Part shown: positions 1 to 64,000 of the stretch, in pieces
Layout: every line of letters begins with the position of its first letter
How positions within the stretch are numbered: the stretch's first letter is position 1
From: Bryobacteraceae bacterium
GTDB lineage: Bacteria > Acidobacteriota > Terriglobia > Bryobacterales > Bryobacteraceae
Assembly (NCBI GenBank): GCA_023384675.1
Contig: JAHDVK010000023.1
Coordinates: forward strand, 1-64,000
Length of the DNA stretch: 64,000 bases
Direction: 5' to 3'
The notes under the pieces: model-generated
Told to the model about the DNA's origin: nothing
Databases searched by the model: none
The model's input: only the letters and a program-made list of their open reading frames with translations
Program-made: the position numbers and the translations under genes

Positions 1-474
1 GAAGAAAAGAAATCGTGATCTGCACCGGCTTACGCAGGCTTGCCGAAAGGACACGGTCTTCGGCTGGATTGTATGTTGCTGAAGATAAACACGTTGCCAG
101 TGGCGGCAAGGGGCCGGCGGCTGCGGCGGGGTGGCGTGTCGTTTCGTAAGTGGTGCTTTATGAATGATTTGACGAAGGGAAGGGGCAGGCCCTGGGAGTG
201 CGGGCAATTTGGGGCTGTAAAACAAAGTGCCGCTGAAATGGTTTGTGGGACCAAGTGCTATCAGAATCAGTGGGTTGGGAGGATGAGTGGTGCGTGGAAG
301 GGAGGGAGAGCGGTGCGGCGGGGCCGGGTGGGTCATCTATAAGTCGTTCATAACAAGCGGTATGTCGAATTTTGCGACAGGGGGACGAGGTCATTGACCC
401 CATTGGCCCATAAATAATCACTTACCAAACGACACGCGACCCCCCCACATCCTGGAATTACGGTCACCTGCGGT
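1..474. other. intergenic region with diverged repeat copy
   Basis: No convincing gene is seen: the open frames here overlap on both strands and have no recognisable product. From about 240 to 411 the sequence resembles, with many differences, the blocks at 13440-13618 and 15693-15871. The best-kept part is a GCGACAGGGGG stretch followed by GAGGTCATTGACCCCATTGG, at about 373-407. It is therefore an old copy of the repeat described at 13.2-13.6 kb. Confidence 0.5.
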
Positions 475-2676
475 CTACCGGAAGTTCTCGATGAGCATTA
501 AATCCCCGCCCGAAGAGAGGCTCCGCGTGTACAGGATCGTCTTGCGGTCCGGAGACACGGTCAGACCAAAATGCACATGGGGGTCGAGACTTGCGACCGG
601 CCGGCTGGCGCCGGTGGAGAACTGATAGAACAGCAGCGGGACTTTACCTTTTGAGTCAGCCCGCCCGCCGTAGTAGATGCCATCCTCGAAGACCGGGAAG
701 TCCCGGGTCAGGCCATGATAGTCGATGATCTTCCGTTCAGGACCACCCGCGAGGGATCTGGCGAAGATCGGCGTGCCGGAGTTTTCCTTCGCGTAGAACA
801 AGGTCTTGCCGTCAACCGATTCCATCGCGTTGTGCCCGCCATTGTCCGTGATTTGTACCGGCTGTCCGCCGGAGGCGCGGACCCGCCAGATTTCGTGGCT
901 TCCGGTTCGGTTGGACACATAGTAAATCCAAATGCCGTCGCGCGACCAGCTTGGAAGAGCGTTCTGGTAGGGTCCCAAGTCGAGCTTGCGCGGCCGTCCT
1001 CCCGTGGCGTCGATCACATAGATGTCCTGTTTACCATCCGGCGGCTGCGAATCAAAGGCGATCCAACGGCCATCAGGAGACCATCTGGGCGAGCCGTGGA
1101 AACGCCCCACCTTGTTGGTCAACTGAACGGGGTTCGATCCATCGGAATTCGTAACCCAAATCTCAAAGACATCGCCGGACCGGCTTGAACTAAAAGCGAT
1201 CTTTTCTCCATTCGGAGAAAACTGTGGAGTCACTTCATCGAGAGATGACGTGACCAGAAGATTGTGTGAGCCGTCAGAACTGTACTGCCAGATATCGCGA
1301 TTCCGGTGCATCCTCACAAACGCGAGCCGGCCGGCGGCCGGCGAGAACACAGGGAACAAGGCCGCGACGCCGGCGATTTCCAAACGCTGGGGATCGCCAA
1401 TCCCGTCTGCGCCGGCCCGCCACAAGTAGGGGAGGTTCGCCATTGACAGCGATCCACTGTAAACGAGCGAATCGCCAACCCAAGTAACGCCCATGATGTA
1501 GGAATGCTGTTGTGTGATGCGGCGTGAATCGCCCTGAGGGGCATTTGCAGAATCCATTTTCTGCAGGTACAAGTCACATGCCCAGGTACTTGTGCAGCGG
1601 ACGTAAGCCAGGCGTGTGCCGTCCGGTGAGAAAACAGGCAAGCGATCCGAAACCGGCGCTCGGGGGTAGGTGATCTGTCGAGGCTCGCCCCCCGCGGCCG
1701 GCAGCAGAAAGACGCCCGCGGCTTCCCCAGGCGGACGCGCGAAAGCCAACCATTTTCCATCAGGCGACCAGGAAAGAGAGTTTCCATTCGCGCCCGGAAC
1801 ATCCGCCAACCTCCTTTCATCGCCGCCCAGTGGCGAGATCACGTGGACCGCATAATTCCCGCGGCCCGTTACGGGATCCACCGAGTCAGGCGCGGCCCTG
1901 AGGAACGCGATCTGTTTGCCGTCCGGCGACCAGGCTGGCGCCAGATCGAGAGCCGGACTTACGGTCAGACGCAGCGCGTTCTCCGCGCCAACGAACTTAA
2001 CGTAGATATCAGTGTTGTCTTTGTTGGGGCCGCCCAATGTGAAAGCCACCTGCTTCCCGTCTGGCGAGAAGCAAGGTTGACTCTCAAGATGGGGATACGT
2101 CGTCAGCACGTGCAGGGTGGGCGCTGGCGCCGGAACCTGAAACCGCTGCCAGAGGAGCCACCCGCCGATTGCGGCGAGCGGGAGGACGGCCAGTGCGGCC
2201 GACCACACTCGGAGACGCGGTCCCGCTTTCGGGCTGGAAAGCAGATCGGCCGGCGGAGAAGGACTTGCCTGGCTGCTTGTCTCCCCGGCGTCCCTTTGCT
2301 GGTTCTTGATTGCAGCGATAAAGCGGTAGCCGCGCCTGGGCAGCGTTTCGATGAACTTCGGGTCGCTCGCTGAATCGCCCAGGGCCTCCCTCAGACGGTT
2401 CACGGCGGCGTTCAGTCCGTGATCGAAATCGGTGAAAGTATCGTCGGCCCAGAGTCTGCGCCGGAGATCCTCGCGGCTGACGACTTTTCCGGGGTTCTGG
2501 GCCAGCACGAGCAAGACAGTGAAGGATTGGTCGGGAAGTCTAATGCGCAAGCCATGTTTGCACAAAATGCCCTGTTCGGGGAGCACCTCGAACGCGCCGA
2601 ACCCGATTTCACTTTTGGAGTTGGCCTCTGACAGAGCCCTCGACCTCAACTCAGAACAGTTTAACATCCGCAACAT
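475..2676 (-). CDS. membrane-anchored wHTH regulator with PD40/TolB-like propeller
   Basis: A 733-residue protein. Residues about 25-120 form an OmpR/PhoB-type winged helix, ending in the typical LPRRGYRFIA of transcriptional regulatory C-terminal domains. A hydrophobic segment follows at about 155-175 (AALAVLPLAAIGGWLLW). The rest is a run of beta-propeller blades carrying SPDGK-hAF motifs (PD40/WD40-like TolB repeats). There is no receiver domain, so it is a one-component regulator whose sensory part is presumably periplasmic. This architecture is very common in Acidobacteria. The ligand is unknown and no obvious target operon is adjacent. The start at 2676 is the first ATG; a second ATG lies three codons in. 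Confidence 0.85.
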   Translation of the reverse strand: MLRMLNCSELRSRALSEANSKSEIGFGAFEVLPEQGILCKHGLRIRLPDQSFTVLLVLAQNPGKVVSREDLRRRLWADDTFTDFDHGLNAAVNRLREALGDSASDPKFIETLPRRGYRFIAAIKNQQRDAGETSSQASPSPPADLLSSPKAGPRLRVWSAALAVLPLAAIGGWLLWQRFQVPAPAPTLHVLTTYPHLESQPCFSPDGKQVAFTLGGPNKDNTDIYVKFVGAENALRLTVSPALDLAPAWSPDGKQIAFLRAAPDSVDPVTGRGNYAVHVISPLGGDERRLADVPGANGNSLSWSPDGKWLAFARPPGEAAGVFLLPAAGGEPRQITYPRAPVSDRLPVFSPDGTRLAYVRCTSTWACDLYLQKMDSANAPQGDSRRITQQHSYIMGVTWVGDSLVYSGSLSMANLPYLWRAGADGIGDPQRLEIAGVAALFPVFSPAAGRLAFVRMHRNRDIWQYSSDGSHNLLVTSSLDEVTPQFSPNGEKIAFSSSRSGDVFEIWVTNSDGSNPVQLTNKVGRFHGSPRWSPDGRWIAFDSQPPDGKQDIYVIDATGGRPRKLDLGPYQNALPSWSRDGIWIYYVSNRTGSHEIWRVRASGGQPVQITDNGGHNAMESVDGKTLFYAKENSGTPIFARSLAGGPERKIIDYHGLTRDFPVFEDGIYYGGRADSKGKVPLLFYQFSTGASRPVASLDPHVHFGLTVSPDRKTILYTRSLSSGGDLMLIENFR

Positions 2677-2804
2677 GGCTTGGGAAGAGGAAGGCAGCTT
2701 TGTTCTTTGTGTTGGTTACGCTGCGACATCAATCTGCCTCGATTTGAGCAGAATGCGAGTACGGCGGGATGGAGGTAGATGCCTGATGGCCCTAAATTAG
2801 GGCC

Positions 2805-3205
2805 ATGAACCGAGCACATCTCCATCCGTTGCTGCCCGGGTTCATCCTGTCCTGGACCGCGATTGCCGCCCCGGCGGATTCCTCCGGAAGCGCCCTCCAG
2901 ATCCGATTCTGCGACGAGGCCGAGTGGCCCGCCGTTGAGTTCACCCGCTTCCCGGAAGAAGGCATTGAGGTGATGGCCAAAGCCGGTGTCGAGTCAGTTT
3001 GGATGCACTGTTCGGTCGGCAATCCGGCGGAGAATCCGGCGGGTGGTCGGGAGCCGATGAAACCAACCGGGGTGGTCGTTCGGCTGCGGGCGAAGACGGG
3101 CGCGGACCGGAACCAGTCTCTGGGGGTCTCGGCTGCATCCAAGGACGGCACGGGCGTCCACAAGTCCCTTCACTTGGAACAGATACGCGATTTTGCGGGG
3201 AGGAC
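2805..3205 (+). pseudogene. decayed exported protein, 5' part of a metalloprotease-like family
   Basis: The frame opens with MNRAHLHPLLPG, a weak signal peptide and then about 110 residues (LQIRFCDEAEWP, AGVESVWMHCSVGNP, PMKPTGVVVRL, then a weakly similar stretch). They resemble exported acidobacterial proteins that normally continue to an HELGHLLLG...H...GIM zinc site. That catalytic half is absent: the frame runs on to 3272 in unrelated low-complexity sequence and meets the next gene. I infer a 3'-truncated remnant. A divergent short protein is the alternative. The family assignment is from memory of the pattern and is moderate at best. Confidence 0.4.
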
Positions 3206-3417
3206 AAAGGTGCATTCAACGCATCGAGGCAATTGTCTTCGAGGGGGATTAAGAAAGGGGAATCATGCTTGACGTAGCCGTCCATGGGCGCCTCCGGATC
3301 GAATTGGACCCGTCTGAATCTAGCGCCAACGGTCCAGGGAAGCAACCGCCGCAATGTGTCATAAAGAACCGGGAGGCGCCATTAGCGAGTGTTCAGTCCC
3401 CCGGCCGCTTATGTCCA

Positions 3418-4449
3418 GTGCGGGGTCACGTTCTTCCGCCCTATTCCCGGAGCCGCTGGAGGCCGTCGGCGCTCTTCGTCCGCTGCCTGCTGCTCATGCT
3501 GGCGCCACTGCCCTGCGCCGCTGCCAGCCAGTCCGCCGCCGGGACCGTGGAAGAGACCGCCCTGCGTGCGTCTGCCCTGCACACCCAGGGGCGGTACGCC
3601 GAGGCGGAATCCACCTTCCGCGCCGCCCTGGACGCCGCCGCCGCCGCAGGCCGGAGGGACGCAGCCGTCGCCCTCATCCTCACCAACCTGGCCTTAGTGT
3701 GCCAGAACACCGGAAAGCCGGTCGAGGCAGAGCGCCACTATGCGCGCTCGCTCGCCCTCTTCGAAGCCCTGGCCGGCAAGTCCGCTCCCGTCCTGCGCTA
3801 CCCGCTGGCCAGTTTCGCCTCGCTTGCGCTCGAGAACGGCCAGGCCCGCAAGGCCGAGCGCCTTTACCGCCGCGCCCTCGCCCTGCCCCTGGCGGCGGAG
3901 TACAACTATGAAGAGCAGGCGATGATTCAGCACGGGCTGGGCATGGCCATTCAGGCGCAAGGACGACTGGAGGACGCGGAGAGCTGCCTCCGGCAGGCTG
4001 TCGGGCTTCGTTCCCGCCCGGACGGGGAGCGCGTGTCGCTGGCGCAGTCGCTGAGCGGCCTCGCGCTCGTGCGCCTCTCCCGCGGCCAAATGGCCGAGGC
4101 GCTTGCGGGCCAGCTCCGCGCCCTGGAACTCCTTGAGGCGGTCCTACCGGCCGGGCATCCGGAATTTGCCCGCCCGCTTTCCAATCTCGCCGCAATCTAC
4201 GCGCAAATGGGGCGGCCCGCCGAAGCTGAACCGGCGTTGCGCCGGGCTTTGGAAATAGCTTCCTCAACGTTCGGCGAGGAGCATGAGGTCTATGGCGGCA
4301 TTCTCTCCAATTACGCGGAAGTCCTCCGGCAATTACACCGGAAGCAGGAGGCGAAACGGTACGCGGCCCGGGCGAAGTCGATTCTCGCCAACGCCGCCGC
4401 CGGCCGTCCTGCCCGGCACACCATCGACCTCGCCGACCTCCCCCGATAA
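3418..4449 (+). CDS. exported TPR protein
   Basis: About 343 residues. A signal-peptide-like segment (FVRCLLLMLAPLPCAAA) is followed by tetratricopeptide repeats of the Kinesin-light-chain/TPR_12 type. Repeated signatures are GRYAEAESTFRAAL, GKPVEAERHYARSL, GRLEDAESCLRQAV and GRPAEAEPALRRAL. Such proteins are protein-interaction scaffolds, and no enzymatic domain is visible. The start is uncertain. A GTG at 3418 puts the hydrophobic stretch at a normal signal-peptide position. An in-frame ATG at 3265 would add 51 residues with no family resemblance. The gene is isolated: it follows a decayed gene and precedes a broken transposase. Confidence 0.75.
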   Translation: MRGHVLPPYSRSRWRPSALFVRCLLLMLAPLPCAAASQSAAGTVEETALRASALHTQGRYAEAESTFRAALDAAAAAGRRDAAVALILTNLALVCQNTGKPVEAERHYARSLALFEALAGKSAPVLRYPLASFASLALENGQARKAERLYRRALALPLAAEYNYEEQAMIQHGLGMAIQAQGRLEDAESCLRQAVGLRSRPDGERVSLAQSLSGLALVRLSRGQMAEALAGQLRALELLEAVLPAGHPEFARPLSNLAAIYAQMGRPAEAEPALRRALEIASSTFGEEHEVYGGILSNYAEVLRQLHRKQEAKRYAARAKSILANAAAGRPARHTIDLADLPR

Positions 4450-4597
4450 CGCCCGCCGCCCAGACCGGTTTCATCGCGCCAAGGGTATAGCACGGGCGAT
4501 ATGAAGGCCCTGAGCTACGGAACGCAGGACTAAATTGGAGCGTCTGCGCGGGGGGGCCGATGTTGGGCCGCCGGGGTCAAAGACCTCGGTTCCTTTT

Positions 4598-4623
4598 CTA
4601 CCCCTGAGAATTTTTGGGGGTAG
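4598..4623. repeat. hairpin upstream of RAYT remnant
   Basis: Inverted arms CTACCCC (4598-4604) and GGGGTAG (4617-4623) lie 18 bases before the start of the transposase remnant. IS200/RAYT elements usually carry end hairpins, so this may be the old left end. The link is inferred from position. Confidence 0.35.
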
Positions 4624-4641
4624 ATCGCCACTATATCTTAT

Positions 4642-4905
4642 ATGCCCCGACTCCCGCGCCTGGTTCTCCCAGGCATTCCCCACCACATCACCCAGCGCGG
4701 GAACTACCGCCAAAAGACCTGTTTCCGGGCCGAAGACTACCGGCTCTACCTCCAACTCCTCAAGGACCATTCCCGTCATTATGGCGTCGGCTTGATCATC
4801 CCCCATGGACGAAGCATTTCTGGGCCGCTATGTTGTGGGTCGAGCAGAGCCGGTACGGGCCCGCCTCGCCGGGCAGTCTGAGCAATGGAGATGGTCCTTC
4901 AACGT
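4642..4905 (+). pseudogene. REP-associated tyrosine transposase (RAYT), internally deleted
   Basis: Residues 1-51 (4642-4794) read MPRLPRLVLPGIPHHITQRG onward to HYGVGL. This is the conserved N-terminus of Y1/IS200-like RAYT transposases, including the HITQRGN motif. The C-terminal signature (LDEAHFWAALRYVE-NPVRAGLV-WRWS in intact proteins) then appears in a different frame at about 4805-4905 as MDEAFLGRYV and VRARLAGQSEQWRWS. The middle of the protein, including the HUH and catalytic Tyr region, is missing, so the gene is dead. It is flanked by a hairpin at 4598-4623 and a REP-like palindrome at 4918-4939. Confidence 0.75.
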
Positions 4906-4917
4906 ATCTCGGTCTGA

Positions 4918-4939
4918 GCCCCCGGTGTCAGCCGGGGGC
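4918..4939. repeat. REP-like palindrome
   Basis: Arms GCCCCCGG and CCGGGGGC surround TGTCAG. Read on the other strand it differs by one base from the palindromes at 12629-12650 and 12845-12866. It lies just past the RAYT remnant, the usual partner of REP sequences. Confidence 0.6.
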
Positions 4940-5041
4940 CGAAGGGTTGCCCACCCCTTGCAGGACGACCACCACCGCGATCCTTGCCCTACCCGCACAA
5001 AGTCGAGCAAACTGAAGTTTCGCCGCGCACGCGCCAACCCC

Positions 5042-5422
5042 ATGGACCCTCTCTACAGCGCCCAATTGCTCGATCACTTCCAGAATCCGCGCCACGCCGG
5101 AGTCCTGCCCGCGCCCGCCATCACCGTCACCACGGAAAACCCCGCCTGCGGGGACATCCTGCAACTCAGCGCGCGCATCGAGAATGGCGTGATCGTCGAA
5201 GCCGGCTTCCAGGTGCGCGGCTGCACCGCCGCCATCGCCGCCGGCTCCGCGCTCGCCGAATGGCTCACCGGCCGCCCGGCTGCCGGACTCGATACGGCGC
5301 CCGTCGCCGAACTGATCGAAAAAGAACTCGGAGGACTGCCGCCCGCTTCGCGCCACGCCGCGGCGCTTGCCGCGGACGCCGCCCGCGCACTTGCTCGTGC
5401 AATCGCCGGGCGGCCGTCCTGA
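5042..5422 (+). CDS. IscU/NifU-N-like Fe-S scaffold protein lacking third cysteine
   Basis: A 126-residue protein starting MDPLYSAQLLDHFQNPRHAG, the typical IscU/NifU N-terminal domain. Two of the three cluster-ligand cysteines and the modulating Asp are present: NPACGD (C36, D38) and RGCTA (C61). At the site where IscU has His-Cys near residues 105-106, this protein has SRHAAALAADA, so the His is kept but the Cys is Ala. It might still assist cluster assembly or carriage with an altered ligand set. No iscS, iscA or suf genes are nearby. The ATG at 5042 matches the family N-terminus; the frame open from 4805 upstream is transposase debris. Confidence 0.8.
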   Translation: MDPLYSAQLLDHFQNPRHAGVLPAPAITVTTENPACGDILQLSARIENGVIVEAGFQVRGCTAAIAAGSALAEWLTGRPAAGLDTAPVAELIEKELGGLPPASRHAAALAADAARALARAIAGRPS

Positions 5423-5431
5423 GATCCCGCG

Positions 5432-5938
5432 CTACCCCGCGAGCGCCTTCGCCTTCGCCAGCGCCGCGTCGTAGTTCGGGTGATCGGCTACCTCGGGCAC
5501 GTACTCCACGTACTCGAGCTTGTTATCAGGTCCCACCACGAAAATCGCCCGGCTCTCGATGCGCCAGTCCTTGATCAGCGTCCCGTAGGCCTCGCCGAAG
5601 CTCGCGTCGCGATGATCCGAGATCATCTTCACCCTATCCACACCGAAGCTCGTGCACCAGCGGTTCTGGGCGAACGGCAGATCCACGCTCACCGTGTAGA
5701 AGTCCACGTTTTCCATCGCCGCGGCGGCTTCGTTGAACTTCTTCGTCTGCATGTCGCACACCGGCGTGTCGAGCGAAGGCACCACGCTGAATACGCGCAC
5801 CTTGTTGCCCGTCGAGGCCAGCGTCACGGGCTGCATGCCCTTGTCCACGGCCGTGAATGCCGGCGCCGGATCTCCGGCTTTCAGTTCAGGACCCATAAGT
5901 TCGAGCGGGCCGCCTTTGAAGGTAGTGGTTCTTGACAT
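5432..5938 (-). CDS. tpx: thiol peroxidase (Tpx-type peroxiredoxin)
   Basis: 168 residues, the normal length for atypical 2-Cys peroxiredoxins of the Tpx group. The peroxidatic Cys is C61 in PSLDTPVCDMQT and the resolving Cys is C95 in RWCTSFGV, the positions known for E. coli Tpx. The enzyme reduces hydrogen peroxide and alkyl hydroperoxides with thioredoxin as electron donor, in the cytoplasm. It converges with the IscU-like gene (9 bases apart) and lies just downstream of the thioredoxin-fold gene at 5963-8086 on the same strand, so co-transcription is plausible. Confidence 0.93.
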   Translation of the reverse strand: MSRTTTFKGGPLELMGPELKAGDPAPAFTAVDKGMQPVTLASTGNKVRVFSVVPSLDTPVCDMQTKKFNEAAAAMENVDFYTVSVDLPFAQNRWCTSFGVDRVKMISDHRDASFGEAYGTLIKDWRIESRAIFVVGPDNKLEYVEYVPEVADHPNYDAALAKAKALAG

Positions 5939-5962
5939 AGTTGTTGAAGGAATCCTCTTCGT

Positions 5963-8086
5963 TCAGTCTAGCAACTTGGCCAGTTCGTCCACGTTCGTCA
6001 CGGGCAACTGGCACGTGAAATTCTCACAGACATACGCCGCCGGCGCGCCGTCCACCGGCGCCATCCCCGCCAGGGCGGGAACCCAGCGCGCGAACCGTTC
6101 GCGATCCTCATCCCGCGCCAGGACGATCACCGCCGTGAAGGGCCGGAACCGCCGCCGCGCTTCATCGACAAGCGCCTTCAAACGCGCATCTTCTGCCGCG
6201 CCCGCGATGACGATCTGCCCCTTCGGCGCGACATCGTGCATCCACGCCGCCAGCATCAGCGGAGCCGTCGGGCCCTGCTCCGTCAGGCGCTTCGCGAAGG
6301 CCCGGAGCGCATCGAGCGCCGTATCGCGCAGTTCGTTCATCCCGGTATAACCGGCCAGCCGCAGCAGGTTCAGCACCGCGACAGAGTTGCCCGAGGGCTC
6401 CGCGCCGTCGTAGTCCTCCTTGAGCCGCAAAACCAGGTCCGCGCCGGCGCCGGAGCTGAAAAACGCCCCGTTTTCGCGGTCTTCGAACAACTCGAACATG
6501 CGCGTGGTGAGGTCGAGGGCCATCTGCAGGCGGCCGGAGTCAAACGTGGCCTCATAGAGATCGATCTGCGCCTGCGCGAAGAACGCGTAATCGTCGAGAA
6601 AACCCGGAATCGCGCGCTCGCCCTCGCGCCACCGCCGGTAGAGCGTGCGCGTTTCGCTGTCGTAGAGGTTTTTGGCGACGAAATCGGCCGCCCGGAGCGC
6701 CGAATCGAGGCATTTTTGCGCGATTTCGGGGTGTTTTTCGGCCAGAATTCGCGCCCCGCGCGCCAGCGCCGAAATCATCAGCCCGTTCCACGCCGTCAGG
6801 ATCTTGTCGTCGAGATGCGGGCGCGGGCGGCGGGCCCGGGCGGTGAGAAGGTCGTCGCGCATCGCTGCCAGGTCGCTCTTAAGCTTTTCAGGATCAAGCG
6901 AATAGCGCCGCGCGGTGGATTCGATCGGGTTCGCTTCGCTCAGGATATTGCGGCCGGTGAATTCGCCGTGCGGATCGTGGGCGACGTTGCCTTCCTCCTC
7001 GCAGCCGTAGCGGTGGGCGAACCATTCGGCGCGCTCAGGCCCAAGCGTTTCAACGAGTTCCGCATAGGACCAGATGTAGAACGCGCCCTCGCTCTTCTCC
7101 TTTGGCTGGGCCGGGTCGGGGGCGGAATCGGCGTCTTCGGCCGAGTAGAACCCGCCTTCGGGATGCGTCAAATCGCGCGAAATGTAGCGAAAAATCCCCT
7201 CGAAAGTGGTCAAAAACGCGCTTTCTTGGGTGATTTGATACGCCTCGAGGTACGAAACGGCGAGTTGCGCCTGGTCGTAGAGCATCTTCTCGAAATGCGG
7301 CACAAACCAGCGGTCATCCACCGAATACCGGTGAAAACCGCCGCCGAGATGGTCGTGCATGCCGCCCTTGGCCATCTCGCGCAGCGTGAACAGAGTCATC
7401 TCCAGAGCTTCCGGATTCTTTGCAAACGCATGGTAGCGAAGGAGAAAGTCGAAGACGACCGGCCTCGGAAACTTGGGCGCGCCGCCGAACCCCCCGAGCT
7501 TCGAATCAAACGACCGCCGGAAGTAGTGAAACGCCGATTCGAGCGCCTCGGGATTCAGAACGCTTGTATCAGGCCGGACCTCGACTGCGCGCCCGATCTG
7601 GTCGATCATCGCCTCGCTCGAAGCCAGCAACTGCTCGCGTTTGGTGAGCCAGGCTTGCGCGAGTTGTTCGAGGACGCTGGAGAAGCCGGGGCGGCCGTAG
7701 CGGGCGTCGGGGGCGAAGTAGGTGCCGCCATAGAAGGGTTTGAGATCGGGGGTGAGCCAGACGGACATGGGCCAGCCGCCGCTACCGGTGGTGGCCTGAA
7801 CGAAGGTCATGTAGATGCGGTCCACGTCGGGGCGCTCTTCGCGGTCCACCTTGATGGAGACGAAGTGGCGGTTGAGCAGTTCGCCGATGGCTTCGCTTTC
7901 GAAAGATTCGCGCTCCATCACATGGCACCAGTGGCAGGTGGAATAGCCGATGGAAAGGAAGATGGGCTTGTTTTCGGCGCGGGCTTTGGCGAAAGCCTCC
8001 TCGCCCCAGGGATACCAGTCCACCGGATTGTGGGCGTGCTGGAGCAGGTAAGGGCTCTTTTCGTGGATCAGACGGTTGGCTTGCAT
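5963..8086 (-). CDS. DUF255 thioredoxin-domain protein (YyaL/SSP411 family)
   Basis: 707 residues. The start at 8086 gives the family N-terminus ([21 protein letters not shown]). A thioredoxin-like domain follows, with the CHWC pair at C51/C54 in [10 protein letters not shown], then a long (alpha/alpha)6-barrel-like region such as is seen in N-acylglucosamine epimerase folds. Members are conserved from bacteria to humans (SPATA20), but the substrate is not established. Redox or carbohydrate-related roles have been suggested. The longer open frame reaching 8272 overlaps the divergent peptidase gene and is not needed. Location next to tpx fits a redox function, by inference. Confidence 0.88.
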
Positions 8087-8114
8087 TATAGTGGGAGCGA
8101 AAAGGATAGGATTC

Positions 8115-9470
8115 ATGAGCGACCTTGCAGGCTTCAAGAAACAGGCGCGGGCAGAGCTGTTCGAGCTTCTCCGCATCCCCAGCATCAGCACAGATCCGGC
8201 GCGCAAACAGGACGTGGAGCGCGCCGCGGCCTTTGTCGAACAAGGCCTGAAACGCGCGGGGATGACCCGCACGGAATTGATCCGCGTGGGCGCGGGCCAT
8301 CCGCTCGTGTACGGCGAATGGCTCGGCGCGGAAGGGCGGCCGACGCTGCTGCTCTACGGCCATTACGACGTGCAGCCCGTGGAACCGCTGGACGAATGGA
8401 TTTCGCCGCCGTTCGAACCCACCGAACGCGACGGCAACGTGTATGCGCGCGGAGCGTGCGACGACAAGGGCCAGACGTGGATTCTGGTGAAGGCCGTGGA
8501 GTGGCTGATGCAGCGCGACGGCCGGCTGCCGGTGAACGTGAAATTCCTGATCGAAGGCGAAGAGGAGTGCGGCGGCGAATCGATCGCGGCGTATGTCGAG
8601 CAACACCCGGAGGCGCTGGCGGCGGATGCGGCGGTGATCTGCGACAGCGAAATGTTCGCGCCGGAGCTGCCTTCAATCTGCACCGGCTTGCGGGGCATCG
8701 CTTATGGCGAGCTGATCGTGGAGGGTCCGAAGACCGACCTGCATTCGGGCGTCTATGGCGGCGCGGCGCCGAACCCGCTGATGGCGGTGGCGGAGATCCT
8801 GACGGCGCTGAAAGGGCGCGACGGAAAGATTTCGATTCCGCATTTCTACGACCGCGTGGCGGAGCCGTCGCCGGAAGAGATGGAAGCCTGGGAATCGCTG
8901 CCATTCGACGAAGAGGAGTACCGCAAAAAGGAAGTGGGATCGCCGGAATTGACGGGCGAAGCGGGCTTTTCGGTGCTGGAGCGCGTGTGGGCGCGGCCGA
9001 CGCTGGAAGTGCATGGCATTCGCGGCGGATTCACGGGCGAAGGGGCGAAGACGGTGATCCCGGCGCGGGCGGTGGCGAAGATCTCGCTGCGGCTGGTGGC
9101 GGATCAAAGGCCGGAAGAGGCAGTGGAGCAGTTGAAGGCGGCGATCGAGGGGGTGACTCCGCGCGGGGTGCGGGCGTCGTTCCACCTGCTGCATGCGGGT
9201 GCGCCGTCGCTGGTGGATCCGGACAACGCCTATCTCAAAACGGCGGCTTCGGCGATGGAAGAGGTGTTCGGCAACAGGACGGTGTATATCCGCTCGGGGG
9301 GCTCGATTCCGATTGTGGGGCTGTTCGACCGCTTCCTCGAAATACCCAGCGTGCTGATGGGCTTCGGGCTGCCGGATGATAATCTGCACGCGCCGAATGA
9401 GAAGTTTTGTTTGGCGAATTTTGACCGAGGGATCGATGCGGTGGTGCGGTATTTGGAGTGGCTGGGGTAG
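8115..9470 (+). CDS. M20 family dipeptidase/deacylase
   Basis: 451 residues. Metal-site motifs of the M20 (ArgE/DapE/CPG2/carnosinase-like) family are clear: YGHYDVQP (H83, D85), GACDDKGQ (D115) and EGEEECGG (E149/E150). They imply a two-zinc hydrolase acting on dipeptides or N-acyl amino acids. The dimerisation domain contains the LHSGVYGG motif. There is no signal peptide, so it is cytoplasmic. The ATG at 8115 follows AAAGGA at 8101 and is divergent from the DUF255 gene with 28 bases between starts; a TATAGT hexamer at 8087-8092 could be its -10. The last 36 coding bases recur in two copies at 13351 and 15604. Confidence 0.9.
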
Positions 9471-9543
9471 GGGGGGAGGTTGGGGGGCGGCCCGGGACTG
9501 CCCGCCCCAACGCGCCCCGGACGAAGGAAGGAGCGCAGGCGCG

Positions 9544-9978
9544 ATGAGCAATGAAGTGGATATCGAGGGTCTTTGGGACACGCCGACAATCGCGGAGAGA
9601 CACGCCCACCATGTGCTCTACTCCTTTCCGGCTAACGTAGTTGCCAATTCGTCTGGTATTGTCGCGCTCACCATCGAGGGGGAGCGGGGTTGTGTTGTCC
9701 TGATTACCGCGGAAGCCGCTGAAATCCGACTCCCAACCACCGAGTGGACGAAGGGCGCCTACGCACCGAGGGCGTCCACTTGCTTCTGGAAACGTGTTGC
9801 GCTCCGGGAGACCCCATCCAGTTATCAGAAACTCGATCAAGTGATCGAAGCGGCAATCGCAGCGCGGAGGGCGGAATTCCAACCGTGCTGCTTCTGCCAT
9901 GAGGAGTTCCCGCCGGAGCACATGACGGATGATGCATGTCACGGCTGTGCGTCAGCGAATCGGGGGATCGTTTACTGA
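9544..9978 (+). CDS. hypothetical zinc-ribbon-like protein (duplicated)
   Basis: 144 residues from ATG 9544. I recognise no family. The C-terminus has two CxxC pairs, CCFC and CHGC, about 15 residues apart, as in small zinc ribbons. From codon 11 onward the DNA is repeated almost perfectly at 13628-14033, where the first ten codons are replaced. This means one copy is 5'-truncated or the N-terminus here is not native. It sits in a repeat zone, and selection on the protein is not shown. Confidence 0.45.
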   Translation: MSNEVDIEGLWDTPTIAERHAHHVLYSFPANVVANSSGIVALTIEGERGCVVLITAEAAEIRLPTTEWTKGAYAPRASTCFWKRVALRETPSSYQKLDQVIEAAIAARRAEFQPCCFCHEEFPPEHMTDDACHGCASANRGIVY

Positions 9979-10348
9979 GTGGATGGCGCTGGGGGGATGT
10001 ATTTTGAGTGTAGAAGCGGGGGTTGAGCGACATCAGACCGGAAGTGCGATCGCCATCGGTTCGGAACGCTGATCGGCTTCGGTCGGAATACGTACCGAGA
10101 ATTCGAAATGGATTGAAGCCGGATTTCGGGATTTCGGGGGCATTCATGATAGGGGGCGGTCCGGGACAGCCTGCCCCGCCCCAGCTCACTTTTCTGCGAA
10201 ATCGTAAGCGATTGAAAACATATGTGGTTCGGTCGCGCGAGGCACCCACGAGCGCAGCTACGGCTGAGGAACCCGGGGTGCCGCTGCGAAGAAGTGCTTT
10301 TGAATCAGTTAGATCCAAAAAGTGCTGTGGGACGGGTCAGGCTGACCC
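9573..10348 (+). repeat. long duplicated block, copy 1
   Basis: The block matches 13628-14413 with scattered substitutions and one 10-base insertion in the second copy. It contains most of the zinc-ribbon-like gene plus about 370 bases of downstream sequence. Its last 190 bases also occur a third time at 17065-17253. Confidence 0.85.
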
Positions 10349-10614
10349 GGCGCAGCCCGGCGCAGCCAGGCTGACCCGGCGCAGCCCCTACAACGTCGTG
10401 GCGGGGGCGGCGGAGTCCCTCGCCCTGACGGGCGAGGCTCGCGGGGCGGGTGGGACCACTTGGGCGGACTGAGAGTCCGCCGCGGGCTGAAGCCCGCCCT
10501 ACGACGGCGTGGCGGGGGCGGTGGGGGGCGGTAACATCGGTAACCTTGGGGGATTGCGTTTATATGCGTCTATTTTGTGTTCCAAATTTACGGACTCGCG
10601 GGTATGATTGACGC
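9979..10614. other. gene-free region: duplicated sequence and hairpin cluster
   Basis: No gene is supported. The first part belongs to the duplicated block. From 10334 to 10500 it is a chain of short perfect palindromes separated by GC-rich sequence. A possible -10 (TATGAT) lies about 16 bases before the next start codon. Confidence 0.55.
10334..10497. repeat. cluster of REP-like hairpins
   Basis: Four perfect inverted repeats: 10334-10348 (GGGTCA/TGACCC), 10418-10437 (CCTCGCCC/GGGCGAGG, loop TGAC), 10463-10481 (GGCGGACT/AGTCCGCC, loop GAG) and 10482-10497 (GCGGGC/GCCCGC, loop TGAA). The arms differ but several share a TGAC or TGAA loop, as do hairpins elsewhere in the window. Confidence 0.65.
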
Positions 10615-12549
10615 ATGACCGAACGATGGCTCGTTTGCAGCCGCCGTGGCCTTTTCCTTGCCTTGGCCGGGACTGCCCTGGCCGGGCGGATTCGCGCCGA
10701 AGAGGCTGAACCCGGCGATGCAGCGCCCCCGCTCGAACAACTTCCGCTTGGCGCTCTGGTGGAACTTCACGGCGTCAGGCCCGGTGCGGGCGGGTTCAGC
10801 GCCGCTGCCGGTGAGTGGCCCGAACTCGTGGAAGTCGAAGGCCTTCGCGTGCGTTTCAATGGCCATCCGGCTCCGGTGTTCGCCCTGGGCGAGGACCGCC
10901 TGCTGGTGCAGGTTCCGTTTGAAGCCGGTCCGGGGCGCGTGCGGATTGAGATTGAAGCCGGGGAGGAGGTCCACGAGGACGAGCGGGAACTGACCGCCTC
11001 CGCGCCGCGCTTTGTTCTGGACGCGGCGGGGGCCATTCTGGCGGTGCGGCATGGGGATGAAGCCGTGGCGGGCGTCGATACGCTGCCTCGGCACGACGAA
11101 TGGTGGCGCATCTGGACGACCGGCGCGGACCGCGAATGGTTCCCGATTGCGACGGGCGAGGCGAGTCCGTGGCGCGAAGAGGGTGAGCCGTATGTGTGCG
11201 TGTCGGAACTCGAGGTGGATGGGGAACCGGCGGTAGCCGGAGGGCTGGAATGGGTGCCGGGGCTGACGGGGGTGCAGGCGGTCACGTTTCTGGTGAATCA
11301 ACCGCGCGGGATCCACGAAATCCGGGTGAAAGCGCCGGGCGGGGATGGGGTCCCCGGTACGCTGGCGGTGCGCGCGGACGACGAACCGCTGCTCCAAGGA
11401 AGCATCACGCCGACGGATGACAAGCGGCACAATGTTCCGCCGAGAACGTACCACGTCACCATCACCCACAATGACGACACGGAAGAGACGACCGCGAGGA
11501 ACAACCGGTACCTCACGTACTTTCCCGGCAAACCAGTGGCAGAGAGCCCGATCGAGACGCTTGTCACCAGCATCACGAACCCTGAGACCTACCCGCTGGT
11601 TCAGCCACACGCCATCGAACACACCCGCGACACCACAATTCAACACATCACCATCCCACGACTCAACGACCCACGAGAAACACTACGACTCAACCCAGAC
11701 GCAACAGACGACGCGTTTATGGGCCTGATTACAGGCATGATGTTTACTGTCGATCCTGCTGCGGCGCTCGACCTGCGAGAGTACCTCATCGCCGGCTGGA
11801 GAAAAGGAATGATCGAAAACTTCCACCCAGTTGGAAAACTAGAACACCTCAACTGGGCAACGGGCATGGTAAGCATGTACAACGGTCGCTGGTGGCAACA
11901 ACTCCCCTTCAAAATATACATGAACCCAGACGGCACAGCAACAGACGTCCCCGAAAACATAGGTATCAAGCCATCCCCACAAGCCGTCGACGCAGCAGCA
12001 CAAGCAATGCTCTCGTGGAATGATGCATTCGACAACCCTGTTATCAAAATCGTTGACTACGACCCGACAAAAATCGACAGCGAACAAGGAGCCTTCGTCC
12101 GCTGGGGCACCACCGGAAACGGCGCAAGCCTGCGCGTCCGCGGACCAGACCGCGACCAAATCCCTGGCACCGACAGAAGCCTACAAGGAATCATCTTCCT
12201 CAACTACCTGGCAGATGTACCAGATATGCCAATTAGTGAAATGAGCGACGCGGCAGCTCACGAGGTCGGTCATCTTCTTTTCGGGCTCGCACACCGGCGA
12301 TTCCGCGGTATTATGCGCGGCGTCGGTAGCCCGGGAACAAGAGTCCCAGACCCGATTGAGTACGCCGCAGCAAAAGCGAACTATTCGTTCCCTGGATTGT
12401 TTGATCACGTGCAAGGACGGCTGGCGAGAATAGGGTACCACCCGGCAAGAATTGATGATTTCGACTACCCGTATTTCTACCCGATTGAAAACGGCATCGT
12501 CGTACAGCGTCCGGAACTCATCGACCGCGAGCGTTGGTACGGGGCCTGA
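10615..12549 (+). CDS. exported protein: TIGR03437-like domains plus zinc-metalloprotease-like domain
   Basis: 644 residues with a signal peptide (RRGLFLALAGTALAG, Tat-like RR). Residues about 40-125 and 200-265 resemble the TIGR03437 IPT-like domain frequent in Solibacter exported proteins. The C-terminal half carries AAHEVGHLLFGLAH and then GIMRG, a HExxH zinc site with a following GIM turn. That makes an extracytoplasmic metallopeptidase likely. Base composition changes inside the gene. Up to about 11430 it is GC-rich like its neighbours; beyond that codons end mainly in A or C and G/T become scarce, suggesting a fused or transferred segment. Substrate unknown; the gene stands alone. Confidence 0.7.
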   Translation: MTERWLVCSRRGLFLALAGTALAGRIRAEEAEPGDAAPPLEQLPLGALVELHGVRPGAGGFSAAAGEWPELVEVEGLRVRFNGHPAPVFALGEDRLLVQVPFEAGPGRVRIEIEAGEEVHEDERELTASAPRFVLDAAGAILAVRHGDEAVAGVDTLPRHDEWWRIWTTGADREWFPIATGEASPWREEGEPYVCVSELEVDGEPAVAGGLEWVPGLTGVQAVTFLVNQPRGIHEIRVKAPGGDGVPGTLAVRADDEPLLQGSITPTDDKRHNVPPRTYHVTITHNDDTEETTARNNRYLTYFPGKPVAESPIETLVTSITNPETYPLVQPHAIEHTRDTTIQHITIPRLNDPRETLRLNPDATDDAFMGLITGMMFTVDPAAALDLREYLIAGWRKGMIENFHPVGKLEHLNWATGMVSMYNGRWWQQLPFKIYMNPDGTATDVPENIGIKPSPQAVDAAAQAMLSWNDAFDNPVIKIVDYDPTKIDSEQGAFVRWGTTGNGASLRVRGPDRDQIPGTDRSLQGIIFLNYLADVPDMPISEMSDAAAHEVGHLLFGLAHRRFRGIMRGVGSPGTRVPDPIEYAAAKANYSFPGLFDHVQGRLARIGYHPARIDDFDYPYFYPIENGIVVQRPELIDRERWYGA

Positions 12550-12612
12550 GCACTCGCGCAGTGCTGGCGGCATTCCCTCGCCCTGGCGGGCGAGGCGCGT
12601 GGTGGCGGGGTT

Positions 12613-13058
12613 GGGGCTTTTGGTTGGTGCCCCCGGCTGACGCCGGGGGCTCGAGCGGGCATTGGAGCTTTGGGTGATTGTCCGGCGCTGCCGGTTCGAC
12701 GGTGGACAGCCCGAGAAGTGTGACCCATTTGCCTGGGCTGATGGGTAAACCATGTCGCCGGGTTGGACCCTTTGGGTGCCCGCCCCCTTACGGGGGCGGC
12801 TGACGGAATCGCGGTGGGGCGGGGTGGGGGGGCTTTTGGTTGGTGCCCCCGGCTGACGCCGGGGGCTCGAGCGGGCATTGGACCTTTGGGTGATTGCCCG
12901 GCGCTGCCGGTTCGACGGTGGACAGCCCGAGAAGTGTGACCCATGTGCCTGGGCAGATGTGTAAACCATGTCGCCGGATTGGACCGAGATGGGGCTTGCG
13001 GGTTTTGCTGCTGCTTCGACGGCGAACTGCCCCGGAAGGGTGACCCATGTCGCCGGGC
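12613..13058. repeat. tandem repeat, 216-base period
   Basis: A unit at 12613-12769 recurs at 12829-12985 with few changes. A partial third copy (TTCGACGG...GTGACCCATGTCGCC) lies at about 13012-13058. Each full unit starts with a hairpin with arms GCCCCCGGC and GCCGGGGGC around TGAC (12629-12650 and 12845-12866). The spacer contains another hairpin at about 12780-12799. The array makes a repetitive open frame on the minus strand that I do not regard as a gene. Confidence 0.8.
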
Positions 13059-13147
13059 CAGATTGTGAAGTCATACGCGCTGTCCCCCTCCCTGACGGTC
13101 GGGGCTTGGAGAACGGTCCAATCCCGCGAGTGGGGGGCTTGGGTTGC

Positions 13148-13344
13148 GGGGACAGCACACTCAATCTCCAAGCTGCTTTCGGCGGGCGGGATTCAGTGGC
13201 CGGCGATCAACCCGCAGACCGTTGTGCCGAGCGACTCATCCTGTTGAATTGAAAGAACTCGGCGGGCGAATGGTCGCGGTCGGTTCGGGTGCTCTCGGTT
13301 GCCCGGGGGCATTCAGATTACATGTAAAGTGATTGAATGTCCCC
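13148..13344 (+). mobile_element. MITE-like element, copy 1
   Basis: 197 bases. The left end is GGGGACAGCACACTCAATC and the right end is GATTGAATGTCCCC. The ends are inverted copies of a GGGGACA...TCAATC pattern, extended outward by GGTTGC on the left and GAAACC on the right. No transposase is encoded. Copy 2 (15401-15597) has the same length, is nearly identical from 13201 onward and diverges more in its left part. Confidence 0.65.
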
Positions 13345-13618
13345 GAAACCGATGCGGTGGTCCGGTATTTGGAGTGGCTGGGGTAGGGGGCCGGTCGGAG
13401 GTGCTGGCGGGCCTTTTTGGGGATAAAGAACAAGATGCGGTTGAATTGTTCTTGAGTTCAAACGCGCATGGAATCAATGGGTTGTGGGTGTGTGATGTGC
13501 GGGGGTGGGGGAATGAGCGGTGTGGCCGGGCCGGGCTGATTCGTGCCTAAGTCGTTGCTGGCGTAGGGGTTGTTGGATTTCGCGACAGGGGGTCGAGGTC
13601 ATTGACCCCATTGGACCC
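13201..13618 (+). repeat. direct repeat block, copy 1
   Basis: About 418 bases match 15454-15871 at a constant offset of 2253 with only a few mismatches. The block runs from inside the MITE-like element through a fragment equal to the 3' end of the M20 peptidase gene (13351-13390), then to the GACAGGGGGTCGAGGTCATT motif. No coding sequence is evident in it. Confidence 0.85.
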
Positions 13619-13627
13619 ATTGGACCA

Positions 13628-14033
13628 TTGGGACACGCCGACAATCGCGGAGAGACACGCCCACCATGTGCTCTACTCCTTTCCGGCTAACGTAGTTGCC
13701 AATTCGTCTGGTATTGTCGCGCTCACCATCGAGGGGGAGCGGGGTTGTGTTGTCCTGATTACCGCGGAAGCCGCTGAAATCCGACTCCCAACCACCGAGT
13801 GGACGAAGGGCGCCTACGCACCGAGGGCGTCCACTTGCTTCTGGAAACGTGTTGCGCTCCGGGAGACCCCATCCAGTTATCAGAAACTCGATCAAGTGAT
13901 CGAAGCGGCAATCGCAGCGCGGAGGGCGGAATTCCAACCGTGCTGCTTCTGCCATGAGGAGTTCCCGCCGGAGCACATGACGGATGATGCATGTCACGGC
14001 TGTGCGTCAGCGAATCGGGGGATCGTTTACTGA
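13628..14033 (+). pseudogene. 5'-truncated duplicate of the zinc-ribbon-like gene
   Basis: This stretch matches the gene at 9544-9978 from its codon 11 to its stop, with no frameshift. The normal ATG is gone; upstream lies the GACCCCATTGGACC repeat, leaving only a TTG at 13602 in frame. Whether it is expressed is unknown. Intact reading despite truncation suggests the duplication is recent. Confidence 0.55.
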
Positions 14034-14413
14034 GTGGATGGCGCTGGGGGGATGTATTTTGAGTGTAGAAGCGGGGGTTGAGCGACGTAAGACTGGAGGC
14101 GCGATCGCCATCGGTTCGGAACGCTGATCGGCTTCGGTCGGAATACGCAGCGAGAATTCGAAAAAGATTGAAGCCGGATTTCGGGATTTCGGGGACATTC
14201 ATGATAGGGGGCGGTCCGGGGCGGTCCGGGACAGCCTGCCCCGCCCCAGCTCACTTTTCTGCGAAATCGTAAGCGATTGAAAACATATGTGGTTCGGTCG
14301 CGCGAGGCACCCACGAGCGCAGCTACGGCTGAGGAACCCGGGGTGCCGCTGCGAAGAAGTGCTTTTGAATCAGTTAGATCCAAAAAGTGCTGTGGGACGG
14401 GTCAGGCTGACCC
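13628..14413 (+). repeat. long duplicated block, copy 2
   Basis: Counterpart of 9573-10348, with a GCGGTCCGGG decamer doubled near 14221. It ends in GGGTCAGGCTGACCC like copy 1, but the sequence beyond is different. Confidence 0.85.
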
Positions 14414-14515
14414 GGGTCGCACGGGTCGCACACGGGTCGCCCCCATCGGCTTTCATCGGCCCAAACAGAATCCGAAAGATACGAGCTGCCCCACTCGAAT
14501 CTCGACTAGTATTGG

Positions 14516-15382
14516 ATGATGCTGTCGCGCAGGGTCCTCCTCGCCACCCCCTTGGCCCCGCTCCTGCGCAGCCAGGATCAAGCCCCCGCCATGTTCGCCG
14601 ACGCCAAAGCCTACGAGCAATTCATGGGACGCTGGAGCCGCCTCTTGGCCCCCCAACTCATCGACTTCACCAGCCTTCCCGATCAGGGCCGTTTCCTCGA
14701 CGCCGGCTCCGGCACCGGATCACTGGCCTTCGCCCTGGCGGAACGGAAACCGCTGGCCCGCGTGCTGGGCATCGACCCATCCAGGGAATACGTCGCCTAC
14801 GCAGACAGCCGCAACCCGTTTCCCGAAAGGGTAAGCTTCGAAACGGGAGATGCCCAGCAACTCCGCTTCCCCGGCGACACCTTCGACGCCAGTCTCTCCC
14901 TGCTCGTGTTCAATTTCATCCCCGACCCCGGCAAGGCGTTGCGGGAACTGCGCCGCACAACAAGACCAGGGGGCCGGATCTCGGCCGCCGTTTGGGACTA
15001 CGGCGCTGGAATGGGCATGCTCCTGGCGTTTTGGGACAGCTTGGCGGCCACCGACCCAAGCGCCGCGAAAGCCGCTGAGAAGTTCATGCCGCTGAGCCGG
15101 TCAGGCGAACTGTCCGCCCTTTGGCGCCAGGGCGGCCTGGAAGACGTCCACGAACAGCCGCTCGTGATCACGATGCGTTTCGAATCCTTCGCGGACTACT
15201 GGGACCCGTTTCTCCTGGGACAAGGCCCTGCCGGTGTTTACGTCAAGCAGCTCGCTCCCGAGCAGAGAAGCGCTCTCCGCGCTGAAGTGAAGCGCCGGAT
15301 CTCCCCCTCCGCGGAAAGCCTGCCCATTGCTCTCGACGCCCGCGCCTGGGCGGTCCGAGGCACAGTCCCGGCTCGCAAGTGA
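14516..15382 (+). CDS. class I SAM-dependent methyltransferase
   Basis: 288 residues. The Rossmann-type SAM site is LDAGSGTGSLA (about residues 62-72), followed by GIDPS and GDAQQLRFP, as in ubiE-like Methyltransf_11 proteins. Substrate unknown. The N-terminus MMLSRRVLLATPLAPLLRSQ looks like a short Tat or export signal, unusual for a SAM-dependent enzyme; it may simply be a hydrophobic leader, or translation may begin later at MFADAKAY. A TAGTAT hexamer lies only three bases before the first ATG. The gene is alone between repeat blocks, suggesting acquired or relocated DNA. Confidence 0.8.
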   Translation: MMLSRRVLLATPLAPLLRSQDQAPAMFADAKAYEQFMGRWSRLLAPQLIDFTSLPDQGRFLDAGSGTGSLAFALAERKPLARVLGIDPSREYVAYADSRNPFPERVSFETGDAQQLRFPGDTFDASLSLLVFNFIPDPGKALRELRRTTRPGGRISAAVWDYGAGMGMLLAFWDSLAATDPSAAKAAEKFMPLSRSGELSALWRQGGLEDVHEQPLVITMRFESFADYWDPFLLGQGPAGVYVKQLAPEQRSALRAEVKRRISPSAESLPIALDARAWAVRGTVPARK

Positions 15383-15400
15383 TGTTGGGTTTCGGGTTTC

Positions 15401-15597
15401 GCGGACTGTACACTCAATCGCCAAACTCCTTCCGGTGAGCGGGGCTGGGAGTTCGGCGATCAACCCGCAGACCGTTGTGCCGAGCGACTCATCCTGTGGA
15501 ACTGAAAGAACTCGGCGGGCGAATAGTCGCGGTCGGTTCGGGTGCTCTCGGTTGCCCGGGGGCATTCAGATTACATGTAAAGTGATTGAATGTCCCC
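15401..15597 (+). mobile_element. MITE-like element, copy 2
   Basis: Same length and right end as copy 1. The left end reads GCGGACTGTACACTCAATCG, a variant of GGGGACAGCACACTCAATC. It begins about 19 bases after the stop of the methyltransferase gene. Confidence 0.6.
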
Positions 15598-15871
15598 GAA
15601 ACCGATGCGGTGGTCCGGTATTTGGAGTGGCTGGGGTAGGGGGCCGGTCGGAGGTGCTGGCGGGCCTTTTTGGGGATAAAGAACAAGATGCGGTTGAATT
15701 GTTCTTGAGTTCAAACGCGCATGGAATCAATGGGTTGTGGGTGTGTGATGTGCGGGGGTGGGGGAATGAGCGGTGTGGCCGGGCCGGGCTGATTCGTGCC
15801 TAAGTCGTTGCTGGCGTAGGGGTTGTTGGATTTCGCGACAGGGGGTCGAGGTCATTGACCCCATTGGACCA
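15454..15871 (+). repeat. direct repeat block, copy 2
   Basis: Counterpart of 13201-13618. It includes a second copy of the M20 3'-end fragment at about 15604-15643. It stops matching after CCATTGGACC. Confidence 0.85.
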
Positions 15872-16006
15872 TTGGACGAAATGGCGGATTTCGCGAAGGG
15901 CTCTTGCTTCAGGCTGGCCCGTTCGCGCCCAGTTCGAGCCTACTATCACACCATTTCGTGAATGATGAGCCGAACAGGCTTACACCTGAGCCTGGCCCTG
16001 GTGCGG

Positions 16007-16831
16007 CTAATCCGGAAACGCGACCATAGGAGTCGCCGAATATGAGCCTGTTGGATGAAAGCGAATGCATACGGCCGCAATTGAATTAGGCCACATTCCT
16101 GGTAATCCAATGCTCACATTATCGACTACTATGGTTCCCGTCCTGTTGGCGAGATCGGGATACCTCTCGGCTACGGAGAACGCCATGTGCTCGGCTGGCT
16201 GAAGATTCAGAGGAAAGGCATGAGTCTGATTTCCAGCAGTGTCCAAGACCCGCAAGATGTATTGTTGAGCACGGGGGGAAGGATTCACCAACGCTAATCC
16301 AGTAGCAAAGCCTCCGCTTGTATCCAGTAGCCCCCACAATTTCTTATAATATGAGTAGTCAGCCAGACCGCTGCCTTCGCTGTCAATCCGTCCCGGAACC
16401 CGCTGCCGAAAAGTGTAAAAGGCATCCACGTCGCCCGAAGACTGTTGCTCAATGTATGCGAAACCTTGCTCAGTATTCGAAGTAGCGTCGGAGGTTTCAA
16501 GTCGAGTCAGACCCCTTGCTGACAGTCGGACAGTCAACGAGTCAGCCATCCGGGTCGTACCGGATGAATCGATTGTCGTAATTATCCAAGGGGTGCCACC
16601 GCTCTTGAAAAACCGAACGACAACATTGACGTCGCGGGTTCGGCGGTTAAGAATACGAATTTCCGTTTTCCACCCTCCCCCATCTGCAACTTGCGGAACC
16701 CACCTGCGCAACACCACAGCCGAGTCATCGAAAGGACCGGGAAGCTGTGCCAACAATGCCGGGGATGGCACTAAGACTATTGAAATTAGGCAAAGAAGGC
16801 TAATCGGTGTTTGCAATTTTGGCCTCCACAT
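16007..16831 (-). CDS. exported hypothetical protein
   Basis: 274 residues with a clear signal peptide (ISLLCLISIVLVPSPALLAQ). The mature part begins with RRWVPQVADGGGWKTEIRILN, a pattern found in exported acidobacterial beta-sandwich proteins of unknown role; I know no biochemical function. The gene is visibly less GC-rich than neighbours and uses many A/T-ending codons, consistent with horizontal acquisition into this repeat zone. It stands alone on the minus strand. Confidence is good that it is a gene and low on function. Confidence 0.7.
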   Translation of the reverse strand: MWRPKLQTPISLLCLISIVLVPSPALLAQLPGPFDDSAVVLRRWVPQVADGGGWKTEIRILNRRTRDVNVVVRFFKSGGTPWIITTIDSSGTTRMADSLTVRLSARGLTRLETSDATSNTEQGFAYIEQQSSGDVDAFYTFRQRVPGRIDSEGSGLADYSYYKKLWGLLDTSGGFATGLALVNPSPRAQQYILRVLDTAGNQTHAFPLNLQPAEHMAFSVAERYPDLANRTGTIVVDNVSIGLPGMWPNSIAAVCIRFHPTGSYSATPMVAFPD

Positions 16832-16950
16832 CCTATGCCGATTCTTGAAAGAATGCTACGCCTTTCGAGAATGAACTGTAAGGAGCGTATCATAGAGAGT
16901 GGGGACATTCAAGGCCAAGCCGAAGTCACAAGGGGCCTGCCCGGGGTTGC

Positions 16951-17056
16951 GGGGACAGCACACTCAACCTCCAAACTTCCTTCGGCGAGCAGGACTCAGT
17001 GGACGGCGATCAACCCGCAGACCTTTGTGGCAAGCGACTCATCCGGTTGGATTGGG
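16951..17056 (+). mobile_element. MITE-like element, copy 3 (right half missing)
   Basis: The left end GGGGACAGCACACTCAACC and about 100 bases of the element are present. It is then cut at CCGGTTGGATTG and joined directly to the third copy of the GGGACAGCCTGCCCC block. Confidence 0.6.
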
Positions 17057-17064
17057 CGGTCCGG

Positions 17065-17253
17065 CGGTCCGGGACAGCCTGCCCCGCCCCAGCTCACTTT
17101 TCTGCGAAATCGTAAGCGATTGAAAACATATGTGGTTCGGTCGCGCGAGGCACCCACGAGCGCAGCTACGGCTGAGGAACCCGGGGTGCCGCTGCGAAGA
17201 AGTGTCTTCGAATCAGTTAGATCTAAAAAGTGCTGTGGGACGGGTCAGGCTGT
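17065..17253 (+). repeat. short block copy 3 (matches 10157-10345 and 14222-14410)
   Basis: About 189 bases match at an offset of 6908 from the first copy with few substitutions. It starts with CGGTCCGGGACAGCC and ends with GGGTCAGGCTG. Here it appears without the zinc-ribbon-like gene, so it can exist as a separate unit. It contains no convincing gene. Confidence 0.75.
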
Positions 17254-17342
17254 CCCGGGTCGTCCCGGGTCGCGGGTCGCCGGGTCGCACCCACAGGGGC
17301 TGTAGGATCCAGGCGAAGCGCGGGATTGCTACCATTTGAGCC

Positions 17343-18665
17343 ATGCCAGGGTTTCTGAAGAGGGCCTGGAACACGGGGCGGCTGGGCGTTTGGGCGCGCA
17401 GGGAGGGGGCAATTGCGTACTGGGACCGGCAGGAACTTGCGCGGGTGCAGGACCGGCGGGTCCGGGCGCTGGTGGCGCACGCCTGGAGGGAGACAGCGTA
17501 CTACCGCGAGTGGCTGAAGGCGGCCGGGGCGGAGCCTGGCGACATCCGGGGGGCTGCGGATTTGGCGAGGCTGCCGGTGATCGACAAAATCGTACTGACC
17601 AGGCGCCCGGAGCGCTTCGAGGCGGAATCGCTGAAGGGTACAGACGGGATCACGCTGCATTCGAGCGGCACATCGGGTTACCGGCGGCATTTGCGCCATG
17701 ATGCGAGGGCGGTGTTGCAGGCGCTGGCGGCGGGGCGGCGGCAGAGGCTGGCGCTGGCCGAGTATGTGGGGCGGGAGTCGGGGTACCGGGAGGCGATCTT
17801 CAACCGGGATGGGTCGGTGGGTGGGCAGTTGCGCGCGTTTATCGAGACGCGGACGTGGGTCCCCAAGGCGGTGGAATTGCGCCGGCGGCTGTTTTCGCCG
17901 GTACTGCCGTTCGCGGAGTTGACGGCGGGCGTGGATGCGTTTCAGCCGGAAGTGATTCGCGGTTATGGGTCGCATCTCGGGGCGTTTTACCAATGGCTGG
18001 CCGAGAGCGGGCGGCAGTTTCACAAGCCGCGGGCGATTGTTTACGGGGCGGACGCGATGCCGCCGGCACAACGGCGGTTGATCGAGCAGGAACTCGGAAT
18101 CCCGGTATTGAGCACCTACCAGGCGGTGGAAGCGTTGCGAATCGGGTTTGAGTGTTCGCAGCGGAAAGGGTTTCACATCTCGGTGGATCAGGTCGTGGTG
18201 CGCGTGCGCGACAAGGGGCCGGGCGAACGCGGCGAGATGGTGTTGACGAATTTGTGGAACTACGCGACGCCGGTGATCAATTATCAGTTGGGGGATCTGG
18301 TGACGCTGAGCGACGGGCTGTGTCCATGCGGGCGGACGCTGCCATTGCTGACGTCGATCGATGGGCGGGCGGATGATCTGGTGGCGCGGCCGGACGGGAC
18401 GCGCGTACACGCGCTGGCGGTGCTGGCGCCGCTGCAGAAGGCGCCGGGAGTGATGCAGGTACAGGTGGAGCAGCGGGCCTTCGACGATTTTCTACTGCGC
18501 GTGATCTGGCGGCAGGGGGAGCCACGCGACGAGGACGAACTGAAGCGGCGGTTCAGGCAGGTGCTCGGCGCCGGGGCAGCGGTGCATGTCGAGGAGGTCC
18601 ACGCGATTGCGACGACGAGCGCGGGCAAGGTGAAGAGCTTGATTTCGCGGCTGGAGCAGCGATGA
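17343..18665 (+). CDS. CapK/PaaK-like adenylate-forming enzyme
   Basis: 440 residues related to phenylacetate-CoA ligase and CapK. The ATP P-loop motif is HSSGTSGYRRH (about residues 102-112), and YQAVEALRIGF and INYQLGD match the later core motifs. A CPCGRTLP zinc-like cluster precedes the C-terminal lid domain. Such enzymes activate a carboxylate as acyl-AMP; CapK relatives occur in surface polysaccharide and natural-product loci. It overlaps the next gene by four bases (ATGA), so the two are translationally coupled. No glycosyltransferases or carrier proteins lie nearby, so the substrate cannot be guessed. Confidence 0.82.
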   Translation: MPGFLKRAWNTGRLGVWARREGAIAYWDRQELARVQDRRVRALVAHAWRETAYYREWLKAAGAEPGDIRGAADLARLPVIDKIVLTRRPERFEAESLKGTDGITLHSSGTSGYRRHLRHDARAVLQALAAGRRQRLALAEYVGRESGYREAIFNRDGSVGGQLRAFIETRTWVPKAVELRRRLFSPVLPFAELTAGVDAFQPEVIRGYGSHLGAFYQWLAESGRQFHKPRAIVYGADAMPPAQRRLIEQELGIPVLSTYQAVEALRIGFECSQRKGFHISVDQVVVRVRDKGPGERGEMVLTNLWNYATPVINYQLGDLVTLSDGLCPCGRTLPLLTSIDGRADDLVARPDGTRVHALAVLAPLQKAPGVMQVQVEQRAFDDFLLRVIWRQGEPRDEDELKRRFRQVLGAGAAVHVEEVHAIATTSAGKVKSLISRLEQR

Positions 18666-19945
18666 TCGGGGAGATCGCAGAGTTCGCGTCGCTGTTGCTG
18701 CACCGCCGGTGGAGCGCCGAACGGACGCGGGCGCACCGGGACGAACGGATCCGGACGCTCGTGGCGCACGCCTACGAGAATGTGCCCTATTACCGTCGGA
18801 TGATGGACGCGCGGGGGTTGAAACCGCAGCAGATCCGTTCGGCGCGGGACCTCGAGGCGCTCCCGGTGACGACGAAACAGGACCTGCGGGCGGCGGGGAC
18901 GGATTGTGTGGACCCGCGCGCAACGGATTTGTACCGGGTGGCGACGTCGGGGAGTTCGGGAGAACCGTTCGAGCAGATCCTGACGCAGGCGGAGTACCGG
19001 CGTCGCCGGTTGCGGGAGTTCCGGTCGCTGATCGGAGTGGGGCTCAAGCCGCTGGACCGGCTGGCCGTGCTGGGTCCGGTGCGGACGAGGCCGCGGCGAC
19101 TGCACCGGTCGCTGGGGCTGTACCGGATCGAAGTGATTCCATTCGACGCCCGGCCCGAGGAGCAGGCGCGCCGGATCGAGCGGGCGTGTCCGGATGTGCT
19201 GTGGATCTACTCGACGGTGCTGAAACAGGTGTTGTCGCACACGGGGGGCCGGCTGAGCGATCTCGCGCGGCCGAGGCTGTTGATCTCGTCGTCGCAGGTG
19301 CTGGACTCGCCGTTCCGGCAGCAGTTGCTCGACGATCTGCCGGGCGCGCGGATCGCGGAGTTGTATGGATCGGCGGAGGCCGGCCGGATCGCGGCGGGAT
19401 GCCGCGAGGATGACGGGTTGCACCTGGAGGACGACGCAGTCCATGTGGAACTGCTGGAGGGGGGGCGGCGGGTGGAGGAGGGCGAGGAGGGAACGACCGT
19501 CATCACCTGCCTGGACCAGTGGGCGATGCCGCTGATCCGGTACGAGCAGGGAGACCGGTGCCGGATGCGGCCAGGGCGGTGCCGATGCGGGCGGTCGTCG
19601 CCGCTGATGGACTCGCCGCTCGGCCGCTGCGCCGACATGATCACGCTGCCGTCGGGGCGGCGGTTGTCGGCACTGGCGTTTGACGCTGTCGTGCGCCAGG
19701 TGCCAGGGCTGGTGCAATACCGGTTCGTGCAGAGGCGGCGGGACCGGTTGGAGGCGCAGTTCTGCTTTCAGACGCCGCCGCCGGCGGGAGTCCTCGAGGA
19801 GATTGCGGGGCGGGTGCGCGAGGTGCTGCGAGAGCAGGTGGAGGTGAGCGTGGGGCTGTTCGGGGTGGAGGAGATCCGGGGGCCCAAGTTCAAATCGGTG
19901 GTCTCGCTGCTGGAGGAACAGGCAACGGGACCCGGCCCTGAGTGA
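18662..19945 (+). CDS. second CapK/PaaK-like adenylate-forming enzyme
   Basis: 427 residues, a paralogue of the preceding protein. It keeps VAHAYENVPYYRRMM near the N-terminus, the P-loop ATSGSSGEP (about residues 97-105), LYGSAEAG, LIRYEQGDR and a CRCGRSSP cluster. The coupled pair could act as a heteromer or on two related acids; both are inference. Downstream, hairpins at 19997-20031 separate it from the convergent hydrolase gene. Confidence 0.82.
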   Translation: MIGEIAEFASLLLHRRWSAERTRAHRDERIRTLVAHAYENVPYYRRMMDARGLKPQQIRSARDLEALPVTTKQDLRAAGTDCVDPRATDLYRVATSGSSGEPFEQILTQAEYRRRRLREFRSLIGVGLKPLDRLAVLGPVRTRPRRLHRSLGLYRIEVIPFDARPEEQARRIERACPDVLWIYSTVLKQVLSHTGGRLSDLARPRLLISSSQVLDSPFRQQLLDDLPGARIAELYGSAEAGRIAAGCREDDGLHLEDDAVHVELLEGGRRVEEGEEGTTVITCLDQWAMPLIRYEQGDRCRMRPGRCRCGRSSPLMDSPLGRCADMITLPSGRRLSALAFDAVVRQVPGLVQYRFVQRRRDRLEAQFCFQTPPPAGVLEEIAGRVREVLREQVEVSVGLFGVEEIRGPKFKSVVSLLEEQATGPGPE

Positions 19946-19996
19946 AAGGGCGGAGCGCTGGGCTTCGCCCTTCTCAAGTTCCAACGCGGCTGTAGG

Positions 19997-20031
19997 GCGG
20001 GCGTCCAGCCCGCGCGGAGCTTCAGCTCCGC
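19997..20031. repeat. two adjacent REP-like hairpins
   Basis: GCGGGC/GCCCGC around GTCCA (19997-20013) directly followed by GCGGAGC/GCTCCGC around TTCA (20014-20031). They lie between convergent genes, a normal place for REP-type sequences. A weak element-end-like GATTGAGTG follows at about 20086. Confidence 0.6.
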
Positions 20032-20153
20032 CTATGCGAACGAGCGCGGAGGGCTTGCCTGAACTGCCTCCTCGCCACACAAAGCGATTGAGTGCCCGTT
20101 CCCAAAACCTGGATCTCGGGCCGGGGGGCGGCCCATCCTGACCATCGGCGAGG

Positions 20154-21491
20154 TTAGGTCATCGCCAGGAGCGAGGCGAACGCCCAGGTGATGTGTTTGT
20201 TGCGGACGTCGCCGTGGTCCTTGATGAGGTTCGCCCCATTTTCGGCACGGCTCCCGTCGAGGTTATAGAGTTTGCCGGGGGCGAAGGAGTAGGGCTCACT
20301 CGCGAGTTTGAGGTCCAGCCCGACGGTTTCCGGGGTATCCAGAACGCCGTTGCGCCCTACACCGCCGAAACGGCTGTTTTCATCGCCGATAGCCTTCGAG
20401 TTATTCAGGCTGAGCGCGGCCATGCTGGTGTAGGCGAAGCCGACGACCGAGTCGTGCCGGGAATGCGTGGCGAGAATTGGCTGCTTGACCACCTGTTTTT
20501 CGATGATATCGCGGAAAAAGCCACGCTTGCGGCTGCCTTTTCCGGGGCTTAATCCGAAATGGGAATAAGCTGCCTGTAGAAGCAGCATCGACTCGACTTC
20601 GACTTTCGGGTTCGCGAGGAGGCCCTTGGCACAGGCGGTGACGGCGCGCCCGCCAAGGCTGTGGCCGACGAGATGGATGCGCAGCGCGGGCCGGGCCTTT
20701 TTGGCGTCGCGAACGATTCGGGTGAGGCCGGCTTCTCCGATGGTGCCGCAGCGTTCGAACATGGGCAGGAACGTCGTGAGATTGACAAATTTCGGGACAA
20801 ATCCGAAGACTTTTCCAAAAATGGATTGAGCGCTTCCGCCGCCGCCGCCCGCGCGAGGGTCGAGAGTCGGAATTCCGACTCTGCGCGCGCCGCCGGTTGG
20901 GGCAGAGATGGGCGTCTGGTCGCCGAAGGCGAAGGCGCGCACGAGCGTAGAGGGCTTCCCCTTTTCAAGCGCGGTGGAGAACTCGGACGTGAGCCCGCCG
21001 CCGATTTCAGAGGCGAGATCGAGCAGGGCCTGGGCCATGGCCAACTGAGCCTTTTCGTTCCCCTTCTCAGCCTGGGGGAGTTGGGCGAGCATCGCGTCGA
21101 TGTGGGTCTGCTGGGCCTTTGGGAGTTCCTTTTTGAGGTCCTTCAGGCGCTTGGCGTTTTCACTGGCGCCGCCCGCGGACAGAGCGCCGCCGCTACCGCG
21201 CTTTTCACTAAAGACCATGGACGGCCAGAGGGCGCCGGCGACCGCGAACTTGCGGGAACCGAGGGCGCCGCGCAGCGTGGCGTGTTTGAGTTGGGGACCC
21301 AGGTTGCCGAGGAACTCAGAGTAGAGGTTGGTGGCGTCGGCGGCATCGTTGCGGAAGCCGTGGCACATGACGATGAGGTCGGTGACCGGTTCCTCGCCGA
21401 TGTACTGTACGAGGCCGGGCAGACCGCCGGTGACCTTGCCTTTGCGGTCGAAAGTGACCGCCTGATAGGGAAAATTCTGAAGAGTTTCCAT
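20154..21491 (-). CDS. serine hydrolase (alpha/beta fold), partner of subtilase
   Basis: About 445 residues. The nucleophile elbow is GHSLGG in the second half, preceded by the early strand LIVMCHGFRN. This fits a lipase/esterase-like alpha/beta hydrolase with a long Ala/Glu/Lys-rich insertion before the nucleophile. No signal peptide or membrane segment is seen. AAGGAGATATT precedes the ATG at 21491, so I prefer that over the ATG at 21506. It begins 19 bases after the stop of the S8 peptidase gene, so the two form an operon. The substrate is unknown, and I do not recognise the pair from a described system. Confidence 0.75.
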   Translation of the reverse strand: METLQNFPYQAVTFDRKGKVTGGLPGLVQYIGEEPVTDLIVMCHGFRNDAADATNLYSEFLGNLGPQLKHATLRGALGSRKFAVAGALWPSMVFSEKRGSGGALSAGGASENAKRLKDLKKELPKAQQTHIDAMLAQLPQAEKGNEKAQLAMAQALLDLASEIGGGLTSEFSTALEKGKPSTLVRAFAFGDQTPISAPTGGARRVGIPTLDPRAGGGGGSAQSIFGKVFGFVPKFVNLTTFLPMFERCGTIGEAGLTRIVRDAKKARPALRIHLVGHSLGGRAVTACAKGLLANPKVEVESMLLLQAAYSHFGLSPGKGSRKRGFFRDIIEKQVVKQPILATHSRHDSVVGFAYTSMAALSLNNSKAIGDENSRFGGVGRNGVLDTPETVGLDLKLASEPYSFAPGKLYNLDGSRAENGANLIKDHGDVRNKHITWAFASLLAMT

Positions 21492-21510
21492 CAATATCTC
21501 CTTCATTCGA

Positions 21511-23064
21511 TCAAACTGCCTGCAGCACTTTCATCAGGTCCAATAGGCCGCGGCCCTGATAGGCGCGTTCTCTTTTTAAGTCGATCGTATTATCGAGAAA
21601 AAGACGTTTGACTTTCTCAGGTTGACCGATGAATTCGCGGCGGACGGAAAGAAAGGCCGCAATCGCGCCGGAGACGTGGGGGGCGGCCATGCTGGTGCCG
21701 CTCTGTTCGAGGTAATCCACCTGTTTTTTGGGCTTGAGCTGCCCTTCAATCGCGCTTTTGAATCCGCCGGCGGCACAGGAGATGATGCGTTCGCCCGGGG
21801 CGACGAGGTCCGGTTTGAGGCGGCCGTCGCCAGTGGGTCCGCGGGATGAGAAGTACGAGACGCCGTACGTGTGCGGGCGCTCGCGGTGCGTCGATCCCAC
21901 GGTGATGGCAAGCTCGGAATTGCCGGGGTCGCTGATGCTGGCGTCACGGTAGCCGAGTTCATTGGCGCCTTCGGCCGTGAGGCTGACGGCGGAAAAGCCG
22001 GAGTTGCCGGCCGCGACGACAACCACGACGCCGGAGCGAACGAGGCGGTCCACCTCGACACAGATGGGGCTGTGGCCGCAGGCGAACCAGCGGGGGTTGA
22101 AGTCGTAACCGAGGCTCATATTGACGCCGTGGATCGCCGCGCCGGGCAGCGGGAGGCGGCGGCCGTGATCGTTGATCGTCTGGATATGGTCCAGGGCGCG
22201 AAGGACGGAACTGACGCGGCCGGCGCCGCTGGAATCGAGCACCTTGAGGCTGACAAGGTTGGTCTTGGGAGCGATGCCGGCGATGTAGCCAAGCTGATAC
22301 AGTTGGACCTCGGCCGTGACGTCGCCATCGTCACCGACTCCGGTCATGGCCTCCTGGGCGGCGATTGGCTTGCGCCTGGCGCCTTCACTCTCCAGGCAGC
22401 CGGCGATAATGCCCGCGACGTGGGTCCCGTGTCCGAAGTCATCACGAAATGGGTCCTTTTCGCCGGTGAAATCCTTTGACCAGCGGGCGGAAACAACATT
22501 ACCGTATTTCGTAAAATGTCTATGCTTTTTGTCAATGCCGGAATCGAGGACGGCCCAGACGATGCCGTCGCCCATGGCGTTGAAGGAGCGCTGGGCGGCC
22601 TCGGCTTTGATGGTGGCGGCGGAAGTGGTGAGGCAGGGGTGGACCACCTCATCCTTCCAGACGCGGTAGATGGGACCCGCCCGGCCGGGGCCAAGATTGT
22701 CGAGCCACTTCCTGTAATCGGCGGCGAGGGCGAGAATCTGGCCGCCGCCCATCGTGACGAAAGCATAGTGGCCACCGCAGAAATCCAGGTTCTTGGGCGG
22801 GGGCGTAAGCTGGCGAAGTGTCGCCTCCACTTGAAGCCGGGCATCCGCGACGGTTTCGTTCAATGCAATGATGATGTCGAAATCACTCTCGGGCTTATTC
22901 CGGATGTCGCTGATCAGCGGCTCGGTGATGAGGCCGCGAAGCATGTCCTTGTGGAGTTGTTCGCGGGTGTACCGGTCTGATGGCTCGCGCTTTCCCGCGG
23001 CTGGCTTTTCGGGCTTGGGCGTGGCTCCTTGCTTCCCTTTTTTCCCCACTGGCTTTTCAGGCAT
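21511..23064 (-). CDS. S8 subtilisin-like serine peptidase, apparently cytoplasmic
   Basis: 517 residues. The catalytic triad is complete: D174 (AVLDSGI), H212 (GHGTHVAG), S458 (GTSMAAPH), with oxyanion N354 (AAGNSG). There is no signal peptide. The N-terminus is Lys/Pro-rich and followed by about 100 residues (SDFDIIIALNE, AFVTMGGGQILALA) in the position of an I9-like propeptide. An intracellular subtilase coupled to a hydrolase is less usual than a secreted one. It could be a regulated processing protease or part of a conflict-type module, by inference only. The ATG at 23064 is the first plausible start. Confidence 0.85.
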   Translation of the reverse strand: MPEKPVGKKGKQGATPKPEKPAAGKREPSDRYTREQLHKDMLRGLITEPLISDIRNKPESDFDIIIALNETVADARLQVEATLRQLTPPPKNLDFCGGHYAFVTMGGGQILALAADYRKWLDNLGPGRAGPIYRVWKDEVVHPCLTTSAATIKAEAAQRSFNAMGDGIVWAVLDSGIDKKHRHFTKYGNVVSARWSKDFTGEKDPFRDDFGHGTHVAGIIAGCLESEGARRKPIAAQEAMTGVGDDGDVTAEVQLYQLGYIAGIAPKTNLVSLKVLDSSGAGRVSSVLRALDHIQTINDHGRRLPLPGAAIHGVNMSLGYDFNPRWFACGHSPICVEVDRLVRSGVVVVVAAGNSGFSAVSLTAEGANELGYRDASISDPGNSELAITVGSTHRERPHTYGVSYFSSRGPTGDGRLKPDLVAPGERIISCAAGGFKSAIEGQLKPKKQVDYLEQSGTSMAAPHVSGAIAAFLSVRREFIGQPEKVKRLFLDNTIDLKRERAYQGRGLLDLMKVLQAV

Positions 23065-23353
23065 GGGCGTCGCTCCTCAATGCACGGCTCTGACTGCTCA
23101 GGGCATCTTTGCACAGGCGCGAGCACGAAGTCCAGCCCAATCTCGGGATTGGATCAACCGCGGGGCGGCAATTGGACAGGATATTCGGGTGAATCGGTGC
23201 GGCAGGTGGTGAGATAGTCCTCGATTTTGCGGACGACAGCCGCATTCTGAGGCTCCGCACGAGTTCTTGCAGGCGGGAGATCCGTGTCCGGAGGCGGGCT
23301 GTGGCGGCAAGGTCTTCGCCGCCCAAGTTCCGGAAGCTGCCGGCGGGGGTTTC

Positions 23354-23533
23354 GGGGACTCAATCACTTTACCTCGAAGCTGCATGCCTCCGGGCAACCG
23401 CCAGCACCCGAACCAAACGCCAACCGAGTTCTTTCAATCCAACAGGATGAATCGCTCGCCACGACGTTCAACGGGTTGATCGCCGAACACTCAGCCCCGC
23501 TCCAGGGATGTAGTTTGGCGATTGAGTGTCCCC
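23354..23533 (-). mobile_element. MITE-like element, copy 4 (inverted)
   Basis: 180 bases. On the plus strand it begins GGGGACTCAATCACTTTACC and ends GATTGAGTGTCCCC, so it is in the opposite orientation to the other copies. Its internal TTCTTTCAATCCAACAGGATG matches their reverse complement. It is more diverged than copies 1 and 2. Confidence 0.6.
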
Positions 23534-23540
23534 GAAATCG

Positions 23541-23567
23541 AAATGCCATTCAGCGCGGGAACTACCG
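23541..23567 (+). pseudogene. tiny RAYT fragment
   Basis: The sequence ATTCAGCGCGGGAACTACCG corresponds to the transposase motif (H)IQRGNYR. The same words occur in the RAYT remnant at 4.69 kb (CCAGCGCGGGAACTACCG). It sits exactly between two MITE-like copies. Confidence 0.45.
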
Positions 23568-23573
23568 GGTTGC

Positions 23574-23769
23574 GGGGACAGCACACTCAATCTCCAAGCT
23601 GCTTTCGGCGGGCGGGATTCAGTGGCAGGCGATCAACCCGCAGACCTTTGTGGCAAGCGACTCATCCGGTTGGATTGAAAGAACCGGGCGGGCGAATGGC
23701 CCCTTTCGGTTCGGGTGCTCGCGGTTACTGGGGGCTTTGAGATTCAATGTAAGGTAATTGAGTGTCCCC
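23574..23769 (+). mobile_element. MITE-like element, copy 5
   Basis: 196 bases. The left end is GGGGACAGCACACTCAATC as in copy 1; the right end AATTGAGTGTCCCC is slightly changed. It ends nine bases before the ATG of the downstream alpha/beta hydrolase, so the element supplies that gene's upstream region. Confidence 0.6.
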
Positions 23770-23778
23770 GGAATCCAA

Positions 23779-24672
23779 ATGACCGTGCCAATCCATCAAA
23801 CAAACGCTTCCGGGCGGCGTTCAGCATTGCTGAAGTCAGCTTGCCTTTTCCTGACGTTCGTGATGACTGCCGTGCCGGCGCAGCAGAAGCCAACGACGCG
23901 CTACGCGCCAGTCAATGGAGTCAACATGTATTACGAAGTTCACGGCAGCGGCGATCCCGTGGTGCTGCTCCACGGCGCGTTCATGACCATCACCAACAAC
24001 TGGACCGGGTGGATCGAAGAGTTGTCCAAGACGCGGAAAGTGATTGCCGTCGAAATGCAGGGCCATGGGCGCACGGCGGACATCCCACGCGACCTCACCT
24101 ACGAAAACCTCGCCGGCGATGTGGCGGCGCTGCTCGATCACCTGAAAATCCCGCGCGCGGACCTCATCAGTTACAGCATGGGCGGGACCGTGGCGATGCA
24201 ATGTGCGATCCGCTATCCGGACAAAGTCCGAAAGGTGGTCGTCATTTCGTCCAGGTTCCGCCACGACGGCTTTGTGAAGGAAGGGCTCGACGCGATCGCG
24301 AAACTCAGCGCGGACGTCTTCAAGGGTTCGCCCCTTGAAGACGAGTACAAGAAGCTGAGCCCGACGCCAGACCAGTTTCCGAACTTCGTCAAGCGCGTGG
24401 TCGCGATGGCTTCGAAACCGTTCGACTTCGGCGACGGCAAGCTCAAGGCGACCGAAGCTTCGATGTTCTTCATCCACGGCGACGCGGATGGGGTGCGGCT
24501 TGCGCACGTCGCGGAGATGTATCGCCTGAAGGGTGGCGAGATCCACGGCGACATGGCGCCGCGCTCCGCATCGCGATTGGCCATTTTGCCCGACACCACT
24601 CACGTGACATTGATGCAGCGCATACGCATCATCGTGCCGATGGTGAACGACTTTCTCGACGCCAAACCCTAG
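23779..24672 (+). CDS. exported alpha/beta hydrolase
   Basis: 297 residues. A signal peptide ([20 protein letters not shown]) precedes a standard alpha/beta hydrolase domain. The oxyanion strand is VVLLHGAF, the nucleophile elbow is SYSMGG, the acidic region is [10 protein letters not shown] and the His near the end is in LPDTTHVTL. Related proteins are often annotated as esterases or epoxide-hydrolase-like, but the substrate is unknown. The ATG at 23779 is chosen because upstream sequence is MITE-like element copy 5. An in-frame TTG at 23758 lies inside the element. No partner genes are adjacent. Confidence 0.82.
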
Positions 24673-24696
24673 CCGTGCTCCCAATCTGCAATCTCC

Positions 24697-24755
24697 GGGC
24701 GATCAGGTGACTGGGCGATCAGGGGATCAGGGGATCAGGTGACTGGACCCCAATT
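24697..24755. repeat. short direct repeats GATCAGG(G/T)
   Basis: GATCAGG recurs four times within 50 bases, partly as a tandem GATCAGGGGATCAGGGGATC run and twice within GATCAGGTGACTGG. It lies in the 287-base gap before the oxidoreductase operon and is followed by a decayed CCTCGCCC/GGACGAGG hairpin near 24826-24845. No gene is in the gap. Confidence 0.5.
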
Positions 24756-24895
24756 GACCTAATCGCCGGCCTCAGCAAGCCCCACCGAGCCTCGCGCTGA
24801 CCCGCCAGCTAGCAGCGCCTCGACCTCGCCCTCACGGACGAGGCTCCTTTCGCCAGCAACTCCTCAACCCTTCGAGCGCCTGGGATCTGCCCCCC

Positions 24896-24949
24896 TTGCT
24901 CCCCCTCTTCCCCCTGACCTACAATAAGGGCACTAAATCCGTAAGGAGG
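24896..24949 (+). promoter_or_regulatory. promoter and RBS of the 2-oxoacid oxidoreductase operon
   Basis: TTGCTC (24896-24901) and TACAAT (24920-24925) are separated by 18 bases, fitting a housekeeping sigma-70-type promoter. AAGGAGG at 24943-24949 stands 10 bases before the ATG at 24960, a strong ribosome binding site. Confidence 0.5.
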
Positions 24950-24959
24950 CCGGCCAGGG

Positions 24960-26822
24960 ATGCAAGCCACTCCGACCGCCCCGTCCCCGTTGGATGGGTT
25001 CGATTCGTCCGCCCCGCGGACGCCGATCGTCAACGATTTCAGCATTCAGGTTGCCACCGCCAACGGCAGCGGCAGCCAAACCTCCAACAATGTCCTGATG
25101 CGCTCCATCTTCCAGATGGGTGTGCCGGTGTCAGGCAAAAACCTCTTTCCGTCGAACATCGCCGGGCTGCCCACCTGGTTCACCATCCGCGCCAGCCGCC
25201 ACGGCTACATCGGCCGCAAGAAGGAGATCGACTTCCTCGTCGCCATGAATCCCGAATCGGCGCGCGAAGATGTCGAATCGCTCGCCCCGGGCGCGGCGGT
25301 GGTCTTCGATGAGCCGCTCAAGCTCGATCAGGTTCGAAGCGATCTGCATTTCTATCCCGTTCCTTTCGACAAGCTCGTCGGACCGGTGTGCCCCGAAGCC
25401 AAGCTGCGCAAACTCGTGCGGAACATGATCTACACGGGCGTGATGGCCCACCTGCTGGGCATCGAAATCGAGGAGGTCCGGCGCGCGCTCTTCAAGCAGT
25501 TCGGCGAACGCAAGCGCAAGGCAGCCGAAATGAATTGGGGCGCCGTGCTCGCCGGCCAGGAGTTCGCGGCCGCGAACCTGCCCAAGACCGACCCCTACCG
25601 TGTGCAGCGCATGGAAGCCACCCACGGGCGCATCATCATCGACGGCAACACCGCCTCGGCGCTCGGCTGCGTCTTCGCGGGCGTCACCGTGCTGACGTGG
25701 TATCCCATCACGCCTTCGTCGTCGCTGGCCGAGGCCTTGATCCACTACCTCGAAAAGCTCCGCATCGACTCCGAAACCGGCCGCCGCACCTTCGCCATCG
25801 TGCAGGCCGAGGACGAACTCGCCGCCATCGGCATGGCCATCGGCGCGGGCTGGGCGGGCGCGCGCGCCATGACCTGCACGTCCGGCCCCGGCATCTCGCT
25901 GATGTCCGAATTCATTGGCCTTGGCTACTATGCCGAAATCCCCGCCGTGGTGATCGACGTCCAGCGCGCGGGTCCTTCCACCGGGCTGCCCACCCGCACC
26001 ATGCAGTGCGACACGCTGCCCAACGCTGTGCTCTCGCATGGCGACACGATGCACCCCGTTTACTTCCCGTCGTCGCCCGAAGAGTGCTTCTCCATGTCGC
26101 ACGACGCCTTCGACTTGGCCGAAGGCTTCCAGACGCCCGTCTTCGTCAATACCGATCTCGACCTGGGCATGAACAACTGGATGTCGGAGCCGTTCGCGTA
26201 TCCGCAAACGCCCATCGACCGCGGCAAGGTGCTGTCCCCCGAAGACCTCGAGCGGCTCGGCGGCTTCGCCCGCTACCGCGATGTGGACGGCGACGGCGTC
26301 TGCTACCGCACCCTGCCCGGCACGAACCACGCCGCGGCGGGCTACTTCACGCGCGGCACCGGCCATAACGACAAAGCCGGCTACAGCGAACGCGAAGACG
26401 ATTTCGCGAACAATCTCGACCGCCTGCGCCGTAAGTTCGAATCGATCCGCGCGGCGCTGCCCGCGCCGGAAATTCAGCCGCGCGAGGGCGCACGGATCGG
26501 CATGGTCTACTACGGAACCTCGCGTTACGCCTGCGAGGAGGCGCGCGATCAGTTGAGCGCCGAAAACGGCGTGGAAATCGCGCTTTTTCGGGCTAAAGCG
26601 TGGCCTTTTGACCCCGTTTTGCACGATTTTTGCGCATCGTTCGAGCGCGTGTACGTCGTCGAGCAGAACCGCGACGCGCAACTGCTCTCGCTCATGCGAA
26701 TGGAGCTGTCCGCGGAATCGATCGCCAAACTCCGCAAGGTCAACTACTACGGCGGGCTGCCGCTCGATGCCCGCACGGTCAGCGATGCGATCCTCGCCCA
26801 GGAACAGGAGGCCGCCCGATGA
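24960..26822 (+). CDS. 2-oxoacid:acceptor oxidoreductase, alpha subunit (gamma-alpha fusion)
   Basis: 620 residues. Residues about 28-200 are the gamma (POR/KOR catalytic gamma) domain. From about 220 the alpha pyrimidine-binding domain follows, with YPITPSSSLAEA and the conserved TSGPGISLM. A transketolase-C-like end closes the protein. With the beta subunit it oxidatively decarboxylates a 2-oxoacid (2-oxoglutarate, KorA-like, is the commonest match) to acyl-CoA, reducing ferredoxin. The fused gamma-alpha arrangement is the usual one in aerobic bacteria. It overlaps the beta gene by four bases. 2-oxoglutarate versus pyruvate or branched acids cannot be settled by eye. Confidence 0.9.
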   Translation: MQATPTAPSPLDGFDSSAPRTPIVNDFSIQVATANGSGSQTSNNVLMRSIFQMGVPVSGKNLFPSNIAGLPTWFTIRASRHGYIGRKKEIDFLVAMNPESAREDVESLAPGAAVVFDEPLKLDQVRSDLHFYPVPFDKLVGPVCPEAKLRKLVRNMIYTGVMAHLLGIEIEEVRRALFKQFGERKRKAAEMNWGAVLAGQEFAAANLPKTDPYRVQRMEATHGRIIIDGNTASALGCVFAGVTVLTWYPITPSSSLAEALIHYLEKLRIDSETGRRTFAIVQAEDELAAIGMAIGAGWAGARAMTCTSGPGISLMSEFIGLGYYAEIPAVVIDVQRAGPSTGLPTRTMQCDTLPNAVLSHGDTMHPVYFPSSPEECFSMSHDAFDLAEGFQTPVFVNTDLDLGMNNWMSEPFAYPQTPIDRGKVLSPEDLERLGGFARYRDVDGDGVCYRTLPGTNHAAAGYFTRGTGHNDKAGYSEREDDFANNLDRLRRKFESIRAALPAPEIQPREGARIGMVYYGTSRYACEEARDQLSAENGVEIALFRAKAWPFDPVLHDFCASFERVYVVEQNRDAQLLSLMRMELSAESIAKLRKVNYYGGLPLDARTVSDAILAQEQEAAR

Positions 26823-27853
26823 GCACCGCCCCGGTGAAGAAAACAAACCAGTTAGGCTTCGAAATCCTCGATTACCGCGGCTCGAAAACCACGCTCTGCG
26901 CCGGCTGCGGCCACAACGCGATCACCGAACGGTTGATCGAAGCCGCCTGGACGATGGGCGTTGAACCCTGGCGGGTGGCGAAGGTCTCGGGGATCGGGTG
27001 TTCGTCGAAAACGCCCGCGTATTTCCTCGGACAGTCCCATGGTTTCAATGCTTTACATGGCCGGGCGCCGGCCGTGGCCACGGGCGCGATGCTGGCCAAC
27101 CAGACGCTGCGATGCGTGGTGGTGAGCGGCGACGGCGACACGGCATCGATCGGCATGGGCCAGTTCATCCACATGCTGCGCCGCAACCCGCCCATGACCT
27201 ACATCATTGAGAACAATGGCGTTTATGGCCTGACGAAGGGGCAGTTCTCCGCCACCGCCGACATCGGCTCGACGCTAAAAAACGGAACGCCGAACCACCT
27301 CGCTCCCATCGACTGCTGCCAGCTGGCGCTGGAACTCGGCGCCACGTTCGTCGCGCGGTCGTTTTCGGGCGATAAACGGCAACTTTCGGCCATTTTGAAG
27401 GCTTGTATGGGCCATAACGGGCTGGCTGTGGTGGATGTGATCTCGCCGTGCACGACGTTCAATGACCACAGCGGCTCCACCAAGAGTTATTCCTACATGA
27501 AGGATCATGAGGAGCCGATTCACGACATCGATTTCGTGCCCCATTATGAAGACATCGCGGTGGAATACGAGGAAGGCGCGGCGCGCGAGGTGACGCTGCA
27601 CGACGGCTCGCGGCTGGTGCTGCGCAAACTCGAGCGCGACTATGACCCGAGCGACCGCCTGCATGCGCTCCAGGCGCTCTACGCGGCGGCGAGCGCGCGC
27701 GAAGTGCTGACCGGCATTCTCTACGTCGAGCCCGCGCGCGAGAATCTGATGGAGTCGCTGAAGGTGTCCGCGGAGCCTTTGGCGACGCTGCCGGAACATC
27801 TGGTGCGGCCGGGTCCGGAGGCGCTGGAAGCGGTGGTGGAGGAGTTCAGGTAG
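26819..27853 (+). CDS. 2-oxoacid:acceptor oxidoreductase, beta subunit
   Basis: 344 residues. The TPP-binding beta subunit shows CAGCGHN (C27, C30), GIGCSS (C61) as cluster-ligand cysteines and GDGDTASIGMGQ...NNGVYGLTKG as the thiamine-diphosphate motif. It partners the upstream alpha subunit; the ATG overlaps the alpha stop (ATGA). No separate ferredoxin-like delta subunit is encoded nearby, as expected for the two-subunit KorAB type. The open frame extends 63 codons upstream but that part is an out-of-frame shadow of the alpha gene. Confidence 0.9.
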   Translation: MSTAPVKKTNQLGFEILDYRGSKTTLCAGCGHNAITERLIEAAWTMGVEPWRVAKVSGIGCSSKTPAYFLGQSHGFNALHGRAPAVATGAMLANQTLRCVVVSGDGDTASIGMGQFIHMLRRNPPMTYIIENNGVYGLTKGQFSATADIGSTLKNGTPNHLAPIDCCQLALELGATFVARSFSGDKRQLSAILKACMGHNGLAVVDVISPCTTFNDHSGSTKSYSYMKDHEEPIHDIDFVPHYEDIAVEYEEGAAREVTLHDGSRLVLRKLERDYDPSDRLHALQALYAAASAREVLTGILYVEPARENLMESLKVSAEPLATLPEHLVRPGPEALEAVVEEFR

Positions 27854-27866
27854 GCTCGCAGCCGGG

Positions 27867-28295
27867 TTAGCCTCTGGGCGCGGGCAGCATGTTGCGAATG
27901 GCGGCGATGCGCCACCCGGAAGGGGTTTTGTGGAGGATGAAGGTACTCCACATGCGGCGGGTTTCGGCGGCGGCGATTTCGTAGCGGCCGTCGGCGATGG
28001 CGACATCGGCGGTCAGGAAACGGACGGATTGGACCTGCACCGTGCGGCGGCCTTCGTTTTGCCGCGAACTCGCCATGACCCCCTTCACGAGGGCGTCTTT
28101 GCCCCTGCGCCATTCGCCGGAAGAGACAAGCTGGTCGGCATCGCTGGTGAACAGAGCCTCGGTCTGCTCCTCGTTCAATGCCTCGCGGGCATCCATGTAA
28201 CGGGTGATGAGGGCGCGGATGGCTGCCTCGTCCTGGCTCAGAGTGGCGCTGGCAGGCTGAGACAGGGTTAGGGAGAGGAGCAGGATATGGAGCAT
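27867..28295 (-). CDS. exported SnoaL-like/DUF4440 protein
   Basis: 142 residues. A signal peptide ([17 protein letters not shown]) is followed by an NTF2-fold domain of the DUF4440/SgcJ type. It opens with [18 protein letters not shown] and closes with [11 protein letters not shown]. These small domains bind hydrophobic ligands or act as isomerase-like proteins, and the specific role is unknown. It is convergent with the oxidoreductase operon and is not obviously linked to it. Confidence 0.8.
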
Positions 28296-28329
28296 TTCCG
28301 TTTTATAGCAAACCGGGCGGTAAGAAATG

Positions 28330-28370
28330 AAAAAGCCCTGTGGCGAGGCATTGATGCTTCACCACAGGGC
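28330..28370 (-). terminator. Rho-independent terminator of the PEP-CTERM-like gene
   Basis: Read on the minus strand, GCCCTGTGG (28370-28362) pairs with CCACAGGGC (28343-28335) and is followed at once by five T. It lies 23 bases past the stop of the gene at 28393-29070. Confidence 0.75.
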
Positions 28371-28392
28371 CATTGGCTTGCGGAAGTAGCGT

Positions 28393-29070
28393 TTATTGCT
28401 GCTCGGCGCGGCGGCGCAGGGTCAGCACCAAGCCGAACAGACCGAACAGGCAGATCCCGAGCATTCCGGCGGCAGAGCCTTCCGGGACGCTCACGGTCAT
28501 CATGCGCTGCGAGTTAGTACGGTCTATCGGCGTGAACACTTGAAAATTCGGAGTCCAGGTTTGGCTTCCTGCCCAAGCAAGGAATTCCTCCGCCCTATTC
28601 CGAATATTAGAATCGATAGCTAACGAGGAGCTTGAGGGTCGCATGTACGCCGTGGTGTCGAAAACCCTCCAGATCGCCCAGGAGTATCCGGCACGGTCGA
28701 GATTCGACAAGTTCGGGGTGTACAGCAGACGGTGACCCAGCCTTGCTGCAAGATCATACATAACTTGGGTCGCCGGCTGAATTGCACCATAGTTTTGCGG
28801 TCCCGAATCAAAAGTGCGGTTGTAGACGTAGGGCGTGCCGGTGGACGTCGTCAGGCGATAGTCAAGACAGATAACGGCCAGAGTCGCACTTTGGGGGACA
28901 TCATTAATCGCAGTGATGTTCCCAACGTAGGGACTCACATAGACGCTATGCTGCACTAACGACGGCGAACCGATGCTTATCGACATATTCACCGTGTCGG
29001 CGAATGCCATCGGTGCCGTCATGCAGAGTAAGGCGACTAGCAGCGCCTTGCTCCAACGAGATTTCATCAT
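28393..29070 (-). CDS. exported protein with PEP-CTERM-like C-terminus
   Basis: 225 residues. A signal peptide (ALLVALLCMTAPMAFA) precedes a mature part without recognised domains. The C-terminus is VPEGSAAGMLGIC, then a hydrophobic helix and LRRRAEQQ. This is the layout of PEP-CTERM sorting signals recognised by exosortase, but with VPEG instead of the usual VPEP. Such proteins are exported, often with exopolysaccharide production. No exosortase gene is in the window. A terminator follows at 28330-28370. Confidence 0.75.
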   Translation of the reverse strand: MMKSRWSKALLVALLCMTAPMAFADTVNMSISIGSPSLVQHSVYVSPYVGNITAINDVPQSATLAVICLDYRLTTSTGTPYVYNRTFDSGPQNYGAIQPATQVMYDLAARLGHRLLYTPNLSNLDRAGYSWAIWRVFDTTAYMRPSSSSLAIDSNIRNRAEEFLAWAGSQTWTPNFQVFTPIDRTNSQRMMTVSVPEGSAAGMLGICLFGLFGLVLTLRRRAEQQ

Positions 29071-29546
29071 GCTACCTCCGAAAAGATGTTCTAAGCGGGG
29101 CCCGTTGATCCGGCTTGCATTTACTTCTCTGGTCGCTCATCGCCGGAGACGGATCGCCTCGCTATAGCTGGTAGTATGACATCCAGCCGGATCACGGACA
29201 AGACCTAAATGGTGCGTGTTGGTACTAGAACGCGGCGGGTCCTGGCTGTGGAAAACGGTGGATTATCAATCTCTTGCGGTGAGGATGGCCCGCGGGCAGG
29301 CCGGCGCCGCAGGCCCAAATCCACACGCGGCATTAACCTGGCGCCTGCCGCCGCAAGCGGCCGTAAGGCGTTGAAAAGAAATAACAATCGCAGGTAAGAC
29401 CCAGTGGCGCCGTCGAACTGACCGCTTCCAGAGCTCCCCTCAACCACGCTTCCTGGGAGGCTGGAGGCCCACAAACCAGTAAAACTGTTCATTCTGGACA
29501 TACTGGATATGTACTAATATGAATTCATACGGAGGATGGTATCCAG
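29071..29546. other. gene-free region
   Basis: Nothing I can support. Short open frames on both strands have no signal, family or ribosome site. The last 60 bases are AT-richer (TGGACA, then TAATAT at 29515-29520) and probably hold the promoter of the next gene, though the spacer is only 14 bases. Confidence 0.45.
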
Positions 29547-30479
29547 ATGAATCCGACATTGAGTATCGGCGCCCGCGGCCCGGCGGTGGTGGTGCTGCAG
29601 ACCGCGCTGAATAAGGCCATGCCGGCGCTGCCGCCGCTGGTTCCCGATGGGGCCTTCGGGCCGGCCACGCGAAGCCGCGTCGTCGAATTTCAGCGATCCC
29701 GGCGGCTAAGCCCCGACGGTGTGGTGGGCCCCAACACGTGGGCGGCATTGGGCAGCGCAGCCGTGGGCGGTCCGCCTGTCCCTCCGGGCTTTCCTCCTCC
29801 GCCCGCGCCTCCCGGCCAGACTCCCGCGCCGCCTGCCCCTCCTTCGCCGGCGGCTGGCAATGGCGCAGGCGCCAAGATTGCCGCCGTGGCCCTGAAGGAG
29901 TATCAGAACTTCGGCTGGTTCGGCAATACGGCGTTCAACCCCTCGAACCCGCGCATTGCGGGGAAGCGCTGCAGCGATTCCGTTACCCGCAAACGCCAGG
30001 GCGGCGAGCATCTTCGGGAGATATTCTCCATCGCAGGGGGACCCGCTGCCGACCGCTGCCTGACGCTCAGCAAGCAGGCGGAGGCCATGTATGGACGCAG
30101 CTATAGCGCCTCCGAGCGGAACAACACCGACATTGTCTCCTGGTGTGGCATCTTCGCCCTCTATTGCGCCAAGCAGGCCGGCCTGCGCCTCTCAGGATGG
30201 CCGCTCAAATACTCCATCGGCAAAGCCAAGCCCACCGATGAATGGCGTGTTCGCGGTCCCGGCGAGGCTCCCGAGCCGGGCGATATCGGCATTATCCATC
30301 CCATGGCCGAGAACCATCACTTCGTCGTCACTCAGGTGGCGGGCACCACGATCTCCTCGATCGACGGCAACAGCGGCATGTTGATGGAGATCACGCAAAA
30401 GAACGGCGGCTACAGCGCGCAGCAGGTGCGCGGCAGCGGCGGCGGTTTCCTGGCTCCCATCTGGGAGCGGGTGCTGTAG
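29547..30479 (+). CDS. peptidoglycan-binding protein with CHAP/NlpC-like hydrolase domain
   Basis: 310 residues. Residues about 5-70 are a PG_binding_1 domain (LSIGARGPAVVVLQ, PDGAFGPATRSRVVEFQ, DGVVGPNTWAALG). A Pro-rich linker (about 75-103) follows. The C-terminal domain has a Cys-His-Asn arrangement (C200 in SWCGIFALYC, H257/H258 in NHHFVVT, N275 in DGNSG) like CHAP cysteine amidases or endopeptidases. There is no signal peptide, so release may need lysis or a non-Sec route, as for phage or effector-type lysins. GGAGG at 29532-29536 gives a good ribosome site. No secretion or phage genes are nearby. Confidence 0.8.
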   Translation: MNPTLSIGARGPAVVVLQTALNKAMPALPPLVPDGAFGPATRSRVVEFQRSRRLSPDGVVGPNTWAALGSAAVGGPPVPPGFPPPPAPPGQTPAPPAPPSPAAGNGAGAKIAAVALKEYQNFGWFGNTAFNPSNPRIAGKRCSDSVTRKRQGGEHLREIFSIAGGPAADRCLTLSKQAEAMYGRSYSASERNNTDIVSWCGIFALYCAKQAGLRLSGWPLKYSIGKAKPTDEWRVRGPGEAPEPGDIGIIHPMAENHHFVVTQVAGTTISSIDGNSGMLMEITQKNGGYSAQQVRGSGGGFLAPIWERVL

Positions 30480-30605
30480 CGGGTCTGTTGGCCTACGTTC
30501 TCCAGGCCGGGCCCTTCTTAGAAACCCGGCGCGACACCATCGCACGTTCGTAATTCTTGAACCCTCCGGGCGGCGGCCATCGATCCTGGCTGTATGGGCG
30601 GGGAG

Positions 30606-31880
30606 CTACGGCCGTCCCGGCTCGTTGAGCCACATGCCGCGCAGGCCGTAGAGCTGGATGAGGTGGTGGTCCATGATGCGTTCGGCGGCGCCGGGCTCGA
30701 TCGTGGTGGCGTTATCGGCGCCGTAGCCGCCGTAGGCGGCGGTCCGGATGCCGGGGATGTAGCCGGGCCAGGGATCGGGGGTGGATTGGGTGTAGCCGTA
30801 GAACAGGGGATACGGCACATCGGCATGCTGCTTCCATCGCTCCTGCATTGTGAGGAAAGGTTCGCCGGGAACGCTGGCGATGGCGATTTCGCCGTTGATC
30901 AGAACGGTGCTCAGGCCCACGGGAATCTTGGTTTCCTTAGCCCAGCGGCCTTTGAAGTTCAGTGTGGTGGTGTGGTGGAGGATGGAGGCGGGTTTGGGTT
31001 CGCCGGGTTTGAGGCGTTTTGCGGTCTTGAGCACTTCATCGGCCAGCAGGTCGCCCATGCGCGTCATGGTGGCGAAGTCCTTTTCGGTATCGCCGGTGCG
31101 GCCCTGGAAGAGGGGATTGGTTTCGGCGGCGGCGCCCTGGACAAACATAGCCTGCACGCCGGGCATGGCGGATTCGATGCGGCGTTGCAGGACGCCGGGG
31201 AAATCGCCGGAGTAGAGGCAATTCGTGGTGCCGAGCGCGACGGGGTGGGCGGTGTAGTGGACGATCAAGGCCCGCGGCGCGCCTTCGGGCGAGGAAACCT
31301 GGAGGAGCACGTATTCGGGGTCCACGGGCCCATGGGGGACGCGGTCGAGGTTGTCGAACAGCGCCCGCGCGCGCCCGTCTTCACGCAGCAAGAGCCGGTT
31401 ATAGCCGAGACGGATGGCGCCGCGTTCGAGCGACAGGCGAGCGGGGGTCATCCGGGAGGAGGCTTCGCGGAGGGCCTGCATGATCTTTTCTTCCAACTGG
31501 GCGAGGTAGGGGGAGGGGCCATCCGTGCCCAGCGAAGCGCCGAGGAAGGCGGGTGCGGAATGGGTGTGCGAAGGGGCAAGGAGCACCAGGGGCAGCTGGA
31601 GTTCATCGGCGGCGCGGCGGTGGATGGAGGCACCGGCGATGGAACCGAGGTCCATGGTGACGATGGCGATCCGGGTTTCGCCGGCCTGCAGCACGAGCGC
31701 CTTGGCGTGGAGGGCGTCACGGACGCCGACCGCGGGTCCGCATTTGCGGTTGCGGTAGCCGTACATGGGGCCGAACTCAGTGGGGGTGATGTCGATGCGG
31801 GCCAGGCCGGCGAGCAACTCCTGCGCGGGCAGCAGCGTGGAGCAGGTCAGAATGAGCGAAACGAACGGGATGAAATTCAT
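30606..31880 (-). CDS. neutral/alkaline ceramidase-like exported protein
   Basis: About 424 residues from the ATG at 31880, which gives a proper signal peptide (NFIPFVSLILTCSTLLPAQ). The mature protein starts GLARIDITPTEFGPMYGY and contains LAPSHTHSAPA, the pattern of the neutral/alkaline non-lysosomal ceramidase N-terminal domain with its zinc histidines. It is shorter than full ceramidases (about 650-700 residues) and lacks their C-terminal domain, as do many environmental homologues. Hydrolysis of an amide or ester is likely but ceramide is not proven. It lies downstream of the TonB receptor on the same strand, 54 bases apart. Confidence 0.8.
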   Translation of the reverse strand: MNFIPFVSLILTCSTLLPAQELLAGLARIDITPTEFGPMYGYRNRKCGPAVGVRDALHAKALVLQAGETRIAIVTMDLGSIAGASIHRRAADELQLPLVLLAPSHTHSAPAFLGASLGTDGPSPYLAQLEEKIMQALREASSRMTPARLSLERGAIRLGYNRLLLREDGRARALFDNLDRVPHGPVDPEYVLLQVSSPEGAPRALIVHYTAHPVALGTTNCLYSGDFPGVLQRRIESAMPGVQAMFVQGAAAETNPLFQGRTGDTEKDFATMTRMGDLLADEVLKTAKRLKPGEPKPASILHHTTTLNFKGRWAKETKIPVGLSTVLINGEIAIASVPGEPFLTMQERWKQHADVPYPLFYGYTQSTPDPWPGYIPGIRTAAYGGYGADNATTIEPGAAERIMDHHLIQLYGLRGMWLNEPGRP

Positions 31881-31934
31881 GGAAGGCCTCTTCTTGATGC
31901 CTTCCATCATATTCCCGGCAGATGGCGCGTGTGT

Positions 31935-34265
31935 TCAGAAACGCCACTCCATGCCAACAAGGGGGAACAGCCCGAGTTGGGTGTTTTCCTGAATCGCGTT
32001 CTGAGAGCGGTTCCAGCTGAAGCCCGCCACGTTCTGCCGGTTGATGATGTTCTGCACGCCCAAAAAGACGAGCAGCGGTTTGTCGCGAACGGTGAATGTG
32101 CGGTCCAGGCGGAAGTCCACGCGCACGTAATCGGGCAGCCGCTCCGCATTCACGCGCGCGAGATCGAACACGCCGCGGCGCTGCGCCGCGGAGAGCGTTT
32201 CGTCGAAGGGGATAAAGGGACGGCCGGTGAGGTAAGCGAAACGGGTGGAGACTTCCCATTTCGGACTGAGGCGGTAGCCGCCGACGAAGTTGGCGACAAA
32301 GGGATAGTCGAACGAACCGGGGCGAAGGACCCCATCAAGGCCCGCATGCCGCGCTTGAGAGAGGGCGAAATTAGCCTGCCCGAACCACTTGTCCGTGAAT
32401 TTCTTTTCGAGAAAAAGTTCGATGCCTTGGGCGCGTCCGCGGCCGGCCGAGACAAGCGGCAGCAGGATGTCGCGCACGTTGAAGGTGTCGCCGATGTTGG
32501 CGAAAGAGAGTTGCGGGATATCCCGTGCGGCGGGGTAGTCCTTGTAGTCTTTGCGGTAGGCCTCCAGGGTGACGCGGAAGCTGGGGGAGACGATATAGGA
32601 GAAGCCGGTGACGTAATGATCGGCGCGCAGCGGGACCATGCTCTGGTTTTCGGGAAAGGCCGCAAGGAAGAGAAAGAAGGGCTGCTGGAAATAGGAGCCG
32701 TAGGAGGCGCGCCAGCTCAGCTTTTCGGTAAGCCGGACCGAGAGGCCCGCGCGCGGCGAGAAACGTGTGCTTTGGAGGAGGGAATAGTGATCGACGCGCC
32801 CGCCCCAGGTGAGATTGACGCGCGGGCCCATGCGCCGGGAGGCCTGGACATAGCCGGAGTTCTGGTAGGCGCGGAAGCCCCGGTCGAGCGAGAACGGGTA
32901 CACATCGGGGATCTGTGAATAGGGCGTGGCGCTGCCGAAGGGCGAGGCCACGCGGTAATTGAGGTTGAAGATCTTGAAGGCGGCGCCAGCCTGAATTTTT
33001 TCGAGAAAGGGGGCGTAGAGTGTGAGGTCGTATTTCAGCGTGGTTTCGCGCTCGCGGCTGTCGTCGTCGAAGACAAGCGGGCTGGCGCCGATCAGGTCCG
33101 GGATCGGGATACCGGGTGGCGGGACGCCGTCGCGCGCCAGGTCACGCACCGCCGAAACCGTGGTGGCTTCCGAATGGGTGAGCCCCAGCAGGCCCACGCC
33201 TCGCGCGCCGAACAGGCGCTGCCAGTTCAGCCCGGTGGCGGCGCGCGTTCCCCGGTAGCGGATGTCGAAGTTGTTGATTTCCCGGTCCTCGCCGGGGTTC
33301 TCGCGGGCGCCGAGGCGGATATCGTCCCAGCCGGAGAGATTGGCTGCCCAGACACGGTCGCGCGGGGTGAGGTCGTAGACCACCTTGGCATTGATGGAAT
33401 AGTACACGGGCACGCCGCCGAAGCCGACATCGTCGGTGAAGAAGTCCAGGAAGGAGCGGCGGGCCGAAACCACCCAGGAGCCGCGGCCCTCGCGGATGGG
33501 GCCTTCGAGAATGCCGCCCGCGCCGCCGAAGCCGAGCGTGGCGCGGCCGCGAACCTGGTCGCGCGCCCCTTCGCGCTGGGTGATCTGCAGGACGGAGGAG
33601 GCGCGATTGATGTAGGGCGCGGGATAGCCGCCGGTGAGAAACGTGGTGTCGGCGATGAGCGCGGGGTCGAGAATCGACACCGTGCCTCCGGCCGAAGCGA
33701 AGTTGGCGAAGGAGTTGATGTTCGGGACTTCGATGTTATCCACAACAAACAGGTTCTCGACCGGTGAACCACCGCGCACGATGATGTCGTTCCGGAAATC
33801 GTCGCTGCCGACGACGACGCCAGGCAGGGTTTGCAGGTAACGCGAAACGTCTTGCAGGGCGCCCGCGGCCTTGAAGATCTCGCGAGGCTGGATGAGATAG
33901 CCGGAGTTTTTCACCTCCTCGGGGACGGCGAAGACGGGTTCGGTGACGGTGACGGATTGCTCGAGGGCTTCCAGCGCGGGCAGGGTCACCTCGACTCGGG
34001 TTTCCAGCCCGGCGCGCACCTCGACTGCTTCAGTCCGGACCGGCGGCCGGCCGGGAGCCCGGACGCTCAACGTATAAGTGCCCGAGCGGACTTCGGTCAG
34101 GCGAAACGCTCCGGTGGCGTCCGCGGCGATACAGCGCGCTGTTTCCTCGAGGCAAACTTCCGCTCCCGCTTCCGAAACCGTTCCCCTGAGCGTCCCGGCG
34201 CCCGTGGTGTCCTGGGCGGATGCCGCAGACAAAACGGCGATCAGCAAAAGAAAAAATTGAAGCAT
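31935..34265 (-). CDS. TonB-dependent outer-membrane receptor with CarboxypepD_reg domain
   Basis: 776 residues. A signal peptide (LQFFLLLIAVLSAASA) is followed by a carboxypeptidase-regulatory-like domain (about 25-95: GTVSEAG, GAFRLTEVRSGTYTLSVRAPG). A plug domain (about 115-230: LQTLPGVVVGSDDFRNDIIVRGG) and a beta-barrel ending in aromatic WRF complete it. It imports a large or scarce ligand using TonB/ExbB/ExbD energy. The substrate is unknown; coupling with the ceramidase-like gene downstream suggests a lipid or amide nutrient, which is inference only. Confidence 0.88.
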   Translation of the reverse strand: MLQFFLLLIAVLSAASAQDTTGAGTLRGTVSEAGAEVCLEETARCIAADATGAFRLTEVRSGTYTLSVRAPGRPPVRTEAVEVRAGLETRVEVTLPALEALEQSVTVTEPVFAVPEEVKNSGYLIQPREIFKAAGALQDVSRYLQTLPGVVVGSDDFRNDIIVRGGSPVENLFVVDNIEVPNINSFANFASAGGTVSILDPALIADTTFLTGGYPAPYINRASSVLQITQREGARDQVRGRATLGFGGAGGILEGPIREGRGSWVVSARRSFLDFFTDDVGFGGVPVYYSINAKVVYDLTPRDRVWAANLSGWDDIRLGARENPGEDREINNFDIRYRGTRAATGLNWQRLFGARGVGLLGLTHSEATTVSAVRDLARDGVPPPGIPIPDLIGASPLVFDDDSRERETTLKYDLTLYAPFLEKIQAGAAFKIFNLNYRVASPFGSATPYSQIPDVYPFSLDRGFRAYQNSGYVQASRRMGPRVNLTWGGRVDHYSLLQSTRFSPRAGLSVRLTEKLSWRASYGSYFQQPFFLFLAAFPENQSMVPLRADHYVTGFSYIVSPSFRVTLEAYRKDYKDYPAARDIPQLSFANIGDTFNVRDILLPLVSAGRGRAQGIELFLEKKFTDKWFGQANFALSQARHAGLDGVLRPGSFDYPFVANFVGGYRLSPKWEVSTRFAYLTGRPFIPFDETLSAAQRRGVFDLARVNAERLPDYVRVDFRLDRTFTVRDKPLLVFLGVQNIINRQNVAGFSWNRSQNAIQENTQLGLFPLVGMEWRF

Positions 34266-34424
34266 AATATTCCTTTCAAGGATTCAACGGGAGAGAAACC
34301 GGGATCATTTTCTTCTGGCTGAATCCACAAAGTTCGAGCCCCAACAGCAACCGAAGAGACCGCGCAGGAAGACGTCTGTGCGGTGCAGGAGGGCGACGGC
34401 GAACCGGGTGACCGCGTCCGCCTG

Positions 34425-35795
34425 CTAGCGGATGTCGAACTTCTTCATCTTATAGCGGAGGGTGTCGCGCGTGATGCGCAGGAGGCGCGCAGCCTGCGTC
34501 TGATTGCCGCTGGTCTTTTCGAGGGCCTGGACCAGGAGACGCCTTTCATTGTCTTCGAGCGAAAGACCGGTGTCGGGGATGGCTGCGGGGAACGAGGCGG
34601 ACGTGGAGACCTCCCGTGCCGCGGCCGGCGCGGCCACGGCGCCGAACGCTTGATGGTTCACGCTTCCAGGCAGGCTGGCGGGGGTGATGTAGCTTGAGTC
34701 CTCCAGAATCATTGCCCGCTCGATTGCGTTCCGGAGTTCGCGGACATTGCCCGGCCAGTCGTGGCTTTCAAGGAAATGGAGAGCCTCGGGGGAAACGCCC
34801 TCGATCTGGCGTTTGAACTTGCGGTTGTAGTGGTTCACGAAGAATTCCGCGAGCGCGGGGATATCCTCGGGCCGCTCCCGCAGGGGTGGAATGGTGATGT
34901 GAATGACGTTCAGCCGGAAGTAGAGGTCCTGACGGAATGCGCCTTCCTTGACGGCTTCGCGGAGATTCTTGTTCGTGGCGGCGATGACGCGCAGGTCGAG
35001 TTGAATATCCTTCAGCCCGCCCAGCCGCCGGAAACACTGCTCTTCGATGACGCGCAACAATTTGGCTTGAAGTACCAGAGGAATTTCGCCAATTTCGTCC
35101 AGGAACAAAGTGCCTTTGTCGGCCAACTCGAAAATCCCTTTTTTCTGGGCGCGCGCGTCGGTGAAGGCGCCTTTCTCGTAGCCGAACAGTTCGCTTTCCA
35201 GCAGGGTCTCCGGGATGGCGGCACAGTTGATGGCGATGAATGGTTCCGCCTGACGGGTGGACTGGTAGTGGAGCGACTTGGCGATCAGATCCTTACCCGT
35301 GCCATTCTCGCCTTCCAGCAGCACGGTGGTGGCCTCGGAGATGGCCACGCGCCGGACGAAATTGAGCAAGTCGATCATGGCGGGCGAGCCGGAGACGATT
35401 TCGCGCTTCTGCGGCTCGAGTTCGTCCGTGACATCCTTGATGGTCGCCACGACTCCCTGCACGCTGCCGTCGTCGTTCAGCACCTGCGACGTGCGGATCA
35501 CCACCAGCCGTTCCAGTCCATTCTCGGTGTGCAGACGCACAGTGGCGTTGTTGCCGTTCGCTTGCAGCAGTCCGGTATGCATGCCGCAGCCGGGCTCGCA
35601 TTGCTGGCAGCGGAACATTTCGTGGCAGTCGCGGCCCACGAGTTCGGTGGCGCTCATCTCGAACAGGCGCTCAGCGGCCAGATTGACGCCTGTGATGATG
35701 TGATTCGAGTCGTAGAGCACAAGCGCGTCGGAGATCTGGTCGAAGACCGCTTCGAGAAGATTGGCGTTCCGCCAGTTTGCCGTCAGTTTGGCCAT
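34425..35795 (-). CDS. sigma-54-dependent transcriptional activator with Cys-bearing PAS domain
   Basis: 456 residues. The N-terminal PAS domain (about 10-125) contains four cysteines, C57, C63, C66 and C70 (FRCQQCEPGC), suggesting a metal, haem or Fe-S based redox sensor. The AAA+ domain has Walker A GENGTGKD (162-169), Walker B LFLDE (230-234) and GAFTDA at 209-214 where the sigma-54 contact loop is usually GAFTGA. The C-terminus (LLRITRDTLRYKMKKF) is a Fis-type helix-turn-helix. It is divergent from the cytochrome operon that begins at 36080, upstream of which lies a good -24/-12 promoter, so it is the likely activator of that operon. Confidence 0.9.
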   Translation of the reverse strand: MAKLTANWRNANLLEAVFDQISDALVLYDSNHIITGVNLAAERLFEMSATELVGRDCHEMFRCQQCEPGCGMHTGLLQANGNNATVRLHTENGLERLVVIRTSQVLNDDGSVQGVVATIKDVTDELEPQKREIVSGSPAMIDLLNFVRRVAISEATTVLLEGENGTGKDLIAKSLHYQSTRQAEPFIAINCAAIPETLLESELFGYEKGAFTDARAQKKGIFELADKGTLFLDEIGEIPLVLQAKLLRVIEEQCFRRLGGLKDIQLDLRVIAATNKNLREAVKEGAFRQDLYFRLNVIHITIPPLRERPEDIPALAEFFVNHYNRKFKRQIEGVSPEALHFLESHDWPGNVRELRNAIERAMILEDSSYITPASLPGSVNHQAFGAVAAPAAAREVSTSASFPAAIPDTGLSLEDNERRLLVQALEKTSGNQTQAARLLRITRDTLRYKMKKFDIR

Positions 35796-35865
35796 ATCAC
35801 GCTGCGTCCACTATTGTATGCCCGTTGCGGGAGCAGTGGGGAAGGGAGGTGGGGGAATTCACCCA

Positions 35866-36030
35866 TGCCGGACGGCGCCCGCGTAGCCGGGATGGCGGAC
35901 AAGAGGCGGAAAACCCCAGCTTTGTGCGTGATTTGGTTGTTTCAGGCCCAATGGTCCGCCAATTGCAAGATGGATTGTGGAGCTCGATGGGTTTCGGCCG
36001 CTGCCGGACGGAGTGCCGGCACGTCCGGCA
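35866..36030. promoter_or_regulatory. TGCCGGAC repeats, candidate activator sites
   Basis: TGCCGGAC occurs at 35866-35873 and 36002-36009, and inverted as GTCCGGCA at 36023-36030. The last two flank a perfect palindrome GTGCCGGCAC (36013-36022), making a large symmetrical structure in the presumed leader. They may be binding sites of the divergent Fis-type activator. That is inferred from position only. Confidence 0.4.
35952..35967 (+). promoter_or_regulatory. sigma-54 (-24/-12) promoter
   Basis: TGGTCC-N5-TTGCA matches the sigma-54 consensus TGGCAC-N5-TTGCW, with the invariant GG and GC exactly ten bases apart. Transcription would start near 35978 and leave a leader of about 100 bases before the ATG at 36080. 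It lies in the intergenic space between the sigma-54 activator gene and the cytochrome operon and points at the latter. Confidence 0.65.
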
Positions 36031-36079
36031 TGCCAACGAATGGAAATCGCGCGGCAGAAACCGCGCACGGACAACAAGC

Positions 36080-36469
36080 ATGGGATCGATCCAACTGGCG
36101 TTGAGCGATACCGCGAAAGCGGAAGCCTTGCGCACGGTCCTCGCCCGCAGCACTCAGATCCCGGTGCAATGCGTCCAGCGGCCCGAACTGGAATCGGCCT
36201 GCGCGGTGGTGGTTGACCCTGCGCACCTTGGGCTGCTCCCGGTTCCCCTGAGCCACCCCCAACGAGTGGTTCTGGTGGCGCAAGGCGACGAAGAGAGTTT
36301 GCGTGAAGCGTGGGAACTGGGCGTCGGTTCGGTGGTGAACGAAGGCGATCCGGTGAACACGGTGGTGCTGGCGGTTTTAGCCGTTTGTTTAAGGGCGCGG
36401 CCCAACCGGGAGCAGCCCGAAACTCCGGAGACGGCCAAGGAACGCCCGCGGCGCGAGACGAGTGCCTGA
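36080..36469 (+). CDS. degenerate response-regulator receiver-like protein
   Basis: 129 residues starting MGSIQLALSDTAKAEALRTVL. The strand/helix pattern (ACAVVVDPAHLGLLP, RVVLVAQGDEESLREAWELGVGSVV) is that of a CheY-like receiver. A single Asp stands near the phospho-acceptor position, while the acidic pair at the first strand is missing. It is therefore probably a pseudo-receiver that works without phosphorylation. It is the first gene after the -24/-12 promoter. The open frame extends 101 codons upstream over the promoter, which cannot be coding. Confidence 0.6.
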   Translation: MGSIQLALSDTAKAEALRTVLARSTQIPVQCVQRPELESACAVVVDPAHLGLLPVPLSHPQRVVLVAQGDEESLREAWELGVGSVVNEGDPVNTVVLAVLAVCLRARPNREQPETPETAKERPRRETSA

Positions 36470-36538
36470 TGGAGTGAGTGGCCGGTCCGGCGATGCGCTG
36501 TTCCGGCGAGTGAGTTGAACGAAGGAGAGATTGGACCG

Positions 36539-36826
36539 ATGACGAACCTGATTCCGCATGTTGCAGTTTTGGCTGTGCTGGCCGTCATAGTGGGCGGGCT
36601 GGCGCTCTACCGGAAGGCGGTGGCATCCAAGGAGGACGACACCGTGCATCTCAGTGGGGGAGAGGCCGCCGTAGAAAAGCAGGTTGCGATCGCCACGAAA
36701 CTGGAAGCGATCGACAAATGGGGCAAGATCCTCACCGTGGTACTTGTGATCTACGGACTGGTGATTGCCGGGTTGTACATTCTCCAGATGTGGGAGGAAA
36801 GCTCCAAGACGCCGCAGTTTGGATAA
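36539..36826 (+). CDS. small two-helix membrane protein
   Basis: 95 residues. Two hydrophobic helices are evident: about 5-23 (IPHVAVLAVLAVIVGGLAL) and about 64-82 (ILTVVLVIYGLVIAGLYIL), with a charged loop between. It has no cysteine motif or known domain. AAGGAGAG at 36523-36530 supports the ATG at 36539. Its place between the receiver-like gene and the cytochrome gene suggests an accessory or anchor subunit of the membrane electron-transfer complex. Confidence 0.7.
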   Translation: MTNLIPHVAVLAVLAVIVGGLALYRKAVASKEDDTVHLSGGEAAVEKQVAIATKLEAIDKWGKILTVVLVIYGLVIAGLYILQMWEESSKTPQFG

Positions 36827-36847
36827 CCGCGCGTTCAGGAGATACGA

Positions 36848-38566
36848 TTGTCGGGAATGGCCGCACCTCCGCCGGGAGGCGCGGCCGAATCCATGGGAGG
36901 TCACGAGGACTTGAAACGGCGATACTGGGCTGGTTTGCTGGCGGCGGTTTGGTGGATGAGCGGCGCGGGCGGCTTGGGATGGTCGCAGACCGGTCTCACG
37001 CCAAACAGCGTGTGCGCGGACTGCCACGAGTCCGAGGACAAGCTAAAGCATTCGGCGCATAAGGGGGTAGCTTGCGCCTCCTGCCACGTTGGTTTTTCCG
37101 AGTATCCCCATCCGGAGGAGGCGCCGCGGCCGGGGTGCGCGCAGTGTCATCAGGCCATCACGCGCGAGTTCTCGTTGAGCGTGCACGCGGCCGAGATCAA
37201 GAACGGCAACGAGGGCGCGCCAAACTGCGCGTTCTGTCACGGGGAACCGCACGAGATCAAGGTTGCGAAGACCCCCGAGGCGAGGCGCGAGAGCGTGGAC
37301 AACTGCGGCATGTGCCATGCGGACGCGCTCGAAGCCTTCAACAAGAGCGTGCATGGAAAGGATGTCGCCCGGGGCGTTCGGGAAGCGCCGGTGTGCACGG
37401 ATTGCCACGGTTCGCACGCGGTGGGCGGCAAGAACCTGGAAGCCTCGAGCGTTTCTCCGCAGCATCTCTCCGCCACCTGCGGCAATTGCCACGGCAACCT
37501 GCGGCTGATGCAGCGCTTCGGATTGAACGCCAATCAGGTGACGACGTTCAATGAGAGCTTTCACGGACTCGCGGTGCGCTCAGGGCAGCAGAACGTGGCC
37601 GATTGCGCGAGTTGTCATGGCTACCATGAGATTCTCCCCTCCACCGATCCGGAGTCGATGATCCATCCGAGCAATATCGCCGCCACCTGCGGCTCCTGCC
37701 ACCCCGGGGCGGGCACGCGTTTCCCCATCACCCGGATTCACGAAGTGGACCCCTCCAGCCAGCCTGCCGCCGTGCGCTATGCGCGGCTGTTCTACATCTG
37801 GCTCATTCCCGGCACCATCGGTCTCATGTTCCTGCACCATCTGGGGGACTTCCTGAGGAAGATGTTCAGCCTGCGATTCCGCGGCAAGCTCTATCCGGGC
37901 CGCGTGATGAGGCCCGCGCAGCCCACTTTCCGCATGCACCGGGCCGAGCGCTGGCTCCATGGCCTGCTCACGGTCAGCTTCATTCTGCTGGCCTACACGG
38001 GCTTCGCGCTTCATTATCCCGACGAGTGGTGGTCGCGGCCGGTGCTGCAGTGGGAGAAGAACTATCCGTTGCGCGGCACGGTCCACCGGATCTCGGGCAT
38101 CGTACTGGTGGTGACCGGGTTGATCCACCTCGCCACGGTGATCTGGAACAAGCGGCTGCGGGAACACTGGATGGAGATGATGCCGCGCGTCTCGGACCTG
38201 CGTGAGATGGTGGAAGGCACGCTCTGGCGTCTGGGGCTGCGCAAGGAACGGCCCGCGGTTTCCCCTCACAGCTACATCGAAAAGGCCGAGTACTGGGCCC
38301 TGGTTTGGGGTACGGCGGTGATGGCGCTGACGGGCGCACTGCTATGGGCCAACAACTTCACGCTGCAATACCTGCCGAAGGTGTGGATCGACTTCGCCCG
38401 CGTGGTTCACTATTATGAGGCTGTACTCGCCACGCTGGCGATTCTGGTCTGGCATTTCTACACGGTAATCTTCGACCCGGAGGTCTACCCGATGGATCCA
38501 GCATGGGTTACAGGGTACAGTCCGCGGCAGTTCGACGATCACGGCCACGGCGGGTCCGGGCATTGA
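36848..38566 (+). CDS. nine-heme cytochrome c fused to cytochrome b (CbcL-like quinol oxidoreductase)
   Basis: 572 residues. A membrane segment (about 25-45) exports a domain with nine CxxCH motifs, first cysteines at 56, 76, 97, 127, 153, 183, 211, 253 and 281. The second half (about 312-545) has several membrane helices with paired histidines (MHRAERWLHG, VHRISGIVL, VHYYEAVL), a FdnI/Ni-Fe-hydrogenase-type cytochrome b. This c9-b layout is that of Geobacter CbcL, an inner-membrane quinol oxidase passing electrons to periplasmic carriers. Start: TTG at 36848 has AGGAG five bases upstream; ATG at 36857 is possible. It is followed closely by the NapC-like gene. Confidence 0.85.
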   Translation: MSGMAAPPPGGAAESMGGHEDLKRRYWAGLLAAVWWMSGAGGLGWSQTGLTPNSVCADCHESEDKLKHSAHKGVACASCHVGFSEYPHPEEAPRPGCAQCHQAITREFSLSVHAAEIKNGNEGAPNCAFCHGEPHEIKVAKTPEARRESVDNCGMCHADALEAFNKSVHGKDVARGVREAPVCTDCHGSHAVGGKNLEASSVSPQHLSATCGNCHGNLRLMQRFGLNANQVTTFNESFHGLAVRSGQQNVADCASCHGYHEILPSTDPESMIHPSNIAATCGSCHPGAGTRFPITRIHEVDPSSQPAAVRYARLFYIWLIPGTIGLMFLHHLGDFLRKMFSLRFRGKLYPGRVMRPAQPTFRMHRAERWLHGLLTVSFILLAYTGFALHYPDEWWSRPVLQWEKNYPLRGTVHRISGIVLVVTGLIHLATVIWNKRLREHWMEMMPRVSDLREMVEGTLWRLGLRKERPAVSPHSYIEKAEYWALVWGTAVMALTGALLWANNFTLQYLPKVWIDFARVVHYYEAVLATLAILVWHFYTVIFDPEVYPMDPAWVTGYSPRQFDDHGHGGSGH

Positions 38567-38597
38567 TCAGGCCAATTCGAGTCTGGAGGTTTCCACG

Positions 38598-40016
38598 ATG
38601 AAAGCGTTCCGTGAATGGCTGCGGCCGGTGGTGTATTTCGGGAGCAACTGGATCAGCCTGACCGGCGTGGTGCTGGTGACCACGGCCGCCATCCTGTGGA
38701 TCTTTCTGCTGCCCAGTTTCTTGCGCGGCGGTTCCGGCGATCCGTATATCGGCATCCTGCAGTTCATGGTGTTGCCGGGGGTGTTCTTCGCCGGTCTGGG
38801 TTTGATGCCTCTGGGCATTTGGTGGAAGAAACGCCATACGGGTCAATTGCCCGAAGTGTTCCCTCCGGTGGACTTCGGCAACGCGCGTTTCCGGAAGCTG
38901 CTGACCTTCGTGGGCGTGGCGACGGTGCTGAACGTGGTTATCGGGGCGCAGTTGTTGTACAGCGCGGTAAACCACATGGAGACGGTGAGCTTTTGCGGCG
39001 AGACGTGTCACACGGTGATGAAGCCCGAGTTCACGGCCTACCAGCATTCGCCGCACGCCCGTGTGGCCTGTGTGAGTTGCCATATCGGACCGGGGGCCAA
39101 CTGGTTTGTGAAGAGCAAGATTTCGGGCGCATGGCAGGTGATCTCGGTGACCTTCAAGCTGTACGAAACGCCCATCCCGACGCCGGTGCGGGATTTGCGT
39201 CCCGCGCGGGAGACGTGCGAGGTCTGCCACTGGCCGCAGAAATTCGGCGGTAACCGGATTCGCGTGATCAGCCATTACGCCGAGGACGAAGCCAACACCG
39301 AATCGAAAACTGTGCTGCTGATGCGCATCGGCGGGGGAACGGGCTACGAAGGCATTCACGGCGCGCACATGGGGCCGGGCGTCGAAATGCGCTATGCCCA
39401 CAAGGACTACAAGCGCGAGGACATTCCCTGGGTTGAATACACGCGCAACGCGGAGCGCCGCGTGTACAAGGGTGAAGGTTACGAGGCCGATGGTCCCGGC
39501 AATCTGCCCGTGCGCGTGATGGACTGCATCGACTGCCACACGCGGCCGTCGCACACCTTTGAACTTCCGGCCCGCGCGCTGGACCACGCAATCAGCGAAG
39601 GCCGCATTTCGCGCGCGCTGCCGTTTGTCCGCAAGGTGGGCATGGAAGCGCTGCAGGGCGAGTACGCGACAACGGAAGAGAGCGAACGCGAAGTTCCCGC
39701 GAAATTCATCCGCTATTACGAGCAGAATTATCCGGAAATTTATCGTACACGCCGTGCCGAAGTGGAGCGTGGAGCGCAAGAGGTGCTGGCCGTTTACAGC
39801 CGCAATGTGTTCCCCGAGATGAAAGTCACCTGGGGCGCCTATCCCAACCATATCGGCCACACGGACTTCGCCGGCTGTTTCCGCTGCCACGATGAGCGCG
39901 AATCCAACCGGGACGAGCGGACCATCACCATGGATTGCAACACCTGCCACGTGATGCTGGCCACCGAGGAAGAGAATCCGAAGGTGCTGGCCGACCTCGG
40001 GCTCAGTCCGGAATGA
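38598..40016 (+). CDS. NapC/NirT-like membrane multiheme cytochrome c
   Basis: 472 residues. Three N-terminal membrane helices (about 18-38, 52-74, 102-122) precede a periplasmic domain. Heme motifs are one CxxxCH (C133, FCGETCHTV) and five CxxCH (CVSCH at 158, then CEVCH, CIDCH, CFRCH, CNTCH). The region around the first two (PEFTAYQHSPHARVACV) is typical of NapC/NirT-like quinol-oxidising cytochromes. It probably works with the c9-b protein just upstream in moving electrons from the quinone pool to periplasmic acceptors. The terminal reductase is not encoded nearby. Confidence 0.85.
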   Translation: MKAFREWLRPVVYFGSNWISLTGVVLVTTAAILWIFLLPSFLRGGSGDPYIGILQFMVLPGVFFAGLGLMPLGIWWKKRHTGQLPEVFPPVDFGNARFRKLLTFVGVATVLNVVIGAQLLYSAVNHMETVSFCGETCHTVMKPEFTAYQHSPHARVACVSCHIGPGANWFVKSKISGAWQVISVTFKLYETPIPTPVRDLRPARETCEVCHWPQKFGGNRIRVISHYAEDEANTESKTVLLMRIGGGTGYEGIHGAHMGPGVEMRYAHKDYKREDIPWVEYTRNAERRVYKGEGYEADGPGNLPVRVMDCIDCHTRPSHTFELPARALDHAISEGRISRALPFVRKVGMEALQGEYATTEESEREVPAKFIRYYEQNYPEIYRTRRAEVERGAQEVLAVYSRNVFPEMKVTWGAYPNHIGHTDFAGCFRCHDERESNRDERTITMDCNTCHVMLATEEENPKVLADLGLSPE

Positions 40017-40076
40017 CCGGCCAGGCTCTTGCCTTCAAGTCCGGGGCTGCGATAGAGAGGAGTTGGGAGGTGTGCT

Positions 40077-40943
40077 ATGCCGCTCAGCCATATTCTTGTT
40101 CCTGTTGATTTCTCCGAACGCAGCACCGGCGCAACGCGGTATGCCGAGGCCATCATGCGGTTGTTCAACAGCCGCCTGACCCTGCTTCATGTTCTGCCGC
40201 CGCCTCATTACGAGTTCGGGGCGATGGAGGTGGGCGGTTCCGTGCTCGAAGAGTTATTCAAGAACCGCTCCGAGCAGGCCCAGCGGGACATCGATGCCTT
40301 TCTCGCCGATGAATTGCCCGCGGACCGCACCCGCCGTCTGCTAGTGGAAGGCGATCCCGCCGCGCAGATCATCAAAATCACCCATGACGAGCAGGCCGGC
40401 CTCATCGTCATGCCGACGCACGGATACGGTCCCTTCCGCCGCTTCATCCTGGGGTCGGTCACCGCGAAGGTGCTGCATGACGCCGATTGTCCCGTTTGGA
40501 CGGGCGTGCATCTCGAGGCGGAATCGGTCGAGGAGATTCAGTTTCGCAAGGTCGTGGCGGCGCTCGATCTCGGCCAGCAGAGCGAACGCACGCTCATGTG
40601 GGCTTCGCGCTTCGCCGAGGGTGTGGGCGCGCAGCTAAGTCTGGTGCACGCCACGCCGAATCTCGAAGGGCAGGCCGGCGAGTACTTCGACCCGGACTGG
40701 CGCAAGCACATCGAGGCTCAGGTTCGCGAGCAGGTGGATGCCTTGCAGCAGCGGCTGGGCACCCATGCGCCGCTGCTGGTGGATTCCGGCGACGCCGCCA
40801 ACGTGGTCTGTCAGCTTGCTCAGGAGGCCGGCGCCGACCTGCTGGTGATCGGGCGGGGATCGGCGGCGGGCGTCTTCGGCCGCCTGCGCGCCAACGCGTA
40901 TTCGATCATAAGACAGTCGAATTGTCCGGTGGTCAGCGTCTAG
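40077..40943 (+). CDS. tandem universal stress protein (UspA-UspA)
   Basis: 288 residues made of two Usp domains. The first (1-145) begins HILVPVDFSERS and holds an ATP-binding signature MPTHGYG...LGS. The second (about 155-288) has the diverged equivalent IGRGSAAGVFGRL and ends SNCPVVSV. Usp proteins bind ATP and respond to starvation or respiratory stress. It is 60 bases downstream of the cytochrome gene on the same strand, so it is probably the last gene of the operon and fits a low-energy or anaerobic response. Confidence 0.88.
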   Translation: MPLSHILVPVDFSERSTGATRYAEAIMRLFNSRLTLLHVLPPPHYEFGAMEVGGSVLEELFKNRSEQAQRDIDAFLADELPADRTRRLLVEGDPAAQIIKITHDEQAGLIVMPTHGYGPFRRFILGSVTAKVLHDADCPVWTGVHLEAESVEEIQFRKVVAALDLGQQSERTLMWASRFAEGVGAQLSLVHATPNLEGQAGEYFDPDWRKHIEAQVREQVDALQQRLGTHAPLLVDSGDAANVVCQLAQEAGADLLVIGRGSAAGVFGRLRANAYSIIRQSNCPVVSV

Positions 40944-40952
40944 AATCGGTTT

Positions 40953-41762
40953 ATGCGAATCCTGGTGCTTTTGTCTCTCCTGGTGCTGCCGCTGGGCGCC
41001 GGAACCGCTACGCTGGATGGCGCGAAGATTCACTACACGGCCGCGGGGCAGGGTAAGGAAGCGATCGTCCTGATCCATGGCTGGACCTGTGATCACACCC
41101 TTTGGGAACCCCAGATCGCGGCGCTCTCGCGCCGCTACCGCGTGCTGGCCTTGGACCTGCCCGGGCACGGCCGCAGCGATCCCGCGCCGGATTATTCGAT
41201 GAAGCGCTTCGCGCGCGCGGCCGAGGCGGTGATGCGGCAGGAGAAGATTCCCCGCGCCCTTCTCGCCGGCCATTCCATGGGCGGGGCGGTGATGCTCGAG
41301 TTCGCGCGCCTGTTTCCAGCGAAGGTGGTCGCGATCGTGGCCGTGGACGCGATGTTTCCCGACTCGGCTGCCGCCGCCACGCTCACCGATTTCGCCGCGC
41401 GTTTTTCCGCGCCCGATGCGCAGGCGCAGCGCGAGAAGATGGTGCGCGGCATGTTCACCCCGGCCACCACACCGGAGGTGCGCGCGAAGATTGAGAAAGT
41501 CATGCTCGGGGCGCCGGGGGAGACCGCGGCCGGCGCGATGAAGGGGATCGCGGATCCGGATGTCTGGCGTGACGACGTCATCGACGTTCCCTTCCTGCAA
41601 ATCGCCGCCGCCTCCAGTACCTATCTGACCGAGGAAGCCATGAAGCGCCGCTTCCCGCGCGCTCAGTTTGTCCGTGTGCCCGGCACCGGCCACTTCCTCC
41701 AGTTGGAAAGGCCGGAACAGGTAAACGAAGTCCTTCTCGACTGGCTCGCGAAGCTGCGTTAA
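40953..41762 (+). CDS. exported alpha/beta hydrolase
   Basis: 269 residues. The signal peptide is MRILVLLSLLVLPLGAGTA. The hydrolase fold shows VLIHGWTCD (oxyanion), the nucleophile elbow AGHSMGGA and the catalytic His in PGTGHFLQLE. Related sequences are annotated as esterases or haloperoxidase-like hydrolases, and the substrate is unknown. A TAGAAT hexamer overlapping the stop of the Usp gene lies six bases before its ATG, so it may have its own near-leaderless promoter. Its end overlaps the convergent PyrD-like gene by four bases. Confidence 0.82.
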   Translation: MRILVLLSLLVLPLGAGTATLDGAKIHYTAAGQGKEAIVLIHGWTCDHTLWEPQIAALSRRYRVLALDLPGHGRSDPAPDYSMKRFARAAEAVMRQEKIPRALLAGHSMGGAVMLEFARLFPAKVVAIVAVDAMFPDSAAAATLTDFAARFSAPDAQAQREKMVRGMFTPATTPEVRAKIEKVMLGAPGETAAGAMKGIADPDVWRDDVIDVPFLQIAAASSTYLTEEAMKRRFPRAQFVRVPGTGHFLQLERPEQVNEVLLDWLAKLR

Positions 41763-42874
41763 ATTTCGTGGTCCGCGCCCACTGCCTCCGCAGCGCTGCG
41801 ATAACCATCGCGCGCCAGCATGCCGCATAGATCTTCGCAGATCTGCCGGACCACGCCGGGTCCCCGGAACACCATGGCGGTGAGCAGTTGGACAAGGCTC
41901 GCGCCGAGACGGATTTTGCGGTAGGCGTCCTGAGCGGTGAAGATCCCGCCGGCCGCGACCAGCTTGTAGCGTTTCCGGTCCATGCGCGTGTAGAGATCGC
42001 GCAGGGTTTGGTTGATCGCGGCTTCGGCGGGCTTGCCGGAAACCGCCCCGGGCATCGAGCGCAGCCGCCCGGCCGGTGTCGTCAGGCCTGGGGGCTTGCC
42101 CGGCGGCAGGTTGACCGCGAATCCGGAGACGAACCGGACCTGCGCCACGGCATCCAGAAACGCGTCCATCGCGGCAAGGTCCGGAAAGGGGGCCACCTTC
42201 AAGAGCACTGGGCGCATGGGGCGCAGATCGTCCACGGCGGCAAGCATCCGCCGGAGACGGCCCGCATTGGACACAAACGCGCAGCCGTCCGGCGTATTCG
42301 GACAGCTCAAGTTCAGCACCAGGTAGTTGGCGTAGGGTTCCAGCCGCCGCAGGCTGGTGAGGTAATCGCCGATGATCGCTTCTTCGGTTTCGGGGGGCGC
42401 GCCCGGCCCGCGGTTGGTGTTCACCAGGTTGACGCCAAGCGGCACGCGAAGGGCTGTGTTCGCCAGCCGCTGCGCCACGGCATCGGCGCCGTCGTTCGGC
42501 AGGCCGTAATTCACGACAATCCCCTGGTCGGAAGGGATGCGAAACAGGCGCGGCTTGGGGTTCCCAAGGCTGCGCTCGGCTGAAATCGAACCGATCTCGA
42601 TGTGGCTGAACCCGAGCGCCTCCCAGAAGGGGATGGCCCGGCCGCTTTTGTCAAAGCCGGCAGCCAGGCCCAGTGGATGAGGGAAGCGCAGGCCGAATAC
42701 GTTAGTGGCCAGAGCCGGAAACTCGCGGCAAAACAGGGCTTCGGCCAGCCTGCGTGACGGTCCGAGGGCGCCCGCCGACCCGGCGAAACGGATCGCCCGG
42801 TCATGCACGCGCTCCGCATCGAAACGGAACAGGACCGGCTGCAACAGGCCCCGGTAGATGGCGTCAACCAGCAT
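41759..42874 (-). CDS. dihydroorotate dehydrogenase-like protein (PyrD family, class 2 fold)
   Basis: 371 residues. Length, N-terminal helices and HPLGLAAGFDKSG point to the membrane-associated, quinone-linked class 2 enzyme of pyrimidine synthesis. FMN-binding and substrate motifs are present (VNLVNTN, NLSCPNTPDG, VAAGGIFTAQDAY). The catalytic base, usually Ser in class 2 (SSPNT), is Cys here (C191), as in class 1 enzymes. The usual INRMGFNN is replaced by VVNYGLPND. It may be a divergent DHODH or a relative with another substrate. No other pyr genes are nearby. The start at 42874 matches the family N-terminus. Confidence 0.75.
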   Translation of the reverse strand: MLVDAIYRGLLQPVLFRFDAERVHDRAIRFAGSAGALGPSRRLAEALFCREFPALATNVFGLRFPHPLGLAAGFDKSGRAIPFWEALGFSHIEIGSISAERSLGNPKPRLFRIPSDQGIVVNYGLPNDGADAVAQRLANTALRVPLGVNLVNTNRGPGAPPETEEAIIGDYLTSLRRLEPYANYLVLNLSCPNTPDGCAFVSNAGRLRRMLAAVDDLRPMRPVLLKVAPFPDLAAMDAFLDAVAQVRFVSGFAVNLPPGKPPGLTTPAGRLRSMPGAVSGKPAEAAINQTLRDLYTRMDRKRYKLVAAGGIFTAQDAYRKIRLGASLVQLLTAMVFRGPGVVRQICEDLCGMLARDGYRSAAEAVGADHEI

Positions 42875-42908
42875 GGGCTTGCTGCAGCCAGTCTATCCCA
42901 AAGCGCCG

Positions 42909-43400
42909 CTAATGCTTGAGTTTTTCGAGTTCGTTCAGGCTCAGCGGCGGTTTGGCTCTCATGTCCTTGACGATGGAAAGCACGCGCGGGGAGGGGTCGT
43001 AGAGCCTCACGAGTTCATCGGTGATGTCCACGACCACGACGCCCGGACCCGAGTAGTCGCATTCGGCGGCGATCACCTGGACGCCCGCGCGGGCCGCGGC
43101 CTCGGGCAATCGATCCCTTACGGGAATCAGGAGTTCGCCCACCGGGACCCGGCTGAAGCCCTGGCGATGAAGCTGGCGCTGCTGAGCCTGGCCCCAATCG
43201 TCGAGGGCCTTCGCTCGTGCGGTGTCGCCCGCCGCCTTGGCGGCCTCCAACTCCTTCTTCTTCTCATGGATCAGGTTTTGAAAGTGACCGGAGTGGGTGT
43301 AAGCCACGGCGATGGCGCGGGAATCATAGACCCCGACGCGGATGGGCGGCTGGGCCGCGAGCGGCGCCGCCAGAATGCTGAGAGTGATCAATAAACGCAT
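42909..43400 (-). CDS. exported hypothetical protein
   Basis: 163 residues from ATG 43400, which has AAGGAG upstream and gives a signal peptide (MRLLITLSILAAPLAAQ). The mature part starts PIRVGVYDSRAIAVAYTHS, has a charged helical stretch (EKKKELEAAKAAGDTARAK) and ends with VVDITDELVRLYDPSPRV. It resembles OmpH/Skp-like periplasmic proteins in size and helical centre but I do not recognise the family. The longer open frame to 43436 adds 12 residues before the signal peptide. It lies between the PyrD-like gene and the wHTH regulator, all on the minus strand. Confidence 0.7.
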   Translation of the reverse strand: MRLLITLSILAAPLAAQPPIRVGVYDSRAIAVAYTHSGHFQNLIHEKKKELEAAKAAGDTARAKALDDWGQAQQRQLHRQGFSRVPVGELLIPVRDRLPEAAARAGVQVIAAECDYSGPGVVVVDITDELVRLYDPSPRVLSIVKDMRAKPPLSLNELEKLKH

Positions 43401-43478
43401 CGAAATGCTCCTTTCTGACGGCATTTTGCGGCACAAACACGCAAGAAAGAGCTTCGGAAACCCTTCGGAAACCCTGAT

Positions 43479-44318
43479 TCAGGGTTTCGCGAGCACCAGC
43501 CGGTCGCGAAGGCGGGCCGCGATGGCCCGGGCCGCATCCCGCTGGGCGGCTGAGTTGCCGGAGGAAGGGTACGTAAGCGATTCCGCCCAGACGAGCTTGC
43601 CGGAGTGGACGTCGGCCAGCCGCGCGGTGATGCGCAGTTCATCTTCCGCTTCCTGAATCGTGCCTTCAAGAATCACGTCAAGTCCGAGCAGCCTGGCCAT
43701 GATTCCAGAGGGGATACCGAGCCGCCGGTAGCGGCCGACCGTGGTGGGTGAGATGACGCGGATGCCGCCCGCGCGCATCAGTTCGGCCACGGTCAATTCG
43801 TTCAAGGCAGGTGCGTAGCCCGGCGGAAGCGTTTTTGAATCAATCACTTCGAAGGGGAGAGCAGCCATTTGCGCCATGCGTTGTCCGTGCGGCAGGTAGC
43901 GGGATGGAAGATAGAATTGCCACCAGATGAACAGCAGGGCGAGCAGGACGGCGGCGGCGAAAGCCCAACGGCGGCGCGCTCTCGGCGGGGGTGCGGCGGC
44001 GGCGAAACGGTATCCCCGGCGGGGGATGGTTTCGATGTAGCGGGGGGAGTCTCCTTCGTCGCCAAGCGCCTTACGAAGAATGGAGATATTGCGGGCAAGG
44101 CCGATCTCTTCGACGGTGGTACCGGGCCACACCAACCGCAGCAGGTCGCCCTTTTCCACGACGCGTCCGCGATTCTCGATCAGGACGTGCAGCATGTCCG
44201 CCGCCTTGGGAACCAGCGCGACGGGCTGCCCGCCGCGGAAGAGCTGGCGCTGGGTGGGATCGTAGCGGAAAGGGCCAAACTCGTACTGTGACGGCGTGGG
44301 TGTGCGGGACGCGGGCAC
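43479..44318 (-). CDS. membrane-anchored wHTH regulator with TolB-N-like domain
   Basis: 279 residues. Residues about 10-105 are an OmpR-type winged helix (FRYDPTQRQLFRGG, IETIPRRGYRFA). A membrane helix is at about 115-135 (WAFAAAVLLALLFIWWQFYL). The C-terminal part (about 150-275) resembles the FlgO/TolB N-terminal domain of adenylate-cyclase-like and CadC-like proteins (LPFEVI, ALNELTVAELMRAGGIRVIS, LGLDVILEGTI). It is a one-component transmembrane regulator, the second in this window. An inverted repeat GAAACCC/GGGTTTC lies across its stop. Confidence 0.8.
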   Translation of the reverse strand: MPASRTPTPSQYEFGPFRYDPTQRQLFRGGQPVALVPKAADMLHVLIENRGRVVEKGDLLRLVWPGTTVEEIGLARNISILRKALGDEGDSPRYIETIPRRGYRFAAAAPPPRARRRWAFAAAVLLALLFIWWQFYLPSRYLPHGQRMAQMAALPFEVIDSKTLPPGYAPALNELTVAELMRAGGIRVISPTTVGRYRRLGIPSGIMARLLGLDVILEGTIQEAEDELRITARLADVHSGKLVWAESLTYPSSGNSAAQRDAARAIAARLRDRLVLAKP

Positions 44319-44444
44319 GGTTTGATTGTATGACGGTGTCCGGAGCCGATGCCGTGGCTGTGGTATTCAGGTAGGAGTGGAGCGTTAATCCCGAGGGGCC
44401 CAGACCGCCGGTGGATGGAGGCAGCAACGGGTCTCCTGGATACG

Positions 44445-46004
44445 ATGACGATTCGAGCCAATTCGGAGGCGGCCCGGCGTGCGGGGTCATTTGCGGTCTC
44501 CTTGTCGCTGCACGCGGGGATCTTCGCCTTTCTGTGGTGGATGCCGCCATTGCCGCCGGGCCTCCGCGGGAGTCCACCGAAGGCAAGGGTAGCGGCCGAG
44601 ATCAAGCCTCTGCTGAGATCGCCGAGAATCATCTGGGTCAGGCCGAACCAGCGCCTGCCCGATATATCGCCCCGGGAAGCGGCGTCTGCGAAACCCGACA
44701 GCGGGCCCCGGAAGAATGCGCTCTACCTCCGGGCAAAGCCGGAGAGCGCGAAATTCAAAGATCAGTTCATCTTCACCAGCCAGCCGAAGATTGAAGTCCA
44801 GCAACCGCTCCCTTCGCCCAATCTGGTGATGACGGAAGTCGCGCCGCCTCCCCCCCCGCCCGCCCCAAAGCCGGAAAGGCGCAAGTTCGTGCCGCCGCCG
44901 CAGCGAGTGGCGGAGGGCAAACCAGAGGCGCTTGCCGCGCCTGAAATCAGCGTTTCGCAGCAGTTGGAGGCGCAGCCGCCGAAGAATCTCTTCGGGGAAC
45001 TCAAGCGGCTGCCCAGGGCGCCGGTGAAGAAGTTCACTGCCGTCCCCAAAGGGCCGGTGGCGTCGCGGCAGGAGCCATTGTTGGACGCGCCAACGGGCAT
45101 CGAACCGGTGGCCGGGATGCCCGGGGGCGCGGCCCAGGGTGCGCCTTTTGGAGAAGTCACGAACCTGCCCAAAGCGCCGGCGAAGAAGTTCACCGCGCTA
45201 CCGGGCAGGCCGGGCACGGGGGGAGGAGCGTCGTTGCTTGAAGTGCCCACGGGTGTCGAGGGTGGCACGGGCCCGCCGGGGGGCGCGCCGCAGGGCGCGC
45301 CAGGGCCGGTGACAGCGGTGATTCTTTCGGCCAACCCGGTGGCAAGCGGCGAGGTTGTCCTGCCCGAGGGCAACCGTCCGGCCGAGCTGAGCGCGGGCTC
45401 TGGCGGCGGGGGCGGAGCCGGTTCGGCTGAAGGCGGTGGAGTGGTGGTGCCGGGGCTTTCGTTGCGCGGCGGTGGGGGAGCGGGGGCTGCGGGCGCTTCA
45501 ACCGAGAGGCTGCCGGCGCCGGCAGCGGCGGCGACACCCACGCGGCCGGCTTACCGTCCGAGGCTGGATACGCCTTCCGTTTCAATCCCCCAGTGGCCGA
45601 GCGCCCGGCGCGTGCCGGTGCAGGTGGAGAGCGTGTTCGTGGGCAGGCCGGTCTATAGCACGGTCATCCCAGGCGTACTCAGCGGCCAGGATTGGATTCT
45701 CTGGTTTGGGGAAGCGGGCGGGCAAAGCCCGGCTGGCCGCAGGGTGGTGATGCGCCCGCCGCGATTGAGCGCGAACTCCTCGCCCGCCGAGGTTCTGAAA
45801 GCGGCCGGGGCGGGGAGGTGCTGGATCCGGGCGCGGCTTGGCAAAGATGGAAAGCTGAATTCCATTGAGATCGCTCAGGGCGGCACGCCGGAGTTGAAGG
45901 AGTTGGCGAAGGCGCTGCAAGACTGGCTGTGGACGCCGGCCATCCGCAATGGGGAGCCCGTGGATGTGGATGTGCTGCTCGAAATGTCATTGGGCGGGGT
46001 GTGA
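44445..46004 (+). CDS. TonB-like periplasm-spanning protein
   Basis: 519 residues. One membrane anchor (about 12-36, AGSFAVSLSLHAGIFAFLWW) is followed by a very Pro/Ala/Gly-rich stretch (about 120-390) and a compact C-terminal domain (from about 435) with TonB-C-like features (RARLGKDGKLNSIEIAQG, LQDWLWTPA, VDVLLEMS). Two repeat units are visible at about 182 and 232: LPRAPVKKFTAVP and LPKAPAKKFTALP. It could energise outer-membrane receptors, but no ExbB/ExbD genes are nearby. The ATG at 44445 is preferred because the 32 upstream codons of the open frame lack hydrophobic or family character. Confidence 0.7.
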   Translation: MTIRANSEAARRAGSFAVSLSLHAGIFAFLWWMPPLPPGLRGSPPKARVAAEIKPLLRSPRIIWVRPNQRLPDISPREAASAKPDSGPRKNALYLRAKPESAKFKDQFIFTSQPKIEVQQPLPSPNLVMTEVAPPPPPPAPKPERRKFVPPPQRVAEGKPEALAAPEISVSQQLEAQPPKNLFGELKRLPRAPVKKFTAVPKGPVASRQEPLLDAPTGIEPVAGMPGGAAQGAPFGEVTNLPKAPAKKFTALPGRPGTGGGASLLEVPTGVEGGTGPPGGAPQGAPGPVTAVILSANPVASGEVVLPEGNRPAELSAGSGGGGGAGSAEGGGVVVPGLSLRGGGGAGAAGASTERLPAPAAAATPTRPAYRPRLDTPSVSIPQWPSARRVPVQVESVFVGRPVYSTVIPGVLSGQDWILWFGEAGGQSPAGRRVVMRPPRLSANSSPAEVLKAAGAGRCWIRARLGKDGKLNSIEIAQGGTPELKELAKALQDWLWTPAIRNGEPVDVDVLLEMSLGGV

Positions 46005-46106
46005 GAGACCGGGAGGGTCTGGGAACCAGGCACAGGCCGGCCGCAGCTGACGCCTGGCGGGGAGGGGCGATCCCGGCGCTTAGGTCCTGATACACTGGCG
46101 GACGAA

Positions 46107-47483
46107 ATGCGCCTGCTGCTCCTTCTTTTCTTTTTCGCCGATCTGACACCGCAACCGTGGGACGGTTACCGCGGGATCTGGTACATGAATCAGCCCACGG
46201 GGGACGAGCACCGGTACAAGTATTCCGGCGGTTTCGCCACCTATCCGCAATGGCATCTGCCGATCGCCATCTATTCCGAAAAAACGCAAAAGACATTCTT
46301 TGTATTAGGCGGATCGAACGGAAATATTTCAGAACGGAATGATGAATTGGTGCATTTGGTGGGTTATTACGACCACCGCACGCGGGAAGTGGCGCGTCCG
46401 GTGCGGCTGTTGAACAAGAAGACGGAAGACGCGCACGACAACCCGGTGCTGTCGATCGACGGGGCGGGGCATCTGTGGGTCTTTTCCGCCGCGCACGGCA
46501 CCTCGCGGCCGGCGTATGTGCATAAGTCGAAAAAGCCGTTTGATATTGACGAATGGGAGCTTGTCAGTACCACGAATTTCAGCTATCCGCAGCCCTGGTT
46601 TCTGGCGGAGCGCGGGGAATTTGTGTTTTTGCACACTCTGTATCGCGACGGCCAGCGGCGGCTGTTTACGAGCCGGTCGCGGGACGGGCGCGCGTGGAGC
46701 GAGCCGGAAATGCTGGCGCACATCGACATGGGCAACTATCAGATCTCCTGGCCGCGCGGCGGGCGTGTGGCGACGGTGTTCGACATGCACCCGTCGCAGG
46801 GGAGGGCGGGGAAGGGGTTGAATTACCGGTCGAACATCTACTATCTGGAAACCGGCGATGCAGGCCGGACGTGGCACACCGAGCGGGGTGAAGCGGTGAA
46901 GCCGCCGCTGACCGATATCAAGAATACGGCGCTGGTGCTGGATTCGGTCACCCTCGACCGCAACGTCTATCTGAAAGATCTCGATTTCGACGCCCAAGGC
47001 CGCCCGGTCATCCTCTACCTGACCTCGAAAGGCTACCAGCCCGGCCCGGCCAGCGGCCCCTTCGAATGGCACACCGCGCACTGGACCGGCAGGCAATGGC
47101 AGCACCGCAAAATGGGCGAGTCCGATCATAACTACGACCACGGCGCGCTGTATGTCGAGCCGGACGGCGATTGGCGCGTCATCGCCCCGCTCGGCCGCGG
47201 ACCGCAGCCCTGGGGCACGGGCGGCGAAATGGAGATGTGGCTGAGCCGCGATCAGGGCGCGCGCTGGTCGAAAGTGAAGGACTTGACCAAAGGCAGCGAG
47301 CGCAATCATTCCTACGCGCGCAAGCCGCTGAACGCCCACCCGGACTTTTACGCCATCTGGGCCGACGGCAACCCGCTGGAGCCGTCCAAGTCGATCATCT
47401 ACTTCGCTACGAAGACGGGCGAGGTCTATGCTCTGCCCGAACGCATGTCCGGGTCACACGCTCGGCCGCGCCGCGTGGAATAG
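46107..47483 (+). CDS. exported BNR-repeat (sialidase-like propeller) protein
   Basis: 458 residues. A short signal peptide (MRLLLLLFFFADLTP) is followed by PWDGYRGIWYMNQPTGDEH and then a six-bladed-type propeller with Asp-box-like turns (SRDGRAWSEP, TGDAGRTWHTE, SRDQGARWSKV). This is the BNR_4 type found in polysaccharide-degrading enzymes and carbohydrate-binding proteins. Catalytic residues cannot be assigned by eye. A TACACT hexamer ten bases before the ATG is a possible -10 with a very short leader. Confidence 0.82.
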   Translation: MRLLLLLFFFADLTPQPWDGYRGIWYMNQPTGDEHRYKYSGGFATYPQWHLPIAIYSEKTQKTFFVLGGSNGNISERNDELVHLVGYYDHRTREVARPVRLLNKKTEDAHDNPVLSIDGAGHLWVFSAAHGTSRPAYVHKSKKPFDIDEWELVSTTNFSYPQPWFLAERGEFVFLHTLYRDGQRRLFTSRSRDGRAWSEPEMLAHIDMGNYQISWPRGGRVATVFDMHPSQGRAGKGLNYRSNIYYLETGDAGRTWHTERGEAVKPPLTDIKNTALVLDSVTLDRNVYLKDLDFDAQGRPVILYLTSKGYQPGPASGPFEWHTAHWTGRQWQHRKMGESDHNYDHGALYVEPDGDWRVIAPLGRGPQPWGTGGEMEMWLSRDQGARWSKVKDLTKGSERNHSYARKPLNAHPDFYAIWADGNPLEPSKSIIYFATKTGEVYALPERMSGSHARPRRVE

Positions 47484-47551
47484 GCGATCCGCTCACGCGA
47501 CCTGGGCGCGCGTCCGTCCACTGGCGTGGTAGGGTTTGGGCGGATTGGTCC

Positions 47552-48340
47552 TCACTTGACTTCCCAGCTCTTCACGTTACTTTGTCCTTGGGAGGGGCCT
47601 TTGAGTTGGCAGCCGGGGTGAGTATCAATGTTGGCATTCGCGCGCAGGAATCCCGTCGTCGTATTGTTTGGTGCGGTTCTTACAGAAAACTTAAAGGCGT
47701 GGACTGTCCCTCCGGACATGTACCGGCTGCTCTCTGCACTGTTAGGGTAATAACTGCCATCACCGTCAGGAGTGTCGGCTCTAATGTCAGTCTTAATTTC
47801 GTTCGGAATTTTGGCAAGCGTAGTGAAAATCTTGACATTGCCCTGACAAGTGGGTGATGTGTGGATCTCAACGTTGGCCGATCGCGTTGAGTCTGTGAGG
47901 TCGATGTGTGTTTCCGGACCAGTGTTTCTCTCCAACTGAATCCAGCGATCGACAGTTTGGGTGCCGTAAACGGGTGAAAGGTCGTAAGTAATCATCGCCA
48001 GCGGGCAGAATTCCTTCGGCTCCATGTTGCCAATCGTGAATTCTCCGTCTTCGGGATTGATGGGAAGGAATGTGGAAGCTATGGCTACGTTTGCATGAAA
48101 AATCGTGGTCTGTGAGGTGCGTCCCGAAGGGCTGGAAACCGAGGCGGTTGCGAAAGCCGTGTGCTGACCGGCCATCGCATAGTTGGTGTCGGTGATAGCC
48201 GTGACAATCAACGTGAGGTTGTCCTCGGCGGCCGAAACGTAGGTGGCCCAGGCTTTCGCCGCCGGCGGCGCCAAAGCGCTTGCAGCGGCAAACCCCAGGG
48301 CCAGCCTTAGGCAAAACCAGTCACGAATGCGCGGCTTCAT
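47552..48340 (-). CDS. exported hypothetical protein, tandem paralogue 2
   Basis: 262 residues with a signal peptide (LGFAAASALAPPAAKA). It is a close paralogue of the next upstream gene at 48384-49154. They share WATYVSAA-DNLTLIVTAIT, then TNYAMAGQHTAFATA, then FTIGN-EPKEFCPLA, and a C-terminal HPGCQLKGPS-GQSNVK. I recognise no family. Conserved cysteines (EFCPLA, PTCQG, HPGCQ) suggest disulfides in a secreted protein. The two genes are 43 bases apart and clearly arose by tandem duplication. Confidence 0.75.
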   Translation of the reverse strand: MKPRIRDWFCLRLALGFAAASALAPPAAKAWATYVSAAEDNLTLIVTAITDTNYAMAGQHTAFATASVSSPSGRTSQTTIFHANVAIASTFLPINPEDGEFTIGNMEPKEFCPLAMITYDLSPVYGTQTVDRWIQLERNTGPETHIDLTDSTRSANVEIHTSPTCQGNVKIFTTLAKIPNEIKTDIRADTPDGDGSYYPNSAESSRYMSGGTVHAFKFSVRTAPNNTTTGFLRANANIDTHPGCQLKGPSQGQSNVKSWEVK

Positions 48341-48383
48341 GGCTATGTGCGAACAGGCAGGAAGTCTCTAGGGCGGTCACCCG

Positions 48384-49154
48384 TCACTTGACTTGCCAGA
48401 ACTTCACGTTACTTTGACCCGGGGAGGGGTCTTTCAGTTGACAGCCGGGGTGCCCCACTATGCTTCCATGCAAACCAAGCTCACCCGTGTGCCCATTGGT
48501 CTTTAAGGTTCTCACTGTGAAGTTAAAGGCATGGCTGGATTGTCCGGCCATGATGCGGCGGCTGACGGCGCTGTTCGGACTGGGGTTTCCATCGCCGTCA
48601 GGGGGATCGGCGCTGATCTCGGCATCGATTGCATTGGGAGCCTTCATGAGGATGCCAGCAATCTCAACCATTCCGTGACATCCTGGTGATGTGACGACAT
48701 GAACGGTGGCCGAACGCTCGCCGCCTTTGATGCCGATATCTGTCTCCTGGCCAGTCGTTCTCTCCAGTTGAATCCAGGGATCAACGGTTTCTGGGCTGTA
48801 AACGGGAGAAAGGTAGTACGTAATGTTCGCCAGTGGGCAAAATTCTTTCGGCTCGATATTGCCAATCGTGAACTCTCCCTCTTCGGGATCGATGGGAAGA
48901 AATGTAGAAGCGATGGCCACGTTTGCGTGAAAGATCGTGTTTTGTGAGGTACGTCCCGTAGGGCTGGAAACCCAGGCGGTTGCGAAAGCCGTGTGCTGTC
49001 CGGCCATCGCGTAGTTGGTGTCGGTGATGGCCGTGACGATCATCGTCAGGTTGTCCTGCGCGGCCGATACGTAGGTGGCCCAGGCTTTCGCAGCGGGCGG
49101 CACCGAGATCATCGCAGCCGCAAAGGCCGATAGGGTGAGAAGTGCGCGGTTCAT
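48384..49154 (-). CDS. exported hypothetical protein, tandem paralogue 1
   Basis: 256 residues from ATG 49154, which has a strong GAGGAGGAG upstream; a GTG at 49160 is also in frame. The signal peptide is LLTLSAFAAAMISVPPAAKA. It aligns along its whole length with the downstream paralogue, most strongly in the first 110 residues and at the C-terminus; the middle has diverged. Function unknown. Two bases separate it from the stop of the upstream gene, so all three are probably co-transcribed. Confidence 0.75.
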   Translation of the reverse strand: MNRALLTLSAFAAAMISVPPAAKAWATYVSAAQDNLTMIVTAITDTNYAMAGQHTAFATAWVSSPTGRTSQNTIFHANVAIASTFLPIDPEEGEFTIGNIEPKEFCPLANITYYLSPVYSPETVDPWIQLERTTGQETDIGIKGGERSATVHVVTSPGCHGMVEIAGILMKAPNAIDAEISADPPDGDGNPSPNSAVSRRIMAGQSSHAFNFTVRTLKTNGHTGELGLHGSIVGHPGCQLKDPSPGQSNVKFWQVK

Positions 49155-49156
49155 TT

Positions 49157-49660
49157 TCACTCCTCCTCATCGGCGGACATGACGATGTTGGGCTTCACCT
49201 TCGTGCGGAGGTAATCCCTTAAGCGCAGAAAGGATTCGCGCGGGAGAGTTTGTTCGAGGCGGCGCCATTCATCATGCAGAACCTGGTCCCGGGCTTGGCG
49301 AAGCGCGGCAGTCCGCTGCTCGAGCGGCAAGGTTTCGTCCCGCAGCGGGGCTTCGCCTTGGGAGGTTCGCAAGGCAGCCCGGGTTGCGGCAGAGATCACC
49401 ATTCCGATTTCTCCATCCGGCAACCCGCTTGTGCGAAGATGCGCCAAACGCTGCCCCCAGGAGAGGCTTTTGGGCCCGTCGGACATGAGATGCGTGAGCA
49501 TGCGCCACGCCACGATATCGGGGATGCGGTCGGGGTTGAGACGGCCGTTGATGACAGACGAAGGTGGCTGCCCTGGCCCTTGGGCGATCATCGGGGCTGG
49601 AAGGGACATGCAGAGCGAGATGATGAATCCCAATGGGATCAAAGGTTGAAGCAAACCCAT
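49157..49660 (-). CDS. exported hypothetical protein, first gene of the three-gene run
   Basis: 167 residues from ATG 49660 with GGAGACC upstream. The N-terminus (LIPLGFIISLCMSLPAPMIAQ) is a signal peptide. The mature part is helical and rich in Arg and Leu, ending in acidic SADEEE. No family recognised. The longer open frame to 49732 adds 24 residues ahead of the signal peptide and is not needed. Its tight spacing to the paralogue pair downstream suggests a shared function at the cell surface. Confidence 0.65.
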   Translation of the reverse strand: MGLLQPLIPLGFIISLCMSLPAPMIAQGPGQPPSSVINGRLNPDRIPDIVAWRMLTHLMSDGPKSLSWGQRLAHLRTSGLPDGEIGMVISAATRAALRTSQGEAPLRDETLPLEQRTAALRQARDQVLHDEWRRLEQTLPRESFLRLRDYLRTKVKPNIVMSADEEE

Positions 49661-49811
49661 GACCTGGTCTCCTTTCCGTCTCAATTGAGTTTGAACTGAC
49701 CATAGAATAGGATCATAAGATCTACAAGTCAAGATAAATTGATCCTGGATCGCCCCGACTCACCGTAATGCCGGAGCGGCGATCTGTCTTTATTCTTTTT
49801 CTTTCAGTCTA

Positions 49812-50744
49812 TTAGGGGGTTGGGCGGGCGCGAATTTCGGCGATTTTTTCGCGCAATTCGGCGGCTGCGGGGTGGTCGGGATGCTGGGTGACGAAGCGCT
49901 CGAGTACATCGGCCGCCCCGAGGCGGTCGTTCTTCCGCCAGAGCACTTCGGCGAGGTGCAGGTGCGGATGCGAGAAGTGCGCGGGATCGAGGCGGATGGC
50001 TTCGCGCAAGTGCTTTTCGGCCTGGTCGAGCCGTCCGAGTCCGAGCAGGTTCATGCCGAGTTGTGAATGGGCGAGCGCGTCGCCGGGCTGCTTGAGGACG
50101 GCGTGGCGGTTATAGTGTTCAGCCTCTTCGAGCTTCATCAGGTTGATGAGCACGCCGCCGAGATTGACGAGCGGGGCGTAGAGGGTGTCGTCGGTTTCGA
50201 GCGCGCGGCGGAACATTTCTTCGGCGCGTTCGAAGCGCTGGGTTTGATAGGCGATAGTCCCGAGATTGTTCCAGGCTTCGCCGAAATTCGGCGCGATTTC
50301 GACGGCTTTCGACAGGCGCTCCTCGGCGGCATCGATGTCGCGCCGGGAAAGTTCCTTTTGTGCTTCCTGATATTCGCCGCGGGCTTCGGGCGGGATCGAA
50401 AGCGCCCGGAACGACACGCCCACGGCCTCTTCGCGGCGCAGGCGGGTGTCGTCCATCTCGAGGTCCACGACCACGCGGCGGCGCGAATCGGCCGTGGACG
50501 GAGTGACTACCACGGTTTGGCGCGTCTCTCCGCGTCCGGGCACGAAGACGCTCAACGTATAAGTGCCGGCTTCGAGTTTGCGAAAGCGGAAGCGGCCGCC
50601 GGGGTCGCTCAAAGTGGACTCGGTGAAAGGGGTCGTGGCGCCATAGATCACCACCGATCCTTGGGCAGGCGGGCGGAAGCGGCCTTCCACGGTAAAGGTT
50701 TCCTGCGGCGCCAGCAGCAGTAGCGCCAGCGTGAAGCTGAACAT
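49812..50744 (-). CDS. exported CarboxypepD_reg-TPR protein
   Basis: 310 residues. After a signal peptide (MFSFTLALLLLAPQ), residues about 17-95 are a carboxypeptidase-regulatory-like beta-sandwich (VEGRFRPPAQGSVVIYG, GGRFRFRKLEAGTYTLSVFVPG). TPR repeats follow (EAWNNLGTIAYQTQRFERAEEMFRRAL, shown here in part, and LGLGRLDQAEKHLREAIRLD). This combination is common in Acidobacteria. It is probably an extracytoplasmic scaffold with no enzymatic signature. It is divergent from the kinase gene with 54 bases between starts. Confidence 0.82.
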   Translation of the reverse strand: MFSFTLALLLLAPQETFTVEGRFRPPAQGSVVIYGATTPFTESTLSDPGGRFRFRKLEAGTYTLSVFVPGRGETRQTVVVTPSTADSRRRVVVDLEMDDTRLRREEAVGVSFRALSIPPEARGEYQEAQKELSRRDIDAAEERLSKAVEIAPNFGEAWNNLGTIAYQTQRFERAEEMFRRALETDDTLYAPLVNLGGVLINLMKLEEAEHYNRHAVLKQPGDALAHSQLGMNLLGLGRLDQAEKHLREAIRLDPAHFSHPHLHLAEVLWRKNDRLGAADVLERFVTQHPDHPAAAELREKIAEIRARPTP

Positions 50745-50785
50745 GGAGTCCTCCTTTCAGCATAGCGGCTCTCGCGAGATGGGTT

Positions 50786-50791
50786 TATACT
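50786..50791 (+). promoter_or_regulatory. candidate -10 box of the kinase gene
   Basis: TATACT is a near-consensus -10 and lies seven bases before the ATG at 50799. If used, the transcript would be leaderless or nearly so. No ribosome site is visible between it and the ATG. No clear -35 was found. Confidence 0.35.
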
Positions 50792-50798
50792 GCTCCTA

Positions 50799-52511
50799 AT
50801 GTTGCGGTTTGGCCCGTACGAAGTGCACGAGGAGCTGGGACGCGGAGGGATGGGTGTGGTGTACCGCGGCTTCGACCCTCTGATTCAGCGCGACGTGGCG
50901 CTGAAGACCATCAAGCTCTACGATATTTCAGACGAGATGGAGCGCCGCCAGATGCAGGACCGGCTGGCGCGCGAGGCGCAATCGGCCGGGCGGCTCTCGC
51001 ATCCGAACATCGTCACGATTTACCAGGTGGGATACGCCGAGATGCGGCCGAACGAGTTGGTGGCCTACATCGCGATGGAATACGTGCCGGGGCGAACGCT
51101 GGCGTCGGTGATCGAAAAGACCCGCGCCACGAATCATGCGCTGGTGCTAAAGCTGCTGCGGCAGGCCGCTGACGGGCTGGATTACGCGCACTCGCAGGGC
51201 GTGATTCATCGCGACGTGAAGCCCGCGAACCTGTTGATCACCGCGGACGGGCGGCTGAAGATTACGGATTTCGGGGTGGCGAAGCTGGTGTCGCACACGA
51301 TGACGATGACGGGCACGGTGCTCGGTTCGCCATTCTACATGTCGCCGGAACAGATTCGCGCCGACCGCGTGGATGGGCGCGCGGACCAGTATGCGCTGGC
51401 CGTGGTGGCGTACGAGGTGTTTGGCGGGCGGAAGCCATTCCAGGCGGATACGCTGAGCGCGCTTGTCTATAAGATCGCGCACGAGGCGCCGCCGCAATTG
51501 AAACTGGATTCGCCGGCGCTGGCCGGGCGATTGAATCCGGTATTGCAGCGGGCGATGGCGAAGGACTCGGGGGAGCGCTTCCCGACGTGCGTAGCGTTTG
51601 TGGAGGCACTGGAAAAGAGCTGTGCCGAACCGGCGCCGGTGCGTCTGGCAGAGACGCAACCGGTGCAGGCGCCTCCGGCGGCGAGTGCAGCGGCTGTGAC
51701 GCCGAAGGCCCCGGCTGCACCGGTTGCAGCGCGGCTGGCTCCGGTTGGGCGAAAGGTGCCCTGGCTGGGACTGGCGGCGGCGCTGGCGGTGGTGGCCGTG
51801 ATGGCGGGCGGTGTGCATTTCTTGCGATCGGGGCCGGCGGCGCCACCAGAGGTATACACTCCGGCCGGGAAGGAGGACGAACCGGTCCCGGCGCCCGAAC
51901 CTGCGCGCGTGACATCGCGGAAGTTGGCGGCTTCGAAGGCGGCTTTGCCGGCAGCTCCGGCGGCGTCCCTGGAGCCCCGCGTAGAAAAGGTCTCCACAGC
52001 AGCTCCGGCCAAGCCCAAGCCTGAGCCGCTGGTGTTGACCAAAACACCTGAAGGCGCAAAGGTGGCGGACCGGCCGGAGGATCTGTTCCTCCAGCCAACG
52101 GCACCGGCCGGCAAGACCGGGACACCGCCCGAACCTCCGGCCCCGGCGGTCACCAAGGCCGCGGCGCCAGAACCGCCGCCTGCGCCGAGGGAGCCGGTGC
52201 GGACGCAGCCCAAGCTGCTGCAACGAGCGCCCGCCGCATACACCAACGAAGCGCGCGCGGCAGGGATTGAAGGGTCGGTGCAATTGTCGGTGGACATTGA
52301 CGAACGGGGGATTCCGGTGCGGGCGCGGGTGCTGCGGTCGCTCGATGCCGGATTGGACCGCAACGCCATTCAGTCCTTGGGCGGATGGCGATTTCAGCCG
52401 GCGACCGAGGATGGGCGGCCGGCGCCTTCCACGGTCAACATCGAGGTGCAGTTCTCTCTGGTGGGCGCGCCCAGCAAGCAGGCGCCGAGTTTGAGGAAGC
52501 TCAAGCCCTGA
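50799..52511 (+). CDS. Ser/Thr protein kinase fused to TonB C-terminal domain
   Basis: 570 residues. The Hanks-type kinase domain (1-270) has the Gly loop GRGGMGVVY, K36 (VALKTIK), catalytic HRDVKPANLL and DFGVAKL. A Pro/Ala-rich linker and one membrane helix (about 325-345, GLAAALAVVAVMAGGVHFL) follow. After another Pro-rich stretch, the periplasmic end (about 465-560) is a TonB-C-like domain (PAAYTNEARAAGIEGSVQLS, LDRNAIQSLGGWRFQPA). The kinase therefore sits in the cytoplasm and a TonB-type domain in the periplasm. A link between envelope state and phosphorylation is plausible but inferred. Its 3' end overlaps convergent glgC by 11 bases. Confidence 0.88.
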   Translation: MLRFGPYEVHEELGRGGMGVVYRGFDPLIQRDVALKTIKLYDISDEMERRQMQDRLAREAQSAGRLSHPNIVTIYQVGYAEMRPNELVAYIAMEYVPGRTLASVIEKTRATNHALVLKLLRQAADGLDYAHSQGVIHRDVKPANLLITADGRLKITDFGVAKLVSHTMTMTGTVLGSPFYMSPEQIRADRVDGRADQYALAVVAYEVFGGRKPFQADTLSALVYKIAHEAPPQLKLDSPALAGRLNPVLQRAMAKDSGERFPTCVAFVEALEKSCAEPAPVRLAETQPVQAPPAASAAAVTPKAPAAPVAARLAPVGRKVPWLGLAAALAVVAVMAGGVHFLRSGPAAPPEVYTPAGKEDEPVPAPEPARVTSRKLAASKAALPAAPAASLEPRVEKVSTAAPAKPKPEPLVLTKTPEGAKVADRPEDLFLQPTAPAGKTGTPPEPPAPAVTKAAAPEPPPAPREPVRTQPKLLQRAPAAYTNEARAAGIEGSVQLSVDIDERGIPVRARVLRSLDAGLDRNAIQSLGGWRFQPATEDGRPAPSTVNIEVQFSLVGAPSKQAPSLRKLKP

Positions 52512-53751
52512 CCGCGGCCGCGAGGGCGGGACTGGATGCGGAGTTCGATATCACCACGACGCCGCCGCTGGTGATGTGGTAGCCGGCGGCGCGGTCGCGT
52601 TCGAGGTCTTCACCGAGGTTGGTGCCTTCCGGCAGGTTAACGCCGGTGTCGATGATGGCGCGGTGAATACGCGAATAGCGGCCCACGGTCACGTCCGGGA
52701 GCAGAATCGAGGAGTCCACTTCGCAGTAACTGTGAACGCGCACGCCGGGTGAGAGAATCGATTTGTGGATGCGCGCCCCGGAGACGATAACGCCGGGCGA
52801 GACGATGGAATCGGTGGCAACGCCCATGCGGCGGCCTTCCTGCGCGAAGACGAATTTGGCGGGCGGGGCCTGGGGCATGCGGGTGCGGATAGGCCAACCG
52901 GTGTCGTAGAGGTTGAATTCGGGCGAGACGCTTACCAGGTCGAGATTCGCTTCGTAGTAGGCGTCGATGGTGCCCACGTCGCGCCAATACCGGACGCTTT
53001 TGAAGTTCAAATCGCGGAAATCATACGCCACCACGCGGCGCTGGCCAATGATGGCAGGCAACACGTTTTTGCCGAAATCGTGAGCGGAATTCGGATCCTC
53101 CGCGTCCGCGCGCAGCACTTCCATGAGCACGTCCGTATTGAAGACGTAGATGCCCATGGAGGCGCTGACCATGCCGGGATCGAAGGCCGATGGCGTGGGG
53201 TTGGCGTGGGCGGGCTTTTCCTCGAAACCCTGAATGGCGTAGGTGGCGGGGTTGATCTTCACGACGCCGAAGCGAGAGGCTTCGCCGGGATGGACCTGCA
53301 GAGTGCCGATGGTGACTTCAGCGTCGTACATCCGGTGCCAGTTGAGCATTTCGATGTAGTCCATCTTGTAGATGTGATCGGCCGAGAGGATCAGCACGTG
53401 ATGGGGGCGCTCATGTTCGAGGGATTCGAGATTCTGGTACACGGCATCCGCGGTGCCGAGGTACCAGCCCTCGTGGACGCGCTTCATCGGCGGGATGATT
53501 TCAATGAATTCGCCCATTTCCCCGGGGAACAGATTCCAGCCTTCACGCAAATGGCGCTGAAGTTCCAGGGCCTTGTATTGCGTAAGGACAAAAATGCGGC
53601 GTAATCCGGAATTGATACAATTGGAGAGAGTGAAGTCGATAATGCGGTAAATACCGCCAAAGGGAACGGCCGGTTTCGCGGTATTCCGGGTGAGGGGATG
53701 CAGTCTCTCGCCCGCGCCGCCGGCCAGCAGGATCGTGAGTACGTTTTCCAT
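52501..53751 (-). CDS. glgC: glucose-1-phosphate adenylyltransferase
   Basis: 416 residues from ATG 53751 with GGGGAAAGG upstream. The nucleotidyltransferase domain starts TILLAGGAGERLHPLT and contains KPAVPFGG, the pyrophosphorylase signature, plus VLILSADHIYKMDY. The C-terminal left-handed beta-helix is present (SIVSPGVIVSGARIHKS, VHSYCEVDSSILLPDV). It makes ADP-glucose from ATP and glucose-1-phosphate for glycogen or trehalose synthesis. Other glycogen genes are not in the window. It converges with the kinase gene and is divergent from the ATP-grasp operon. Confidence 0.93.
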   Translation of the reverse strand: MENVLTILLAGGAGERLHPLTRNTAKPAVPFGGIYRIIDFTLSNCINSGLRRIFVLTQYKALELQRHLREGWNLFPGEMGEFIEIIPPMKRVHEGWYLGTADAVYQNLESLEHERPHHVLILSADHIYKMDYIEMLNWHRMYDAEVTIGTLQVHPGEASRFGVVKINPATYAIQGFEEKPAHANPTPSAFDPGMVSASMGIYVFNTDVLMEVLRADAEDPNSAHDFGKNVLPAIIGQRRVVAYDFRDLNFKSVRYWRDVGTIDAYYEANLDLVSVSPEFNLYDTGWPIRTRMPQAPPAKFVFAQEGRRMGVATDSIVSPGVIVSGARIHKSILSPGVRVHSYCEVDSSILLPDVTVGRYSRIHRAIIDTGVNLPEGTNLGEDLERDRAAGYHITSGGVVVISNSASSPALAAAVRA

Positions 53752-53851
53752 CCTTTCCCCAGGATAGCGTGGCGCCACCGGCGGCGCTTTGCGCTCATGC
53801 TACACTCATGAGTTTCCGTTCCTTGTTTGAGCGGCAGCAAGACACCAGGAA

Positions 53852-55351
53852 ATGGAAAGCGTCCGTCCTCCAACCAGCGACCGCAAGGCCGGCCCTTCTG
53901 CCGCGCCTGGGTTCCCCGCGCGATTCCGCGACTATACGTTGGATGAATGCTGGGATGAGATGTTCGAACCGGCGGGCGCGCCGCGGGAGCATTACCGCCC
54001 ACTGTACGAACGCCTGCTGGAAATGCCCGCCGAGGAGATGCAGCGGCGCAAACAAGCGGCGGATCTGAGTTTTCTGCATCAGGGCATCACCTTCACGGTG
54101 TACGGCAAGAGCGAGGGTACCGAGCGCATCTTTCCGCACGACCTGCTGCCGCGGATCCTGACCGGCGCGGAATGGGCGCGCATCGAGGCAGGCCTGACGC
54201 AGCGCATCACGGCGCTGAACGAGTTTCTGCGCGATCTCTACCACGAACAGCGCATCCTGAACGACCGTGTGGTGCCGCGCGAACTTGTGTACACGTGCCC
54301 GCATTTCCGCCGCGAGATGCGCGGCGTGCCGGTGCGGAGGAACGCCTATGTCACGGTGGCCGGTTCGGATCTGGTCCGGCTGCCGGACGGGCAGTTCGCG
54401 GTGCTCGAGGATAACCTGCGCGTGCCGAGCGGCGTCAGCTATATGCTCACGTCGCGCCAGGTGATGAAGCGGGTGACGCCGGTCCTGCTGCGCGACTGCG
54501 GAGTGCGGCCGATCGATCACTACCCGCGCGAGTTGCTCGAAACGCTGCGCTCGCTGGCGCCCGAAGGCCGCCACGATCCCACGGTCGTCCTGCTGACCCC
54601 GGGTGTGTTCAACTCCGCTTACTTCGAACACGCTTATCTGGCAAGGCAAATGGGTATCGAACTGGTGGAGGGGCGCGATTTGACGGTCCACGAGAACACG
54701 CTCTACATGCGCACCACCGGCGGGCTGCGCCGCGTGGATGTGGTGTACCGCCGCATCGATGACGATTTCGTGGACCCCCTGGCTTTCCGCCGTGATTCGA
54801 TTCTGGGCGTGGCGGGCCTGTTCAACGCATACCGCGCGGGCAACGTTGCGCTGGCGAACGCCATCGGCACGGGGGTGGCTGATGACAAGGCGGTTTATGC
54901 CTACGTCCCGCGCATCATCCAGTATTACCTCCAGCAGGACCCGATTCTGCCTAATGTCGAGACGTACCTGATGTCGAATGAGAAGGAGCGCGCGCACGTG
55001 CTCGGGCGGCTCGACGAAATGGTGGTGAAGGCGGTGGGCGAAAGCGGCGGCTACGGCATGTTGATCGGCCCGCACGCCTCGCCGCGGGAGCGCGAAGATT
55101 TCCGCGCCCGCGTTCTCGCGAACCCGCGCAACTACATCGCCCAGCCTACGTTGAGACTTTCAAGCGCGCCCTGCCTGATGGAAGGCTTTCAGATCGAACC
55201 ACGCCATGTGGACCTTCGTCCGTATGTGCTCTATGGCGATAAGGTGACTGTGGTGCCCGGCGGGCTGACGCGCGTTGCGTTGCGCCGCGGCTCGCTGGTG
55301 GTGAATAGTTCGCAGGGCGGCGGCAGCAAGGATACCTGGGTGCTTCAGTAA
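53852..55351 (+). CDS. circularly permuted ATP-grasp protein (DUF404/DUF407)
   Basis: 499 residues. It matches the DUF404-DUF407 circularly permuted ATP-grasp family: [14 protein letters not shown] near the start, [61 protein letters not shown] and [14 protein letters not shown]. Such proteins are thought to form amide or peptide bonds with ATP. The set ATP-grasp, alpha-E protein and transglutaminase is a recurrent but biochemically undefined operon, proposed to concern peptide synthesis or modification. It is first in the operon, five bases before the next gene. Confidence 0.88.
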
Positions 55352-55356
55352 ACGCC

Positions 55357-56328
55357 ATGCTTTCCCGCGTTGCAGACAGTCTTTTCTGGATGAGCCGCTA
55401 CCTGGAGCGCGCCGAGCAGATCGCGCGGCTGGTGCACGTGCATCTGAACCTGCGTTTGGAACAGCCCGAAGACATGAACGCGACGCGCTGGGAGCGGGTG
55501 CGGGCGACGCTCAACCTCGACACCGCCGCGGGCGGCGAGAGCCTGGGCGAAGTGCTCGATCAGATGTGCTTCAACCCGGGCAGCCGCTCGTCGATTGTCA
55601 ATTCCATCATGGCGGCGCGGTCAAACGCCCGGCAGGTGCGCGAACAGATCAGTTCGGAGATGTGGGAGCAGATCAACCGGCTGTACCATCATGTCCGCAG
55701 TCTGCCGCACGATGGCGGCCCGCAACTCGAGCCCGAGGAGCTTCTGGAGTCGGTGATGGAGGGCGCGCGGCTGTTCCGCGGCCTGACGGATTCCACGATG
55801 AGCCACGGCCACGGCTGGCATTTCATTCAACTGGGCCAGTTTCTTGAGCGGTCGTTGAATGTATCCTCCATTATGCGAGTCCATTTCCAGCACTATTGGA
55901 ACTCGCCGCTACCAGCTTTTGACGACGAACCGAGCGCCATGGACTATCCCGAATGGATCGGAATATTGAAATGTGCCACAGCGTTCGAGGCGTATTGCAA
56001 GGTGCATACGCCGCGCATTGTGCCCCGGCACGTTGCTGATTTTCTATTACTCAGTGCGGATTTTCCGCATTCGATCCGGTTTTCGGTGGAACGGATGCAT
56101 GAGGCGCTGATCCGAATCTGCGACGAAAGCCCGAGCCGCCGCGTGAGCAAGGTGCTTCGATTGGCGGGCAGGCTGCAAGCGGTGCTGAGCTATTCGCCGA
56201 TCGACGAGATCCTCGGCTCCGGGCTGGACCAGATGCTGGCCGACGTCCGCCGGCAAACGATGCAGATCCACTCGGGGCTGTATCAGGCCTTCATCAGCTA
56301 TCCCATCGAAGCCGCCCTGGAGGTGTGA
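55357..56328 (+). CDS. alpha-E domain protein (DUF403)
   Basis: 323 residues, almost entirely helical. It begins MLSRVADSLFWMSRYLERAE, the hallmark of the alpha-E/DUF403 family, and contains FIQLGQFLERS and ISYPIEAALEV. There is no known catalytic residue set; it is the constant partner of the permuted ATP-grasp protein and may be its cofactor or substrate carrier, by inference. It is spaced five bases from the upstream gene and three from the downstream one, so co-translation is likely. Confidence 0.88.
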   Translation: MLSRVADSLFWMSRYLERAEQIARLVHVHLNLRLEQPEDMNATRWERVRATLNLDTAAGGESLGEVLDQMCFNPGSRSSIVNSIMAARSNARQVREQISSEMWEQINRLYHHVRSLPHDGGPQLEPEELLESVMEGARLFRGLTDSTMSHGHGWHFIQLGQFLERSLNVSSIMRVHFQHYWNSPLPAFDDEPSAMDYPEWIGILKCATAFEAYCKVHTPRIVPRHVADFLLLSADFPHSIRFSVERMHEALIRICDESPSRRVSKVLRLAGRLQAVLSYSPIDEILGSGLDQMLADVRRQTMQIHSGLYQAFISYPIEAALEV

Positions 56329-56331
56329 CCC

Positions 56332-57321
56332 ATGTACTACCGCATCCGCCACCTCACCCGCTTCCGATATAGCGTGCCCGTCTCGGAGAGCCTGATGGAG
56401 GTGCGCATGCACCCGCGAACGGAAGCCCAGCAGCGCTGCCTCGACTATCAGCTTGCGGTGACGCCCAAAGCAAGCGTCCACACTTATCGGGACTTCCTTG
56501 CCAATTCCATTCACCACTTCGGGATTCCGGGCCCCCACCGCCAACTGCAGATCATGGCCGAGAGCGTGATCGAAATGAAGCCCTGGCACGATCTGCCGTA
56601 CTTTCTGGCGCCCGGCGCATGGGCGGAACTGGATCGCATGGTGCATCTCGGGGACACGCTCGAGATGCTGCTGCCGAGCCACTTCGCCAAGCCGACGCCC
56701 GCCCTGGAACGGCTGATGAAGGAGCTGGACGCCGTGCGGCGCGACGACCCTTTGAGCCTGCTGCGCGAGTTGAACACGAGGATATTTGAGAAGTTCGAAT
56801 ACGTGCCCCGTTCCACCCGCGTGGACTCGCCGATCGACGATGCGCTGAGCCAGCGCGCTGGCGTCTGCCAGGACTTCACGCACATCATGACTGCAATGGC
56901 GCGGCAATTGGGGATCCCGTGCCGCTATGTGAGCGGCTACCTGCACCACCGGGATGAGGACAACGACCGGTCGAGCGATGGCGCGACGCACGCCTGGGTG
57001 GAAGCGCTGCTGCCGGAGCTGGGTTGGGTGGGATTCGATCCGACGAATAATCTGCTCGCGGGCCACCGCCACATCCGCACGGCCATTGGCCGCGACTACA
57101 ACGACGTGCCGCCCACGCGCGGCGTGTTCAAAGGCGACGCGCAATCGGAGCTGAGCGTCACAGTGGCCGTCACCACGTGCCGCGAACTGCCGCCTGAGCT
57201 CGCCGAGCTGGTGTTGGGCGAGCAGGACGCGTTTCCGCAAGGCGTGATCGCGCTAGCTCACGACGACGCCGAGATCCTTGCGGCAATCGAACGCGAACAG
57301 CAGATGCAGCAGCAACAGTAG
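56332..57321 (+). CDS. transglutaminase-like cysteine protease
   Basis: 329 residues. The bacterial transglutaminase-like N-terminal domain (YYRIRHLTRFRYSVPVSES) is followed by the core with the papain-like triad: C179 (RAGVCQDFTH), H220 (ATHAWVEALL) and D236 (GWVGFDPTNN). No signal peptide is seen. It probably cleaves or transfers amide bonds, possibly on the product of the ATP-grasp partner. It is last gene of the operon and convergent with sthA at 10 bases. Confidence 0.88.
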   Translation: MYYRIRHLTRFRYSVPVSESLMEVRMHPRTEAQQRCLDYQLAVTPKASVHTYRDFLANSIHHFGIPGPHRQLQIMAESVIEMKPWHDLPYFLAPGAWAELDRMVHLGDTLEMLLPSHFAKPTPALERLMKELDAVRRDDPLSLLRELNTRIFEKFEYVPRSTRVDSPIDDALSQRAGVCQDFTHIMTAMARQLGIPCRYVSGYLHHRDEDNDRSSDGATHAWVEALLPELGWVGFDPTNNLLAGHRHIRTAIGRDYNDVPPTRGVFKGDAQSELSVTVAVTTCRELPPELAELVLGEQDAFPQGVIALAHDDAEILAAIEREQQMQQQQ

Positions 57322-57331
57322 CCCGGCGGCG

Positions 57332-58774
57332 TTACTCCAGGCCGCCGAATCCGCATACTCCGCCGAGGCGGTTGATCCCGTCGAAGGCGGCCGTCTTGTA
57401 GCATTCGGCCAGCGTGGGATAGTTGAACACGGTATCGACGAAGTAATCGACCTTGCCTCCGAAAGCCACCACCGCCTGGCCGATGTGGACGAGTTCGCTG
57501 GCTCCCTCCCCGATGATATGCACCCCCAGCAGCCGCCGCGAGCCGGTATCGAACATTAACTTCAGCAGGCCCGTGGTGTCGCCGATGATCTGGCCCCGGG
57601 CGATCTCCCGGTAGCGCGCCTTGCCCACCTCGTAGGAGATGCCCTCACCGGTGAGTTCTTCCTCGTTCCGCCCCACCATGGAGATCTCCGGAATCGTGTA
57701 GATGCCGTATGGAAAGAGCTCGGGTACCGACGTGGCGGGCACGCTGAAAGCGTGGCACACCGCCAGCCGGCCTTGTTCCATCGAGGTCGAGGCCAGGGAA
57801 GGGAAGCCGATGACGTCCCCCACGGCATAGATGTGAGGTTGCGCGGTCTGGTAATGGCCGTTGACGGCGATGCGTCCACGGCTGTCGGGTTCGAGGCCGG
57901 CCTTCTCCAGGTCGAGCTTCGAGGTGTTGCCGGTGCGGCCAATGGAATAGAGCGCCTTCTCGCTGATGATCTGCTTGCCGCTATCGAGCAGAATGCGTAC
58001 CTTGCGCCCGGCCTCGTCTTCGATCGTCTCGACACCTTTCACCTTTTCTCCGAGCCGCATGGTGACACGGTTTTCCCGCAGATGGTACGCGAGCGTGTCG
58101 GCGATTTCCGCGTCCACAAAGGGCAGCAGACGCGGGCGAGTGTCGATCAGGGTAACCCGCACGCCCAGGGCGGCAAACATGGAAGCGTACTCGCAACCGA
58201 TCACGCCGGCGCCGATCACGGTGAGCGTCCGCGGGAGTTGATCGAGACGGAGGATATCGTCGGAGGTCAGGACCGTGCGCCCGTCGAAGGGGATATGCGG
58301 GTCGCGTGTTGCCTCAGTGCCCGTAGCGACGATGATGTGCGCGGCGGTGATAGAACGCTGGCCGGAGCCGTCGACGTTGTCAAGCCGGATGGTGTGGGGG
58401 TCGAGGAACGCGGCATTGGCGGGCAGCACTTCCACGCGGTTACGGAGCAGTTGGTGGCGGGTGACGTCGATCTCGTGGCGGATCACCGTGTCCACCCGGG
58501 CCAACAGATCCTCCATGGTGATCCGCTGCCGCACGGTGTGAGAAAGCCCGTAAAACTGACGCTCGCGGTAGCCCGACAGATCCAGCACCGCTTCACGGAG
58601 GGTCTTGGAGGGTATCGTACCGGTATTCACCGAGACGCCGCCCAACACGGACTTCTTCTCGGCGAGACCGGCGCGGCGATTGAGTTTCGCCGCCTGGATC
58701 GCAGCCCTCTGTCCGGCAGGCCCCGAGCCGATCACGAAAAGGTCATAGTCGTACTGTGTGCGGGGAGAGGGCAT
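57332..58774 (-). CDS. sthA: soluble pyridine nucleotide transhydrogenase (Si-specific)
   Basis: 480 residues, a flavoprotein disulfide-reductase fold without the redox disulfide: the usual CxxxxC region reads VSVNTGTIPSKT, as in SthA. FAD motif DLFVIGSGPAGQRAA and NAD(P) motif VIGAGVIGCEYASMF are intact, and GDVIGFPSLASTSMEQGR matches the second FAD motif. It re-equilibrates NADPH and NADH in the cytoplasm. Length is close to E. coli SthA (466). Confidence 0.9.
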   Translation of the reverse strand: MPSPRTQYDYDLFVIGSGPAGQRAAIQAAKLNRRAGLAEKKSVLGGVSVNTGTIPSKTLREAVLDLSGYRERQFYGLSHTVRQRITMEDLLARVDTVIRHEIDVTRHQLLRNRVEVLPANAAFLDPHTIRLDNVDGSGQRSITAAHIIVATGTEATRDPHIPFDGRTVLTSDDILRLDQLPRTLTVIGAGVIGCEYASMFAALGVRVTLIDTRPRLLPFVDAEIADTLAYHLRENRVTMRLGEKVKGVETIEDEAGRKVRILLDSGKQIISEKALYSIGRTGNTSKLDLEKAGLEPDSRGRIAVNGHYQTAQPHIYAVGDVIGFPSLASTSMEQGRLAVCHAFSVPATSVPELFPYGIYTIPEISMVGRNEEELTGEGISYEVGKARYREIARGQIIGDTTGLLKLMFDTGSRRLLGVHIIGEGASELVHIGQAVVAFGGKVDYFVDTVFNYPTLAECYKTAAFDGINRLGGVCGFGGLE

Positions 58775-58838
58775 GGATCAGTGGCGCGCCCCGTGGGCGT
58801 GCCTCCGATCTTAGCAGCCGAGCCGGGTGTGCCGCCTG

Positions 58839-59252
58839 TCAGCGGGTTTCGGTCGGCGGCTTCTTCTCTTCCTCTACCTCTTCTTCGCTTTCGGGCTCGC
58901 CGATCTCGACGCGCACGGGCTGCTCAATCAGCCGCGGCTCCTTACCTCTGGTCAACACCATCAGGCGATAGCGCACGCCGGTCTTCACACCGGCGGGAAT
59001 CTTGCAGGTAATTGTGGTGTCGGTCTGGGAGAGCATCGGGGTCTTGATGTCGTTCGTACCGTCGGTGAAATAAAGCTCTGCGACGACGGCCTTGCCGATG
59101 TGCTCGCCGGCCACGGTGATCTCCGTCCCTGGCATCCCCAGGGCTGGCTCCACGCTGGTGAAGCGGGGTGTCACTTCCTGTGCCAACGACAGCACGGGAG
59201 CCGCTACCGCCACCACCAACGCCGCCACCAGCCATCTCAATGAGAAGCGCAT
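58839..59252 (-). CDS. exported IPT/TIG-domain protein
   Basis: 137 residues from ATG 59252, with AGGAGG upstream. The signal peptide is LRWLVAALVVAVAAPVLSLAQ. One IPT/TIG immunoglobulin-like domain follows (FTSVEPALGMPGTEITVAGEHIGK, given in part, and ITCKIPAGVKTGVRY). The C-terminus is acidic (EPESEEEVEEEKK). Likely a small periplasmic or surface protein with no catalytic role visible. The frame extending to 59300 adds 16 residues before the signal peptide. Confidence 0.75.
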   Translation of the reverse strand: MRFSLRWLVAALVVAVAAPVLSLAQEVTPRFTSVEPALGMPGTEITVAGEHIGKAVVAELYFTDGTNDIKTPMLSQTDTTITCKIPAGVKTGVRYRLMVLTRGKEPRLIEQPVRVEIGEPESEEEVEEEKKPPTETR

Positions 59253-59345
59253 CCGAATACCTCCTGATCCGATACTAGGACGTCCTTGTCCGAAATGCAA
59301 GCAGTTTGGTCATGATTCTTGTTTCTCACGCCAAATTGCACCAAG

Positions 59346-59377
59346 CAAAAAGGAAATAGCCGGCCCCGCGGCCGGCT
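59346..59377 (-). terminator. Rho-independent terminator of the response-regulator gene
   Basis: On the minus strand AGCCGGCC pairs with GGCCGGCT around a four-base loop (59377-59358) and is followed by ATTTCCTTTTT. It lies 25 bases after the stop of the gene at 59402. Confidence 0.7.
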
Positions 59378-59401
59378 GGTTTCCCGTTCCTTCCCTGTGT
59401 C

Positions 59402-60157
59402 TCAGCGTTCGCCGGGATTATGCAGGTGCAGGCCCTTGTGGATGGCGTACAGCGCCAGTTCCAGCCGGTCCGATACCCCGAGTTTGTCGAAGATGTTGTG
59501 CAGGTGGTTTTTCACCGTCTGCTCGCTGATGAACATCTTCTCCGCCATCTCCTTGTTCTTGAACCCTTGCGCGACCAGCGCCACGATTTCGCGCTCACGG
59601 GCGCTGAGCGGGGACCGCTCACGGACCCGCCCGCCGACGGCTGACGGAGTTCCGCCCTCGGCCGCCGTGGCGAACTGCCGCATCACGGCCGCCGTGGTGT
59701 GCGAATCAAGCCAGATCTCGCCGCCATGCACCTTGCGGATGCTCTTCACGATGAGATCGGCGGAGGTCTGCTTCAGGACGATGCCCGAACAGCCCAGCTT
59801 CATCGCCTGCACGAATTCGTTCTTGTCCTCGGAGGCCGTCAGCACGATCACCTTGGACTTCGTCCGGTTCGTATGCTGCATGGTCTGGAGCGTGCCAAGG
59901 CCGTCGAGGTTCGGCATCCGCAGGTCGAGCAGGACCACGTCCGGCTCCAGTTCGTCCAGCTTTTCCAGCAGTTCGCGGCCGTCCGCGGCCTCGCCCACCA
60001 CATCGATATCGTCCTCGAGGCCGAGCAGTTTCTTCAGCCCGTCCCGCACGATCGGATGGTCGTCGGCGATCACGACCCGGATCTTTGGGGTTTCCGGCGG
60101 CGGCGATTCGGGACCCGTCTCTGTGTTCTTATCCGGCATCGTATTCGTCAAGCTCAT
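59402..60157 (-). CDS. NarL/FixJ-family response regulator
   Basis: 251 residues from ATG 60157; a GTG at 60184 would add nine. The receiver domain has acidic pair DDHP, phospho-acceptor Asp in VVLLDLRMPNLDG, and the later VIVLTAS and GIVLKQTS (switch Thr/Ser and Lys). The LuxR-type HTH is SAREREIVALVAQGFKNKEMA. It controls transcription after phosphorylation by an unlinked kinase; no histidine kinase is adjacent. An acidic, Pro-rich N-terminal tail of about 20 residues precedes the receiver, which is unusual. Confidence 0.88.
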   Translation of the reverse strand: MSLTNTMPDKNTETGPESPPPETPKIRVVIADDHPIVRDGLKKLLGLEDDIDVVGEAADGRELLEKLDELEPDVVLLDLRMPNLDGLGTLQTMQHTNRTKSKVIVLTASEDKNEFVQAMKLGCSGIVLKQTSADLIVKSIRKVHGGEIWLDSHTTAAVMRQFATAAEGGTPSAVGGRVRERSPLSAREREIVALVAQGFKNKEMAEKMFISEQTVKNHLHNIFDKLGVSDRLELALYAIHKGLHLHNPGER

Positions 60158-60448
60158 CACGGCGGCCTGTCTCCTCGTCACCATTTTACGAAGTACTAGG
60201 CCGTTGCCCTATTCGGTAATGCCTCCCATTCCCATGAGGAAGAAACCTGAGAGTCACCTAAGGAATTCGTTCTAAGGTCCGTGCATCTATATGTTACTAC
60301 GAGGAATTGTCAAACGGACCGAATGATTTTTGAACCTCTGCGCCAGGCCTCGTTGCCACGCGACAGGGTTTCCGGCCGCCAAGAAATGGCGGCGGACCCT
60401 ATTGCAATGTATTCGCCCATTGGTGAGCTCTCCAGTTCCACAGCCGAG
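60158..60448. other. intergenic region
   Basis: Nothing supported beyond presumed promoter sequence of the response regulator. It is AT-richer between 60270 and 60330 (ATCTATATGTTACTACG) but shows no clear promoter or repeat. Confidence 0.4.
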
Positions 60449-61738
60449 TCAATCCGTGTTCATCGGGGTCGCCAACGACACGGCGCGTTCGCTCCAGCCT
60501 CCTGCCGGCGTCCAGAGCCGGACTGAGTGAGGCCGGTTCAGTTCGTCACACGCATCGATGGGGTGGCCGAGCGCTCCTTCTCTTTCGTAAAGCCGGTGCA
60601 GGGCGAGAGTTTCGCTGGAAGCGCGCACTTTCAAGGGCTGCATGCCAAGGTCGAATTCCCAGGTGTACAGCAGTTCAAGGGAGGCTGGATCGTAAAGCTC
60701 CACGGCAACGGTTTCACTCCGGACCGGCATGCGCTTGGGGATGGGATAGGGCTTGCCCTTCGCCAGGTTGAATTCCGAGTTCGGCAGCAGCATGTACAGA
60801 CGAGGGGAACCGGCAGGGGCGCTCGTGTAGCGGTACCGCGCGGGGCCGCCCGCGGGCGCGGTGGAGGGTGGGTCGGACGAGCCGATCATGGCGAGACAGG
60901 GCCGGTTGAAGGCATTGTTGATGCCGCTCATTGCCAGCATGCTGTCACGGCCGTCTCCCACCACGCCGAGGTGCAGCACGTAGCCAAAGTTGGCGAACCG
61001 CAGTTCCGCGCGGCCGTCTTCCGTGATGCGGCACACGCCGGAGGACCAACGGAGGTTGTTCGTCACACTGACCCAGGGCGTTTCCCGCCCGTCCACACGT
61101 GTCACCACCATGTCTTGGATTGACCATTCGTGTTCAAACGGTTCACCGTTGAAGTCCATCAGATCCAAAGCAGGCCGCCATCGCCAGCGGAGCTGTCCCC
61201 GCGGGTCCAGGCAAATCAACTCGGTGGTGCCGATGACATCGCGCTGCTGGCGGTGGATGAAGAGGGCATCGGGGTGGCCGTTGCCGCGCCAGTCCACCGG
61301 CCGAAGAAACCTCTCCATCGGATAGTCATCGCCGTGAGGTCCTGGCGGGAAATCAAGGCGGTGGCGCCAGATCTCGCCGCCACGGGAGTCGCGAGCCACG
61401 ATCTCGCGCCCCTGAAGTTCCAAAATTCCGGCCGGCGGCGGCCGCCGCTGCCAGATCCATACGCCCAAGCCTGCGGTGAAACTCGCGGCCCCGGCCATCC
61501 ACCAGGCGCGGCGCGTGGTTCTGGCCGGCTCCTCGCGATTCGCATGCCCGCGCGCCAGCCATTGGTCCAGTTCGTCCTGAAAAGCGAATACCGCACGCCG
61601 TCCCTCGCCGGGAACGCGCCGTACCGGCAAGCCGCGGCGGGCTTCCCAACGCTGTGCCGTCTTCAGATCCACGCGCAAATAGACTGCAATTTCCTTCCAG
61701 GAGCTCAAGCGTTCGCGGGTTTTGCCGTCAGTCGACAC
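60449..61738 (-). CDS. HTH-transmembrane-propeller regulator
   Basis: About 429 residues. The N-terminus (RLSSWKEIAVYLRVDLKTAQRWE, given in part with RRGLPVRRVPG) is a helix-turn-helix of the excisionase/MerR-like kind. A membrane helix follows at about 77-93 (WWMAGAASFTAGLGVWIW), then a beta-rich domain of about 320 residues resembling FG-GAP/propeller sensors (VDWRGNGHPDALF, GDGRDSMLAMSG). It is the third membrane-bound one-component regulator here. The start is uncertain: GTG at 61738 puts the HTH at the N-terminus, while a TTG at 61870 adds 44 residues of no clear character. Confidence 0.7.
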   Translation of the reverse strand: MSTDGKTRERLSSWKEIAVYLRVDLKTAQRWEARRGLPVRRVPGEGRRAVFAFQDELDQWLARGHANREEPARTTRRAWWMAGAASFTAGLGVWIWQRRPPPAGILELQGREIVARDSRGGEIWRHRLDFPPGPHGDDYPMERFLRPVDWRGNGHPDALFIHRQQRDVIGTTELICLDPRGQLRWRWRPALDLMDFNGEPFEHEWSIQDMVVTRVDGRETPWVSVTNNLRWSSGVCRITEDGRAELRFANFGYVLHLGVVGDGRDSMLAMSGINNAFNRPCLAMIGSSDPPSTAPAGGPARYRYTSAPAGSPRLYMLLPNSEFNLAKGKPYPIPKRMPVRSETVAVELYDPASLELLYTWEFDLGMQPLKVRASSETLALHRLYEREGALGHPIDACDELNRPHSVRLWTPAGGWSERAVSLATPMNTD

Positions 61739-61873
61739 GATTTTAGACAGAATAACGCAACTTGAGAATCCCGCAATCGTCCTTTTTAGAAGTACACACG
61801 GATCAAGTATCCGGATTTCACTCACGCGGGGCGCTTCGGCAGAGTCCTGATACAATACCGGCTGGGTCAACCT

Positions 61874-63097
61874 ATGATCAGACTGTTGCCCGCGTTGTTA
61901 CTGCTGGCTCTGCCCCTTGCCGCTCAGAATTCCCTCTCGCTTTCCAGCGCCGTCAGGCGTGCTCTCGATACACACCCCGCGCTCGAAGCCGCCCGGGAGC
62001 GCGTAGAGGCCGCGCGCGGCCAGCGGCGGCAGGCGGGCCTGTATCCCAATCCCGAATTGGTGTTGCAGACCGAGAATCTGCGCCGCGGTTCGCCAGCCGC
62101 GCCCTTCTCTTTCTGGAACCAGACGGAAACCTTCGCCTATCTCCAGCAGACCTTCCTGACGGCCGGCAAGCGGGCGCGGCGGCTTGGCGTCACTGAAAAG
62201 GGAGTTCGGATTGCGGAATTCGAGTACGAAATCCAGCGCCGCTTCATCGCTTTGGAGGTGAAAAGAGCGTATTGGCGAGCCGCCGGCGAGCAGAAGATCA
62301 GCGAGTTGTTGCGCGAAAACGAGCAAAATTTCCGCAAGATCGTGGACTACCACCGGGCGCGCGTCCAGGAAGGGGTGATGGCCGAAGGAGATTTGCTGCG
62401 CGTGAGCCTCGAAGCCGACCGGTTCGACCTCGCCGCCAATCTCGCCCAACTCGAGGCCAGCCGCGCGCGGATCGAGTTCTTCCGCGCGCTCGCCGAAACG
62501 GCTTTTCCCGAGGCGAGCTTTACCGACCCGCTCGACCCGAAGGACGACCGGCTTCTGCTGCCCGACCCCAATCACGCCGTGATGAACCGCCCTGAAGTGA
62601 CCCTGGCCCGCCTGCGTCTTGATCAGGCCCGCGCTCAGACCGCCCTCGAGCAGGCCAATATCCGCCCCGATTTTGAAGCCTACTTCGGGTACAAGAGGGC
62701 TGAACGCTTTCACACCATGACCGGCGGCATCACCATCCCCCTGCCCGTGCTCAATCGCAACCAGGGCAATCTCCAGACCGCCGCCGCGCAGGCCCGCGCC
62801 GCCGAGGCCGAACTGGCCGCGACCGAGGCGCTCGTGCGCGCCGAAGTGGCCGCCGCCGGGACCGAATACCTGGTGCGCCGCAAGCAGGTCCGCGAGTTCC
62901 TCGCCCGCTTCCGGGATCAGGCCCAGGAGACCTCGCGCATTGCCCAGGCAGCCTACCGGCTGGGCGGCGCCGACCTGCTCCGCCTGCTCGACGCCGAACG
63001 CCTCCGGCTCGAGGTGGAACAGCTCGCCTGGCGCGCCCTGGCGGAGTACCGCCAAAGCATCGTGACGCTTGAGTTCGCCCTCGGAGCCCAGCCATGA
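61874..63097 (+). CDS. TolC/CusC-family outer-membrane efflux protein
   Basis: 407 residues. Signal peptide MIRLLPALLLLALPLAAQ, then two TolC-type repeats rich in coiled-coil (LDTHPALEAARERVEAARGQ and PEVTLARLRLDQARAQ; GGADLLRLLDAERLRLEVE). This resembles CzcC/CusC proteins of metal RND pumps. It exports substrates across the outer membrane with the RND pump and adaptor. Its stop overlaps the start of the adaptor gene (ATGA). A TACAAT hexamer at 61851-61856 could be its -10. Confidence 0.88.
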   Translation: MIRLLPALLLLALPLAAQNSLSLSSAVRRALDTHPALEAARERVEAARGQRRQAGLYPNPELVLQTENLRRGSPAAPFSFWNQTETFAYLQQTFLTAGKRARRLGVTEKGVRIAEFEYEIQRRFIALEVKRAYWRAAGEQKISELLRENEQNFRKIVDYHRARVQEGVMAEGDLLRVSLEADRFDLAANLAQLEASRARIEFFRALAETAFPEASFTDPLDPKDDRLLLPDPNHAVMNRPEVTLARLRLDQARAQTALEQANIRPDFEAYFGYKRAERFHTMTGGITIPLPVLNRNQGNLQTAAAQARAAEAELAATEALVRAEVAAAGTEYLVRRKQVREFLARFRDQAQETSRIAQAAYRLGGADLLRLLDAERLRLEVEQLAWRALAEYRQSIVTLEFALGAQP

Positions 63098-64000
63098 GGG
63101 CGGCGTTCGCGCTGCTGGCCCTGCTTGGCCTGATGTCCTGTTCGCGGCCTGCGGCGGAAGAGCGCGCGACGGCCACCGAGCCTCCAGGCGAAGCCGCGGC
63201 CGCCCCTCGCAGCGTGGAACTCTCCGAGGCCGCTCTGCGCGAGGCGCGGCTGGAGATCGTCGAGGCCGCCGAGCGCAGCGTGCCCGAAACCGTCCAAGCC
63301 GCCGGACGCCTGACCACCAACGAGGAGGCCACCTGGCGCGTGGGCGCCATCACCGACGGCCGCATCATCCACGTGCTCGTGAAGGTTGGCGATTCCGTCC
63401 AGAAGGGCGACATCCTGGCCCGCATGTATTCTCACGACATCCACGAAGCCCGCGCCGAATTCCGCCGCGCCCGCGCCGAAGCGCAGCGGCTGGAAGCGGC
63501 CGTGGACTTCGCGCGCCGCAGTCGCGACCGCCACCAGCGGCTGTACGAAACCAAGGCTGCCAGTCTCGAACAGGTGGATCAGGCCAACGCCGCCCTGCGC
63601 AATGAGGAGGCGGCCCTGGCGAGCGCCCGCATCGAGCTGAACCGCACGCGCCTGCACCTCGTGGAATTTCTCGAAATCCCCGCCGAAGACCCGGCGTCGC
63701 CGGGCAGGGACGAGGACCTGGTGCCCATTCGCGCGCCCGCGGCCGGCGTAGTGTTATCCCGCGACGTTACTCCCGGCGCCGTCGTCGATGCCGCCCATGA
63801 CCTGTTCACGATCTCGGACCTCTCGACCGTCTGGGCGGTCGCCGCCGTGCAGGAAGACGCCCTGGCGCGCCTCCGGTTGGGCATGCCCGCCTCGGTGCGA
63901 GTGCAGGCCTACCCCCAGCGCGTCTTTGCGGGCCGCGTCCTGCGCATCGACTCGCGCCTCGATCCCGAAACCCGTACCGTCAGCGCCCGCATCGGTCTCG
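63094..64000 (+). CDS. RND efflux periplasmic adaptor (partial, runs off the window)
   Basis: 302 codons are visible and the frame is open at the edge. It begins MRAAFALLALLGLMSCSRPA, a lipoprotein signal with lipobox LMSC. The biotinyl-lipoyl half-motif GRIIHVLVKVGDSVQKGDIL, a coiled-coil hairpin (RAEFRRARAEAQRLEAAV...YETKAASLEQVDQA) and the second half APAAGVVLSRDVTPGAVV follow, as in CusB/CzcB adaptors. It links the inner-membrane pump (presumably encoded just beyond the window) with the TolC-like protein. Start chosen from the ATGA overlap and the lipobox. Confidence 0.88.
   Translation, partial: MRAAFALLALLGLMSCSRPAAEERATATEPPGEAAAAPRSVELSEAALREARLEIVEAAERSVPETVQAAGRLTTNEEATWRVGAITDGRIIHVLVKVGDSVQKGDILARMYSHDIHEARAEFRRARAEAQRLEAAVDFARRSRDRHQRLYETKAASLEQVDQANAALRNEEAALASARIELNRTRLHLVEFLEIPAEDPASPGRDEDLVPIRAPAAGVVLSRDVTPGAVVDAAHDLFTISDLSTVWAVAAVQEDALARLRLGMPASVRVQAYPQRVFAGRVLRIDSRLDPETRTVSARIGL

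Follow-up and report, generated by a model that had tools for sequence, protein, structure and literature searches.

TIRYTs, also known as TIRtrons, are RAYT-like Y1 transposase genes located between terminal inverted repeats (TIRs) that contain the sequence GGGGWSAS, and the hosts named in the available portions of their description include Acidobacteria (PMC3733652). According to the same portions, some TIRs constitute repeat families whose members stand singly, as dimers, or in groups (Di Nocera et al. 2013, PMC3733652). In the sections at hand of a 2018 survey of Y1 transposase-like proteins, TnpAY1 subclass 2.1, the second largest group, is equated with RAYT group 1, no REP-like sequences are reported for it, and its link with TIRYTs is said to need further analysis for confirmation (Quentin et al. 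2018, PMC6006769). REPINs and BIMEs are short non-autonomous repeats for which Y1 transposases have been proposed as movers, and the repeats described below resemble them in both respects.

Here, we describe a family of ~195-bp repeats, termed F1, in a 64-kb window, the whole stretch of DNA that was analyzed. The repeats are very probably non-autonomous mobile elements whose two ends are also those of a TIRYT-type transposase element in this genome. Like the TIRYTs, this system has a Y1 gene flanked by GGGGWSAS-type inverted repeats, in an apparently acidobacterial host. Unlike what the available text on TIRYTs describes, it includes a ~195-bp repeat whose interior is conserved, several alternative interiors for one pair of ends, two passenger families each matched to a different TIRYT, and phased tandem arrays outside the ends (compare PMC3733652).

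Ends, copies, and distribution of the F1 repeats

The F1 copies in the window, together with two half ends, are as follows.

13148..13344, forward strand: F1 subfamily A full copy, 197 nt; left end 13148-13166, right end 13331-13344
15401..15597, forward strand: F1 subfamily A full copy, 197 nt; block duplicated from or to 13135-13625
16951..~17054, forward strand: F1 left-half copy, right half gone, adjoining an F2 element
23354..23533, reverse strand: F1 full copy, 180 nt, inverted, with a short-form left end
23574..23769, forward strand: F1 full copy, 196 nt; right end 9 nt upstream of the ATG at 23779
10131..10153, forward strand: half F1-like end plus 11 nt of the left end of an insertion sequence
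14186..14208, forward strand: half-end/insertion-sequence junction, within a duplicated block

The gene that follows the copy at 23574 is, as we take it from its sequence, alpha/beta-hydrolase-like. The five ~195-bp copies lie where the initial annotation had placed them, and the length of 180-197 nt that it gave for full copies in the window is correct. Its view that the copies share no coding potential is borne out by an alignment of 13 F1 copies (mean column identity 82%), in which 1-nt indels and a 10-nt deletion break the reading frame, so that the copies are non-coding. Of the single ends that it had listed, those near 10133 and 14198 are half an end, reading ..TTTCGGGGACA with one change at 10133, fused to the 11 nt TTCATGATAGG of an unrelated insertion-sequence end, and those near 16902 (GGGGACATTCAAGG) and 20086 (GATTGAGTGCCCG) are only weak matches.

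Full copies in the window start with GGGGACA(GYRC)ACTCAATC, or nearly so, and finish with GATTGARTG(..)TCCCC. The usual outer flank is GGTTTC or GGTTGC at the left and GAAACC at the right, and the copy at 15401 has two tandem units of GGGTTTC immediately outside its left end. The ends have two forms, a long one, GGGGACAGYRCACTCAATC, and one that is shorter by five bases, GGGGACACTCAATC, and the two are combined differently among copies. Their frequency in the genome is far above chance: the left end GGGGACAGYRCACTCAATC has 21 genome matches with at most 3 mismatches versus 1 for the reversed control pattern, and the right end GATTGARTGTCCCCG has 13 matches with at most 1 mismatch versus 0 for the control.

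Using the copy at 23574 as a query, we searched the source genome (G000; 5,734,819 bases in 60 contigs) and obtained 12 matches, of which 11 are members of subfamily A and one is an element on contig C1 represented by its right part. Subfamily A comprises the five window copies, including the truncated one, and one copy each on contigs C15, C14, C42, C21, C13, and C38, which places the family well beyond the original locus. Four further elements (C21:113140, C1:66547, C38:1735, and C10:21358) have both F1 ends with different middles and constitute subfamily B. Among 61 genomes, the source genome included, F1 matches were found only in G000 (12) and in G001 (4), a genome of the same genus; in this 61-genome search the congeners G002 and G003 had none. 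The F1 family is real.

One explanation is that the repeats are a conserved structured RNA or a regulatory element kept for host function, which would suit the mean column identity and the copy whose end lies 9 nt ahead of a start codon. It is extremely improbable, however, as there is no Rfam match, on either strand the 13148 copy has an ordinary folding score (z -1.2 and -0.7), changes on both sides occur in one of 39 pairs, and the repeat is absent from two of the three congeners searched.

Duplication of larger segments has contributed to the copy number. The blocks 13135-13625 and 15387-15877 are 95% identical, right flank included, and this flank holds 41 nt resembling the end of the ORF at 8076-9470. 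Because both sit in this one duplicated block, the copies at 13148 and 15401 are not independent, and a part of the F1 copy number is thus not due to transposition; since the left halves of the two copies differ, the block is itself a mosaic. A second duplicated pair is formed by 9573-10350 and 13628-14415, and several F1 copies are truncated or mosaic. These observations favor a spread mainly by segmental duplication and recombination, with the repeats as passive relics. Against it, F1 copies on seven contigs share their start and stop positions, with the ends kept where 60 nt of flank appear unrelated by eye, which makes such a spread improbable as the main process.

A search with the joined flanks of 23 copies (17 of F1 and 6 of F2, a second family described below) gave no junction-spanning match, that is, no empty site, in the sequence examined. 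G001 has orthologues of several window genes, and similarity stops near the clusters of elements. Its hydrolase locus is not an empty site, because it carries an apparent relic of an F1-type end. Some contigs of the G000 assembly end at an insertion sequence.

A transposase gene with the F1 ends

The initial annotation had suggested a MITE-like or RAYT-derived family, and the genome does contain a RAYT-like gene bounded by the F1 ends, one of eight Y1_Tnp matches.

C6:59308-60006: tyrosine (HUH) transposase gene, 235 aa, with GGTTTCGGGGACAGTACACTCAATCACTTT upstream and GTAAAGTGATTGAGTGTACTGT after the stop codon

The left end of this C6 element, GGGGACAG, is a terminal repeat of the GGGGWSAS type. 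Its right end is interrupted after the stop codon, where an insertion sequence apparently starts, and is complete in a relative from Bryobacterales bacterium UBA8773, the closest to the C6 transposase among five loci in the named genome collection. By this relationship, the source organism itself appears to belong to the Bryobacterales within the acidobacteria. The UBA8773 gene is 88% identical and partial (query residues 56-233), as its contig starts inside the gene, and it is followed by the uninterrupted right end ...GTACTGTCCCCGAAACC (also given as ...GATTGAGTGTACTGTCCCCGAAACCC). Combined, the C6 left end and the UBA8773 right end form inverted repeats of ~30 nt that match the ends of the 195-bp repeats; GGGGACAGYRCACTCAATC and AAGTGATTGARTGT are common to the repeats and the gene-bearing element. 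Compared by eye, the F1 interior has no similarity to the C6 element beyond the ends, so F1 is not a simple internal deletion of that element.

The class of the protein was assessed from its sequence and from a predicted structure. It matches the Pfam family Y1_Tnp with 43 bits, and N59, H60, H62, and Y119 (the HUH histidines and the tyrosine) are invariant in 37 homologues. The AlphaFold model (mean pLDDT 91) is closest to E. coli TnpA-REP, 4er8, with a Z of 16.6 and 2.5 A over 157 residues. The model shares the HUH Y1 fold with IS200/IS605 transposases at lower scores (Z 7.7-9.6 for IS608 and ISDra2 chains, IS608 at 9.6). A profile search of the PDB likewise gave 4er8 as the best of 6 matches, and a search by the single sequence gave none. 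The C-terminal extension is conserved (TGRPLG..F...LE), with helices between 157 and 207 in the model, and scans of four proteins gave no HTH or DnaA Pfam match at E<=1.

These features resemble those of subclass 2.1 as presented in the accessible sections of the survey: a length of ~238 aa, an NHVH-type HUH motif, an SS motif after the tyrosine domain, a C-terminal extension, and no GTAG REPs noted beside the gene (PMC6006769). In contrast to that survey, in the same sections, terminal repeats are found here at 15/26 and 19/24 tested loci (PMC6006769). The first of these scans covered G000 and relatives; 34 loci were taken from a longer match list, 8 were truncated, and 15 of the 26 testable ones had an inverted repeat score of at least 16, with 11 below and a shuffle maximum of 12 (5 shuffles per locus). 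The second covered a phylum-wide sample of 28 loci, including L145 of the same family; 4 were skipped, and 19 of the 24 tested scored at least 14, with five below and a highest shuffle score of 14. GGGAC lies within 14 of these 19 terminal repeats. Three other Y1 genes of G000 with long terminal repeats (L056, L058, and L060) have different ends. The C6 gene thus fits with the TIRYT/TIRtron branch and not with GTAG-type REPs.

One rival is that F1 consists of REPINs or BIMEs, i.e., palindromic REPs with a GTAG-type foot that are arranged as inverted pairs and moved by a REP-type RAYT. The inverted pairs of ends and the Y1 transposase partner agree with this, and among NCBIfam models REP_Tyr_transpos fits the four scanned TIRYTs best, although three of them fall below its cut-off. 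For the named hairpins at the F1 ends, 82.7% of cells are paired, versus 31-51% for slid controls, and of 31 terminal repeats from various families, a selection rather than every repeat found, 13 fold better than shuffles (p<=0.05). However, covariation is at shuffle level (its score was reached by 125/500 and the percentage paired by 222/500 shuffles), and the F1 terminal repeats show no folding advantage over shuffles (p 0.52 and 1.0). Hairpin recognition as a general rule was rejected on the covariation and the 13/31 count; it holds for some families. Moreover, the F1 ends read GGGGACAG with no GTAG or GTGG foot seen, and in contrast to REPINs and BIMEs the conserved interior is long, at ~150 bp, and the copies number only about 15. 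A REPIN or BIME origin is therefore unlikely.

A classical MITE whose terminal inverted repeats are acted on by a DDE transposase would have the size, the terminal repeats, and the lack of coding capacity of F1. Direct repeats at the borders of 12 copies, however, averaged 3.6 nt for own pairs of flanks versus 3.7 nt for mismatched pairs, i.e., no target-site duplication was found, and in this respect F1 is unlike such a MITE. The only gene seen with F1 ends, in a search of Y1 genes, encodes a Y1 HUH transposase. A DDE-driven origin is accordingly very improbable. IS608 and ISDra2 are likewise not known to duplicate their target, a likeness to F1; IS200/IS605 elements differ from the present ones in having subterminal hairpins where long inverted terminal repeats are found here, and in the protein class. 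The view of F1 first suggested, as MITE-like or RAYT-derived, holds in essence, with the refinement that the family goes with the TIR-associated (TIRYT) branch rather than the REP/REPIN type and does not resemble a classical DDE MITE.

As the repeats carry the same ends as its gene, they are probably moved by the C6-type transposase, and from these shared sequences we infer trans-mobilization of F1 by the TIRYT. In the proposed mechanism, the TIRYT from the C6 element would bind single-stranded DNA at the GGGGACAG-type terminal repeats of one or the other element and would cut next to the G-run, after which the excised strand would be joined elsewhere without duplication of the target.

Further TIRYT families and their ends

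The window holds the ends of four TIRYT families of G000, F1 and three others. The F2 end is GGGACAGCCTGACCCGTCCC, with a TIRYT at C13:113840; the F3 end is GTGACTGGACCCCAATT, with a TIRYT at C42:88446; and the F4 end is GGGGTCAAAGACCTCGG, with a TIRYT at C42:128063. Their members in the window are listed here.

10155..10350, forward strand: F2 copy, ends CGGGACAGCCTG...
14220..14415, forward strand: F2 copy, flanked by an outer array of two GGGGCGGTCC units at the left end and by one of the GGGTCGCA type at the right
17063..17258, forward strand: F2 copy
24737..24755, forward strand: solitary F3 end preceded by a GGGATCAG tandem array; 19 nt identical to the C42:88446 terminal repeat
4573..4794, forward strand: F4 end (4573-4593) followed by an N-terminal TIRYT remnant (4642-4794)
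13589..13609, reverse strand: F4-like end GGGGTCAATGACCTCG with an outer GGTCCAAT array
15842..15862, reverse strand: F4-like end, in the second copy of the duplicated block
381..401, reverse strand: F4-like end

F2 is a second non-autonomous family of ~190 bp. It has 9 matches in G000, 161-189 nt long, and three of these lie within the window. Both flanks of the TIRYT at C13:113840 match the F2 end sequence. The matching of passenger and transposase is thus seen twice, as F2 shares its ends with the C13 TIRYT and F1 with that on C6.

Phased tandem arrays outside the ends

The unexpected part of the finding is that short tandem arrays lie beside TIRYT ends, a feature that is new here. The portions consulted of the literature on TIRYTs, mainly open-access, contain no mention of tandem arrays outside the ends; in the text of PMC3733652 the word 'tandem' occurs 8 times, never about TIR flanks. 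An array was scored as a tandem self-match of at least 9 nt in the 40 nt outside the core plus the first 4 core nt, a threshold picked after a first look at 85 ends. The set then scored, of 61 distinct F1-F4 ends, was defined by tighter end patterns than the 85 and covers examined G000 loci with enough flank, not the genome as a census; two F4-like ends among the 61 come from one duplicated block.

Arrays occur outside 33 of the 61 ends, versus 2/61 just inside and 174/3000 random positions (Fisher 1.6e-10 versus inside and 7.6e-24 versus random). By family, the counts are 7/20 for F1, 15/21 for F2, 3/6 for F3, and 8/14 for F4. The unit is mostly 7-10 nt long, and the periodicity enters the core in 30 of the 33 arrays, in 29 ends stopping after 1-4 nt, at about the G-run. 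Units vary between copies, and in F2 the left and right ends of a given copy also have different units. Between the duplicated segments 9573-10350 and 13628-14415 there are 10 mismatches and a single indel, which is exactly one 10-nt unit of the left F2 array, and beyond the right F2 end, where their likeness stops, the arrays differ. From this one-unit indel and the differing right arrays, the arrays seem to change unit by unit after insertion.

The signal is weaker elsewhere than in G000. Outside this genome, arrays were found at 8/30 ends on the outer side versus 1/30 on the inner side, and 3 of the 8 belong to G000's own F2 and F3 families. The phylum-wide counts are 6/38 outside, 3/38 inside, and 5/192 at random positions, with some runs unphased with the core.

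Two processes may generate the arrays: replication slippage at the G-rich junction, or repeated nicking and resealing by the enzyme. Tentatively, and with more doubt than confidence, we consider that the arrays are a physical record of single-strand cutting, in which the enzyme would nick at the G-run and the nick would be extended and resealed without transposition, adding one unit each time. Each unit would then consist of the first 1-4 core bases and the adjacent flank.

If the arrays do reflect cutting, the position of the cut would be predicted to within a few bases, and if nicking and resealing is their origin, an array would mark both the cleavage position and the past activity of a large transposase class. 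The source genome contains several probable members of subclass 2.1, each with its own ends and two with matching passenger families, and this presence of several TIRYTs with their own ends in one genome provides ready substrates for testing what the proteins cut.

Probable remnants of autonomous elements in G000

Remnants of genes for TIRYT, a RAYT-like HUH single-tyrosine transposase with terminal inverted repeats, or of the 3′ ends of these genes, occur elsewhere in G000, the genome that holds the window.

C50:92276-92467, TIRYT remnant
C53:73421, TIRYT remnant (recognised by eye only)
C6:58120, TIRYT remnant
C21:112315-112691, TIRYT remnant

The remnants on C50, C6 and C53 are each followed by a right end of the type found in F1, the ~195-bp non-autonomous family, and that on C21 adjoins an element of subfamily B, which has F1 ends but a different middle. 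Because the remnants adjoin such sequences, G000 apparently holds decayed autonomous elements.

A candidate insertion sequence at TIRYT ends

A candidate insertion sequence (IS) in G000, with left end TTCATGATAGGTATCTGTC and right end TTGAATGCATAGGTAGGGG, seems to be located in the GGGGACAGT core of the TIRYT ends.

C6:60023, C38:142263, C50:92487, C5:60685, IS right junctions
C6:59100, C59:28, C1:59, C52:45, C17:219742, IS left junctions
Window 10143, 14198, IS junctions

On the G000 contigs, three of the four right junctions fall within the exact F1 end, and TTTCGGGGACA precedes several left junctions. Most of these junctions are found where a contig ends. REPs are known targets of some IS, and the candidate may target TIRYT ends in a like manner.

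Host DNA bordered by element ends

When the window was compared with three contigs of G001, a genome of the same genus, similarity across 17.3-24.9 kb stopped near a TIRYT-type or weak F1-like end, which is suggestive of rearrangement at such ends in a region that is dense in them anyway.

Window 17259-17327, 19934-20100, 23769-23773, 24672-24885, limits of G001 similarity
Window 9434-10350 and 13350-14415, duplicated host segment that contains a ~140-aa ORF
Window 23570-23790, junction of F1 copy and hydrolase-like gene (G001 counterpart L180)

A copy of the duplicated host segment begins where an F1 element has its right end, and its similarity ceases at the right end of an element of F2, the second, ~190-bp non-autonomous family; host DNA could have been moved between mismatched ends. 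Separately, two copies of a ~177-bp GC-rich repeat (12596-12985; 94% identical, spacing about 215) lie in the stretch that separates the first element from a gene whose end is at 12549.

An alpha/beta-hydrolase-like gene has its ATG at 23779, 9 nt past the right end of the F1 copy at 23574. Its G001 orthologue is 93% identical and is preceded by an F1-like end relic, AGTGATTGAGTATGC, in place of that copy. The F1 element may provide the 5′ region of the gene.
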